From the NCBI GenBank assembly GCA_902728285.1, contig CACVBU010000743.1, positions 1,392,357 to 1,456,356 on the forward strand: 64,000 nucleotides of DNA, written 5' to 3'. Position numbers and translations under genes: made by a program. The notes under the pieces were generated by a model that saw only the letters and a program-made list of their open reading frames with translations, made no database searches and was not told the DNA's origin. The DNA is from Clytia hemisphaerica. Taxonomy: Eukaryota > Cnidaria > Hydrozoa > Leptothecata > Clytiidae. Numbering within the stretch: position 1 is the stretch's first letter; each line of letters starts with the position of its first letter. Shown piece by piece: positions 1 through 64,000 of the stretch.

Positions 1-3000
1 TGGAACATAGAGAAGGTAATCTTGTTGTTTTCGAAGTCTTAAAAGGAGACATAGAAGAAGAATTTCCACTCACCATCAAAGCTAATAACAAGATAAGCAA
101 ACATTTTGTCAGAAAATGACCCCATTGAAAATTACATCATTCAATGTAAAAAATGTTTGAAGTTTGGCCATGTACCACTTGCAAACAAAAAAACTCATTA
201 TGCAGCTGGTGTGGAAAAGAAGAGTGCAGAAAGAAATGCAATCAAAAAAAAGTGTGTAAACTGTGGGAAAAACCATTCTTCCTTTTATAGAGGTTGCTCC
301 ATTTATGAGAACCTAGTGGAGAAAGCTACCATCACAAGACAAGACAGACAAAGGTCTTCCAATTTCAGCCATAAACAACTCTGTCAAAGAAGTAAAAAAC
401 TCCTATTCTCAAATCATATGCACAGGTTGCAAACTTTGGCAAAGAATCTGAATCAGTAAAAACCAGTGTCAATAGCTGTACAGAAGGAATGGGTCTAGTC
501 AAATCCCAAGTAACAGAATTTTTCTGTTAAAACCACTTTTCTGGAAAAAATCACAGTCAATACAGAAACTCAATATCTTCACGTCTGGAAAAGGTTGAAA
601 ACCAAAACAGAATCATTTTTGAACACCTAGAAGACATAAAAGACAACTATGTCACCAAAGAACTTCTTTCTTCTGAACTCTGTTCTGAAATCCTCTCTCT
701 TTCCCAAAAATCTGTCAACTTTGAATCTTTCTCTTTAATCCTCTTTGAAATTTGCTATGCCATCGAACAACAGAAAATGACAACTCACCTAGAAATCTGT
801 TTCCAACTTCAATCCATCCTAAAAAGACATAATAACAACTTCAGTAAAGAAACTTTCATGCAGTCAATAGAAGAACTAGAAACAACTTCTCTACTACTCC
901 AAGAACCCCAATTACTTCTCCTTCGCCATAATGATGACCCAAAAAATAATCCAATTAAACATCAATGGATATAAATCTAAAAAACAAGACCTGAAAACTC
1001 TTTTAACAGAGGAAAGACCTGACATTGTCTGTCTTAATAAGACAAAACTGATAAAGAAAGAAAACATCAGCATTAAAGACTACACATCTATAATGAACAA
1101 CAGAAAGGACAGAAGGACCTTAAGATCCTATGGAGGGGGGACAGCAATTTTATTAAGAGAAGACATAGCCCATGATCACATAAGGAAATACCAAATAGGG
1201 AAGCATGAAATGCTATTAATTAAAATCTTCCCAGACTCTCAAAACATGCAAAAAATTTTCAATCTATGCTGTTGTTACTTTCTACCAACTTTCACAGCTA
1301 ATCCAGAAACTTTAAAACTTCGTTGGAGACCTAAATTCCAAACACCACTCTTGGGGTAGTCTTAAAACAAACTCTAGAGGTACAACCTTCAGAGAACTAT
1401 TTGATAATAACGATTTCGAGACATACATGATGCCACCAAACTATAAAAGTAAGAAAGGTGAATTTAAAGAAGTTATCCACAAATAGTTACTTCTCCAGAC
1501 AGATTCTTCCAAATTAATGACATTACTTCCTCAAAATCCATCGGCTCTGACCACTTTCCTGTTTCTTTCTCTTTCTTTGATCCTTCTGCTCCTAAAAAAT
1601 CTAAATTTGTTAAATTATATCATAAATTAAACATGGACACAGCATCCAGAATCATAAATCAATTCTCTTGTGAGAAAGTCTTTGGTACTAAGAAAGTAGA
1701 AGAAAAAACTAATAAATTAATGAATATTCTCCGAGAAATTGATAAGCATGTCCCATTTAAGAACATACCTAACAAAAACCAGGGAATGTCCATGGAATGC
1801 AGAAAGTTAATCAAAGAAAGAAGAAGTACTATCAATCTGCTAAGAAAATATGAAAACAATAACTTTCTTAGAAACAGGAAAACAGAATTAAACAGGCAAA
1901 TCAGAACTGAAATTCAAAAAAGTAACAATAAGAGATTTGATTTAATCAAAAAGAGGATGAACGAAAGGGAAACCACCAAAAAGACTTGGAAATATATCAA
2001 AACAATTTTAGATGGTGAGAAAATAAACATCCAACATAAAGAGCAGACTTTTACTAAAGATGACGGCTCAAAGATTAAAAACAAACAAGACATTGCAGAT
2101 GCCTTTAAAGAAAGACAAGAAAGTATCTTTCAGCCTAACCTGTCAAACGATAGAAGGCATAAATACGTAGTAGACCACTGGTTTGAAAACACTCAATTCC
2201 ACAGAAGAGAACGACATTCAATCTACCACATGTTAGACCCATTATTAACCAGGCACGAAATAGATGAAAAAATAACAGAACAAGAAGTAGCTAATGTTCT
2301 TAAAAGTCTCAAAGTCCACAAAGCACCAGGTCATGATGCCATACAAAATAAACTTCTTTCCACACTTTCTCGTATTCTTATATCACCACTTTCTTCTCTT
2401 TTTAATGACTGGTTAAATAATTCCATTTTTCCAGATATGCAAAAATTACAATGATTCCTAAAGCAAAAAACACCAAGAAAATTTCCGACCACAGACCTAT
2501 AAGCCTTTTACCTGCCATAGGTAAAATTTTTGAAAAAATCTTGGCTGATAGAATTAATAGTTGGGCTGAGGAAAATAATATTATAAATAGGGAACAGTCT
2601 GGCTTCAGAAATAAAAGAAGTACTGTAGATAACCTTTTCCTTTTGTTAAATGACTATCAAGAAGCAAAAATAAAAGGTGAAAGAATGCATGCTGTGTTTG
2701 TGGACTTTGAGAAAGCCTTCGATAAATAAACCACTCTCTTCTTCTATTTAAATTAAACTCTCTGTGAATCCCTAAATATCTTTTATACATCCTACATAGC
2801 TACTTAAAGGATAGGAAAGCATACATAAAATACTCCCATTTTAAATCTGACCCTTTTTCTTTGAAGGCAGGAGTACCACAAGGCTCCTGCCTATCACCCA
2901 TTCTTTTTTCTCTCTTTGTCAGTGACATACCTAAACCAGTAAATAATAACATTAAAATGTCTCAATTTGCAGACGACCTTGCTACTTGGGAAAGATACAA

Positions 3001-3619
3001 GAAAGCTTATGCTTCTGAATTAGATGAATACGTTGAGATCCTATTTGACTGGTTTAGAAAATGGGGCTTAGTGGTAAATATGGACAAAACCAAACACATA
3101 AATTTTGGTACAAGTAAAATGTCAATCTGGGTTAGAAATGTAATACTCAAAAAAGATAATAAAATAAAATTCCTAGGTTTACAACTTCACAAACAATTAA
3201 ATCTCATAACACACATTTCAGATAAAATTAACAAATCATACCACATATTAAACTTTCTTAGAACCCTTAAAAACCAATACCAAATGTAAAAGAACAAACT
3301 GTTAATGCTATATAAAAGTATATTAAGATCAAGACTGGAATACTCACATATTTGTTTATTAAGTATCTCTAAAGCCCAACTGTACAGAATAGAGAAAATT
3401 CCAAATCAAGCTCTGAGAATAATATTAGGGAGACCTTTGAGAACAAGAATCACAGACCTTTATCAGGAATCAAAAGTATCATCAATAGAAGATAGACTAA
3501 AAACCCTTGCAAAAAACTGGCTAACCAAAAGTAATGGAGTTCTCCACCATCCTTTAAACACAAACAACTTTATGAACAGACAAAACCCTGAAAAGCCAAC
3601 ATTATTTGAAATAGATTAA
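1..3619 (+). mobile_element. Jockey-like non-LTR retrotransposon (LINE), decayed
   Basis: This is a LINE read in one direction but broken into several frames. Positions 106-459 carry a gag-like ORF1 piece with cysteine/histidine knuckles (C-x2-C-x4-H, then C-x2-C-x4-H-x4-C). Positions 931-1359 match an APE-type endonuclease start (INGYKSKKQDL..., then PDIVCLNKTKL and GGGTAILLRED). Positions 1633-2454 are the linker and first part of the reverse transcriptase; 2451-2729 hold the SDHRPISLLPAIGKIFEKIL and FVDFEKAFDK motifs; 2861-3289 hold GVPQGSCLSPILF and the catalytic box as FADD; 3305-3619 is the thumb and C-terminal part. At least four frame breaks or stops separate the pieces, so it cannot make an active protein as read. 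The 5' end may lie outside the window. Clade placement (Jockey-like) is by eye. Confidence 0.85.
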
Positions 3620-4257
3620 CTACTTTATAAAATCAACCTCTCTTAAAAGTATATATATTTTTTCTTTTTTTCTCGTATATTTTCCTTTTCTTGTATTTAT
3701 AATCATACACAAAAAATTTATTCCTTTTATCTTATACAAAATATTTATTCCTTTATTTACATAACTTGATTAACTCAAAAATGTTATTCTTTATTTTTTA
3801 TTATGCACTTAATATGCATTTTCAAGCATTCACTTTTATTACGTTCTAGTAATACTTTTTAAGTCATAGAGACACAAGTTTTTTCCACCAAAAACATTTT
3901 ATATGTACTTTTAGTACACCGTTACGTTATAGTAAACATTTTAACCAATTAAAATAATATTATAAACCATATATATGTATATTATACATACCTTTCTTTT
4001 CTTTTATTAAATAAATCTTTCATAAAATACATACTTCTTCTTAACCTCTAATAAATTAAAATTAATAATCTTCTAAAATCCTCTTAACCTTATTTAAATT
4101 AAATCTCTCTTTTCTATCACTCCATGTCTTCCACTTACTTATTTAAATTTTAATCAGAAATTCCACAAGTTCAGTAGGCTGGATACAGAAACTTAAGTAA
4201 ACTAAATTAAAATCCTCAATGGGTAAAGGTAGTTAAAAGAACTACAACACCCCTAAC
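3620..4257 (+). other. AT-rich 3' untranslated tail of the LINE
   Basis: No gene is visible. The stretch is very AT-rich with T-runs and short ATATAT tracts and follows directly on the LINE coding remnant. It is probably the LINE 3' UTR, ending near the A/C-rich run (aactacaacacccctaacaa) beside the neighbouring Gypsy fragment. Confidence 0.45.
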
Positions 4258-6195
4258 AACAACTTCACAGATCGGATCAGGCCGGCACTGCCGTCTTTTG
4301 CTTGGTCAACAATCGGCTAGTTGGAATAACGATCAACGGAGACGAAGTAGTACTTGCCCATGTAGTGGAAGAAGTCTGAGCATAGATATTGGAATGGATA
4401 CTCAGGTGTTGGAGGTTTGGTTGGTGGCAGATTCGGTTGAGATGGAGCCATTACATCACAATCACGGCACCGCGAGCGTCGTTCTTTGATAGCAGTTGTG
4501 ATACCCGGTCAGAAGACTGCAGCCTCAGCATGGGCGATCATGGAGGATGTTCCTTGGTGGGCCGAGGACCAGATTTCTGAGGCTGGGAGGAACCACGATT
4601 CTGTCCTTGTAGATGACGACACCATCGATGGTTGAGAGATCAAGTCGGTATTGGTGATAAGCTTTTGAAGCATCTGGGATGTCAGTTAACGATTCGCTGA
4701 ATCCCGATTCAACCATGTTGATAAGGTGCATCATGTCATCACTGGATGTTACTTGCTTCACCATATCCCATGTTACTGAGTTGCATGTCGAAGTGATGGT
4801 AGCAATTGATTGTGAAAGAAGACGATCCTCATCAGCACGGGTAGAAGGTGTTGCAGTAGTGTTTGATGGCAGGAGTTGATGTGCTTTTGGTGGTAACATA
4901 TCGATACATGATATCGATGAAAAGTCGTCAACTAGGTGCATCTTGTTTGGTGATCGCGAGCCACTAGGGTGTCTGGACATGGTGTCAAATCCACAATTCT
5001 TCCTACCGGGGATGTATGTCATGTTGAAGCGATAGCGTAAAGTCTTTTCCTTCAGGTTTCGAAGACGACCATTGGATATATTGTCAAGTGATCGATCGGA
5101 GAAGACGCCCAGTAGAGGCTTGTGGTCAACGGCAACGATCAAGTTATCACATCCAAGCACGAAATGCCTTGATTTGTCGAGAGCGTCAGCTACAGCTAGG
5201 GCTTCCCCTTCAATTGGCGCATATCTGGATTCGGCTGGGTGGGTAAATCTACTTCCGACTAGGACAACTCTCCATCCAATGTTGCAACAGAATGGTTTGA
5301 CGTTTGGATAATCACAATGTTTCTGAAACAACCAGTAGCCCAGTCCAGTCTTTGACCAGTCAGTCGTCAGGGACGTCGGCTTCGTCTTGTCGAAGATACG
5401 AACACCGTTCTCGATTTCGGCAACTATCTGACGTTTCGATTCTTCAAAGATGGATTGTAGCTCTTCATTCAATTGAAACTTGGTTTTCGGTGTCAAGAGC
5501 GATCTGAACGGTGCCATGTAAGATGTCATACTAAAGCTGTAGGCAACTTGATTGACCAAACCGAACCATGATCGTACATCGGTGAGGTTTCTGGGAGTTG
5601 GAAATTCTTGTATTGCTTGGATGATCTTCTTGCATGGACGAACATCTCGAAGCCTGCAAATTCAACCGTATCAGCTGCGAAGGTGAACTTGTCCTTGCAC
5701 AGAGATCGAGCCATTCTGCGGTTCGGTCGAAGCACTGATGTTGTCAGCCCATAGGAGGGAGTCGTCAATGACTTTAATTTTGTTGGGAAAGTCGGACGAG
5801 ATCCGTCTTGTATATCCGTCTCCAGATGAGATGTACCCTTGCGGTGCGGTGCGGTATCTGTAACGACCCCATGGTGTTATAAAAGTAGTAAGATGTTGAT
5901 CTTCTTCGCGAAGGGGAACACTGTGATAGCCATTCCATGCATCTGTGGTCGTCTTTTTAACGTGATGTGGTACAGAACGAACTTGACGGAATGGGGATTG
6001 TGTGTGGGGGGTCTCCCTCGTTGCGCGCGCGTTAAGTGCTTGGAAGTCAACCGTACGTCGTGGATCACCATTCTTTTCGGCAAAAACGACCATTCGATGA
6101 CACCATGTGACAGGTTCGTCAATGGGTACCTTCTCCAAGACATCAAGCATAACATCTCGATCCAGATCTGGTGCTGATGTATGGATTTCATACAT
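4258..6195 (-). mobile_element. Ty3/Gypsy-type retrotransposon pol fragment, decayed
   Basis: Read on the minus strand, 6195-5671 holds the first reverse-transcriptase blocks (DAWNGYHSVPL..., FITPWGRYRYRTAPQGY) and the active-site box as VIDD instead of YxDD. 5768-5526 continues in another frame. 5559-4525 holds the connection and RNase H domain (TTDWSKTGLGYWLFQ, EGEALAVADAL, VDHKPLLG) and the start of integrase. From about 4525 to 4258 integrase continues in another frame: a zinc-finger region with paired cysteines, then the core start CSDFFHYMGKYYFVSVDRYS, each interrupted by stop codons. Gag, protease, the integrase end and LTRs are absent. GC content is higher than in the flanks. The element is a truncated, inactive copy. 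Confidence 0.85.
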
Positions 6196-6496
6196 TTAGA
6201 TTAATTATTTTGGTTTAGTTTAGAACACAATCCATGATTCGCATATGGTATAATTTTAATAATATTTTATTTAAGGTTGTACGGATATTCCTGGTTTTTT
6301 TTGCTGCCAAAAAGACCCCAAAAGAAAAGGCAAAGGAGATACCAAAATCTATAATAATCCATTACGACACGAAACAACACCCACTGCAAAATGATAATCC
6401 AAAGGATCTAATTTTGGATATCAAGACATCGAAGGTAACTTGAAATGTTCTGCGGTTTCAAATATATCCCTCATTACAAAAGCACGTGAAATTTGG

Positions 6497-6689
6497 TATC
6501 TTAAAGGAAGAAATTTTTACCGGAAAAAGTTTGGCGAATTTAGTCAAAAATTCGCCAAATTAATCTCCAGCTAAAATTGAATTATTTTGTTCTTGACTCA
6601 AATTTGAGCTTATACAGATTTTTTGCTCATTTAAAATAATGTCCTTCATCCACCAAATAATTTGCCCCAAAATTTCTTCCCTTAAGGTA
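6497..6689. mobile_element. MITE of the TACCTTAAGGGAA family
   Basis: The ends are inverted: tatcttaaaggaagaaattt on the left and aaatttcttcccttaaggta on the right, with a small internal palindrome (ggcgaatttagt / aattcgcc). The ends begin and finish with TA, as expected for a TA-targeting element. Related ends occur at 26600-27005, 28937-28952, 38687-38750 and about 60054. Confidence 0.6.
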
Positions 6690-9302
6690 CACTCATCTTG
6701 ATCACCAATATATTCATAATTTTTATTAATATTCATGTTTTTAAAATGAAAAATAGCACATGTCACGCATCACATTTTGCAATGGCATACATAATCATAA
6801 AATTTCAAAATCAAAGGAATTCCCTACCAAAGCATCCAATACATTTTCTAAAGTAAAACTTTTGTATATAGATTGTTGCCGACAAAATACGTGCTCATGA
6901 CATCCAAAACGTCATAGAAGCGGGGAATCAGGTTTATCAAAATGTTGTCCGAGACAGATTGAACGCGATGCTCGCAAAAGAGAGATTGACTTGATATGTA
7001 AGAATGAGACCATGCAAGCCGAATTGAACAGTTTGAGAAAGAAAAAGAGGGTAACAGAAGTAGTATGCGAAGTGAATCAAACTGTTCAAAACCTTTTCAC
7101 AATAATTGACGATTTAAAGAAGCAACCAGTACAACGTAATATTGACCACATTATTGAAGCGGTAGAAATGAAAAACAAGGCAAGGACCTCGACTGTAAAC
7201 GCATACTTGGTGTACTTGGCTGAAAAAGCCGAAAGAAAGGTTTGTTAAGTCCTTATTACCTTTGCAAATGAGTGCATCATAACGAAACAGTGAAAGAGCA
7301 AGTATATTTGTCTTCTTTGGGCATAAGTGTGTATAGATTTCCTTTTTTCCTTTTTTTCTTGAAAAATCAACCTGGCTGAAAGTAGTAGAAGCAAATTGCT
7401 TTAATTAATTTTCTTTGAGTGTGTTAAAGTTATCTTATTCAATTTTCCTTGGAAAATACAAGAAATTGTCATGTGAAAGAGTCCGATGCCGGGACGGCTA
7501 GTTCATATTTATCATGTTTATATAATCACATCCGCTTCAGTTACTCTCGATTAACTAGCTCCCCAGCTATTATGTGTTTAAATGAATTCCACCTGTACTG
7601 GCAGTCTTTTAAAATTATATACAAGAGCATTTTGGTTGTAAAATTTTAATCTGTTTTATCTTTATCTAGGAAATTTTTGAAAGGTTCAAGACAGATCTAT
7701 TAAAAGGAGCACACGAACATATTGAAACAAAGGAACAGCCGAACCGTCAAAATGAAATCAATCTTATCGCAGCTCAGTTGTCAAAAATTCAAAATTGTGA
7801 AGACAGCGAAGGACTTTACAACTTTTGGTCAGATATTATCAAAAATAATCAAAGGCAAGGTAAGCGATGGACAAGTTCTACATCCACACTATTTGCTATA
7901 ATTCTTGACTATGGAGGAAAAAGAGTGGCTTTAGAGTTAACTGGATTTGTTCATGGACCATCAGCGTCAATGATGTACCAGTACCCATGTACCGGTACGC
8001 CAGAAATGAGTATCCAATTCCAACTCATTTATCTGAAGATGTTTTCACAAGTGCACGTTATTTCTTTATTGAACACGTACACTACAAAGGGCCATTGTCA
8101 TTAGCAGTACGGTCATAATTCCTACAGTCAAAGCTCGTGGGGGCAAACTATATGGCTATGCAACTGAAAAAGAGATCGTCATAAAACTGCTGAAGAGATT
8201 ATCGACATTGTCGCACGCCGCTTCCCTAAAGCAAAGCAAGCAAATCTTTTCTTGCTGGCACCGTTCATAAAGAACGTCCCAGATTTCATTGTTGCAATAC
8301 AACCCGTTGTAAAAGGTGAAAATCATTCGTCTGTGAAGAATTGGTTCGATCGATTACGAAGTTACGCACACAATGTTGGATTGCATGTTATTGCATTTGG
8401 TGCTGATGGAGACAGTAAAGTCAGGAAATTCTTCCATGAAGTATTTTCAGTCGAAGAAGATTCACAATCCAAGATAAAGAAGCTCGCACATAAAGACTTT
8501 GATCTTGCTGCGGTTGTTGACGAATCGTTTGATCCTCCCTTGCCAGCAATGCCAAACCCTGACTTGAAGCACCTATGAAGAAGTGGCGGAATCAAATACT
8601 GAATGTCAAAGGCCTCCTTATCATCGGAGAGCATGCGATAAAACTGAAACATTTACAAGGCTCATGGGAAAGGTATTTAAAATTTCGTCGAATGAATACC
8701 CTGAATTGCTAGTAGATACTTTCTTTCTTAATGGTATTTGAGAGTAATCTCCAAATTTCATTGCGTATATGAATACTGAGTTCCTCTCTATTAATACAAG
8801 AATTTGTAATGTAATGTAGCTTGGGTCCAGAAATTTTATTAAATTATTATGAATAAGAAAAGAAACCAAATCTAATTATGTTGCCCCTAATTTTCTCTAT
8901 TAGATTCAAGTACAATTCTGGGCTACAAAAAACTGACGTCTACGTGCGTGACAAACAAAACGTTGATGCCGCCGTTCGTTTGTTCGAGACACGTGTACGT
9001 ACATGTTTGGAAGATTTTGATAAAGATGGTACCCTGGCCCTTCTGTATTGTTCCGAGATAACGAAACAACGGGATCGGGCCTATTTATGAGCGGTATTTC
9101 GGGATTTGCAAGACAATGTGACGGAAAAGCGGGATTGGAGCCCTCCAACGATACCGGGATTTCACCGGTAAAACGGTAATCAAGCAGATATTTCTTGGGA
9201 TTTCGGTATTTATTCATAGAATATAGTACAATATAATAGAATAGGGTTTATTTTTCTTGTTTTTATTTTTTTATAAGAATATTTTTCAAGGCTTTTTACA
9301 AG

Positions 9303-9425
9303 AGATTTTTTTAACATCATCATATTGTGTGTAGTATACTTATAGCGTCCCTATTCAATATGATTCAAGATTTTTTTAACATCATCATATTGTGTAGTAT
9401 ACTTATAGCGTCCCTATTCAATATG
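9303..9425. repeat. 60-bp tandem duplication
   Basis: Two adjacent copies of a 58-60-bp unit (agatttttttaacatcatca ... ctattcaatatg) lie at 9303-9362 and 9368-9425. They differ by a 2-bp gt deletion in the second copy, so the duplication looks recent. It sits in a non-coding stretch between two pieces of the family gene. Confidence 0.85.
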
Positions 9426-10143
9426 CTTATAATAAAACAACAAAAGCAAAGCTGTAATAAGTGGATTTTTCGACTTTGGAGCCCATACAATTGTACCGTT
9501 TAAAAATGGAATCTCGATGTCTGTTCCAGAAAAGCATCAGGTATGTTTATGGAATTCTCACAAAGGTGTTTCAACCTTTATTGGTAGAGAGGGCAATATA
9601 GCTGGCAATTCAGCTGATTGGGAGCTGTTACAGTCTACAAGGATGTGTGTAGAATTTGGTCATGTTGTTTACATTTGTGATTCACGTACATCTTCCATAA
9701 AGGTTGCTTTGACTATAAAAGAGACCCCTAGATTCCTGCAATCAATCAGCTACCTGATCAATGCTTTTTTAATCCATGAAAAGAAAAGTACCCTCTTTTA
9801 CGACTACTATTACTTCTGCATGTCATTTACTCGAGTCGAGGTTATTCTAAAACTAACACAGATTTATCAATGGGATGTCTTTACATATGAGAGTGGAAAT
9901 TAGTGCTTAAATGTCTACGATGTCTCATCGATTTTACGAAGTTTTACAAACTTGTTATTCTCTCTTAGGGAGTTACAAGTTAAGATCGCTTTCAGAAGCT
10001 ACAGAAATGGTTGGTAAATCCTAAACAAACATCAAAAGCTTCGAAAAAGACATCCGTTAAACTGGTACTAGTACCAAGTTACCTAAATCCTTAAAAACAG
10101 TTATCATGGTTTCATTTCGACAAAATCACGAGTCTCTCTTGAG

Positions 10144-10484
10144 CCCGGGGGGGGGCACTGGGTTTGCGGACTGACGGTATGTGCGGGCCAAAAATTGGCT
10201 TTTAAAATTGCACCCTTACAGTGCAGCAAAAATCAGTGAAAATCGTACCCTTAGAGTGCATTTTCCCCCAAATTTTCGATCCCTTTCGTGCAAAAAATGG
10301 TCAAAATTCTAGCATTTTTGGTCAAAATATCTAGATTTTTCAAGAATTTTCTGAAATTTCTACCCTTACAGTGCATCTCTAGTTTTTCCGACCCTTACAG
10401 TGCATTTTAAACATATTGGAAAAGGTACCCTTAGGACCCGCACATACCCGTCGGTCCTTTTGCCCAGCTGCCCCCCCCCCCGGG
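10144..10484. mobile_element. G-capped MITE with acccttacagtgca array and 8-bp target duplication
   Basis: The element begins CCCGGGGGGGGGCACTGG and ends CAGCTGCCCCCC...GGG; the inverted match extends about 48 bp to gtatgtgcggg/cccgcacatac. Identical 8-bp copies of CTCTTGAG flank it at 10136-10143 and 10485-10492. Inside are at least five degenerate copies of a motif close to acccttacagtgca. The 8-bp duplication suits a hAT-type transposase; no transposase is encoded. Confidence 0.85.
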
Positions 10485-10729
10485 CTCTTGAGCTTACAGA
10501 ATGGTCCCTTAACTTTGAGGAGCTATTCCAAAGCAAAGTATGATGACTTTATGCATCGAACATTTCCATTCGACAACACATGTCAAGCAAGTGTTAATGA
10601 GTCAATTCCAATATTCGAGATCATTTATGACAACGATTAAATAATGTTTAAAAGAAAATTTCCCTGGGCTACATACTACTTCACTAATCGAAAAGGCAGC
10701 TGGTACCCTCCTGTTGAAAATGCAATGTC

Positions 10730-13162
10730 ATGGCATGAACCCCCCCAGCCCGCAGGAGGGGGGGGGCTACAACCAAAATCTTCCTGAAAAAGGCTGGGGG
10801 CTGGATTTTCTTTTAATTTCAGGGGGTACCTATGATCTCTGGGGGTATCGAACTTTCATTGCAGTAAGGTCTGGGGGCTTGGGAACTATATTTTATCTTT
10901 ATTATTATTGTTACAACGAATACAAAGTTCAGGCACGCCGTGGGCCTCTAGAACTGGTCTTTCTTTATTTACAATAAATAGCGTAGTTCATGGTTTGCCC
11001 ATGCTTTGTTTAGATTATTCTTGAACGATTTTATCGATGATGCTTCTGCCACGTATTTTGGAAGCGCGTTCCATGTTGAGATAGTTCTGTAAAAGAAGGA
11101 CTTGCTTTGTGCACCACGTACTCCATCGTCCGGGAAATTCATGTGAAGCTCGTGTATATGCTTTCTACATCCTTTTAATAAACTTTTTTGGTGTTGTTTT
11201 ACTATCATATATGGATATGCTTATACACCTGGACCTAGTCACAGAAAAGTCTTCGAAACTCAAGGGATGGTAGCGCCAAACGTCTTAGTCTTTCTGCATA
11301 TGGTAACCGTGAGATTGGTTTTACTAGTTTTGTCGCACGTCTTTGGACACTCTCGATCATGTTGATAGATCGACGTAATCGTGGTTGCCATACTGATTGA
11401 GCATACTCTAAATGTGGTCGTGCAAAGGTGGTATAAAGTGTCTGGAATACGTGAGGACTAGGGTCTTGAAATCCTTCTTTTGAGCAATCCCAACATAGAA
11501 TTAGCTTTGTTTACTTGCTTAGCGATATGTTCTTCAAATGAAAGTTCTGAGTCTATCAAAACACCGAGATCTTTTTCTGTGAAGACATGTTCAAGTTGCT
11601 CTCCATTTAGTTGATACGGGTGTGCATACTTTATGTTGTCGAATTTACCTACCGTTAAAAAGTGGCATTTGTCGGGGTGGAATTTCAACAGCCACTCACG
11701 GGACCATCTTTCAAGTGCTTCAATGTCATGTTGTACGATTAAGGAGTCAAGAATGGAATTGCCTTTATAATCTTCGTGTCGTCTGTAAACAAGAAAATGC
11801 TTGATAGAACATGTTCTGGTAGGTCATTAATATAAATAACAAAGAGCAGAGGACCGAGCACGCTTCCTTGAGGAATGCCACTTATCACTGGATCTAAAGA
11901 TGATTTTGCACCATTAACATTCACTAATTGCTTGCGGTCCGATAGAAAAGATTTGATCCAGTTCAGAATTGATTTGTTTATCCCGTAGCGTTCTAGTTTC
12001 AACATAAGTCTTCGATGGGGTACCGTGTCAAATGCCTTGGCAAAGTCGAAGTATATGCAGTCGACCACTTCACTTTTTGCAGTTGATTCGCAACACATAT
12101 CTATAAAGGAGATAAGCTGTGTGACTGTTGACCTTTTGTTGATGAAACCGTATTGCTTGTTCGATAGAAGTTCTTCGCTGAAAAGGTGTTCCATGATATG
12201 TTTTCATATCATTGTTTCCATCAACTTACAGGACTACTGAAGTTAGACTTACAGGGCGATAGTTAATAGCAAGGTTGTGTGCTCCTTTGTTTTTATAGAT
12301 TGGTGTCACATATGCTAGTTTCCAGTCACTAGGTAAGTTTCCTTCCTCGACAGTTTTATTCATTATAATTGATAGTGGTTCTGCAATATGGTCACGAAGT
12401 TCAATAAGCATTGAGGCATGAATCTCATCTGGACCTATTGATTTATTTGCATTGAGCTTCCTGATTTGTTCTGTTATCATTTCCTTCGTAATGTTTAGTG
12501 CTTGAAGTATTTTATCTGTTCTGTTGTCAGAATCAGGTAGATCACCTTCCGGTTCATTAGTAAAGACACTGCAAAATTGTTTCTACAGGATGTTGGCCTT
12601 TTCTTGGTCCTCGTGCTTTAGGGATGTCTTGTCATCGGGCGTTTCAAGAAGAGGGGAAACTCCACTTTTTGATTTAAGTTTGCCTCTGACATGTGTTCAG
12701 AATGCTTTTGGGTTTCTCTTTGAGTTTTCACCGATGGCTAGATCGTATTCTCTTTTTGCAAGTGCCATATTTCGATTGACACGGTTCCTCGCGATTACAT
12801 ATCGGATTCTTGCTTGACGTCTGTTTGTGGATGATGATTTTGTTTTTAGCCAGATCCTGTGAAGTCGCCTCTTTTCTTTGATGTCATTACGTAGTTCAGC
12901 ATTAATTGGAATTTTCTCTTTCTTTTTCCAGTGAGGCGCTCCTAACTCTTTTCTTGGGACAAATTGATCTCTGAGTTGAAGAAGTTCTGTGGATATCATT
13001 ATTCTTTTTAATTGTGAAAATACACAATTTTTTCATTTCTTGACATGACAGGGGGTACCAATCACAGGGGGTACCTACTAACGTCTGTTGTTTGGGGGTA
13101 CCTAAAATTCAGAGGGGTACCTATTTTCTTAGGGGGTACCTAAACCCCTGGTCCATGCCACG
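10730..13162. mobile_element. G-capped MITE with gggggtacct array, split by a CR1-like LINE
   Basis: The left end (atggcatgaacccccc, 10730) and the right end (ccctggtccatgccacg, 13162) are imperfect inverted copies, and AATGTC occurs at both borders (10724-10729 and 13163-13168). Both halves carry direct repeats close to gggggtacc: three to four on the left (10760-10880) and five on the right (13051-13140). The middle is a CR1-like LINE on the minus strand. Removing the whole block with one AATGTC leaves the surrounding family gene in frame, which supports the borders. Confidence 0.75.
10905..13030 (-). mobile_element. CR1/L2-like LINE fragment, decayed
   Basis: On the minus strand, 12999-12697 encodes the linker before the reverse transcriptase. 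12480-12226 carries its first blocks (NKSIGPDEIHASML, TPIYKNKG, NYRPVSLTSV). 12194-11739 carries GFINKRSTVTQL, FDFAKAFDTVPHRRL, SGIPQGSVLGPLLF and the active-site box changed to FTDD. 11688-11458 and 11208-10969 hold the C-terminal part (TEKDLGVLIDSELSFEEHI; YRTISTWNALP). Each piece is in a different frame, and no endonuclease is present, so this is a 5'-truncated dead copy. It lies inside a MITE and is therefore the younger insertion. The 3' end is an AT-rich run near 10890-10910. Confidence 0.85.
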
Positions 13163-13422
13163 AATGTCTTTTCAAGAAATCATACCCTTGCTCTCCAAAA
13201 AGATTCAGCCAAATAAAATTGAAAAGGTGAAAGAAGAAGATCTTCAATTGCGAGCTTTTACTTAAGATAGGGCTGTTCGTCAGCGCACTGTTCGTCAGGA
13301 GACGACCATGTGTAAAGCTTCCACATTATTTATCATACAGCTCAGATGCTGCAATGAATGAAATGGCAAATAAAATCAAACCATATGAAATGAACAGACA
13401 AGACCCAACAGTGCATACAGGA

Positions 13423-13732
13423 CGGGGTACTAGAGCTGCGAGCTGACGGGGGTGCCGCCCGACTTTCGACCCTTACCGGGACTAAAAAGGAGAAAACAAA
13501 CGAAAGTTTTGGGAATTTTACGACCCTTAGCGGGACAAATTTGACCAATTTTGACCAAATTTTGATCTTTCCGGGGGTAAAAAGTTGAAATTTACCGACC
13601 CTTAGTGGAACTGAAATTTGATTTTCTAATTTTTCCGACCCTTAGCGGGACTTTGGAAATCCAAAAAAGGTACCCTTAAGGGCGGCACATACCGTACCCT
13701 CCATTTGCCTAAGTACCCCCCCTCCTCCGGTA
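13423..13732. mobile_element. G-capped MITE with gacccttagcgggac array and 8-bp target duplication
   Basis: ATACAGGA occurs on both sides (13415-13422 and 13733-13740). The left end cggggtact...gggggtgccgccc matches in inverse orientation gggcggcacataccgtaccc...gtaccccccctcc on the right. Four to five degenerate internal copies of gacccttagcgggac are present. The layout parallels the element at 10144-10484 (subterminal gcacatac, 'acccttan' motif), so the two look like sister families. It is inserted in the coding region of the family gene. Confidence 0.8.
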
Positions 13733-14586
13733 ATACAGGAGACCACGAGAATATAGAAATTGAGTATGAAGAAGAAAGGGACGATGAGTATGACACGGCA
13801 AGCGATGACGAAATGATATCTCAAATTATTCTAAACCAATTTTTACCGTTTTTCATATTTTTCTAGATATTTTATCGTATTTTACATATTTGTATATTAT
13901 CTTTTTCAAAGCTTTTCTATTTTTCCTCGATCGTCAAAGTAATTCAACGCCTTCAACGCCTCTAATTATTTCATAAGAATGGTTCATCTATATTTACTGA
14001 AGATTTAGATGAAAGCGTGCATGACGAATCCAAGATCTACGATGTCGATGATTTTGAAGACATGCCCCCCCCCCGGAGAGCTGGCGGATTTGGTTACAGA
14101 AAACAAACCAGTTGAAAGTGTGACATCTGCGGTTTCTGAAGCTGTATATGAAGGTATTGAAGGTATTATAAGTTGCCGACACTAAAATCGGATAGAGGAT
14201 TTTATTCAGGACACTATGCTATTTAGGATATTCTATGTGAAAACGCTTTCTTTTTAGATTCCCTTTAGCTTAGCAACTTCTGGGTATACCATTTAATTCT
14301 CTAATATCTTGTTTAGATTGTGAAAGCTCTGATGAAGCCAGTGATGACGAGCAAGACGAAAACGAACCCACTCAATGTGCACTGTTTTCTCTCAAGAAAT
14401 GTAAATTCACGAAGAGCAGTAGAGTGAAAAAATTCGTATGGATCCAGTTCATGTGTCGATTTACAATTCAAAAGCCAGATTGAGGCCCAAAGATTTATTT
14501 TCCACTGCCCAGAACACGGTACCACAATGTACAGGTAAGTCGATTCATTTACACCGCTTTTCTTATTGAAAGTTAATGAAAATACT

Positions 14587-15149
14587 AGCCTGGGAATCCA
14601 AGCGTTAAACTTTTTTCACAGTCTAGTTTATGATATTTTTGCTGCTGGTTTAACGCTTGGTGCAGGTAACTCGCCTGCAGGGAGATTTTTCCCTGCAATG
14701 CAGGTTCGGCCTGATTGGCCAGCTTTTGGCGTATTACTTAGCAGTACTTTCGCGCGCATTTTGATATTTTCGATGCGCGCGCATAATTTATGGAAAAAGC
14801 TGACTCTGCAGAAAAAAGGAAAACAAATGAAAATGAAAACATGATTCACTTCGAAACAAAATGGCTGTTGGCTGTAAGTGTAAATACATGTGGCTGATGT
14901 TTTGATGTAGTTTTTAGTAGTTTTGAAAGTCTTTTAGAGCTTGTGAAAGAGTTTTTATGGTAAGTTGATTATGTGTGTTTGCCTGGGTTTCCAAAGTTTA
15001 GAAAGTCTGTCAACAAGGGTTCACACACAGACTGTTTATAACATTCTGTGCCAGACTAATCTACCTGCACCAAGCTCTATAATTTTAGAACTTTGTGAGG
15101 TGAGGTATTTTTTGTTTTTTCTAAAATTATAAGCTTGGATTCCCAGGCT
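14587..15149. mobile_element. 563-bp MITE with 11-bp target duplication
   Basis: The ends are perfect inverted copies: AGCCTGGGAATCCAAGC on the left and GCTTGGATTCCCAGGCT on the right. ATGAAAATACT flanks both sides (14576-14586 and 15150-15160). An 11-bp duplication is within the range known for Mutator-like elements, so that superfamily is the best guess. It lies in an intron of the broken family gene, just after the donor at about 14535. No transposase is encoded. Confidence 0.85.
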
Positions 15150-16071
15150 ATGAAAATACTAGATCACGGAGGCGTGGGGAGAAATTTGACTAAAGATAGG
15201 TAGTGTGTATGCATGAATACATAATGGAAAGTTAACCTATTTTATGCAATTAAGGTGTTATGGCGCCAGATGGTAATTTCATTTTGAAGTTTAATATTTA
15301 TTACTAACTTATTATTAATGTAACATTGAAACCCTTCTATCCCATCAGATGCACGGCGCTTACATACGACACAGCCATTTCTATGGATCAATTGAAAAAA
15401 CAAATTGCAAATGGAACTCTTAGAAAGAAAGTCCGGCTAGCAAGCGGCACAATGTATGTCGAACACGAGAGTACCATATTGCAAGATTTTTATCCCTAAC
15501 CGAGAGCAAAGTATATTCTCCAAATGCCAGTCGCTCAGAGTGCTGGAAATCTACAAATCAAACGTCTTTCTTTGAGCAGCTCAACCCAAACATCCTCTCA
15601 GAGACTAGTGTCAAGATCTATGTTCTTTTTGTCACGACAACAACTGCGTGTCTGGCAGGATAGTCAGAATAATGCGACGGTTTGGAACAAGGACTGCTCA
15701 TCCTGCCCTTGAAGCCGAAATTGAAAATCTGAAGATTGAGTTTTTTTGTTCGCTGCCACACATTTGATGCCAAAAAATTAAGACTGACACCAAAAAGGAA
15801 AATCACTTATGTCTTAATTAAAGGTATTTCTTTAGTCAGACGACTTTTCTTGAAGCTAAGCCAGCTTGATCTTGACTTTTTGTTAAATCCTAAAGATAAG
15901 TTGCTGTCGATGGAGAAGAAACCAACAGAAAAACAAACTGACAAACAAAATGTTGATACCTTTGATGTTCAGCTGATGAAGGAAAAACTAACTTCTCTCA
16001 ACATCAAATCTCCAAAGAATGCGTCGAAAAAAAGCTTAATTGCGTTATTGAGAAAAGCAGACCAATCCTAG

Positions 16072-16974
16072 ATTATTCATTTTCTTATAAGTTTCATCAT
16101 CTGTGGATTTGCGTATGTTAGTAGATTATTGGCTAAGGTTCGAGATATTGTTGGTTTTGGTTGTAGTGGCAAATGGTCAACATCAGAAAGCTAGTCCGGG
16201 AAGCTCCATTTCCTGCTAGAGTTGACGTTCTGTACTTTCTTTAATGCTTAGTTGATGTTATCTGCCTTCGACTTTCAGTTCGGCTCTCTCTCGCATGATT
16301 TATTTTATATTATATACATTAAACCTAGTTTTTATTTAAAAAATTCAGCGCTACATCGGTTCTTCTATCGTCAACACAGATTGAATGCCTCTTATTATTA
16401 GGCTAAATTATTGTGACTAAAATTTTTAAGTAGACCCCTGTCTCATTGTCGTAATAGACAGCGGTGTTATAATAAAGGAGCAGTTGCTTTTGTTAATGAA
16501 TGGGATTTTTTATTAAAGTCATTTTAAATGCAAAAAGTCTGGACAAGAATTAAGCAATTTTTTGTTCCCAAAACAATGAAAAATTCTAATAGTTTTCATT
16601 GGGTCCCTTTTGACTTTTATTGACTGTTATTTCAGAAGGACTAAAAATAAAATCCATTATCAGATTTCCAGATTCCTCTCCATTCCTTTTAGTCTGTACA
16701 CAGACCCGATATCTACGGCTAATTTCAAAATTCATTGTCGTAGAGGCAATTGTACTACGAAACAATTTTGAAAGTGGAGGGGCCGAATAGTAAGTGTCTA
16801 AGGAGGCGCCACCATGGTTGGTTGGTTTTTTTTTCTTAGCAAAAAAGTGGGGGGGGGGGGCATGGCCCTTCCGGCCCCCCGAGTTTCGCCGGCCCTGCTA
16901 CGAAACCCTACCCTGATAGAGTATACCTCTTTGTGGTATGAATGTAAAGCCCACGCTGAAAACGAAATAATCGA
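16072..16974. other. gene-free stretch after the family gene
   Basis: I see no supported gene. The stretch is AT-rich, with one G-run (about 16849-16860) followed by GC-rich sequence at 16861-16900 that resembles the end of another G-capped element, but I found no matching opposite end. Confidence 0.4.
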
Positions 16975-17225
16975 GTGCGCAAATCGTAAGCCGAAATAAT
17001 CGAATACTAATCGAAGTAATGGAAGTCAAGTAATCGAATAAATCGAAGGCTAATCGAAGTAATCGAAGTCAAGTAATCGAACTTATCGAAAACTAATCGA
17101 AGTAATCGAAAGCATTCGAAGCTTATTGAATCTAATCGAATTAATCGAAATTTCCAACCTATTTTGAATCTCAATTAGTTCGATTAGTTTTCGATTAAAT
17201 TCGATGATTTCGGTAATCGAATTTT
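16975..17225. repeat. degenerate ATCGAA tandem array
   Basis: Around 25 copies of ATCGAA or one-base variants occur at 6-12-bp spacing (taatcgaagtaatcgaag...). Towards the right end the motif flips to TTCGAT (gttcgattagttttcgatta). Pairs of ATCGAA and TTCGAT could fold back. The array does not encode protein. Confidence 0.8.
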
Positions 17226-17279
17226 TATTTTATTTTTGTTTATTTTACACCGACACTTTTATTTTTCCTTTAGGAAAGG

Positions 17280-18972
17280 AGGAAACTTGTTTGAATAAGA
17301 AGAAGAAGAACGAAAAGAATGAATAGAGCGGCCAACAAACCATCAACTTTAAAAAAAAGTCTGACACTGTGCCTGAACGAGGCCCCCCAGCGGACCCAAA
17401 ATTCACGCCATCACGCCAAAATTTTTCGATTTCACGTCATCACGTCTGAAAATTTTGATTTTCACGATCACGCCAATTTTTTCGATTTCACGCAATTTCT
17501 CCTAGAAAATTTAGTTTTCACGCTCATAATCTCTGGATAAATTCAGTTTTAGACCACGTTTAGACCCATTGGTATGGATAAAATGCCTTTATAGAAGCTT
17601 AATTTTCTGTCAATCAGTTTTTCGGCATTCTCATGCGCGTAAGTCAAGATTATATCATTTTTCCTATCAGAAACACCTGAAAAATCTGGAAGGAATTTGC
17701 AACCTTTGTTTTTCTATTTTTAGTATTATACAGGGGTCAAATTCTAGTTTTTTCGGGTGTTTCGGATAGGAAAAACTACGTAATCTCGACTTATGCATAT
17801 CAAAAATTGTTTGACAACTGGTGGGTCACATCAAAGGGCTCCGGTTTGAAAGGGCTGAGGTATATTTGTTAGGCAACGGAGAAAGTTTTTGAATTTTGAA
17901 GGGCTCAAAGTGGTATTTTAGGACCCATTTCAATTTAATTTGAAAAATAATTCATGTAAAAATAATAATGGAAATCTTTTAAACGCACAAGTAGCTTTTT
18001 TGGTAAAAACATGAGGGGCTATGCCCTCTGGTCCCCCCATCTAAGAATAAGCATCTAAGAAAGAGAGGAAAATGTTACTTACGGAGGAAGTGCAACCATG
18101 GTTTGCGCCTACGGGAGAAATTTTCAATTCTCGACCCTACTCGTAGCATTCGACTTTATTTTGAAGACTAGCTAGCAACTGCTAAAGACAATTGGAAGTT
18201 ACAAGGATAAATGGCAGATGAATAAAACTGTTTACACCGTTTCTTTTATGTTATAAAATGAGATCTATAAGAGGCCCCACCATAATAAATTGGCTAAAAT
18301 GGACATGGAATTACGATTCAAGTAATAAATATAATTTTCGCGATCACGCTGAACAGCAAATTTCACGCCATCACGCCTAAAAAAACTCGATTTCACGCAC
18401 ACGCCAAAAACCCTCTATCACGTCATCACGCCAACCGCTGGGGGGGCCTCCTGAACCGATCCCTTCGAAAAAGAGAAATGTAAACGAAGAAACCGTTGCG
18501 ATCAGCTCTAAAACGCTCTTACGGCTCTAGAACGCCGTTAAAACCAACTCGAGTAACACTGATAAAAGAAAGCGTGAAAATGCTGCTACCGCTTCAACGC
18601 CGAGTACCCCTGGAAATGCTGTTGGAACCAATCCTGGTAACACTGATAAAAGAAAGCGTAAAAATGCTGCTACCGCTTCAACGTCAAGCCCCCAAAAGAA
18701 AGGTGTTGATTTTGATATTGGCTCGCCTCGAATCGATCTTGTATCGAGTAGCGAGTCTGATGTGGATGACGATGATGATCAAGTGTGGATTTGTGAGGTT
18801 TGTAACAGAGAGGGGCCCTCCAAGGGCCCGGAAAAAGGTAAATTGGGTGGGTTGCATCGACGATAATTGTAAAAAGTGGATTCATGATTTGTGTACACGC
18901 CCAGAGGGGCTTGGCGCAAAATTCGTGCCCAAACTTTGTTGTGTACAGAACATGCTTAACTTTTTTGTTTAG
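17280..18972 (+). pseudogene. PHD-finger protein gene, split by a MITE and frameshifted
   Basis: Coding traces on both sides of the MITE at 17380-18449 join in one frame when the insert and one target copy are left out. The downstream part has two ~70-bp direct repeats encoding NTDKRKRxNAATAST (about 18552-18620 and 18633-18690), likely nuclear-localising, then an acidic run (SSSESDVDDDDD). It then encodes a PHD-type zinc finger: VWICEVCN, and after a frameshift near 18838, WVGCIDDNCKKWIHDLCTRP and a final CC. The C-x2-C ... C-x4-C-x2-W-x-H-x2-C order fits PHD. PHD fingers bind histone tails; in this context it may come from a transposon-carried gene (inference). No start or upstream exons were identified. 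Confidence 0.55.
17380..18449. mobile_element. 1.07-kb G-capped element with cacgccatcacgcc array
   Basis: AGGCCCCCCAGCGG at the left and CCGCTGGGGGGGCCT at the right are inverted. CCTGAACG (17372-17379) and CCTGAACC (18450-18457) look like an 8-bp target duplication with one later change. Both ends are followed inwards by arrays of ttcacgccatcacgcc-like repeats. No transposase was found inside. It interrupts the PHD-finger gene. Confidence 0.8.
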
Positions 18973-20104
18973 TTTATGACCATTTTCATATTTTGTGGTC
19001 CTCAATCAGTCCCATTAGATCATAAGAATTTTAAGTCGAAGGATGATGAATGTTGGTGGCTGCACTTCCGGGTCCACATCAAAATAACCTAGAGGAGGCC
19101 CCCCCCCAGTCGACCCTCAATTCACGTATTCACGCACAAAATTTTGCCAATTCGCGTATTCACGTGCAAAAAAACGCTTTTCACGTTCACGCGCCAATTT
19201 TGCTTCTACATCTTTGGTTAAAACGATTGTGACCTTATTGGGCTAAACATGACCTTTTTGTGTTTTTTTTAAGCAGTTTGACCTATTCTTATGCCAAACA
19301 TTTTTGCCAATATGAAGTTTTTTGCAATTTTGTAACCTTATTCTCGATAGCGTCGACCTTTTAAGGCATCTTTTACAGCTGTTTGAGCTTCAGTAAAGCA
19401 ATGTTTTAGGTCTGCCGCGCCAAAGTTACAAAGAACTACCCCTCTGGCGTAGGGTGGGCTTTTGGTGTGGGGTTTTCTTCCTTGCAGAACCGTAGGAAGT
19501 CTTTTTTAATTTTCAAATCGAGGCTGGGCCAATCATGGTTTAAGAAGCCGTAGACTTCAACACAAGCTTAGTACAACCAGAGGACTCTAATTCCAATTCT
19601 CGACCCCTATCTCATGGAAGGAAATGTAAGGAAAACAGTTGTCAGCGTTCATAATTCTTTTCATTTTTGCTTAAACGAAACAAAAGAATAGTAGATTCAC
19701 AGGGGATGGCGTTGTGTTTTAACAAAGCTTATGCTCAAGTAAATAAATCACAGATGAGGGCACAAACCACCAAACCTTGCTCTCTTAAAACATTTGAACC
19801 CTCTTTGTTGAATTAAGTCTGCACTCCTTCAATAAGCATAGGCTTTTGTTTCAAATATTTCAGTGCAAAAATATATTTTAAACATGTTTTTCCAAGGTCA
19901 GGTAGCTTGCTCCCAGTTTGTTTTGACTTTGCTGAGGAAAAGATCTTAGTTTCTTGTCTCATTATACAAATATACAAACATAATCAGCTACCGTGCTTGA
20001 TAAAGTTTTCAGATGTTAGGAATTTAGGAGATTTGTTGAATTTTAGGAGGATTTTAGGAGTTTTGACTTATTTTAGGAATTTTTTTTAGGAGGAGTGGGA
20101 TCCC

Positions 20105-20492
20105 TGGATTTTTCAGGAGATATATATGCCCTCCGATGCATCGGAATGCCTCCTACCCACGATGGAGTAGGAATCACAGCGCAGGCAGACATTTCAACCC
20201 TGCAGATGCGAGCTGCCGAGCCATGGTGTATACCATGACACTCGAACTACACGGGAGAACGGATGTCCTCGCAGGTGTAGAACCTCCTAAGTGTCTCAGC
20301 ACACCACAATGTCTGGAATATCTACCCATACTCTTGTATCAGAGTTATGATATCTAATTCCCCTCACATGGGATGGGTTGACCCGGGCGAAGGAGCATTC
20401 ACTTGCCAATTGAATCGTAGTGCCACGGTGTGTATCTAACTCGAGCCTCCTGGATAGAAGTCAAGCACGACAACCACTATACCACTAAGCTT
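20105..20492 (-). mobile_element. tRNA-derived SINE
   Basis: Read on the minus strand, 20490-20420 starts gcttagtggtatagtggttg with an A box (TGGTATAGTGG) and, about 35 bases later, a degenerate B box (ggctcgagttaga), both RNA polymerase III promoter elements. The body then runs to about 20105. The tRNA-like head lacks intact stems, so this is a SINE and not a tRNA gene. Confidence 0.5.
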
Positions 20493-21128
20493 ATTTTTCA
20501 GGAAAATTTCATAAAATTGGGGGGTCGTTATAAAATGATATCAAGAGTAAAAAATTTGAAAAAATGTAAAACGACCCCCTTCCCACTACAATTAAGTGCG
20601 AAGGAGTACCGAAATAGAACAATGCGAATGGCGGGAAAAAGTAGATTACTCCACGCGAGCTTGAATTCAAAGAAAGCGCAGTTCATTCTTTACCTTCTCA
20701 TCCCAAATCGGAAGAAAAGTCCATCACAGTCATCGAATACATGACTATCGTCCAAAAGGTTCTCGTCATTGCTAAACCAAAGTCAATCGATGACGCTCAA
20801 ACGTCTATCGAGTCACACATCCATTCTTCGTTAAAAGAAAGTCGAATTGTAGCAGTTGTACACGATCATTACGATTTTCAGCCATCCATTAAAAAAGAAA
20901 GTGAACACCAACGTTGTGGCAGCTCGAAAAAGCAACCGGAGTATCAAATTGCTCATCCAAAACAGGCTTTGGTTGTCGATTTTACCACCTTTTTATCCAA
21001 TCCAAAAAAAAAAGTTAATTTGGTGGGGTGGTTCAGGGTTTTCGGTGACACGGTATATTCAAAATGCTGCTAGTGATGGTAATATCCATGAAACTTCGGC
21101 ATTTCGGTATTTTACCTATGGAATTTAG
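20430..21128 (+). pseudogene. unrecognised protein-coding remnant
   Basis: Overlapping open frames at 20430-20744 and 20741-21073 appear to be one reading with a shift at their junction (SKKAQFILYLLIPNRKK, then MTIVQKVLVIAKPKSIDDAQTS, HPKQALVVDFTTFLSNPKKK). Composition is protein-like. I do not recognise the family. The end runs into a repetitive cggtat-containing sequence. Confidence 0.3.
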
Positions 21129-21659
21129 GTAGGTATTATTTCGGTAACTTTTCCTGAGCTATATTCTTTATGAAGAAGTTTCCAAAAATTGCCTGGGGCG
21201 CTAAACTATCTTCAAATTTAGAAAAGTACTAGTAAACCCCTGTTTCAAATACGTTGTTTGACACTTTTCCGTTGCCCGCACGTCCCCGTTGTAATAGTCC
21301 TTAAACCAGTGAAAGTTTGGTTGTTTTGCTAAGTTTTTGTACTAACTTTAACGAAGGTGATGGGATTCGTACTGCCTCATTTCCCCAATGAACTCAACTG
21401 AGAGCTTGAGCAAAGATATCCATAAAAAGTAGCGTTTGAGGTACTTAGTTTTCATAGAAAAACAGTCTAAAACATGGTGCAAATACAATAAATACAACAA
21501 TATTTTTTGCCGCTTTAACGCCTTATTTCCTCCATTAAGCGCCACCATACGGCCCTCTTATAAACGCCGCACCTAAAGTTTAAGTTTCGAAATAAGCGCC
21601 GCGCTTATTAGAAAATGACTGGAAAGTGAAGAGCCTTATCTTCAATAGCAATTTCGTCC

Positions 21660-23165
21660 TAAAAACCCAGGCGAAGGAGAGCGATTTTTCATATTTTTTT
21701 AGCATTCTTGTGTTGGAAAAAAAGTTCTAAGAGAAAACACAGGATTTGCAGTCATAAATCAAAGGAAAGCTTAAATAATGTAATATTTTCTTTAAAAACA
21801 CCAAAATTTTCTTTAAAAACACCAAAAATTTCGTTTTTCAATGAAAACGCCAACGGAAGAGTACAAAAAAGCGTTTTGAGCCCATTTTTCTATTTCCTAT
21901 AATACTTTATTCTTTTATAAACATTTAGCAGGGAAATATTTTTAGACTTATTTTGACACAATTTCAGTGGTTTATAGACTAGTTTTTGACGAATTTAAAG
22001 TAAAAATACTGAATTAAAAAATAAATACTGAATTCCGGCTTACAAAATGCTGAATTTTGACTGAAAACCCCAGCGAAGGAGGGTCATTTTTCAGAATGTT
22101 TAGCATTTTGTGTTGGATAAAAATGATTCTAAGAAAAAGATAAGATTTCCTGTCGTAGATCAAAGGAAAAGCCAGAATAAATGTTATATCTTCTTCAAAA
22201 ACACCAAAAATCTTGTTTTTCCAATAAAAACACCAACGGGGGAGTGCAAAATAGCGCTTTGTTATACTTTCTTATGCTCTTATTGTATTTTTGGACTTAT
22301 TTTGACACAATTTCAGTGGTTTTATAGACTAGTTATTAACGAATTTTAAGTAAAAATACTGAATTTAGGCTTAAAATTACTGAAAAACCCCAGCGAAGGA
22401 GGGTCATTTTTCAGAAGATTTAGCATTTTGTGTTAGATAAAAATGATTCTAAGAGAAAGATGGAATTTCAAGTCGTAGATCAAAGGAAAAGCTTGTAAAT
22501 GTTGTATTTTTTTTCAAAAACACCAAAAATCTCGTTTTTTCAATAAAACACCAACGGGGGAGTGCGAAATAGCGTTTTGAGCCGATTTTTCTTTATTTTG
22601 TTACAATTTCTTGTTCTTTTATAGTATGTTTAGCAGGAAAGTATTTTTGGACTTATTTTGACGTAATACACCGTTTAGGAGTCTCGCCATTTCACGGTAC
22701 TCCATTGCAGAGGCCCGGTAAAAATGGTAGGTAAAAATGCGCACTTTAGTACTGTGAAAGGTTAGAGGAATGTAAACATTGTGAATTTTTGTCTCTCCTT
22801 TAAAGAGAATGATTTAGATATTTGAACATGATATCAATGATAATTTTATAAGTCTCTCCTGAAAATTTCACAAAAATTCATCAAGAGGAAAAGAAGTTAT
22901 GATTAAAAGGAGTTCTTTACCTACCGTTTTTCTGCTATGTTTCCTTATGAGAACCAGATGTTTACCTACCGTTTTTTTACGGAGGAGAGTGAATTTTCCG
23001 TGATCGCTAAAATCAAAAAAATGGAAAATTGGATTGACGCGTGCGCAGTCGACACTCCTAAACGGTGTATTTCAGTGGTTTAGACTAGTTTTTGACGAAT
23101 TTTAAGAAAAAACATTGATTTTCGCCAAAACCCTCCAAGATGGAGTGCAAGAAATATTTTTTCGA
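21660..23165. repeat. 320-400-bp tandem repeats (three full units plus a decayed fourth)
   Basis: Units beginning near cccagcgaaggagggtcatt recur at 21667, 22069 and 22389, each followed by atttagcattttgtgttgga, attctaagagaaaga, tcgtagatcaaaggaaa, aaacaccaaaaatctcgttt and a shared tail (ttgacacaatttcagtggtt). A decayed fourth unit follows at 23090. The third tail is interrupted by the MITE at 22668-23068. Confidence 0.8.
22668..23068. mobile_element. 401-bp MITE inserted in a tandem repeat, 2-bp target duplication
   Basis: The ends are inverted: acaccgtttaggagt and actcctaaacggtgt. Sister copies of the surrounding tandem repeat read gacacaatttcagtgg without the insert, while the filled site reads gacgtaat-[element]-atttcagtgg. 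Comparing them gives a 2-bp duplication, AT. The inside carries a repeated tttacctaccgtttttc segment. Superfamily not assigned. Confidence 0.8.
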
Positions 23166-23676
23166 GATTTTCGAGATTTTTTTCTATTAACCCATTCTAT
23201 TGACAGCATTTTGCATAAAAAATTCTAAAACCCTTTACTTTGCTGACAGTAAGCATTTTTCTAAAACAGGTAAAATCGAAAAAACACCACGACGGAGTGC
23301 AAACTCCAGCCTCGTTTGCAATTTTGTCCAGGAAAGACTTTTTAAGACCTGGGTTTCCATATACAGCATAAAATTTCCGTTCTAACGATGTATAACAATC
23401 CCATTCACCTTCTGGGTTGAGCAAAGTCGTCTATAACTCGAGTAAGACACATTAGGGCAGAAAGATGCACTATTGAAAAGATTGAAAAGTAGACCTAGAG
23501 CCCGGTTCGGCATACCGGATATCAATACGAATGAACTTTGTGGGTATTCAAGCGAGATCAGCCGAAAGGTCTGGAAAATTCTACTTGGAAGCATATAACT
23601 ACTTTTGTTCTTAGAAATCCCACATTCCTATAGGGTGGGATGTGGGCATTTGAATACCCACAAAGTTCGGTAACCT

Positions 23677-23880
23677 GCAAGGGGCTCCCCCAGGGGCTGG
23701 CGTGACACGTGAATGACCCTTTTTTCTGTCGTGAATACGTGAATTGGACTTTTTCGGCGCGTGAATACGTGAATTGAGATATCAACGTGAACGTGAAAAT
23801 AAGATTTTTCCAGCGTGAATTCGTGAATCGAGATTTTGAGCGTGAACGTGAAAAGCGAATTATTGTCTAGAACAAAACTA
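23677..23880. mobile_element. solo end of a third acgtgaatacgtgaat-type element
   Basis: A G/C-rich end (caaggggctcccccaggggc) is followed by five copies of cgtgaatacgtgaatt-like units, as at the ends of the 19094-25096 region but with a different terminal sequence. No opposite end was found. Immediately before it, gaactttgtgggtattca (23532-23549) and its inverse (23650-23667) form a stem. Confidence 0.45.
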
Positions 23881-25413
23881 AATAAACCTAAATCGAAAAA
23901 ATTTTCTTGCTCGCTTCGCTCGCATATAATCTTGGATATCATACTGACGTAATGTTATTGTAAAGTTATTCAAATAGTCAAAACTTTATAAAATTTAAAG
24001 ATAAACAAAAATTTTTCCATAATTTTCGGAGGACGCATTTTGTAACATTTAATGACAACTTTTGTGATGCAAATAATGCATCCAACGATAGTGTTTTGAG
24101 CCAAAACGAAAGAGTCTTAGAGAAAATTTTCTCGGTCGACGCTAATGATGGTCGTCTTTCTGTAGTCACTTATATTGTTACTAAATGCAGTACACAAAAT
24201 GATACCGCATCAACTTGGAGACAGGGAGCGGTATTTGCTCTTTTAATGATTTACATAAATAGGTAGTTCTAATAAATCTTGTATAAATGCATCATCGAAC
24301 ATTCAGAAGAAACTCTTGTGATGCCGCACCGTGTAGGGCAGGTACCTCACTCGCCGTACCAGGTTTTTGCCAGTAAATGGTCAGTGTTGAATATAATGCA
24401 AGATTTTGAATGAATTGTGTGACCAAGAAGGCATACTTGGGTTTAACAATAGCGTGTTAAGACCGTTTTCTCAGGAATAAAAGAAGAAAAAATTGTCGAA
24501 AATCTTTCGCGCTCGCTTCGCTCGCGTTCTTCTTTTCCAAAAATTTCCTTCTAGGAGACGAAGGTCAAACTAGACGACCTTTTCTTGCACCACCTCTTTG
24601 AAGCCTGAGACTTTCCAGTCCATGATTTTAGGCCAAAGCCTCGATTTAAAATTTATCCTTGATAGATACGGGTCTGCGACGAAGAAAATCGGAGGGAAAT
24701 CTTTAAAGCTAAGCCTTAACATTGCATTTGCCACCCTTAACAAGTAAATTCAGACAGGGTCTATATCACTGTACGCCAGAGAGGTAGTTCTTTGTAACTT
24801 TGGCGTGACAGACCTTAAACATTTCCCTAAAGGGTCGACGCTATCGAGAATAAAATCACAAAACTGCAGAAAACTTCATTTTGATGAAAATTGTCGGTAT
24901 AAGAATAGGTCAAACAGCTTTAAAAGAGGCCATAAAAGGTCATATTTACCCCAATAAGTTCACAATCGTTTAACAAAAGAATTAAAAGCAAAATTACCGC
25001 GTGAACGTGAAAATGTTTTTTTTCGCGCGTGAATACGTGAATTGGCAAAAATTTACACGTGAATACGTGAATTGAGGGTCGACTGGGGGGGCCTCCTGCA
25101 AGGAAGGTTAATCTCAATTACCCTTCATTACATTTCTATAATTTCCAATTAACTTTCCTTGTCGGTTACCGTATCTATGTGTGGTATCCAAATGAGATTT
25201 GAAAGCGTGCTAAGGGCCCCTGCAAAAGTTCTGAAATTAACTGGGGTCCAAAGAAACAAGGAAATAACAACATTTCGTTTCTTTGACCCTATGTTTTAAA
25301 TGCATATTAATCTGAAAATCCAAAGGATAGATATCTTAAACTAGATTGATATTCTGAATATCCATGACAAATGTGACAATGTTAACAGTTGATATAATAA
25401 TAACACAAAAGAA

Positions 25414-25625
25414 TTATATCTGTTTCAAGACAAGTTCACCAAAATTGTCCTTTACTACTTTGTTGTAAAATTTTGCGATAGTTCGACAGTTTCTCCATTC
25501 AACAGCTTTTTCAATATCAGCTAATGATAGGCCATGCAATGCAGATTTTGAAGTAGATGTCGATCTGTCATAATATCCAGGTATTTTCAGTTTGTCCCAA
25601 GCTAGTCTTCCTTTTGTAATCTGTT
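25414..25625 (-). pseudogene. C-terminal remnant of a tyrosine recombinase (DIRS/Crypton type)
   Basis: The minus strand encodes about 65 residues ending in a stop: STSKSALHGLSLADIEKAVE, WRNCRTIAKFYNKVV. The pattern of a helix with G-x-S-x-x-D-I, then W-x(3)-T-x(3)-FY-x-K, fits the C-terminal end of tyrosine recombinases, where the Tyr of FY would be the nucleophile. The rest of the protein is missing: the left end of the 7.4-kb transposon lies just beyond. Confidence 0.45.
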
Positions 25626-25674
25626 AAACTTTCATTAACATCGCGACAAATGGGGTTTCCAAATCTTGTCACGT

Positions 25675-25867
25675 TTCCGTGATTGACGTGTTCCCCCGGT
25701 TTTTTCTTCGTTTGCGTAATGGCTTCTGATTGGCCAATGCAACAGTTCTTCTCGCGCGTGATTGGTTCTGCGAATATTGTTGCGTCAGCAAAATTTCAAG
25801 TTGTAAATTTCACGTGGGGAGATCATTTGATTTCTGGCTGGCAAGGTGAACACATCGAAAGAATAAA
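25675..25867 (+). promoter_or_regulatory. candidate promoter of the chromodomain gene
   Basis: Between the left transposon end and the start codon lie two inverted CCAAT boxes (gattggccaat at 25728-25738, gtgattggttc at 25759) and a CACGTG E-box (25811-25816). The stretch is also less AT-rich than its surroundings. This is inferred from motifs only. Confidence 0.35.
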
Positions 25868-27438
25868 ATGTCTCGTGGACGTAGTGTTCACTACAAATCT
25901 TTGAATGACTTTTCAAGTGCCAGTGAACATGAAGTGCTGGCACAACAGAAAGTATGCAGAAGAAGAAGAGATGTATACAATGCAGAAGAAATATTAGCAG
26001 AGAAAAAGGTGAGAGTTTATGCTTTTATTTTGGATCAACATTGTGGTTTTTTTTGTGTGCCCCTTGTATTGAGACTGCTATTTTTGTAAACCTAGCAAGC
26101 ATATAGAATTACCAAATGTAATGGGTGGCTCCTTTTCTGTTTTTTTTTGTGTAGATTGGAAAGAAAACCCACTACCTTGTAAAGTGGGAGAGGTACTCGA
26201 CCTCAGATTGTACTTGGGAGCCAGCTGAGAATTTACTTGACAGGAGGTTGTTACAGTGAGTGTTATATATGTTACTAGTTATTTAACCATATGTTAGGTA
26301 TTTATGCTAAGTTGGGATGTGCTGCTGGGCAAGGCTCTTTTCTCATCTACCTCTTGAAATTTCTGTCAGGGTTCAGAATTTCCAAATAAAAAAATGCCTC
26401 TAACACTGGTTCTTTATTGCTAAGGTTTATCGGACAAAGTCAAATCTTTCTCCAGCAGCACATTTTCCAGTCTCAAGGTTAAAGATTTAAGGCACGTGTT
26501 GTACTAGAGTTCTTGGGAAACAGTTTGTTAGATTTTTTTTTGCTGAGATTCTTAGAAAAGAGATTTAGACTTTGGCCGTAGTCAGAGTATACCTGAATAT
26601 ACCTTAAGGGAACTTTTTTTGGTGAGAACTAACTTTGGCGAAGCAGGAATTTTTTGAATTTTGGCAAGAACTTAATTTGGCGAAGCAGGAATTTTTTGAA
26701 TTTTGGCAAGAACTTATTTTGGCGAATCAACGGTTTTTTGAATTTTGGCGAGAACTTATTTTGGCAAATGACAGCGTAAATCAGCTCTTTTTTGCCTTAT
26801 TTGAAGCTTTTTTTGTGAACTCAAGAAATTATTTAGGCAAAATACCGAAATTGGCGAATCAATGATTTTTTTAATTTTGACGCGAACTCAATTCGGCGAA
26901 TGAGCCAAAATAATAATTTTGGTGGGAACTAAATTTGTCAAATTTTGAGTTTGCTTGCCAATTTCGCCAAAATTAGTCTTCGTCAAAATAAGTTCCCTTA
27001 AGATATTGTAATATTTTTTTCAGATTTTGGGAGCAGCCGTGTCCAGATTTCAGGCAAGTTGAGTTCCATGTTGAGCGTCTCCTCTCTTGTTTTGATGCCT
27101 CCTTAAAAGAACGGTTGAAAAGCGTGAAACAGCTTGACTTTCCAGTGGCCATTTTCAGGTATCTCTTCCATGGGAGGGGGTTGGACAAAAAAAGGGGGTC
27201 AAAGCAACTTTATAAGCATGACTTTGACCCTCAATGGTTTCCCAATGATTGGCACAAAAGCATCATTAATAAGAGAGGAAGCAGGAGAGAAATTGTCTTT
27301 CCAATCACCATTCGGTGTTTCTTATCTAAATCTCCAAAGCTATTCAAGGCCACAAATAGCGGAGAGATTCAAGAAAAAAAAACACGGTTGGTGCAAAGAT
27401 TATCAGTTCTTGTTTTCAAGGACACTTTTAATTCTTAG
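25868..27438 (+). CDS. chromodomain protein encoded by the transposon
   Basis: Three exons join in frame: 25868-26008, 26155-26255 and 27024-27438, each border with GT and AG, giving a 218-residue protein. Residues about 36-85 are a chromodomain: VYNAEEILAEKK, then GKKTHYLVKWERYS and CTWEPAENLLDRR. These supply the aromatic residues (Tyr, Trp, Trp) that in the family form the cage for methylated lysine. After a helix (FWEQPCPDFRQVEF...) comes an unrecognised basic C-terminal part. In the family, chromodomains bind methylated histone H3; here it could steer the element to silent chromatin (inference). Its 3' end is 217 bp from that of the transposase gene. Intron 2 contains a MITE. The start is the first Met of the exon, about 230 bp inside the transposon end. 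Confidence 0.85.
26600..27005. mobile_element. MITE of the TACCTTAAGGGAA family with internal ttttggcgaa repeats
   Basis: The left end taccttaagggaac and right end gttcccttaagata are inverted and bounded by TA. Inside are three to four ~50-bp direct repeats (aacttattttggcgaa...ttttttgaattttggc). It occupies intron 2 of the chromodomain gene and would be removed by splicing. Confidence 0.7.
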
Positions 27439-27655
27439 AATTTGATTGTAATACTAGGTTTCAATAATTTTTTCAGAAATATATTTTATCTATGATCATG
27501 CAAGTTCCTGCTGATCATCACATATGGACCATGCACTGGGCATGTCAAAGGTTAAAAAATGAGGCTACATGAAAGTGTTTTAAAGTTTCACTCAAACTGA
27601 GCATACAAATTTACAAAAAATGAAAAATTAATGATTTTTTAATTCTCTTTATGTT

Positions 27656-30600
27656 TCATTCTTCATTTGATGTCGTGTATGTGCGTTTGGTTCTTTCATA
27701 ACCACCCTCCGAAAGAAGCTGCATTCTCTTCTCCGCCGCCAAAAGATTGACACATGCGTCGTGTCTGTTTATCTTCTGGTGAAACAACTTTCTGAAGACA
27801 TCATTCTTCTTTTCAACTCCTGCAAAAAAAGTAAAGAAGACTTCAGTGATTAAATTTGTGTATCATTTCAGAGTAAATATGTAGCTAGAAATTTGATTGC
27901 AGTATCTTTGATTTATTCAGTGATTTCCAGTTATAAAATAAAGATTTTGATTTCCATACCTTGACCAGTAAAGATCTTTAGGGTTTTGTATTTTCTCATA
28001 ATGTCAGGGATGTGTTTCACCATGATGTGAATATAAGGGGTTACAGGGAAGTTCCATGAATAGCCAGTACCATTCATCTTTTTGAGATGAACTACCCATC
28101 GTTTGGCCTAAAAGTAAAAAGGTTTATCATATTTTCAGGTTGTTCTTCACTCAAAGACTGTTATCGTTGTGTTTCATGGTTACAGTGATGTTCACTAGAG
28201 TTGTGTTAAAGTTTTTTACCTACCTTCAATTCAAATTCATCAATCTCTTGAGGTGTCAGTTCTGGCTTGTTCATCGTGACATAAAGATCTTCGAAGTCCT
28301 GAGAAAGTAAGACATCTTTATAATGCACCCCTTACTTAGTACTGTTCTGGGAATTTTTAGAGACTTTTCGAAGTTTGGGAATTTTAAAACTTTTGGGGTT
28401 AAAAAATTTTGAGATTTCCTTTGAATTTTTCATTTCCTGAAAATTTTGTGATATGCAATTTTCTTTGAAAAAGAAAATGAATAAAAATAGAGGGGATAAC
28501 ATTTTCCAGGTTACACACTTTCCACAATTTTCTTGTTGGTTGGACTTGATTTTTTGGTAAGAATTCCTCAAAATAATTTGGAAGGCGTTTAAGCATCCGC
28601 TTTTTGTCATTGCCCATAAGTGATGTCCACTCCACTTTGTTTTGCTTATTCTTCCAAAATGATAGTGTGATTCCAATCTCTTTCATTGCGGCTATTAGCT
28701 TGGTCTTCATTTCTTCGTTGCCATTTTTCTATAAATTGGAAATATAAAAAAAACTTGAGATATCATGTGGGAAATAGTGTTTGCAGTTGAAGAGGGGCGT
28801 ATGGGGTTTGCGATTTCCTAAATACTGCTAAAATTTTCGGAATTCCATTAAAAAATACTTGCAAATTATTTCGCTCCAACTAATCTTAATGGCAGACATT
28901 AAAAAATTAGCCTCGCAAACATTATTTAGCTGTATGAATTAGTTCCCTAAGGTAGAATGTAAGTTCACAGATCAAAAAATGTTTTTTTTTTTTTTCAGAA
29001 AATGCTTCTATTATCACCTCATCTATGTCAAGGATATTATGAAACATTCCATCTTCCAATCTATCAGTGACCCTCAACATCAGATGTAATTCATCTACAC
29101 AATACTTCTCGATTGGAACGTCCTTCAAAATTGGATCATTTTTGCAGCCTGGTTTCTTCTTCCAATTTTTATCAATCACACGTTTCTTGCCTTGTTTATT
29201 TGGGTCTTGTCTGCAAGAAAATGTAAGTGAATTTTTTTGTACCATAACTTTAAGCAAAATTTGATTTAGTGTCAAAGAGTTCAAATGACAAGATGAATTT
29301 TGGGTTTGACCTGTAGCAAGTTTGTTGTTTTTTTCTTGAAATTTTTGGGTTTGGGATGTTTTGGAAAAGTGTATTAGATTTTCACTGTATTTTTCCAAGT
29401 TATTTACTTATATTGATTTCATCAATTTTAGATTGGCATACCTTGTTTCTTTATCAATGTCACAGTAGATGCATGCATTGTCAGATGTGGCTGCCTTCAT
29501 TCCAAGAAGCGTGAGAAGAAACTGAAAACAGAAGAGGTAATTTCATTAATTCTTTTAAAGATTCTTTCACATTTTGGGATTTTCTTTAAGATATTTTCGG
29601 AATTTTGGAAATTTTTGAGGTTAAGTTTTTTGGGATTTTTAGGCATTATTGAAAAAGTGTGCAAGATTTGTTCCAGTGACTTGGCCCTTGTAAGAATAAT
29701 AACGAAAATGCTGGGGCCTACTTTGTAATCCCCACCAATCAACAAATCGACACTTAATTCCTTTCCATCCACAGTTAATTTTGGCTCCTTTGCAATCTTG
29801 TTTACATCTTCTATCAAATCATGGAAACTTTCTTTTATACAGTCGTAGGATTCACTTGCCATTCCCACACCAACAGCATTATTCCCTACAAAAATAGACA
29901 TTACATGTTTTTTTATAAGCAAGTGTATGCCTGAGCCAAGTTTTTAGTGAAATTAGATTTTACTCCTCGTGAGATGGAGAAAATGCTTTAAAGATCCTTA
30001 ATTTATTATCAGAACAATATTGTCAGAGTAAGTTTCTCACCAGAGCTCTTATAGAATGAGCCAGACTCTTCAATGATTGAGTAGGACATAACAACCAAAT
30101 TTGAATGCCGTGTCAGTTTGGTGCCATCTCCACTGATTTTCAACTAGAGAAAGACAAATGATATCATTACCTAGCAAAGACACTTAAGTCAAAAACATTT
30201 ATTGCAAATCTATGGAAACGACTTTCTTTTCTTCAGTTTAATTTGAAATCTGACATTTTTGGATTTACTCTCATACATTTTTAGTAAACTGTTAGTAGTT
30301 AAGGCTTTAAAGAAACTAACCATGATATTATTTTCAGCAGACCTGACCCTTTTATCTGTTTTTAATTCATCAATTAAACTCATTTGAGCTCCAGCACTAT
30401 CCCCAGGTGTCTTTTGGACGTCAAAGCTTTTTGAAATTTCGCGTTGCATATCTTCCACCAAATAAGATCTTGGCAAACCAAATGCGATCTGAGACAGTTC
30501 ATGATATGCTTTGTTGGAAATCATCCATCTGTCCTTCACGTATATGACAGCTTTCATTTTCTCTATTTCAGTCAAGTCATCACCTAAAGAGCGAAACGCA

Positions 30601-32398
30601 ATATGAGACCTAAGATTCAAGACGTGCAACGAGTATATATGGTTATAAATTTCTTCCTTATTGGGCAGGGCTATTAAATCGCATGCCAACTCGTCAGAAA
30701 ATTACCTGCTTTCCATTCGAACGGATTTTCGCTGGTTTGGCTTGACGAAAGTACGCTGGCTTGGCTTGACGAAAGATCGCTGGCTTGGCTTGACGAAAGA
30801 TCGCTGGCTTGGCTTGACGAAATAGCGCTGGATTGGCTCGACGAAAGAATTGAACAATCAGACCGTGATTCACTCATGGAAAGTTCCGTTTCTTCCGTAG
30901 AAGGTGATGAAAGATGTGCCGGAAGTTTCTCCGACCACGAAGATGATCCTAAGTGAAAAATGTTATTATATATTTGAAAGTACTTGTATATTTTTTTGAA
31001 TTCCCGATTAGTTGATTCAAATCTGGCAATTTCAGGCAAATTTAGCTAAATTAATCTCAGTTGATAAACTAGCCTCCCGCTTGATAACTTAATAAGTTTT
31101 CGATTTTTTCCAACCCTCAGACCTTGTCAGATCCCCCGTTCGACGGGTTTGGTTATTAAAATAGGGATTGGGCTTTTCCAGAAAAAATTCGTTCATGGGG
31201 GGTGGAGGATATATTATTTATTCTGTGATCTACCCCTGGACATTTCAATTTTTCACCCCCTGGACACGTGTTTTACCCTGGACAAGCATCAAGTTGACCC
31301 CCTGGACACAAATATTTACCCCTGGACATCGCAGATTCACCCCATGGACATGGCTGTTTTTCAGGGTTTTTTCAATACCCCTGGACAATATATCCTCCCC
31401 TCCACCCCCCATGAATGTTTTTTTTCTGGATTGAAAAAAAACTTTCTTCCTTGATGAGGTACTAGCGATTATTTTAGTTTTGTTAGTAGCTACTTTTATT
31501 TATCCCTTTTATTTATGCATTGAATGTAAATTTGATTTTTTACCCTTATCACATGACATGGATATCTTTGTAGATGCCTTTGTTTTCAATTTTATTTGGC
31601 TTGAAGTGAAACCGAATTTTTCCACTTGTCTTGTTACGCTCTCTCTAAAGAAGAAAACTGTTATAAAACTGGTTTCTTTCTAGCTGAAGCACCTATTTCT
31701 GTAGCGAAATGAAAGAGTTATTGGGCTAAAATAATCAAATTATTTTGATTTGAAGAAAACGTTCTTTACCGAACTTGTGTCAGTCGTCGGTATTTTTGTC
31801 GTTGACCCAACTCCTCAAAGGGTTTCGTTGGTCTAACACCTTTGGTTTGCGGATTCTAAAAACATAATATATTGAGTCAGTGAATTTGTCCATAACATAA
31901 GGGGGGAGGGGCTTTAACAAATCCGACTACTATCTAAATGTTGTCATTTTTATTTTTCTCTGCAAAACTATATAGTTGACCCTCATTAGCCAATAGGAGA
32001 GCAACTAAAGGTATCGATCGATCCATGCGTAATATCTTTTTGGGGCGTGGCAAAAGAGAAGAGTAGGAAATGTCGCAACATACCTGCAATGTTGCAATTG
32101 AAAAGGGAGGTGTTCCAAAGCTGTGCCACAGGCCTTTGATTTTGTAGCGATTTGCCGAGTTGTTCTTTTTGAGCTTCTTCCCGATTCTTTCACCCGCCTT
32201 CCTGATGGACCAATGAATGGAAAGCTCATACGACCCAATCCACCCAGCCTTCGTTAAAAGCCCCTCTACGTAAGCTTTTGCCTCCACAAAACCCATTTTA
32301 CTAAGGAAATGTACCAACTCTCCAGTCATTTCCAAACAGTCTCCAGTGCTGTTTTTGTTAGAGGCTGGTACATATTTCAAAGAGTTTTCAAAAGACAT
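27656..32398 (-). CDS. transposase of the SGDGTK / GGDYK family (12 exons)
   Basis: Twelve exons on the minus strand: 32398-32084, 31855-31770, 30948-30706, 30583-30321, 30143-30041, 29885-29722, 29521-29442, 29210-29018, 28728-28519, 28298-28224, 28107-27960 and 27819-27656 (stop). All borders are GT/AG, and phases agree except at exon 2/3, where one extra base is needed. The protein is about 680 residues: a helical N-terminal part, a basic stretch (RPTKPFEELGQRQKYRR), a serine-rich repeat (SSSQASDL), a helix-turn region (ISNKAYHELSQIAFGLPR), then the core: ENNIMLKISGDGTKL, GGDYKFLLTLLGMKAA, NACIYCDIDKETR, VDELHLMLRVTDRL. The acidic residues in SGDGTK and GGDYK are candidate catalytic residues, and C-x2-C a zinc pair (inference). 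I know this family from invertebrate genomes; no superfamily name is assigned. Its role would be to move the element. Confidence 0.85.
30733..30850 (-). repeat. 24-bp tandem repeat coding for SSSQASDL
   Basis: Five adjacent 24-bp units in transposase exon 3 encode SSSQxSxL octapeptides. The middle ones are nearly identical (cttggcttgacgaaagatcg on the plus strand), so the array is young. The serine-rich linker separates the N-terminal region from the core. Confidence 0.85.
31177..31430. mobile_element. G-capped MITE with cccctggaca array
   Basis: The left end tccagaaaaaattcgttcat followed by ggggggtggagg is matched in inverse orientation on the right (cctccaccccccatgaatg...ttctgga). Between them are seven direct copies of a motif close to cccctggaca. 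No clear target duplication was found. It lies in the intron between transposase exons 2 and 3. Confidence 0.75.
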
Positions 32399-32984
32399 CT
32401 TAGAAAAGACAAAACTGGTATCACGTCAATTGTCGACTTTCGAAAAATAATTTTCAAAAAAGTTTTGACGAAAAAAAAAAAAACATTATACATATTTGGA
32501 AAGCCCTTTGATTATACTTTTCGAATGTTTGGACCTCCAAATTTTTTGCTGTTGTTAAATGCGGGTTTTCCCTGACATGTAAACAAACATTAGGGGAATT
32601 CAAGGAAAAATGTCTCTGTTTTTCAAAGTGAAAAATCACCGCATCGCAGACCTGAAACTTTGTACTTGTTATACATTTTTGGAAAGGTCTAAGATGGAAT
32701 TTCAAAACCCTGAAACACAGGAGGGTTTTAGAATTTTGTTCGAAAAAGCACTGAAGTTCAACGGCTGACAAAAAGAGAAATCCTAGGAGTAACGAGCTCA
32801 AAAAAAGAATAAATGATAGACGAAGTATTGTACTTTTCAAAAATATATATTTCTTTCATCAAAGAATTCTAAAAAATTAATAAATAAACGTGGCTACTTA
32901 GGAAAAATCACAAATTATTTTTCTTGTCTTCTATTTGACATTTTTTCGAACGTTTACCCCCGTCTTTTCTGACGTTCGATTCTT

Positions 32985-32992
32985 TGACGTCA
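32985..32992. promoter_or_regulatory. CRE-like palindrome TGACGTCA near the transposase-side transposon end
   Basis: A perfect TGACGTCA lies seven bases inside the right inverted end of the transposon, upstream of the transposase start. In animals this palindrome binds CREB/ATF proteins; use here is inferred. Confidence 0.35.
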
Positions 32993-33020
32993 AAACATGG
33001 AAACCCCATTTGTCGCGATG

Positions 33021-35454
33021 AAATAAATAGAGTTATTTTCATTAAGTCCAATTTTAGTTGTATTCACATTTTTCAAATTCCACTTTGCTTCCCACATTTG
33101 GTTTCTTATTTGTCGAGATGTGAATGTGTTTGTTTTGTCTGTTGTTTAATCCCTTTTTTGTTTCTTTGTGTTTCTTCGCGAGTTTTTTTTTTAGTTATTG
33201 GCCCAGCGCGGAGCGTTATGGGCCTTTAAAACGCAACTGATTGAGAAGATTTGACTCTGTCGGGGCCTATGCGCGCAATTATCAATCGACACATCCAGGC
33301 TAAAATCGAATTATCTGACTTTCTATTGTGCGCATGCGTAAGAAAAAACCACATATAATTAATACCCCTAACTTATATGGTCAAACCTTTCTTTCTCAAA
33401 TTAGTAAGAGTGTACTTATCTCAAAATGTTAAAGTAATCAGAGTAATTAAATTGCTCGCTCGACTTGAGTCAATACATCATACCTGTAAATTTGTATTGT
33501 GACTCTGCAACAAAAAATATGTTGACACTGCCAGCACTGCTGGGCCTTTATGCCGCTTAGGCTTTCTTGTTATATTATGTATTGTCTGTTAGTTTTCTCA
33601 GTCATTGTCTTTTTCGTTTTTTTCCGTGCGGACGTCTGCACGGCATTTCGGACTTTAGGTGTCGAACCGGGTTCTGGGTCTACTTTTTGAAAATGTGTCT
33701 TTTGATACAGTATATGACCCCCAAAACGGAGACGGCCCCCAAAACGGAGGTTTTCATTAAAATGAAGATTCTGAGTTGTAGATTTATCAGAATTAAACGA
33801 TTTTTGTTTGATGGTTATACTTAAAAATGAGCATGTTTTTGCTGGTTTGAGACGGATTCAAAATAACATATTTGCGTCCAAAGGAAATATTTTAACACCA
33901 AAATTAGATAAAAATTGCATATGACTTTAGAGGCTGGGTAAAAGATATAGCATCTCGAAGGTTAACCAGTATTTTGGAGCCCTAGAATCAGCATTGACTA
34001 AACCGAAAATTCTAAATATGAGAAAAAGCAAAAAATCTTGGAATTCTATTCCTATCATCTTGAGTTAATAGTTTTCAAAAAATTAACATTATATATAACA
34101 TTTTTCGCTGAATCAGCAAAAACGGCAAATTCTGTCATTTTTTTGCAAAACATAGGAGAAAAGTATCGCTAAAATTTCAAACCTCCGTTTTGGGGGCCAT
34201 TAGAAAAAAGCTACCCATCTTTAACACAGAGCGAAAGGTCCCTATATACGGTACGATTTTTTTAGTTCATTTTACCGCATACTAAAAGTATACGGTATTA
34301 TGCGATACGTTATTTTTACCGCATACATAGTATCCGTTTTACCACATACTCAAAAGTGAGACTACGCATATCGTTTTATATTACTGCATTCATATTCGTT
34401 GAATATAGGGACAGCGGATACGTATAATGTAATATCCATATTCCCCGGATACCGAACCCAGTATACACATACATATTCTTGATACGTATACAACATTATA
34501 TTTGCGCACCGTATACCAAATGTATATTACGTTATACAACACTATATGAATACGGGAGTATGACGATGGATGTATATCATTCTATATATATTACGTTATA
34601 CAACACTATATGAATACGGGAGTATGATGGTGATCGAGCTTTCATGGAGGCACTGGATCACATTTTTTTATAAGCATATTACTTTTTAATTAATTAATGA
34701 CAAGCAAATTTTTAGTCGGGGTAGTTTTTCATAGCGGATTTAATGCCAAAACAAGCAAGCAATATTTATTTAGAGGGGAATCAAGAAAAATAGAATGTTC
34801 GAAATTATTGGTCGACAATGACAAATTAATGAATTGACAAAACAAGTGGTTTGTTTCTTAAGAAATAAATGTCTTCTTAATATTGATTTAAAAGTTACAA
34901 AAGATTATTTAAAGATTACAAAAAAAAAATAAAAGCATACAAAAATATGTTCGATAAGGCCAGAGATAAGGATAAAAAAAGTTAAAAATCTAATCCTGTT
35001 AACTAGTTTGCTTAATTATTGTATCCTAACCATAAATCAGATTACTAAAGTTGTTGTAAAAGGTGCGTACTTAGGCAAACGCGAAGAATGCATTATTCGT
35101 GGGATTTAAGTTTTATCGTTTTTTAATTGTCCACTGTATAAATATTTAAAAATTTCCCCTTTAAATTCACTGATAAAGTTAGCGGGAAAGGCCGACGAAA
35201 CGTCTGAAAAAAGATTAAGACAGATCAAGATCTGCGTAAGCTAAAATCCAAAGGTCGAAATCTCTTGACGATGTATTTCTGTAGGCATCGAGGCTTTTCT
35301 GTGTCTTATTGTGTCTTTATTGTGTCTTATCTTAACAGTTTAGTGCATTACACTGAACAATTTTCTGAATTGCAGAATTAAGCCTTATTTAGTTGAAAAA
35401 GATACGAAAAAGATGAAAACAAAATAAAACAAGATAAATTTAAACCATGAAAAG
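33021..35454. other. gene-free stretch with foldback element and GTATAC-rich tract
   Basis: No coding region is supported. It holds a foldback element at 33734-34198 and an AT-rich tract of degenerate GTATAC/ATACGTAT repeats at about 34240-34630 with two copies of gaatacgggagtatg (34551, 34612). The rest is AT-rich with no recognisable feature. Confidence 0.5.
33734..34198. mobile_element. 465-bp foldback element with 20-bp inverted ends
   Basis: GGCCCCCAAAACGGAGGTTT at 33734-33753 is repeated exactly in inverse orientation at 34179-34198. A further partial copy (acccccaaaacggagac) lies directly outside on the left. No target duplication was identified. Confidence 0.65.
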
Positions 35455-38336
35455 TTATCGGACCAAAGCTGCTGGAAGTTTGGCTATTTGAAACTTCCTG
35501 GTCGAGGGGGTTCCATAATTTCGACTTATCTGCAGAACGCTAGCATCGATCCGATCAATCAAATCGTTGAATGCATCTGTCCTCCAATCATGACGACGGA
35601 AAACATGCGTTGTCGTTGGTCCTTCGTCATCCGTCTCTTCATCGGACATCACATTCGCACACGCGTGCTGCCAGAGTTCAGCATCATCACCCTCCTTTTC
35701 CACTTTGTCACGTGCAAGGAAAAGCTAAACGAAGAAACAAATGATCAGTACAGATTTACTAGCTGATAACAAGCTGGATGTTACTTTTGATAGAAATGAG
35801 TCATAATGCGATTTTGAGTTTATTGAAAACATGTTCGTGAGTGTAATATTACAATTTCTTTGGGAAAACTTCAGTGAAGATCATTATTTTCTTATTACTA
35901 CTTTCAAATTAAGCTTACATCGAGCAGGGGGGGGGGGCAAGCAGTTAGTACAGAACACTATGTGTACTAACTGATTCTTGGCAAAATCTGTAACCCACCA
36001 CCACCCCCTGTCACTTAGTACACCGTGTACTAACTGTTTTTGACCTTGCTCAATATATATACCACCCCCAAAAATAAGGATACGTCTCTCTACGCTGCAT
36101 TCCAGGTGAATTTCACACTCCAGAGAGGTTTTATGAGGTGTGTTTTTACCTGTTTTTACCACAAACTACTTTCAAACAAATGAAAATATAACAAATTATG
36201 GAGGTCAATGATGAGAGTGAGTACGAATTTACAAGGACTAGCTGGGACTAGGAAATTTTAGAGTATCTTTTTTATCCTTTTTCATGGTTCCGACTGGGGT
36301 TCTAGCCCCCCCCCCCCCGCCAAATTTAGGTCCCCCCTGAAAGCAAAGTCCCCCCAGCATGATAAAAGTCCTAGGTCCCAGTATTGGGGGAAAGAATTTG
36401 ATGAATAATTTCTTTTTCAAAGTGAATATTTATCAGTTTGTCAATGAAAACTGATGAAAACACTAGTAAATAAAAAATAGTAGTAGTAATTTAGTAGTAG
36501 GGAGAAATAATACTTAGCAAATTAGCAAAATTAATTATACGACTCATGGACCCTTGAGTTCTTAATTGCCCTCTGAAATAGTGCCAAGAGGCTTAACTTT
36601 TTCCAGGAAGCTTTTGCAAAGGACTAAGTTATGTGTAATACAATTTCAAATATAAGCTGTTAAAAGGTATTCCTGACTGTCCTAGAAAGAAGATCCATAA
36701 AAAAGATAGAATCATAAAAAAGATAGAATCATAAACCTGTCATAAACTGATAACAGTAAAAATCTGAGAAATCTAGTTTAAAATTCTCAGTTATTACACC
36801 TTTTTACTTCCAAAATTCTGTATATACCACCCCTTATGGCAGTTAGTACAAAGGTTAACTGTATTTGCAAATTTGCAAATATACACCACCCCTTTTGGCA
36901 GTTAGTACACAGGTGTACTAACTGCATTTCGCAAATTTGAAAAATGGACCCACCACGGTACTAAGTGTCATGGGTGTCGTGTACTAACTGCTTGCCCCCC
37001 CCCCCCTGCATCGAGTGTTTTGCTGTAACTTGACATAAATTTGAAAATGATCTGAAATGATAAAAACTTTCATTCTTACCCTGTGCCTCCTAGTAGTTCT
37101 CCTCTTGGTTGTTTTTGTGTCTGGTCCTTCCTTTTCTTGCCTCTTCAGATTTTCGAAATAGCGATAGATAGCTCCTAAACAAGACAAAAACACATTTAAA
37201 ATTAAATCGACAAATAAACTAATAAATTTGTATTTCCATATTTGCCGAGACAACATCAACACCCTAGAGAAAAGAATAATACTTTCCTAGCAGTTAAGTT
37301 CCGGCAAACACGTAACCCCTTGTTGAATTTATTTTAATATTATACTTTAAGGAGTCTTTATAAGAAGAATGGTCTAATTTAACCTCTTGCAAGGAATAGA
37401 AAACGAGAAAGATGAATAATAAAATCAGTCTTTCAAAAATATTTTAGGTTGTACTTACTGAAAGTTAACTTCTCTTCATAATCCACTTTAGATGTCCGAA
37501 GGGAATTGTAAACTTTCATCTTAATTTCTTTGTTGTGTTTGGAACGGTAACTTTCATTGAAGTTCCATATCGTGTCAACGCTTAAACCATCGTAAGCCAA
37601 ATGTACGTGAGTCTGTAAACAAATAGGGGCAATTAAACATTATAGACTGACTTTTTACAGACAGTTAATTATATGAAATATTATGCTTAGTTGGGGCTTA
37701 GTTTAGAGGGGTCAAGACCCCCCTTAAGTAGGAAGACCCCCTTTAAGTGGCAACCCCCTTACAAAAATGAAAAAAAATTGACCCTTACGAAATTTGCTGA
37801 CTTAAAGTACTTTTATAAATAAAGTACAAGCAATTTTTCAGGTTGAACTTGCTTATTAATAAAATTCTACAATGGAAAAGGGGGAAAATGACGCCGCAGG
37901 CAAAAAAATTACAATTTGAATTGTTAACTGGCTGTCCCAGTTGAACCTTGCTTATAGCTTATACCCTCTCACGAAAATTTTGGAAAGTCTCAGACCCTGA
38001 AGTCTAAGGGTAGAATCTATGTTATAAAATCAAATTATATGAAATGTACCATTTCAAACTACTATCTCTTGAACTACCAAAAGATAAATGCATCAAAAAT
38101 GATAACTTATCAAGGATGGATAAATCTATACTATTAAAAAAGGAAACTTACTGAAAGAGCTGGTGGCAGTTTTCGATCTTTCTCTTTTACTTTATTTTGT
38201 TCTTCCCGTGCATAAATTTCCATAACAAGCACCTTTAAATCTTCATATTTTCGCTCCAGTGTTTCCATATCCTTTTGTTGTTTTATGATTTTCGCATTGA
38301 GTGCATCTTTGACTTGATCAAGTTCCCTAAATTGAA
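35455..38336 (-). CDS. coiled-coil / basic / acidic nuclear-type protein, last four exons
   Basis: Four exons join in frame on the minus strand: 38336-38152, 37612-37459, 37174-37080 and 35724-35455 (stop), giving about 233 residues; the first exon was not found. Exon 1 is a coiled coil (ELDQVKDALNAKIIKQQKD..., EDLKVLVMEIY). Exon 2 holds THVHLAYDGLSVDTIWNFNE and a helix. Exon 3 is basic (AIYRYFENLKRQEKEGPDTK, KRRTTRRHR). Exon 4 is acidic, then HDWRTDAFNDLIDRIDA and a final PAALVR. The plan (coiled coil, YRYF block, RRHR, 'MSDEE', 'WR...FN.LI..ID') reminds me of the C14orf93/DUF4616 group, but I am not sure. It lies downstream of and parallel to the kinase gene. The G-capped element at 35925-37008 fills the last intron. 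Confidence 0.65.
35925..37008. mobile_element. 1.08-kb G-capped element with gtactaactg inverted array
   Basis: CAGGGGGGG...GGCAAGCAGTTAGTACA at the left and TGTACTAACTGCTTGCC...CCCTG at the right are inverted. CATCGAG flanks both sides (35918-35924 and 37009-37015). Both subterminal areas carry palindromic pairs cagttagtacacaggtgtac-taactg-like, about five per element. A further C-run and inverted ctgggactagga/tcctaggtcccag pair at 36240-36385 suggest a nested insert. It lies in an intron. Confidence 0.8.
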
Positions 38337-38686
38337 TGTAGAATAAAAATACAAGCAAAGATCATTTTTTGGTTTCCTGTAACCTTAACCCATCTAGACG
38401 CCTCTCCTGAGATAATTGTCTCCTATAAAAACCACCGTTTTTAAGATGTATAAAAAATTGAGAGCCTTGTTTTGCTAAAATTGATTATTGATACACGTTT
38501 TTTTATAAGAATTGAGTATTTTGGTTAAGGGTGAACATTTTTTTTATTTTTCTATTGTTCTAAACGATAGGCCTACAGTTTGGTTTAACACTAACTCACC
38601 CTGATATTCTGATAGAAGTTATTCTTATAAAAGAAAAAGTGTGTATTACATCGTAACCAAGCAATTGGTACGATAAAAGGAAGATT

Positions 38687-38750
38687 TACCTTAAAGGGAA
38701 CTAATTTTCGCAAAAAATTAGTTACCGGGAAAATTAGTTCCCTTAAGGTA
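38687..38750. mobile_element. 64-bp hairpin MITE of the TACCTTAAGGGAA family
   Basis: taccttaaagggaactaatttt and its inverse aaaattagttcccttaaggta face each other with a short loop (cgcaaaaaattagttaccggg). It is a minimal member of the family and lies between the kinase gene and the coiled-coil gene. Confidence 0.7.
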
Positions 38751-39022
38751 GATAAATTAAAATTTTTCATAAATTTCTCTTTGTTCAAAAATTTTGTTGC
38801 TTCTTAAATGTCTTGTTAAAGTTAAAATAATTCATAACTTCCAAAAAGGGATGGAAAAAATTGTCAAAATAATAATAGAGAGTACAAAGATTATTGAAAA
38901 GAGGAAAAAATGTCTTTTAAGAAAACAGAACTCTAAAGTTAAAATATGATATTCTTATAAAAAGTAAGAAAATATTGTCTAAAAAGTATCAAAACCACTA
39001 CCACTGTATTTAAGTCAGAAGT

Positions 39023-41234
39023 TCAATTGATTTGGTCAAACTTAAGTAAGTTCACCGAACAGTCAATCAAGATGTATCTACTTGCGGGGTCCTCTGTCAA
39101 CATCTTCAAACCTAGGGAAGCCAACTCTTTTATTGATTCAAATTTTCCAATGTTTCTAAAATTATACCCCAACGAGTATACATCTGTGGCCTCAGATTGT
39201 TTTGTCTTTTGAATATTTCGAAGTTCAAAGGCAAGATGCTGATGCCTCTTATTATAAATATCTTGCTCTTTAGAGCCAGGTGCAATATCATACATCATTG
39301 GCGCATTGATGAGAGTGGCTTTACCAAAATCAATTATGCATGGAGAAAGGGAAGGCCTTAAAAGAATATTCTCTCCATGCAAGTCATTGTGAAGAATATT
39401 CTTCTCATGAATATAAGTAAGGCCTTCAACTAACTCCCTGCAAACTTTGAACCACTGTGATTTCTTAATTTTACTTTTTCCAAGAACAGATCTTAGTGTT
39501 TGAGCAGTTGTAATGCTGGTTTTTGAGCCTGATACGAATTCCATTAAAATTGAACCAGAATCAAGTATACCAAATAAATATGGCACAAAACTAGAACCGG
39601 AAAGGTGTTGAAGAACCAAAGCTTCAGCTCTCAAGTCTGCCATGGTTCCTTTGATATTTTTCTTGGCACATGTAATGCCAAGAAAGTTTATCTTGCATAA
39701 TACAACTTCTCCAAAAACACCAGACCATTTAGGATACCCATTGCTGTAAAGAGAGATTTTGTCCTTGGTGAAAGCTGGGATTGTGGACGATAAGGAGGAC
39801 AAAAGCTCATTTCGACAATTTTTCTTCATTTGAGAATATTTGGTTTTTGCAGGCATGGTAAATGCAAGTTTCTGGACTACTCTTCGGTTAATTGGTTTTC
39901 TTTTTGAACTCTGTGTAATTAATTCGTTCTTTAACTTCTTTAACTCCTTTTTGGCATTGATTAAATTGTGTTTCATTTGCTCTTTTGCTTTCCCTTTTCT
40001 CTGCTTAATCTTTCTTTTCATATCTTGTCGATAGTGTTTTCTCCTGTTAATGGATCGCTTAGCCGTTTTTGCTTTTCTGTAAAAAGAATTTTTAAAGCTT
40101 TGAAAAAAATGACAAAAAAAATGCAAAAAATGAGCGTCAAGCTAAATCATGATTTGTACAGTTTAAACATGGTTTAGAATGTTTTGACTGATGATGTTAT
40201 TTTGGCATTTTTAATGACTAACAACATGCACACCCAATCTAACTATTTGGTCAAATTTTGCATGGTTTTTTAGCATTGTAATCAAAACTTGTCTTTTAGT
40301 TTTAAACAATGTACCATCCACATTTGGACACTTTTGAATGGCTAATGCTGATATGTGTTTGGCATGCTAGATGACTACACATATGCCAGATGATACAATG
40401 TTTAAATTCTAAAGGACATTTTAATCTTGTGTTGTTTTACAGAATTGTTTCCACTTTAACAGGATAAATTTTGAATATTGTTTATACAAAGAAAATGTTG
40501 TCAAGAAAGTCTTTGAAATGGTTAAAATCATTTTGCACTCGTAAGCCACAAAACCAAACATTCACAATAAGGAAATAGTTTATTGATGCAAAGGTAATCA
40601 ATTTACTATGACAAAACATAAGTGTAAAGCAATTATTGTTTAAAAAAGCATACCTTTGCGTAATTTGTGAGTCGTCTCTTGAGGTTGAGTCGTCCAAAAT
40701 GGGTAAGGTATCGTCAATATTGTTGTTTCTGAAAAAGAAGAGAGTTTGTGACATTCTGTGACAAGATTCACCAGCTACTCTATGGAATATATTATTGACT
40801 TTGGTAAAAATGGTTTTGATTTTGCTCTCAGATCCCTAACATAACAGGAGGGCCTTGAATTTTAAAATAATGAATTTCAGTAATTCAGTACTTTTTCTAG
40901 TGTTTTCCAATATTAATAAATGCTAGCCAGAAATTAACCATGTGGGAAAGGACAAGTTGAGGGCTTAAAAGCATGTAAAACTTATGCCCAGAAAACAGCC
41001 GGTAACATTGGTCTGTGATAGCAGAATTCAACTGGCCCAACAATTTTTAACAAAGAATCATTCTGAGGGAAAACTAATCGTTTAAAGATAACTCGAGGTC
41101 CCCAAAAAAACCTTAAAATGTTACCTCATATTTGGTGAAGTTTCCTGATTTTGACCTCTAGGGAGTAAGACTTTAACTCCGTTGGGAGTAGAGGTTGCAT
41201 TCAAAACTAACGGTCTTTTGGCAGCTCTTGGCAT
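39023..41234 (-). CDS. protein kinase-domain protein, intact
   Basis: Three exons on the minus strand, 41234-41125, 40728-40654 and 40076-39023, join in frame with GT/AG borders to give 412 residues. Residues about 65-130 are strongly basic and helical (KRKIKQRKGKAKEQMKHNLI). The kinase domain follows: glycine loop as SGVFGEVVLCK, lysine in ITCAKKNIKG, helix-C glutamate in LRAEALVL, catalytic loop HNDLHGENILL (usual HRD changed to HND, Asp near residue 293), IDFGKA for DFG, and TDVYSLG for the F helix. All core catalytic residues are present, so activity is plausible; substrate unknown. There is no signal peptide or membrane segment, and the basic region suggests nuclear or nucleic-acid association. 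Such divergent single-exon-like kinases occur in cnidarian repeat regions (memory). It could be a host gene or cargo of an unrecognised element. Confidence 0.85.
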
Positions 41235-43073
41235 GATGATTTATTGAAGAAAGCTAGAAGAATAAAAATACAGACCCTTACAAAACAACCCATCCATAAA
41301 TTATAAAATCAAAATGTGAAGCTTGTCCAAGGTTTTGACACTTATTTTTTTTGTCACAATAGAAAAGACTTTTGAAATTTTCAGTCAGTTAGAAAAAGAT
41401 CTTCAGAGGGTTAAAGCAAAAAAATTTATTAAACAGTTTGACGAAAAATATACCATGAAAAGGAAAAAGGTACCACAGAAAGGCCACAAAAAGAAATTAA
41501 ATTTAAAAAACTTTAGAAGATAATTTATCATGATACCCATGACAAACCATGGTGAAAAAGGATTTAGACTTACTGAATTATTAGTGGTTGTATGAGGAAA
41601 AAACAATGTAAAGTTAAAAGATCTTTTAAAAACGGTAGATAAGTTTCCAACAAAAAGATTAAACTGTTGATGGATCTTCAGATGATGAGCAGAAGTTAAA
41701 AGGACTCTGTAATCATGTTTTTGGTGTTTTATAGGGAAATTCCCATGCTGGATTTTGTTAACACAATGATCATTTTGTTTTCAGTTGAGTGCTTTACATT
41801 GTTTTACCCATGAAAGTATTGTTTAAATGAGTTTAAAAGGCCCTGGGGTTAAATTTCTGCTTTCTAACTTTTCTATTTTTCATTGTTATTCTTTATTTCT
41901 TCAATCATTCAATCATTGTTTCAAAATGTTATTGCACAAGAGTTTGGAAGGTTCTAGAAGCAATATTTTCACTATAGGTTTGGATAAGTGAGCACAGTCA
42001 GTGATCATTCTTAAGAAGAAGGGAGAGTTTGTTTGTGGTCCATCATGGGCTGGGCTGGGGATACTTGCTAAAAAGGGATATGGTTTGTAAATGCAAAATA
42101 AACTTATCTTTGGCTTCTGGTAGTTCCATCTTTGAATCTTCTTTCAAGTTGAGTTTCAATCTATGATGAGCCTAGATCTAGATTCTGTAAACTCCTTCCC
42201 TTTGTTATAATTTTGCGCGCCACTAAAACTGCAATACGCGCATCAGCGCACAGGCTGACTGCTTTTTCAACATCGGGCTAAACAATAACAAATATGGTAG
42301 CCGCGAGCTACGGAATAATGGAACACGGGTCACCTCTAGACAGCTAGAGACTTCTTTCACTTCACTGTTCACTTTGGTCCCATCATTTCACTTGTTGGCT
42401 GGTATCTACCGCCTGCTGAGTCGTGTAAAAGTTGGTCTCAGCTAGCTTTAAAGAGAAAACGAAGTGACAACAAGCTCTTGTGGACCTGCACTTTTTATCG
42501 GCGTGGGCGATAACAACCATAACGTCAGAACCATTATCCCCACCAAAAACAAAGTTTTAAACCAGACCAGAGGATGAAAACTTGGATGTATGTACCCCTA
42601 TTTGTCCTTGTTTTAATGGTTTTATGTATGAGCATGGGAAAGTAACAAAATCAAAGAAGTATAGAGAATAAACATTGGCTACATCTACAATATCTCATAT
42701 CACAAGAGAAAAACGAACAGCTAGGCAAGCGCAAAGGGGTGTCTCATCATGTCCCCAGTCATTTTGCCTGACTTTTGTATCCGATCCACATGGAACACAG
42801 GCATATTGCTAGCGTGTCAATTTGAAACAACTTATTTATAGCTACTATCTAATTTCCTGCTGGTTTTTTACTGTACTCACATCCATTGAAGTATCTTGTA
42901 CATTACACACTTGATAAAGACATATATAAGTGTCAAAATATTTGTGAAGAAAATGTGTTTTTATCTGTTTTATCCATTCTGGTGACACATTTTTGGCTTT
43001 TATGTTTGACATTGAAGTATGGAGATATCTTTTGGTGGCAATTTAGATATGCGAATATATATATCGATAGTTA
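41235..43073. other. gene-free stretch upstream of the kinase gene
   Basis: No coding region is supported; the open frame at 41323-41523 is low-complexity. A less AT-rich segment at about 42200-42560 could be a regulatory region, but there is no specific motif support. Confidence 0.4.
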
Positions 43074-43081
43074 ATTTGTTA

Positions 43082-43370
43082 ACGACTCTGGACACCGCCG
43101 TACATGGTGCGGTGTTGTACGGCGGGGCTTGATTTAAATGTCCGGTGGGAATGAAAGGTTAACTCTTGAAAACACCATACATTTTCCCACCATACATTAA
43201 ATTTCCCATCGTACAATAGTACGGTGGGAATGCGATCGCGAAAGGGAAAGCACCACCGTACTATGTCCGGTGGGACCACCGAATTTGGTACGGTGGTGAA
43301 ATAGGTTAACTCGAAATCCACCGTACCCACCGGACATCACCGTACAATGTACAGCGGTGTCCAGGGTCGT
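43082..43370. mobile_element. 289-bp MITE with ccaccgtac/ccggtggg motifs and 8-bp target duplication
   Basis: ACGACTCTGGACACCGCCGT at the left and ACAGCGGTGTCCAGGGTCGT at the right are inverted. ATTTGTTA flanks both sides (43074-43081 and 43371-43378). Inside, tacggtgg/ccaccgta and ccggtggg/cccaccgg recur several times in both orientations, so each strand can fold extensively. The 8-bp duplication suits a hAT-type element. Confidence 0.9.
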
Positions 43371-43378
43371 ATTTGTTA

Positions 43379-45210
43379 TGATTGGCCCTAGTTATGGACT
43401 AGTCCGTCGTAACCTCCTAACAGTCAGATTAACTTCCATAAAATAGCTCCTCACTCTATGAAGGCAAAAGCCTAACTGAATACCTAGTAATCTAAGGCTC
43501 TATTTATACTAAAATGATTTAAAATCAATTATGGCATTAACTACCTGGTTGGGGAAAAGTTATTTTATAGAAGTTATTCTGACTGCCAAAAAGGACTATA
43601 TTATGATTGATATTAAGGTGACAACCAAAAATATCTTCTTTTTGTGTCACCCTGGGTGACATTGGGCCCCAATGGACTAAAGAAATCTGTAAATTAGTCA
43701 GATTTTTTAGTTCATCAAAATAGATTTATATGTAAGTGTCTAAGTGTCTGTGTTGGTCAAGTTTGAATTTTGCGACAAAATTTTTTACTGACTGACCAGG
43801 ATATATACTTGTATTTTGGGAATGGCACAAAATGAAGATGTTTATGATTGTCACCTTTTTCTATTTCTATTTTTATGTATTTCTATTTCTATGTAATAAT
43901 TCTTAGGAGGTTTTACAAACCTATTCTCTCGAATATATCATAAATTAAAAATAAAAATAAATAAATAAATAATAAAAATAAAAAATCTATATTCATAAAA
44001 TATACAAAAATACAATGAATGTTGGTTATATAAATAATTTGTTTGCATCTAAAATAATTTATTGTAAATTATGTAAGTTAAAAGGTAAAAGGGTTTGAAG
44101 ATTTAGAATGATAGAGTTACTAGATTACTAGATTTTGAGACTTGAGTAGTTTAGGATTTTAGTTAAGAATTTACTGAGAAAATTATAGTGTTGTTAAGTA
44201 AGAATTTGCTGGGAAATTTGTTAAAATAGTAATATGGAATGTAAATTTAAATTAAAATTTAATTTTACCTTATTATGCCACATAGCAACTTCTGGTAAAA
44301 CTAGGTTTATTTGATGTATTTGATGTGATATGTGTATGTAATGTTACCTGATTGTAACTTACATATATCAAGGAAAAATTATATTGATAAGATTTTACAT
44401 TTTTTATCTATCTATCTATCTATATATTAGTAACATTAGGCCCGAAGGCCCATTCTCGCTACATTATCAGATTTAGGAATGTACAGTTTAGATTTATGAA
44501 GAATAAATTGGGTCAGCTAGTGGGCAGGCTGATTGGTGTCAGTCAGACTTTTAATTCGATAAAATCTGATAATTTCGCTGATATTTAATGATTGGGCAGA
44601 TAGCTATTGTTTCTAACATGACATCCAATGAGAAATAGACAAGCCGTTTCTCTTTTCTCAATCATTAAAGATATTCAGAGATTAGACCTTTAGGAAATTG
44701 CAATGATCTATTGAATCAGTTCTGCATAATTTAATTACTACAGACTGCTATTGGACTAGGAATCATATGTTCTTTTTTATAAGGAAATAAAATCCTCAAG
44801 TTAAAGAAAAAGAAATTTAGATGTTGATATCTTTGGATAGAAGTATAGTTGACAAATTTTGCTTGATACCTGGATTTTAAAGTTTCATTTGAACATTTAA
44901 AAAAGAACTATATATTGGTATTTTCCATTATATTAAGTTATATTATCTATCAGTTTGTACAGGTTGCCCAAATTGTGTCTGAAAGCTAACGCCACCGACT
45001 AAGTTATTCTTTGAAATTTTCAATTTTATTATTTTTTTAAGTTTTGTATATTTTTATAAATTCATTAAACCCAGTTAACTAGGGTCCTGGGAAAGATATT
45101 AAACCAATGTATTAAATGCATCTTTACATCTTTACATCTTTACATTCAATATATTTGTCTAATGATTTTAGAGTTGCAAAATCATGATATAAAATATAAT
45201 TTCTTTTTAG
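43379..45210. other. gene-free AT-rich stretch with microsatellites
   Basis: No gene is visible. Low-complexity tracts include (tttctat)n at 43856-43895, (aaat)n at 43945-43990 and (tatc)n at 44404-44425. A gtcaccctgggtgac palindrome lies near 43645 and ggcccgaaggccc near 44438. The right part may hold the 5' region of the tnp2 gene. Confidence 0.5.
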
Positions 45211-47224
45211 ATGACCTCTAAAAATGACGATAGTACTGCAGTGCGTTTTTGTGCTCTTTGTAAAACAAAATGTTCAAAAGCAACATTTTATAGATCACAT
45301 AACAATGGAAATTGTATTGCTAAAAAACAAAAGCTGATGCCAGCAACTACGGGTTTAAGTCAAAAGAGAAAATTATCAGGTATTTATTTATTTTTTATAA
45401 ATGGGTAATTTCAATGTAAGTATTTTGTCAAGAAACAACACCATGTTGTATCAATAGTTCAATCAACTAAATGATTGTTTTCATTTTCGAATAGTTGAAC
45501 CACCATCTTTCAATGACGAGATATACGATGATTTTCACATGGAAACTCAAACAATGGACAGTGAGCACGATGGACAAATTCCTATAGGTTAGTTTATAAT
45601 GCATTTAATATTCTTCCTAGTACATTATGATACGTGTTGATAGGTTGCAAAAAACAAATGGAAAATGATGAATCTCTAGGTATCTTTTTAATATGAAACG
45701 GGCGGGTCTCCAGTAAGTCAACAGAGAAGTCATTACACAATTTAAATTAAGGAAGGCTTGTGCCATCTATTAAAATCTGCCTATTAAACTTTCTGGGTAA
45801 AAGATTATGAATTTTTGTTAAAAAAATATTTTCAATTATTTACTCGACTTCGATACTTCCTGTTGATGTCTGATTTCTTTCATTTTATAATTTCAGAAAC
45901 TGGTCGAGAATATACTATAGATCAAGAACATCACGATGAGAATGAAGAAAATAACCATGAAATCGATCAACAAAACGAAACAACGGTAAAAAGATCGATG
46001 TTTTTCTTACATTACTTTTGAGAAAAATCAGCCGCCATAAAATGTAAAATATATGTAGAATCGTAAGACATGTCTAAATCAGAATGTTGCATAATTACTT
46101 GAAAACTCTTCACTTTTGTTCTATCTAATTTTATTTCAAAGGAACAGGAGGAGATATGGGAGACTGAAGAGTTACCTGACTATTTCAAGAAAGACAACGA
46201 AACCAGTTACAGAGAGCTTAATTCCAATGTGTGCTTCATTGTAAAATCTTTGCTCAAATGGCAATCAAAGTTTTCCCTGTCGGACAGTTGCATCCTTTCT
46301 TTGTTTCGTTAGGTGAAAAAGATTTTATTTGCAATCAATGTTGTCATTCGGTCAAGTGTTTTAACTGTGATTGTGGATAATATACCCGATTCACTCCACC
46401 TTGCGAGAAGATTAATTCATTTAGAAAGAGACGATTTCGAACAATATGTTGTGTGTCCCAGCTGCTATTTCATTTATCCAAAGGAAGATTCAATCAAGAC
46501 TGATGTCTTGGGTATTTCATTTTTCCTCCTTTTTTTCTTTTAGTAGGTCCTTTTTTCAAACTTTGATTTATGAAAGGAACTATCTATCTATCTAAGAATC
46601 TGACTAAAAAATCTGACCTTTGGCTATGCGTGATTTTTTGTCACTGATTGCCCATTTCTTTGTATGCTTATAGTAAAAGTATCCTAAATCTTTGATTTTG
46701 CTTTACAGGGAGAAAAACAGCAAAGACTTGTGACTATGTACAATTTCGGAAACATCCACAGATACGTTTTCGATCCCCTTGCAGAACTGAACTGCTCAAA
46801 ACTATTCTCAACATAAATGGTGATAAAAGCACTTTTTACCCCAAAAAGGTTTACTGCTATAGAGGTAACTTGGATTTTATTCTGGTGCTATTTTTGTCAC
46901 TTTCGCTGTATGAACACGTAGCAAAATAGTCCTTTTCTACGTCAATTTTCTTCCTTAGAATTTTCAATCGTTTTAACCCAATACAAATTATTTTTAATAG
47001 TAGTCAGTAGTCACTTCCGTAAGACGTTTAAGGTGATTTTAACAAGATTTAGCTCTACTGCCTTCAAATATCATATTCTATTCAAATAACTTAAGTTGAT
47101 GGATAAGGCAGCAATGTCACTATTCTACTTCTAAATATATGAAATATTTTTAGTCATGAATAGAGACAAAAATCGTAAAATGTCTTTTTGCGACAGATAT
47201 CTCTCAAGACAGATATACCGCCTG

Positions 47225-47524
47225 GGTCAGAGGGAGGGATGGGTAGTAAAATCTTGGACATTATGATATTTGCTACCTGATGATGTGACAAAAAAATTAC
47301 CAAAATAGGTAGGTGGTATCTATGTGTAAACTTTTGGTAAGCTTTTACTACCTGGGTAGCTTTTTTTGTGAAATTGGTGGTCTCTTTGTCAAATTGTCCC
47401 GAACAAATTTACTACCAGGGTAGCAAAATACCTATTCCAAAAATCTGGGGGGAAAATTCGTAAAAATCCTTTTACTACTCATATTATGTCTGAGATTTTA
47501 ATACCGACCCCCTCCCCCCCCCTT
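47225..47524. mobile_element. G-capped MITE with actacctgggtag motifs
   Basis: The left end gtcagagggagggatgggta with gtaaaatctt is matched in inverse orientation by aagat-like sequence and ccgaccccctccccccccc on the right (agattttaataccgacccc). Inside, tactacc(t/a)gggtagc palindromic motifs recur. No sure target duplication. It lies in an intron of the tnp2 gene (46865-47601). Confidence 0.6.
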
Positions 47525-50149
47525 TGTCGATTGTATAGAGGTTGTATATAGGACTTACAGATTTACCTTTACTTATATCTTTTTAAATAACTTTTCTTCA
47601 GGTATCAAGAGAGGTATGGAAGATTTAACCAGACGGAGAGATTTTCTTGACCTCCTTTTTCGAGATATACAACAGAATGATGAATACCTCTCGGACATTT
47701 ACGATGGCAAAATGTATAAAACATTTAAAGATTTAGATGGAAATTTTTTCTTCAATGACAAACGCAACATCGGATTGATGCTAAATTTTGACTTCTTTGA
47801 TCCTTTCAAAAGGTCAAAGTACTCTTTAGGTGTCTTATATGCAGTGATAATTAATCTTCCAAGGGAATCACGCTTTTTATGGGAGAACGTCCTGGTAATC
47901 GCTGTTGTTCCTGGTCCTGAAGAACCAAAGCTAAGTATCAACAGCTTCCTTGAGCCTTTGGTTGATGAACTGATAGAAGGCTGGTACTCTGGGATGAGAA
48001 TAGAAGAGAGTGATGGACTTTGTTCGCTATACAAGTTTGCTGTTGTTTGCATTTCCAGCGACCTCCCAGCGTTACGAAAAATTGGTGGATTTTTGTCCTT
48101 CAGGGCTAAGCTAGGTATAAGTTATTTTTACAGCTATTTTTTCAAACACTTCCCATGTTAGTTATGCTTGAGTGGTGAGAACTTACGCGTTTTTAAAATG
48201 TGATCTGTGTGCTGGTTTCTTTGTGTTACCCCTTCTTTGTGATACATCGTTTGACATTGGCTTGCCTTATCTCTCTCATTTCAGGATGTAGTAAATGTTT
48301 GACGATTTTTACATGGGAGCAAAAGGCTAATGAAAAGAAAGGAACACCTGCAGTCGAAAGAAACCTTGGCAAGTTTGAGTCTAATAAATGGACTTCAAGA
48401 AAAGGTGATGAGCACAAGAGGCTAGGATTCAAAATTGCAAAAGCGAAAACGTTGGATGAAACTAAAACAGAAGAATCAAAACATGGTGTTCGCTATTCCG
48501 AACTTTTCCGACTTCCGTATTTTGATCCAATTAAGATGCATGTTGTTGACCCAATGCATAACCTTTTTCTAGGTATGATGAATTTAAAATTATAATCTTT
48601 CATGCATGAAATGGTGACAACTAACTTCCGATTTTTTGTGTAGAAGTGTCTGAAGAGAAAAACGTAAATTTTTAGCCTGAAAGGTTTATTTAGTTTTTCT
48701 TTTACTAAATTGATGATAGCTCCTGTTTTCGATATTCAATTTTCAGGAATCGCCCATCACGTCTTTGACACCTGGATGGAGACAGGAACCATTCAAGCAA
48801 AGATCCATTTTCAAAAAATTAATGCAAGACAAGAAAGAATTCGTGTTCCATCAGATATGGGTCGTATTAGCACGTCGGTTTGTAGCCATTACAAAAACAT
48901 GAAGGCTGATGAGTGGAAACATTGGGCTCTGATATATTCTACTTACTGTCTTAGGGGTATGTTTGCTGTGTATATTCTCTATTGTTTTCCGGTTTTTGAA
49001 AAGTATTGATTTCGTTTTATGACATCGAGTCTTTTGAATCAAATGATTGATTATCTAATTTATTTATATTTGTATTTTTGGTTTTAGGAATCATTCCTGA
49101 TAAGGATTTGCGAATTTGGACAAAATTTGTAAACGCATGTCACATGATATGTGTCCCTGTTGTTCGTTTGGCTGAAGTTGAAAAAGCCCACAAACTGCTG
49201 CAAGAATTTGCTAAAGAGTTCGAAGCCCGGTACAGCAGCAAATTTACGGTGCCGAACATGCATATGATGCTCCATCTTAAGGAAGGCATCGAGGATTATG
49301 GACCATTGTATGCTTTTTGGTGTTTTGGATTCGAGAGGTATGTATACAATTCTAGGACTAATGTTTCTAGAATCCCAACTTGTATAAACAATATAATTCA
49401 AAATTACCAAGCACTAAAAGCTATAAGGATTTTATATTCCTATTAGCATTTAGTTTTTTTTTCTTTATCAGACTCACTTGGCTAAAATATTTTCACCTAC
49501 TCACTGAAACAGGGGTGTAAATGTGTGTGTTTTTCTGGGAACAGAATGTTTTTATTAATTTGATTCTATATTTCTAATTGTCTTTTTTGACGTAGAACAT
49601 TAAGATACCCCTGTCTCCTTTCTATAGAAAAGCACATGATAACAGCTAAGCTGGATATCTTAAACATCCGTACCTTTAATAGGGTGATGCGATCGATTAT
49701 TGCTTTGAAATTATTTCTTCTAAATTTTCAGGTATAATGGGTTCTTATATTTTGGGTTCTTTTCAAACAAATGGTCACTCTATTCCTCTCCAAATTATGC
49801 GGAAATTCGTCACTTTTTCAAAAATGTCATCGGACAATGATTTTGATAACATTTTTATCGATGCTGAAGAAGATAACGACCGAAAACAGACCCCAAAAGT
49901 TGATTTCAAAGAAGCTCTTTCAACACTGTACACGTCACAAATCGATAGCTCTTGTTTTGAAAACGAAATTGAGGTTTTGAGATCCAAAGGTCGGCAGGCA
50001 AAGTTGGATAATGAAGTTATCAATTTACTTATTGAAATGTTTAATAATTTTTGTGGTATTGGAATAACGAAAATTTCTATTCTAGCTAAAAGTGCTAGTC
50101 GCATTTCAATTGGTAAACAGGTCTTTATATATATATAAAATTTTACTAT

Positions 50150-52428
50150 TTCCTATTCCTAGAAAATAAGGACAGAGAGCCCTTTAAGAAGACTCCCTGT
50201 CTATCTTGCATTTTTCTTTGCAATAGCCAGTCCACAAAACTTTTCAATCGAACAATTCTCATTTTTAATTACTTGATCGAGTAAAGTCAAAGAAATTCTA
50301 CCACGTTTGCAATTTTTATCATCGTTAAACATTAACAATTTACTCAAGCGACCAGAAGGCATTCTCACAACATGAGCTGCGTAGTTTCGTTGCTGTTGTT
50401 TGATAAAAACATTAACATCTGAGGTACCACATATAGTGTGAAGCTGGTTGTTGCTAATGACGTATCGAAAATCATTATTGACCTCATCTACATAACGAAA
50501 TCCACCTCTGACCATTCTCCTCAAAAACATTCTATAGGTGACATCGAGGCGATCGTACTGGAGAGACGTTAAGTTCCAGTTCTGACATGAATACGTTAAC
50601 CGGCTCCTGACGAAACTGTTGAGGAAGAAGATACGAACACGTAGGTTGATTTGGAAGTTTTGTAGCAGGTTAGACATTTGGGCGAATTTTACAATTGCAA
50701 GTTGAATTCGTTGATTGAGTTCTGCTTCCCCTGTGTTTGGTTGAAGGTGATTAAGGACAGCACCAAGATATTTGAATTCTTTGACATTTTTGAGTTGCTC
50801 TTCACGAAGAGATATGATAGAATCGAGATGTTGTTCTTGATTGATGGTCATTGTTTCGGTTTTCGAGACATTGATTGTCAAACCAAAGGCAGTGAAAGTT
50901 AAATCCAAAAGCTCTGTTGCAGCACTGATACCCTCGAGTGAAAGTAGAAAGAGGACGATGTCATCAGCATATCCACACCAAGAGAGAGTCGCTTCTCCCC
51001 AAGTTCTTATACCACTTGCTCTCATCTCGAATCTTTCTGCACGAGAGTGTGCTTGTGGGTTAACTCGATATTTGTGTTTGAAGTACTTGATTCGGTTATC
51101 ATCTTTACATTTTTCGATAAATACTCTCATAACGAAGTCTAGATATAAATTGAACAAAAAGGGACTTTCGGGTCCCCCTTGACGCACACCGGAAGTCGTT
51201 TTGAAGGATATCATAGCATCGTCGTAGGTGAGGGTGGTATTTTCGTACAAGGTTTGAAGAATTTCGAAAGTTCGAGGGATGGATCTATCAGGGAAGCGCA
51301 GTTTTATACTTTCAAAGAGCCAGCTTCGTGGTATGTGGTCGAAAGCTGCACTTAAATCAACAAATAGAAGAAATGTAGGTTCAGACTTTTTGTTTGAAAT
51401 TTGGTGAACTCGTTTGACTGTGTAGATACCGTCTGTTGTTCCACGGTCCTTTCTAAAGCCATTTTGCTCATCCGATAACTGATTCTCGTACCAGGGTCTG
51501 AGTCGTTCAAGAATCATATTAATGGCTAATTTGCAGACGGTTGATCCTATACTAATTCCGCGGTATTTTGTTGGGTCTTTCTTTGAACCTTTCCCTTTCC
51601 ACAATGTCTTAAGTCTAGAGTTTCCCCACACACCAGGGATGTCGAGATTATCCCACAGGTTGAACATCATTCTCTGTATCACCTGAAGCATGATTGGTTC
51701 GGTACATCTTTTCAAGAGCTCCGGTTCAATGTCGTTAGATGCCTTATTATTTTTAAGTTTTTGTAAGTGTTTCTGTATTTCTTCAACGGTTGGGGGTGCA
51801 TCATTTAATTCAGAATTCAATGAGATATTCTGTAGAGCATTGACGAAAATTGGAAGATTCAGAAATTCCTCAGGTGTTTGGGTTGTAGAAGGGTCTTCTG
51901 GGTTAAAAATGTGTTTTAAAAAATGGTTCAAAAGTTTGTCCGGAGGACATGATCCAATGACTGGGTTTTAAGGTGGGTTTCTTGCTTTTTTGGCACGGGC
52001 AAATAATTTATCAAGTTCTCTGTTAATGGACAATTGGTTTATTTTCTCGGCTTCATCTCTATAAAATTGATTTCGTAGTTGTCGAGCTCTAGTTCTGATT
52101 TTCTTACGAACGGCTTTCACTTTTTTCGGACAGGCATTTCTCATTACCAATAGTTCTTTCTGTTGATATAGTTCCTTAAGTTTTACATCCTCATGCCACG
52201 GCTGGTGTAGTTTTCGGGCAACTATTTTCGGAATCGTTTCGTCTGCAGCTTCTTGAATAGAAGTAATAAAGTGTTCGTTGAGTTGAGTATTCGATTGCAT
52301 TTCTGGCTGAATATACTCAAGCTTGATGGAGAGATTCCTTTTAAAGTTTTGTTCTGTCTCTGCTCGATTCAGGGATTTGAAGTCAAAACGTTTCTTTGGT
52401 GATTTCATTCGATGCTTTGCCACCAACA
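50150..52428 (-). mobile_element. RTE-like LINE, 5'-truncated, almost open
   Basis: On the minus strand a nearly continuous frame runs from 52426 to 50201, broken by one in-frame TAA at 51968-51970. The upstream part (52426-51968) is the basic linker that follows the endonuclease. The downstream 576 residues are the reverse transcriptase: NNKASNDIEPELLKR, DPTKYRGISIGSTVCKLAIN, DEQNGFRKDRGTTDGI, FVDLSAAFDHIPRSWL, GVRQGGPESPFLFNLYLD, and the catalytic box GYADDIVLF intact. The C-terminal part follows (YLGAVLNHL, LTYSCQNWNL, MFLRRMVRGG). The endonuclease is absent, and the short untranslated end runs into a (ta)n tract at 50130. It lies inside the tnp2 gene and is the younger insert. RTE placement is by eye. 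Confidence 0.85.
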
Positions 52429-52802
52429 GCTACCGTGGTGATTCACCGTATAGCTATGTTTTAGCCCGCTGGCACGAGAAAAGTAAATCTGGGGATATTG
52501 TATTCCGACCGGCTATCATAAAGAGTTTGTATCAAGTCCTAGCATGGGAGGATAGTCAAGATAAAAATTTTTGGGTCGCTGAAGTTGGATGGTTTAAGGA
52601 GTACGAAGAGAGGAAGAAATTTTACTACGGTGAAAATTCAAAGACAACAATCTGGAAAACAACCTTCGAGCAGAACCACACCTTTATTCCAGTAAGGTTT
52701 ATAAAGAATAGATTCGTTTACTTGAAAGAGAGTATCAAATTTGGGAAAGAACCAGCAGACGTTACTATTTGTATAGAAATACCCTTTAATTCTTTCTTGT
52801 AA

Positions 52803-54175
52803 AATACACTTTTTAATAGCAATATCATGGTACAGAAACACTCCCATAGGTTAGGTTCGTGACACAGGACTGTATGTAACAACTTCCTTTTTGTTGATAA
52901 ATTCTTAGACCTTCACCCCGTTGAAGCCTTGAAGGTGGGAATACACGCTTTTTTAATAACAATTCATAATAACACAAGGCTGAAATTTGGCCAAACACTA
53001 AGAACAATCCTAAGCCTGAGATTTGAAAAACGCCTTGAAAAAAATGTTATTACGCCCTCTTAACCCCATAACCCTTTATCGCGGTCAGAATACGTTCAAA
53101 GAAGGGCTGCTTACCGGCCCTCCATAACAAGTAAAATAAGCTATTTTTAAGAACCTCTTAAGAACATTTGAGCCTTAAAATTTCCAAAAAAAGAACAGCC
53201 AATTCTGAATCAAAGTTTAGTAAAAACCATTCCTATCGTCTTTTTGAGCTCAAAACAATAGATAGTATTAATGAAAACTTTTAATTTTACTGATTGAAAA
53301 AGCGCCACCGGGAGACTTAGGGTGTTACATAATATGGTTAATTTTTCTTAATATCTAAGTTTGTTTTGCTCAATTTTTCCTTTCAATACTGTACATTTAT
53401 TATATGGTATAGCATAAAATCTATATGCAACGAACAAAATATGTAAATTAAAAATTTTTATTCTAAGAAATGAGAAAACAAAATTTTAAATTTTTGAACC
53501 TCTTTCTATTCGATATTGTATGCGGTAGTCGCATATCTCGATTTTTTAAGCGCAATATAGATAGTTAGTATAGCGGTAATATAACGTTTCCGCATACTGT
53601 ATACAAAAGTATAATGTATCTGGATACGTATAACTCGGTATCCACATAAGGTATACCATATCCATGAGTATCAAAACAACGGATACTGTATACGGGAAAA
53701 TTTATATTCAATATATTTTTAAAACGTATACGCGCTGTATATCTCCGGATATGTATCAAATTAGAACTCAACATACTCCCGTATTCAGCTATGTTTCACG
53801 CAGTGTAAGCAATTGAAAAATATTGTTGAAATTGAAAATTTTGAAAAAGAACTTCCAGGAAATAAAGTAGGGATGTTAGAGATGTATATAGATTTTACAA
53901 AAAGTATTCCAAGATACATCTTCGCCATTTTGAAAAATCGCCCCTCTATATGAAAATCTCTGTATTCTCTCCCATTTTGTGATTTTTGAGGCATTAGATT
54001 TTCCCCTTTCCTAAAGGGGTTGTGTGAGCTATGGTAAATATCCTATTTATTTACAAGCCCAATGAGCAATGAGGTTCCTTTGTCTATTAAATTTTAAAAA
54101 TGACTTCCCATCCTTTGTTTAAAAGGTCCCTGCTACCTAGACCTGGTTCCTAATATAATTTTTTCATATTTTCAG
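52803..54175. other. gene-free stretch with GTATAC-rich tract
   Basis: No gene is supported. 53555-53790 holds an AT-rich tract of degenerate GTATAC/ATACGTAT repeats ending in catactcccgtattc, the inverse of a 15-mer at 34551 and 34612. The remaining sequence is AT-rich and featureless. Confidence 0.5.
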
Positions 54176-54888
54176 ATTTCTTGGATATTGCCATTGCCAG
54201 TGCTGTTGATTGTGGTTACTACAACATTGCAGAACCTGGACTGTCAGTCAAAAAGCTTGCTGTAAAGTTATCTGAACATTTCAAATCTGATGAATTTATT
54301 GAGTATGCATGCAAGCAATTTTCAAAAGACCATGCTTGAAATTATTAAAAAAGAGACCATCATCAAAAATACGCAATCTTCTTTATCAAAATTTTACAAA
54401 ATGGTTATTAATGAAGCTTAGGTTGCGAAATGGAATCGACTCCTGGAAAGCCTTGGTTGTTCCAGCCCACACTCCTTTTTTCTGTTCAATTTTGTTGCGG
54501 TTAGTGTAAAACGCAGGTCACAGGTCACAGGTCGCAGATCACAGGTTACGGGTCACAGGTCAACAAAGTGCAGACCGGAATAAAGATAATAAGATCATAA
54601 CATATACATAAAATAACATCAATACATAACGCATTAAATTACTATTTAGATATTATAAAATGACAATTAAATAGAATAACAACCTAGTGACACTTACTTA
54701 CAAAAATAATGACAAAATCATAAAATATGATGCCTAACAAGACAAAAGCACGAAAAATATTTATTATACAAAATGTGATGTGGATGGTGTGAATGGATAA
54801 AAAATGGCACCAAACAGAAGCTTGCAAGGTCCCTAAGAGAGTGGTTTTAGAAGGATGGAACTAATTAATTATTCAATTATTATTTTAA

Positions 54889-55634
54889 CCCTATTATTAT
54901 CAGGCTTTTTCGGATTTTGTATTCTCAAGGGGGGGGGGGTGTTTTCCACCAGCCTTGCATAACTTTTGATCTAGAAAAGATATGGACTTGAAATTTGGCA
55001 GAAATGTTCTCTACCATAAAGGGAGTTAATAGAACAAAATTTGGGTTGATGACGTCATCATAAAGGTGATGACGTCATCACAAACTTTCACACTCATCGC
55101 TTACCAATGAAAAAGTACTATTCAATGAAATAGCAATTAAAGTTGAACCAATGGAGATTTTTCAATTCTGTTTTGAATTTCTAAAAGGCAAAATAAATAT
55201 CTTTAACATATTTGCCGGTTTTTAACATACTGATAAAATTGACATTTAAAATCCATACAGAAAATGAGTAAATTTGTTCAAAAAAACAATGACGTCATTT
55301 TTGATGACGTCGGCAGTTTTTGAAAATTTTTTAAAATTTATTATTGATACCTAAAACCTGTCAAAATTTGAAGTCAGTTGGATGCCTAGATCAAAAGTTC
55401 AGCTACATTTAAGCTTTTCGGATTTTACAGGGTTTTATGATACGATTGCACAAAAAAGTGATAAAACCTGATCTGGTCGGTGTGTAATTGTAAAATTTGG
55501 TATACATGCTGCTAATAGGATTATATTAAAAGTCAAAAACTTTCAGAGTGTTAAAAAAAAATTTCAGTGAGCTATTAGCAAAATAGTGTCAGCCTGGTGG
55601 AAAACACCCCCCCCCCCCCCTGATAAAAATAGGG
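54889..55634. mobile_element. piggyBac-like non-autonomous element in TTAA
   Basis: TTAA flanks both sides (54885-54888 and 55635-55638). The ends CCCTATTATTATCAGG and CCTGATAAAAATAGGG are inverted; TTAA plus CCC ends are typical of piggyBac. Further in lie a G-run plus tgttttccaccag and its inverse. A paralogous uninterrupted copy at 58420-58460 reads ttattttaatgacttaat, showing the empty TTAA site. Three TGACGTCA palindromes lie inside (55052, 55070, 55290). Confidence 0.85.
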
Positions 55635-56741
55635 TTAATGTCTTAATTGACAATTTTTGACAAAAATATTAACCGAATCATAAAATCTGATGCAAGAAAA
55701 GACAAAAACACGAAAAATATTTATAATACATGTGATGTTGATAGTGTGAATGGATATAAAACGGCACCAATCAGTGCCAAAATAATTCCTATTCATTACA
55801 CTATTATGAGAAAGACCGTACACACATTTGAATTTTCTTTGAATGCTCTTTTCTATATAATTTTCTGGGTATGAAAATGTTCTTTCTCTTCCGTCCTTCC
55901 TTTCTGGCATCTTTGTGATAATCATTCCAAACGTTTCCAGTATGATTGCTATTCGAAGTGTTAAAAAACGATATCTTGATTGCGATTTCTTTGGTCTCCT
56001 TCACGATCCTGAAAAAATAAAGACGAATAGTAAATTTTAAGTTTAAATTTTTTTTAGCTGCAGACGTTATAAACTATACCTTTTCTTTCCATGGAAAAAA
56101 GAATGCTCCAGAAGGATAAAGAAAAAACTTCTTAAATTTCATGGCCAAACTTTATGTTTCACGAAATGTATTCTACCAAGGACTTTGCTAATTTATTGTC
56201 GTTGAGACAGGGGTGTTTCCAAGTCAAATTTCAGTAGTTTGAAGTACCAAGCTCACTCAGTGATGCAGGGGTATTAACAAGAAATTAGCATAGTTTTGGA
56301 AAGATATTATTATAAAGTCTTGTTACATTTCACCTACCTTTACTAGCATATTTTCGGTACTTTCTGCTGGCGACCACACAAAGTCAGCTGAGGATAGTCG
56401 CAATAAGGAAACCAATAATACACTCCAGCTTGAATCTGAGGGAAAAGAAGTTAAAATAAAAAGTTTTAACATAAAGTTTACTGAAGATTATGTAATTTTT
56501 CCAGGGTTTGCTCTCAAAAATAAATATCATCAGAAATTGAAACCTGAAATAAGCTACACCGATAAAGCCTTTAAGAATTAACTTAAATATCAAAGGCATT
56601 TTCAGTTTAAATGTAAACTACTTACATTATCTAGTTGATTTTTGTAAGAGAACCAGCTTCTTCCAGTCTTCGTGCATGAAACATCCAACTTTTACAGAAC
56701 CTTTACTTTGTTTGATTTTTGTTTTGAACTACAAGTGATTT

Positions 56742-56776
56742 CGAATTCGAACGTTTGAACGTTCGAACGTTCGAAA
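56742..56776. repeat. palindromic CGAACGTT microsatellite
   Basis: tcgaattcgaacgtttgaac and three further units of gttcgaac form an almost perfect self-complementary array. A GC-rich segment follows (56808-56860), unusual for this area. Confidence 0.7.
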
Positions 56777-57132
56777 GCTGTCCAGAAAAGAAGCCATTCC
56801 ATTGTTGATTCGGCGGACGCTGGGGGCGGCGCGAGTGGGACGGGGAGCGGGTGCGTGGTTTGTAATTTGGAAAGGGCGTGACGGAGAGAATTTTACAAGT
56901 TTTTATTCTACGGGTGGGCGATCTTACGAGGTATTCAAACAGGGAGTGGCCGTTTTACTAAAATATATTTAACACTTAAAGAGAAGTCAATAAAGTAAAA
57001 GAGAAAAAGATATATATAATATCTCTCCTCTATATCTCAGAGCAGGTAGGTAAAGTCTCAGAAATTTTCTTGGGATAAAAGCTGAGAGTCGACGAGGTTA
57101 TATTTATATATTTCAAATATAAATCTTGGGCA

Positions 57133-58100
57133 TAGTAGAGGCCACTATGTCTTCCCGTGTGCAGCAGCTTGTGCAAAGGGATTTTATGATTGAATATTGT
57201 TCCTTGAATGTAGAAGATCAAAATTTGAGAGGTGGGGCCGGGTGTGACTACCCGTTGCCATGGAAACTGACGTCATTGGTTACTATGGCAACCAAAATAA
57301 AAAGTCGTCAAAATTGAAAATTTTTTGTTTCAGTCGAAAGAGCATGAAAAACTGATAAAGAAAAAGGTCACAACCTATATCTGAAAATGAATATATCAGG
57401 AGATATTAAAGAAATAAGGCAAAATGACGTCATAAAACGATGACGTCATCGAAAAATAAAAATTTGCCAAAATTCGAAAATTTTTGGTTTTTTGGAAAAA
57501 AGACCCTCCAGGGAACATAAAATATTATTACGAAAACGTTTGAAAATTCGTTAAAAAAAGTCTATTGGCCAAAATTGACAATTTCATTTTTTGCCTGTCG
57601 AAGGTTGGAGCTTGCCCAAACACATTACAGGCAAAATTTAAAAATATCAATTTTGGCTCATAGACTTCTTAAAAAGGATTTTCAGACTTTTTCGTAATAA
57701 TAATTTTTGTTCACTGGAAGGTACTCTTTCCAAAAAACCAAAAGTTTTTGAATTTTGGCAAATTTTTTTTTTCGGTGACGTCATCGTTTTATGACGTCAT
57801 TTTGCCTTATTTCCTTAATATCTCCTGATATAATCATTTTCAGATATAGGTTGTGACCTTTTTCTTTATCAGTTTTTCATGCTCTTTCGACTGAAACAAA
57901 AAATTTTCAATTTTGACGACTTTTTATTTTGGTTGCCATAGTAACCAATGACGTCAGTTTCCATGGCAACGGGTGGTCACACCCGGCCCCACCTCTCAAA
58001 TTTTGATCTTCTACATTCAAGGAACAATATTCAATCATAAAATCCCTTTGCACAAGCTGCTGCACACGGGAAGCTTTTTCGCGACATAGTGGCCCCTACT
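57133..58100. mobile_element. ~970-bp near-perfect palindrome (foldback element), TA-bounded
   Basis: The left arm from 57133 (tagtagaggccactatgtc) and the right arm ending at 58100 (gacatagtggcccctacta) are inverted copies over about 450 bp each with few differences, centred near 57616. Both arms contain tgacgtcat palindromes. The outermost bases are TA on both sides, suggesting a mariner-type target. An open frame at 57126-57317 is within the arm and not considered a gene. Confidence 0.85.
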
Positions 58101-58395
58101 AGCACTACACTTTCGTCTCATAAAAACGTTTTATAGACGTTTAAAAAACGTTGATCAAAATCACGTTTAAATCAAGTTTAGAAAAAACGCTTATTAAACG
58201 TTGTTAGCAAAACCTTTGAAAAACGTTTGGATTATAACGTTTCAACAACGTTTTATAAACGTTAAGAAATAACGCGTTTTCTCTACAACGTTGAAAAAAC
58301 GTTTTTGAAACGTTTTTTGGCAACGCGTTTCTTCACAACGTAATTTAAACCTAAAAAAAACGTTTTGAAAACGTTGTGTGCCGGCTGGGTAAGAG
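58101..58395. repeat. AACGTT array ending in gtgtgccggctgggt
   Basis: About 14 copies of aacgtt within degenerate 15-25-bp units (aaaacgttttataaacgtt) end in acgttgtgtgccggctgggt, which matches the ends of the small MITE at 62059-62158. It is probably a half element whose left end was lost when the neighbouring palindrome inserted. Confidence 0.65.
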
Positions 58396-59690
58396 AGTGG
58401 TTTTAGAAGGATGGAACTAATTAATCATTCAATTGTTATTTTAATGACTTAATAACAATTTTTGACAAAATATTGACAGAATCACAAAATATCATGTCTT
58501 ACAAGAGAAAAACACTAAAAATATTTAGCATACCGAATGTGATGATAACAATATGGCTGGATATAAAATTACACCAATCAGAAGCTCGTGAGTTCTCTGA
58601 GAAGGTAGTTTTAGAGCGATGTGTTTTATTATATGTATGTAACCATCATATAACAATACAAACATTACAATATGTAATATACCTGTTATACGTATAATAT
58701 GGTTTCAAATATTTTCTGGTCTGCGTTATACACGGCGCAAACTGCGAAAGATCGATAAAAGCACATGGTTAAATTTTGATGTTTGAAATGGTTTTATATG
58801 GATGAAATTGCTTGAGAATTATGTTTTTGATAATGAGAATTATGTTTTTGATAATTCTTTGTGTTTTCCAAACATTTTCCTCTGCAATGACATTGATTAG
58901 AGTCAACCTGTCATCACTGACCTGTGACCTGTGACCTGTGACCTGCGTTTTACACTAACCGATTTTGTTGCAGATTCCTTCTTAACCCAGATTCTCTCAC
59001 ATTATGGGTCTCAAGCTTAGATAGAGTTATTGGACATGGAAAAGCTACAAATATCAAAGGATGAGGATCAAACCTTATATTACGTGGCTGGGTATCTTGT
59101 TTTTTTCGCTCAAACAAGGCATGCGGACCTCTGTTTTAAAACCCAATCCACTGGTAACTTTACTCGAAAGTTGGGGTACCAAAGACAGTAACTCATACAA
59201 AGACTTGGGAATCAACGAGTACGTTAGAGCTTGGGTTGAGCAGGTGGATAGAAGCGGCTTATTCAAAGTGAACAGCCAATTTTATCAGATTATTGTTAGG
59301 ATTGAAAAACTAGCACGGACTATTTTGAATCTGAATTCGTTTGCTACGTACTCTGGGGAAAATATCAAGGAAGTCATCAGGACCAAATTTTTATCATGCA
59401 CAACTTTGTTGAATGAGTGGAAATCCCTCACTATTAGTTTGGATGAAAATGTCAGGTCAAAGCTTTTCCTCAAATTAATTTCAAAGTGGATAAATGTTAG
59501 AGCTAATGCATTTGTTAAGGTGTGGCTGCAGCAATATAAATGGAAAAAGGCCCAAGAAGCAGAGAAGGTAACTGAACAAGGAGATCCATCTCTCAGAATA
59601 GGACTAGCAAAAAAGGGAATCAAGAAAATTGTTGATCGGTCAATGATATCGCCACAGAAAAAACTTACAACTGTGAAAGGGTACAGCTAA

Positions 59691-60082
59691 AAAATCACAG
59701 TGTTATTGCTGCGAACTCTAAAGTTAAAAGTGCAAAGCGAGTTTTGATAAAGTTAAGAAACTGAACCTGTAGTCAAATTTTTTCTAACATTTTGTATTAT
59801 TTTAATTATTTATTACTTACGTTTTCACTCTTTGTGCTAAATACAGTTTGTCCGACAGTGTACGAAATAAAAGCAAAACAGAATTTGTATAAGATAAAAA
59901 ACTAAAATCTGTTGCCTTCTGGGATTTGAAGTAATGCATTTTAAAAGTCAATTTTTTATTCAAAAGTTATCCAAGATCAAAATGGATTTTTTATATATAA
60001 AATCTGTTCCGCTTATTTTTGGAAACTATTTTTCCTGAGCTTGGTCTTTTATTACCTTAAGGGAAGAATTTAAAAAAATTAA
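59691..60082. other. gene-free stretch
   Basis: No gene is seen. An end-like sequence of the TACCTTAAGGGAA family lies at about 60054-60086. Confidence 0.4.
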
Positions 60083-60529
60083 GGTGGGTTGTCTGATCCA
60101 CCTAGTCGAGCCCTGTGCTTGGAGAAATGTTCTTCAACGGGGTCCTGATTGATCTTATCGGACAGGAAGTATTCGAGACCATCCATACGTAGTAGCAATG
60201 GAACTAACTAAAAAAATAATATCACAAGATGTTACAACATAAATAGACTTTTGACCCAAGATTACATCTGATATAACATGTCTGAGAGTAATGCATTGAA
60301 CTCTGTATTAACAATACAATCAGAAAAAAAGGGTAGGTGGGTGAAAATTAAGACCCATATGGAAGAATTATGAGTTAAACATTGAAAATATACCTGTTAT
60401 TCTTAATCGATTGAGTGTCTGTGTACTGATACAATGTTTTGCTTGTTCCTTTGGTGGAAACGGCAAGGCTTTTGTTTCATTTTCCCAGTCTTCAAAATAC
60501 TTCAAGAAAACGTCTTCGAGCCACTAAAT

Positions 60530-60625
60530 GTGGGGGCGTACGGCAATCTGGAATCCCGTCATCCCGTAAATTTTTCAAGGAAATCCCGTTTTCCCGTGTT
60601 TTTTTTCCCGAAAATACCGATCCCG
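60530..60625. repeat. cccgtcatcccgt-type repeat tract
   Basis: Seven degenerate copies of atcccgttt follow a G-run (gtgggggcgtacgg). A similar tract in the same direction lies at 62490-62660 and an inverted one at about 9045-9220. These look like ends of one repeat family, but I could not define element borders. Confidence 0.45.
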
Positions 60626-60759
60626 TGAAGAATTTCCATAAAACCAAGAAAGTTCCTTGGTCAAACTTGATAGTTTGGTAATGTGAACTCTAAAGATTTA
60701 TATCATGACCCTTTATTTGGTAAAAGACGTTTAGCTCACATATACAGACAGTATCCTAT

Positions 60760-61671
60760 AAAAGACAATATCCTAAGACAACAATTTAGAGTTAACTTTG
60801 ATTGATCGACCAAATCTCGAGGAGCGACCAACAAGGAAGAAAGATCCTCGTCAAGAGCATTGTCCATATTGATGGGTTCGTTCATCACTTTGTCCTCATC
60901 GCCTGATTCATTAAACTTATCAGGTTCTTCTGGTTCCTCTGGTTTTTCTGGTTCCTCTGCTTCTATTGATGATGACTCCTTCTGTTGATCGTCTTGGTTA
61001 CGCTCAATCGTTTGATCTTTTTCGACTCTTTGATAAGCTTTTGTTGACTCAATCACTTCACTCAGTTTTTTCGTGTAAATGTAGTGTAGTAATGTCCCTA
61101 TTTTCGCCATGGTTGTTTCTTGACGTACCGTTCTTTGTCGAACTGCTTTCGTATAATTGTTAGCCCAAGTTTTTCAACTTTCTGTTTATCCATTGGGATA
61201 GATTTATTTTTCGGAAGGAGCGCTGCCAACGTTTTGAAGTTGAAACTTCCTTCTGGAGGAGGATACCAACTCCCCTTTCTACTGGTAAAATAATGAGCCG
61301 ATCAAGGGTTTGTTTGCTTGAGAGATTCTTTTGTTGCACGCATGAATTCTCTTGCATATTGAAGCTGACTCATTAGAACATGTTTCACGTGTGTGGTGGA
61401 ATGAAAATGCTCCACAGACAGGGTCATCATGCTCAGAAAGTTGGCGTTGTTGAATTTAAACGACGAAAGATTCTCAATCAGTCTCGTAATGGACCATTCT
61501 GTCTGCTGCAATGACCCGAAGGACTTTGTAGACACGAACCCTTGAGCACCAGTTAAGAATACAGCTGGAACATTGTTTCCGCTGGTCCGAATATCTCGAA
61601 TCCAGAAATGATATTAAGTGACTGTGAAATCATTTTTAATCCATCCGGAAGAGCTTTGAGTTCGTAATCAC
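60760..61671 (-). pseudogene. uncharacterised invertebrate family gene, copy B fragment
   Basis: On the minus strand, after cgtattttag at 61672, the sequence encodes GDYELKALPDGLKMISQSLN, then after a frame change FGSLQQTEWSITRLIENLSS, FLSMMTLSVEHFHSTTHVKH, EFMRATKESLKQTNP, a stop, and SAHYFTSRKGSWYPPPEG. The last block matches copy A at about 10650-10720 (TYYFTNRKGSWYPPVENA). It continues with MAKIGTLLHYIYTKKLSEVI and a proline/glutamate-rich acidic part (EEPEKPEEPEEPDKF) to about 60760. At least two stops or shifts break it. No function is known to me. Confidence 0.6.
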
Positions 61672-61679
61672 CTAAAATA

Positions 61680-62820
61680 CGTGGTGTTTTCAGCATTAAA
61701 CGATTATACTTCTTAGAAAAAAAAATACTTTAAAAACATTCGACTAAACGATACGTGTATGGAATGGTAAATCATAGTAACAGAAGGATCGCTCCCCCTT
61801 CAATGGGTCAATCCGTTACGCCGATCCCTTTTACTTAAAATGGACGGATGTACCTGTCCCAAGAAAAATGCTGTTTTCAAGAACTTTCGCCAAAACAAAT
61901 TTTGTACATATAATGATACAAGTTATTCCCTAATTTGGGTAATGTTTTAAATACTTACCAAATTACAAGTTCTGTCTCCCATTGTTACAAATTTTCCTTT
62001 AAAATCCCTTTACCCCGCCTCTTTATGAAAATCTACCTTGCCTTATTATTTATACCTTCCCAGCTGGCACACAACGTTGCTTCTACGTTTGTCTAACGTT
62101 ATATATGGACGTTTTGAACCTTAGATGGACGTTGAAACAGCGTTATGTGCCAGCTGGGTTACATTTTCGGGAAAGCTTTACCCTTCCCCCTTTCTAATAG
62201 GGTAGTTCACACTGAAGATTTAAAAGAGGAGATTTAATCGATAAAGACTTTTCAACCGTCTCCATCACCCACGCAGCACGAGTTTGAAAAAAACTTTTCA
62301 ATTGAAAACATTCCGAAAAATATTCCATTTAAATATTTAAAGCCCCGTTTACACTTTACGCTGGGCGGGAATTTTCTCTGTGTGGTGAGAATTGCGTAAA
62401 GCTGGGAGCAAACGGCTGTACCCAAAAATATTCGAATATGGTTGTGGTGAGAGTTGCGTACTGGCTGTACCGTCCTTCTATGATTTTCACCGAAATACCG
62501 AAGATTTTTACTCAAATTACCGTATCCCGAGATTGAAATCTGACAAATACTGTCACCGTGGGTCATCTGAAAACCCGTCATCCCGTTTTTTTTCTCACAA
62601 ATACCGTTATCCCGTGTTTAAAAAAGCCTTATCCTGCATACCGTGAAACCGTACCCCCCCCCTAAATAAGAAGATGGAAAAAAAGAAAACTTTAGTCATC
62701 GAAACATTTGTTGTTTTTCAATTTCATAATCAATACAGTTTATCACATATCTAAGTTCGATCTGATTTAACTGGAAGTGTTAGCCAATTTAATGAAACGA
62801 ACAACAAAAAGTGACGTTTA
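61680..62820. other. gene-free stretch with small repeats
   Basis: No gene is supported. It contains the 100-bp MITE at 62059-62158 and the cccgt-type tract at 62490-62660 ending in a C-run (62654-62663). Confidence 0.45.
62059..62158. mobile_element. 100-bp MITE with AACGTT motif
   Basis: cccagctggcacacaacgtt at the left and gcgttatgtgccagctggg at the right are inverted, with two to three further acgtt motifs between. It is a minimal complete copy of the family seen at 58101-58395. Confidence 0.75.
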
Positions 62821-62929
62821 TCAGGAAATTATTGTAAAACTTATGATAATCAAATTTAAACAAACCTTCAATCTGTTCTCCTTTTTAACTTTATCGTTAG
62901 CAGTCTGATTGGATGTAGCAACAGTCTGA

Positions 62930-63110
62930 GTGTTGTTTGCTGTGACTGAAGCAGCATTCTGATTGTGTGTTGTGATTGTAGCAGTAGTCTGATCGTGCGT
63001 TGTGACTGTAGCAGCCTGATTGTGTGTTGTGACTGTAACATCAGTCTGATTTTGTGTTGTGGCTGTAGCAGCAGTTTGATTGTGTGTTGTAGCTGTAGCA
63101 TCAGTCTGAG
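62930..63110 (-). repeat. 27-33-bp coding tandem repeat (TTHNQTxAT)
   Basis: Seven adjacent units of roughly 27-33 bp (tgattgtgtgttgtgactgtagc on the plus strand) keep the minus reading frame and encode repeated TTHNQTAAT. They lie in the second THAP9-type exon, after the conserved block. Confidence 0.8.
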
Positions 63111-63735
63111 TGTTGTGTGTGATAGTTTCGTCTATTTCAATTTCATCAAGTCTAAATTCGATAAGCCATGGTTTGTTGGTAGACGTGCCTGAATAAGTAT
63201 CTTGAACATTCATGATGTCAAAGAATTTATCAATCATTCTGATGAATTTTTCAAGCTCCTTAGTGGTGCTAAATCCTTGTTTCTTTAAAGCATTTGCCAT
63301 GCTGGTGCTGAGTACCTGAAAAGAGAACATAAAAAGAAGCTTCAATAATAAATTACAAAGCTCACAATTATAATTATTGAAAGAACATTAACTAAAAACT
63401 AAAATAAGACCAGAATAAAGGGTCCAACAAGGAGGGGAGGTCAGTGCAAAACTTTTCAGCAAATTTATTTTTGCAATTTTTTGGACATCATAATTTTCAA
63501 AATATAAAATTCAAAATCTTTCTCTGAAAATGGCGAAATGTGCAAACTTAAAAATAAATGTAGTAAAGGGCACCTGAGCAGCAAGATTAACTCTCATGTG
63601 TGTTCGAGGACCAAGTCGAATGTGATCATTAGTTAATCGTGGTAGGTTCCGCAAACCAAGTGACAGGGAATTCTTATTAAGATCAAGCTCATAGACAAAA
63701 CGAATCTGATTCCATGATAAATGCTGACCATTGAA

Positions 63736-64000
63736 CTGAAATGCAAAATACAATAACTCTTGAGATCTTCTTGATCTTCTATAGAAACATATTATATCAA
63801 AACTGAAGTATGTCTCAAAATAATTGATATTGGAAACAGAAAAGGATGTAACTTTTAATATAATTTGAATTGATTCAATACTTGCTGGAAAGATAATCGT
63901 GAGTGGATTATTATATGCAAAAGAAATTACTAAAAATTTTCAAAAATGAAGAGGGTTTATATTTCTGAATTTCTGATTGTGATTTAATATTTATTGGAAA
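63736..64000. other. gene-free window end
   Basis: No exon was recognised; the sequence is AT-rich and probably an intron of the THAP9-type gene that continues outside the window. Confidence 0.35.

Follow-up and report, generated by a model that had tools for sequence, protein, structure and literature searches.

A chromodomain protein paired with a transposase standing near RAG1 in a DNA transposon family of Clytia hemisphaerica that duplicates one base of its target

A window of 64,000 nucleotides from the genome of the hydrozoan Clytia hemisphaerica contains an element of 7,382 bp (positions 25639-33020 of the window), in which two convergent genes, one for a chromodomain protein and one for a transposase, lie between exact 22-bp inverted ends. 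The element is probably an autonomous cut-and-paste DNA transposon with two genes, whose chromodomain protein acts as a second transposition component reading methylated histone H3, and its family duplicates 1 bp of target on insertion. More tentatively, we regard it as possible, if somewhat short of probable, that a separate RAG1-like lineage has independently gained a histone-reader subunit, which steers or licenses the transposase by methylated H3, the target being cut with a 1-bp stagger. No published description of the element was found among the matches listed from open PubMed Central papers, and Repbase or Dfam may list the repeat.

The left terminal inverted repeat (25639-25660, plus strand) and the right one (32999-33020, minus strand) both match CATCGCGACAAATGGGGTTTCC exactly, as the original prediction had stated when it placed exact 22-bp inverted ends 7.4 kb apart, and the termini read CATCGCG...CGCGATG, i.e. 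CA...TG. Across 100 shuffles this end sequence found a mean of 0.00 matches per shuffle; in the genome it has 35 matches with up to two mismatches, 16 of them exact, and the reversed control pattern has none under the same mismatch limit. Ends without genes, which had been held in advance to speak against a single unit, do literally occur, in 14 short derivatives that retain both ends and show no match to either protein, and these read as ordinary non-autonomous deletions of the element. The description of the element as nearly intact proved correct, with no internal stop or other lesion seen in either reading frame. Its nearest full copy (C27) is 87-98% identical in pieces, with bases 3304-5865 of the element lying outside that comparison, and no copy identical to the window element was found; the recent activity that had also been proposed is thus only weakly indicated. 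No tRNA was found by ARAGORN, and single-frame Pfam scans gave weak matches only.

The comparison of copies and empty sites, suggested with the original prediction, reveals the size of the target footprint. The bases flanking the two ends are identical in 21 of 29 end pairs, a number reached by none of 200,000 permutations, and differ in the other eight. By this family rule, the A at 25638 and the A at 33021 are presumed to be the left and right copies of the 1-bp duplication made by the window element. The match is found in 19 of 23 short derivatives and in two of six full two-gene elements (the window element and C118), so that the 1-bp footprint rests mainly on the short derivatives. Furthermore, nine empty sites, representing three insertions, are each exactly one base short; those of L041 lie within repeat arrays. 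Since the end pairs of L040 and C506 share flanks, at most 28 of the 29 are independent. Longer duplications were considered and rejected, with matches of 2 bp in 5/29 end pairs (1.96 expected), of 3 bp in 1/29 and of 4-8 bp in 0/29, and of 9 and 10 bp in none of the first 20. The set of end pairs leaves out loci for which the retrieved sequence showed no second end (L002, L011, L015, L018 as a short pair, L023, L029, L030, L035, L036, L038, L042, L044 and L046), as well as C375 (right end not in L081), C359:39624 and unpaired left-end variants. Among the matches listed from open PubMed Central papers, no report of a 1-bp target duplication in a relative was found.

The chromodomain gene lies on the plus strand and encodes 218 amino acids in three exons, the number originally predicted. 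Exon 1 (25868-26008) ends at a junction that is the same in relatives, exon 2 (26155-26255) encodes the chromodomain core, and exon 3 (27024-27438, including the stop) encodes a conserved C-terminal domain of ~138 aa. A Pfam search, likewise proposed beforehand, recognises Chromo (PF00385) at residues 37-84 (E=2.8e-14; 53.2 bits against a cut-off of 25.1) and no other domain at E up to 1, and hence no enzyme domain, kelch or PHD. The nearest solved chains to the chromodomain are those of CBX8/CBX2, and aromatic residues occupy Y37, W58 and Y61, which we take to be the positions of the aromatic cage. Strong conservation of the C-terminal domain suggests a further contact. The predicted protein P0094 differs from the gene model by one residue, and P0096 follows the C27 copy across both junctions used in the model; a structure model made from P0094 was unusable (mean pLDDT 41).

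The transposase gene runs on the minus strand from 32398 down to its stop at 27656-27658 and encodes 714 amino acids in 13 exons, one more than the 12 originally counted. Exons 1 to 3 (32084-32398, 31770-31855 and 31544-31644) are followed by exon 4 (30706-30948), which encodes a Ser/Gln-rich linker with a 24-bp tandem repeat, and by exon 5 (30321-30583). Exon 6 (30041-30143) carries the presumed first catalytic aspartate, D342 (30126-30128), and exon 7 (29722-29885) the presumed second, D423 of the GGDYK motif (29728-29730). The C(2)C motif C442/C445 is encoded in exon 8 (29442-29521) and the DELH motif (H494) in exon 9 (29018-29210); after exons 10 (28519-28728) and 11 (28224-28298), exon 12 (27960-28107) encodes the H(4)H motif H638/H643, and exon 13 (27656-27819, with the stop) the presumed catalytic glutamate E663 (27812-27814). 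The catalytic triad is assigned by position and by alignment with RAG1/RAG1L. Across 58 relatives the columns of these motifs are nearly invariant, D342 being kept in 57, D423 in 58 and E663 in 56, and the zinc-motif residues C442 and C445 in 58 each, the DELH histidine and H638 in 56 each, and H643 in 55. All 14 introns of the two genes have GT/AG borders and continuous phase, in line with the original prediction of convergent genes joined in this way, although the agreement is partly by construction, because the junctions were picked by eye for open phase. Independent support for the gene models comes from the relatives' predicted proteins, which share the chromodomain-gene junctions, and from the Clytia proteins P0001-P0003, which align with transposase residues 250-714 at 70-73% over 99-100%. 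Relatives of the transposase are present in corals, sponges, molluscs and one hemichordate, and the chromodomain protein was seen only in Clytia, EukProt TCONS and JGI/ENA sequences, so that the two genes may have been brought together locally.

The profile and the motifs of the transposase place it near RAG1/Transib, the similarity being distant and at profile level only; the GGDYK motif from which the original prediction took its family label is present, but is local. In a search of the PDB with the transposase profile, all 11 distinct sequences at E<1e-3 were RAG1 or RAG1L (RAG1 3jbw, E=1.1e-5; RAG1L 6b40, E=1.2e-5; best single stretches 2.7e-3 and 1.1e-4, respectively). The window transposase itself scores under the Pfam RAG1 cut-off, and within a limit of E=0.1 this model matches 12 of the 58 relatives, the best at E=2.4e-6; a genome scan with the same model was uninformative, since it returned 0 matches and the 14 controls likewise 0. 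The CMCT clade (EnSpm/CACTA, Mirage, Chapaev, Transib, Plavaka, ESTA, Lanisha) is described as having a D-D-E triad whose second D and E enclose the motifs C(2)C and H(3-4)H, and mostly 5'-CA..TG-3' termini (PMC12730594), and the element resembles it in D-D-E, C(2)C, H(4)H and CA...TG ends; the ends reported for PlavakaB, CATCA...TGATG, are also similar (PMC12730594). The element differs from the clade in its chromodomain gene; the word "chromodomain" is absent from the main text of that paper. In RAGL transposons, RAG1L and RAG2L genes stand tail to tail, and RAG2L contains a histone-H3 reader (PMC7204232). RAGL/ProtoRAG and the element thus have in common a RAG1-like DDE transposase with zinc motifs and a convergent second gene with a histone-H3 reader domain, a putative one in the element, but the RAG2L partner consists of kelch and PHD, whereas that of the element is an unrelated protein made up of a chromodomain and a further domain. 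The gene layout parallels RAG1L/RAG2L with an unrelated partner. Chromodomains are also borne by Ty3/Gypsy elements, chromoviruses and others (PMC12477816), but these are retroelements in which chromodomain and integrase form one fusion protein, unlike the separate protein of a DNA transposon seen here. An unusually small target footprint and a DDE transposase are shared with the Spy group, which differs in its PHIS-type transposase and in its insertion into AAATTT targets with no duplication (PMC4482050).

In the proposed mechanism, the transposase would bind the CATCGCG... ends and cut DNA with its D342-D423-E663 centre, and the points at which the element is joined to the target would lie one base apart on the two strands. 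An aromatic cage of Y37, W58 and Y61 would let the chromodomain protein bind methylated histone H3, while its C-terminal domain may contact the transposase or the element DNA, thereby tethering the complex to marked chromatin or permitting its work there; the original prediction supposed that it may guide insertion or protect the element. RAG2's PHD finger steers or licenses RAG1 by methylated H3, and the chromodomain protein could, by analogy, play a similar role from an unrelated protein. RAG1-RAG2, in which one transposon with a histone-reading partner became the immune recombinase, gives the impression of a one-off event in history. If a further reader, unrelated to RAG2, occupies the corresponding place and direction next to a remote relative of RAG1, it would become possible to ask what use such a partner is to a transposon, and to approach this question in an animal amenable to laboratory culture. 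The 1-bp duplication would, moreover, extend the target spacings known for the CMCT clade.

That the element is instead a plain member of Chapaev, Transib or RAGL with an extra gene appears unlikely. Besides the RAG1 similarity, such a placement could draw on DUF1280, a domain equated with Chapaev (PMC3985635). Within a limit of E=0.1 this domain matches six of the 58 relatives, the best at E=0.0028, and at E up to 1 it has no match in the window transposase. Of the 53 DUF1280 places listed in a genome scan, none is at the window element or its relatives. The family's 1-bp duplication differs from the 5 bp of RAGL (PMC7204232), seen in 0/29 end pairs here, and from the 2-5 bp published for CMCT (PMC12730594), and its CATCGCG ends differ from the heptamer-like CACT... 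repeats of RAGL/Transib; its partner protein lacks recognised kelch or PHD domains. Somewhat more credible, though still doubtful, is a role of the chromodomain protein outside the cutting complex, as an anti-silencing or expression factor on H3K9me/K27me chromatin that keeps element copies expressed. The conservation of the gene would fit this role equally well, and transposons of several fungal lineages, including CMCT members, carry TET/JBP genes, and others SET (PMC12730594). TET acts enzymatically on the methyl groups of DNA and is not a histone reader. Against such a role, the Clytia protein offers a chromodomain as its only recognised domain, and a C-terminal domain whose conservation points to another contact.

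The original claim of one mobile unit encoding a separate chromodomain protein and a transposase is borne out by the pairing of the genes, which also favours the reading as a two-component transposon. Both lie between both ends in six elements of the genome, and a convergent transposase tail stands within the flank at 21 of 25 chromodomain-gene loci (23/25 counting further matches), these being the distinct loci among 30 cut out of 108 matches to the gene. That two unrelated genes came to be enclosed accidentally by repeated end sequences would be conceivable for a single locus only, and is with these numbers a practically negligible possibility. The pairing is weaker as seen from the transposase side, where 13 of 25 clusters (62 of 468 candidates scored) have a chromodomain gene detected nearby and 12 do not, nine of the latter showing only one or two exon matches. 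The chromodomain gene could also be a captured host gene that rides along as a passenger and serves no purpose in the element, and the genome does contain many chromodomain matches outside the family; this is nonetheless very improbable given its constant convergent position and a protein conserved across subfamilies at saturated synonymous sites. Indeed, relative to the window copy, pS is 0.72-0.81 and pN 0.20-0.31 in 19 of 22 copies of the chromodomain gene (22 of the 25 loci, without L051, L074 and L047, the last being the window copy itself), and pS is 0.77-0.87 and pN 0.19-0.35 in 14 of 19 copies of the transposase, in counts that omit rows of up to 60 codons, skip stop codons and may count codons of overlapping pieces twice. 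Since synonymous sites are saturated and the proteins remain alike, the two genes appear to be maintained by selection as components of the element. Close, partly decayed copies have high dN/dS values, of 2.24 (L054), 0.63 (L060) and 0.36 (L068) for the chromodomain gene and 0.18-0.60 for the transposase.

The two-gene element at 25639-33020 measures 7,382 bp between the outer edges of its 22-bp inverted ends, which match each other exactly and enclose two convergent genes. The chromodomain gene on the forward strand comprises three exons (25868-26008, 26155-26255 and 27024-27438, stop included) encoding 218 residues, and the transposase gene on the reverse strand runs from 32398 to 27656 (stop included) in 13 exons encoding 714 residues. 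All introns of both genes are GT...AG, with phase unbroken and internal stops absent, the exon junctions having been chosen by eye for open phase. The exact ends, the convergent genes and the GT/AG borders of the original prediction were all found again in the window sequence, as was its count of three exons for the chromodomain gene, whereas its 12 transposase exons become 13. The chromodomain-gene splice sites are supported by two database proteins, since P0094, from a 2,382-base JGI contig, differs from the spliced model by one residue and P0096 tracks the copy on contig C27 through the same two junctions. Per exon, P0095, P0098 and P0103 (Clytia hemisphaerica) and P0096 and P0097 (EukProt TCONS) are 96-100% identical to genomic copies. 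Intron 2 of the chromodomain gene holds 408 bases (26599-27006) with 44-nt inverted ends (84%) and internal 42-bp tandem repeats, which look like a nested short inverted-repeat element; 254 bases in a transposase intron (31177-31430), bounded by 32-nt inverted repeats (91%) and with recurring CCCCTGGACA motifs, are possibly another. A 24-bp tandem repeat in the transposase coding sequence (30730-30849) encodes a Ser/Gln-rich linker, at roughly the position of which the database proteins P0001 and P0003 have other repeats.

Across the searched assembly (417 Mb, 951 contigs) the 22-bp end has 35 matches at no more than two mismatches, 16 of them exact, and the reversed control pattern has none. 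Both ends and both genes are present in six elements, namely that of the window and those on C27, C43, C234, C118 and C355; the C27 element is 15,976 bp long, with an insertion in intron 1, and the ends of the other four deviate from those of the window at several positions. From 108 exon matches 30 chromodomain loci were fetched, 25 of them distinct, and at 21 of these a convergent transposase tail lies inside the flank at a distance of 13-937 bases. The tail is present but farther away at the C118 and C333 loci, and was not found at those on C695 and C360. Scoring of 62 of 468 candidates gave 25 transposase clusters, 13 with a chromodomain gene nearby and 12 with none nearby, nine of the latter consisting of just one or two exon matches. 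The six complete elements and the convergent pairing bear out the claim that ends and genes form one unit, although copies with these ends and without the genes do exist: of 23 short derivatives located with both ends (mostly ~1.4 kb, others 0.16-4.3 kb), the 14 with fetched interior match neither protein. Derivatives of the main type retain ~540 bases from the right end. In three of 29 end pairs (copies L012, L014 and L103/L104, on C11, C89 and C794) the terminal C is changed to T at both ends (TATCGC...GCGATA), which is perhaps inherited, or perhaps informative on end processing.

Both genes look to be under selection. In codon-aligned comparisons with the window copy, pS is saturated in 19 of 22 copies of the chromodomain gene (0.72-0.81) and in 14 of 19 copies of the transposase gene (0.77-0.87), and replacement differences in the saturated copies of both genes are 0.19-0.35. 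The other copies lie close to the window copy and show partial decay; their dN/dS is 0.36-2.24 for the chromodomain gene and 0.18-0.60 for the transposase.

The target footprint is a single base. When flanks were read for the 29 end pairs, the bases just outside the two ends were identical in 21 (T in nine, A in eight, C in three and G in one), a number reached in 0 of 200,000 permutations. These matches comprise 19 of the 23 short derivatives and two of the six full elements, that of C118 and that of the window, which is flanked by A on each side. In the full element on C27 the flanking bases are C and G, so that one of the two has mutated since. A target-site duplication (TSD) of 2 bp fits five of 29 pairs (1.96 expected), one of 3 bp fits one and one of 4-8 bp fits none. 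The comparison with empty sites that the original prediction proposed gave the same result: a joined-flank search listed 126 places, including, for three insertions into repeats, related sites that lack the element, and the nine empty sites fetched (four, three and two per insertion) are all short by exactly one base at the junction. Two of these three insertions are derivatives, in which the additional base is a T adjoining other T's; the third is the full element on C27.

The chromodomain occupies residues 37-84 of its protein (E=2.8e-14), and the nearest of 44 solved sequences are CBX8, CBX2, CBX6 and Polycomb. Aromatic residues (Y37, W58 and Y61; Y, W and W in P0095, P0097 and P0098) stand at the positions that we take to form the methyl-lysine cage. 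The remaining ~138 residues make up a domain that is strongly conserved and has no outside relatives in a 17-sequence profile search: all 13 proteins found belong to Clytia, to EukProt TCONS or to unnamed sequences of JGI/ENA. Two divergent copies (L049 and L051, on C792 and C421) carry residues 43-218 in a single open frame and seem to lack the second intron.

Residues 250-714 of the transposase retrieved 93 relatives. The best are from Clytia (73%), and after these come sequences of corals, Hydractinia, sponges, molluscs and Saccoglossus; a functional name ('SAP domain-containing') is attached to only one of the 93. Against Pfam the window transposase gives a RAG1 match below threshold (E=0.016) and nothing else. 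A profile of 58 relatives searched against solved structures has RAG1 (3jbw, 1.1e-5) and RAG1L (6b40, 1.2e-5) at the top, and all 11 distinct sequences with E<1e-3 are RAG1 or RAG1L; from E=0.005 the entries are unrelated, mostly coiled-coil, with a few further RAG1 entries among them. At E up to 0.1, 12 of the 58 relatives match Pfam RAG1 (best 2.4e-6) and six match DUF1280 (best 0.0028), a family equated with Chapaev and grouped with RAG1 in a single clade (PMC3985635). In the alignment to RAG1 the GGD aspartate falls on the aspartate preceding the C..C pair, and H....H and the last E also match up; over the 58 rows the motif columns are conserved in 57 (D), 58 (D), 58 (C), 58 (C), 56 (H of DELH), 56 (H), 55 (H) and 56 (E).

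The CMCT clade (CACTA, Mirage, Chapaev, Transib/RAG1) is described by a DDE triad, two C, three H, mostly CA..TG ends and a TSD of 2-5 bp (PMC12730594). The window element shares the residues and termini but falls outside the stated TSD range, and it would operate in the manner of a CMCT transposon. In RAGL transposons, as outlined in PMC7204232, the RAG2L gene lies tail to tail with RAG1L, as here, but the TSD is 5 bp instead of 1 bp, and RAG2L binds the H3 tail through a PHD, whereas the partner here has a chromodomain. Membership of RAGL was rejected, as TSD, ends and partner are each unlike RAGL.

Beyond the computed anatomy, recurrence, selection pattern and footprint, the motifs suggest a transposase that would recognise the ends and whose DDE centre would cut and join them with a one-base offset between the strands of the target. 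Most likely, the chromodomain protein would hold the complex at, or permit its action in, methylated-H3 chromatin, a role proposed because of its domain and by analogy with RAG2L; the strongest rival is that it serves an anti-silencing role. Searches of open PubMed Central papers, mostly at the level of listings, turned up no account of a DNA transposon with a chromodomain gene as partner, nor of a 1-bp TSD, and Repbase may already list these repeats.

Elsewhere in the window, an ORF at 47502-48161 matches Transposase_21 (tnp2; E=1.6e-14) and is a separate CACTA-type transposon, not the two-gene element. Reverse transcriptase open frames (RVT_1) at 2768-3289, 11739-12203 and 50201-51967 are LINE-like by look, and RNase H with sub-cut-off RT pieces in two frames of the reverse strand (4525-6195) resembles a broken Ty3/Gypsy element. 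A single open frame of 372 aa at 39023-40141 contains a protein kinase domain (E=2.5e-16).
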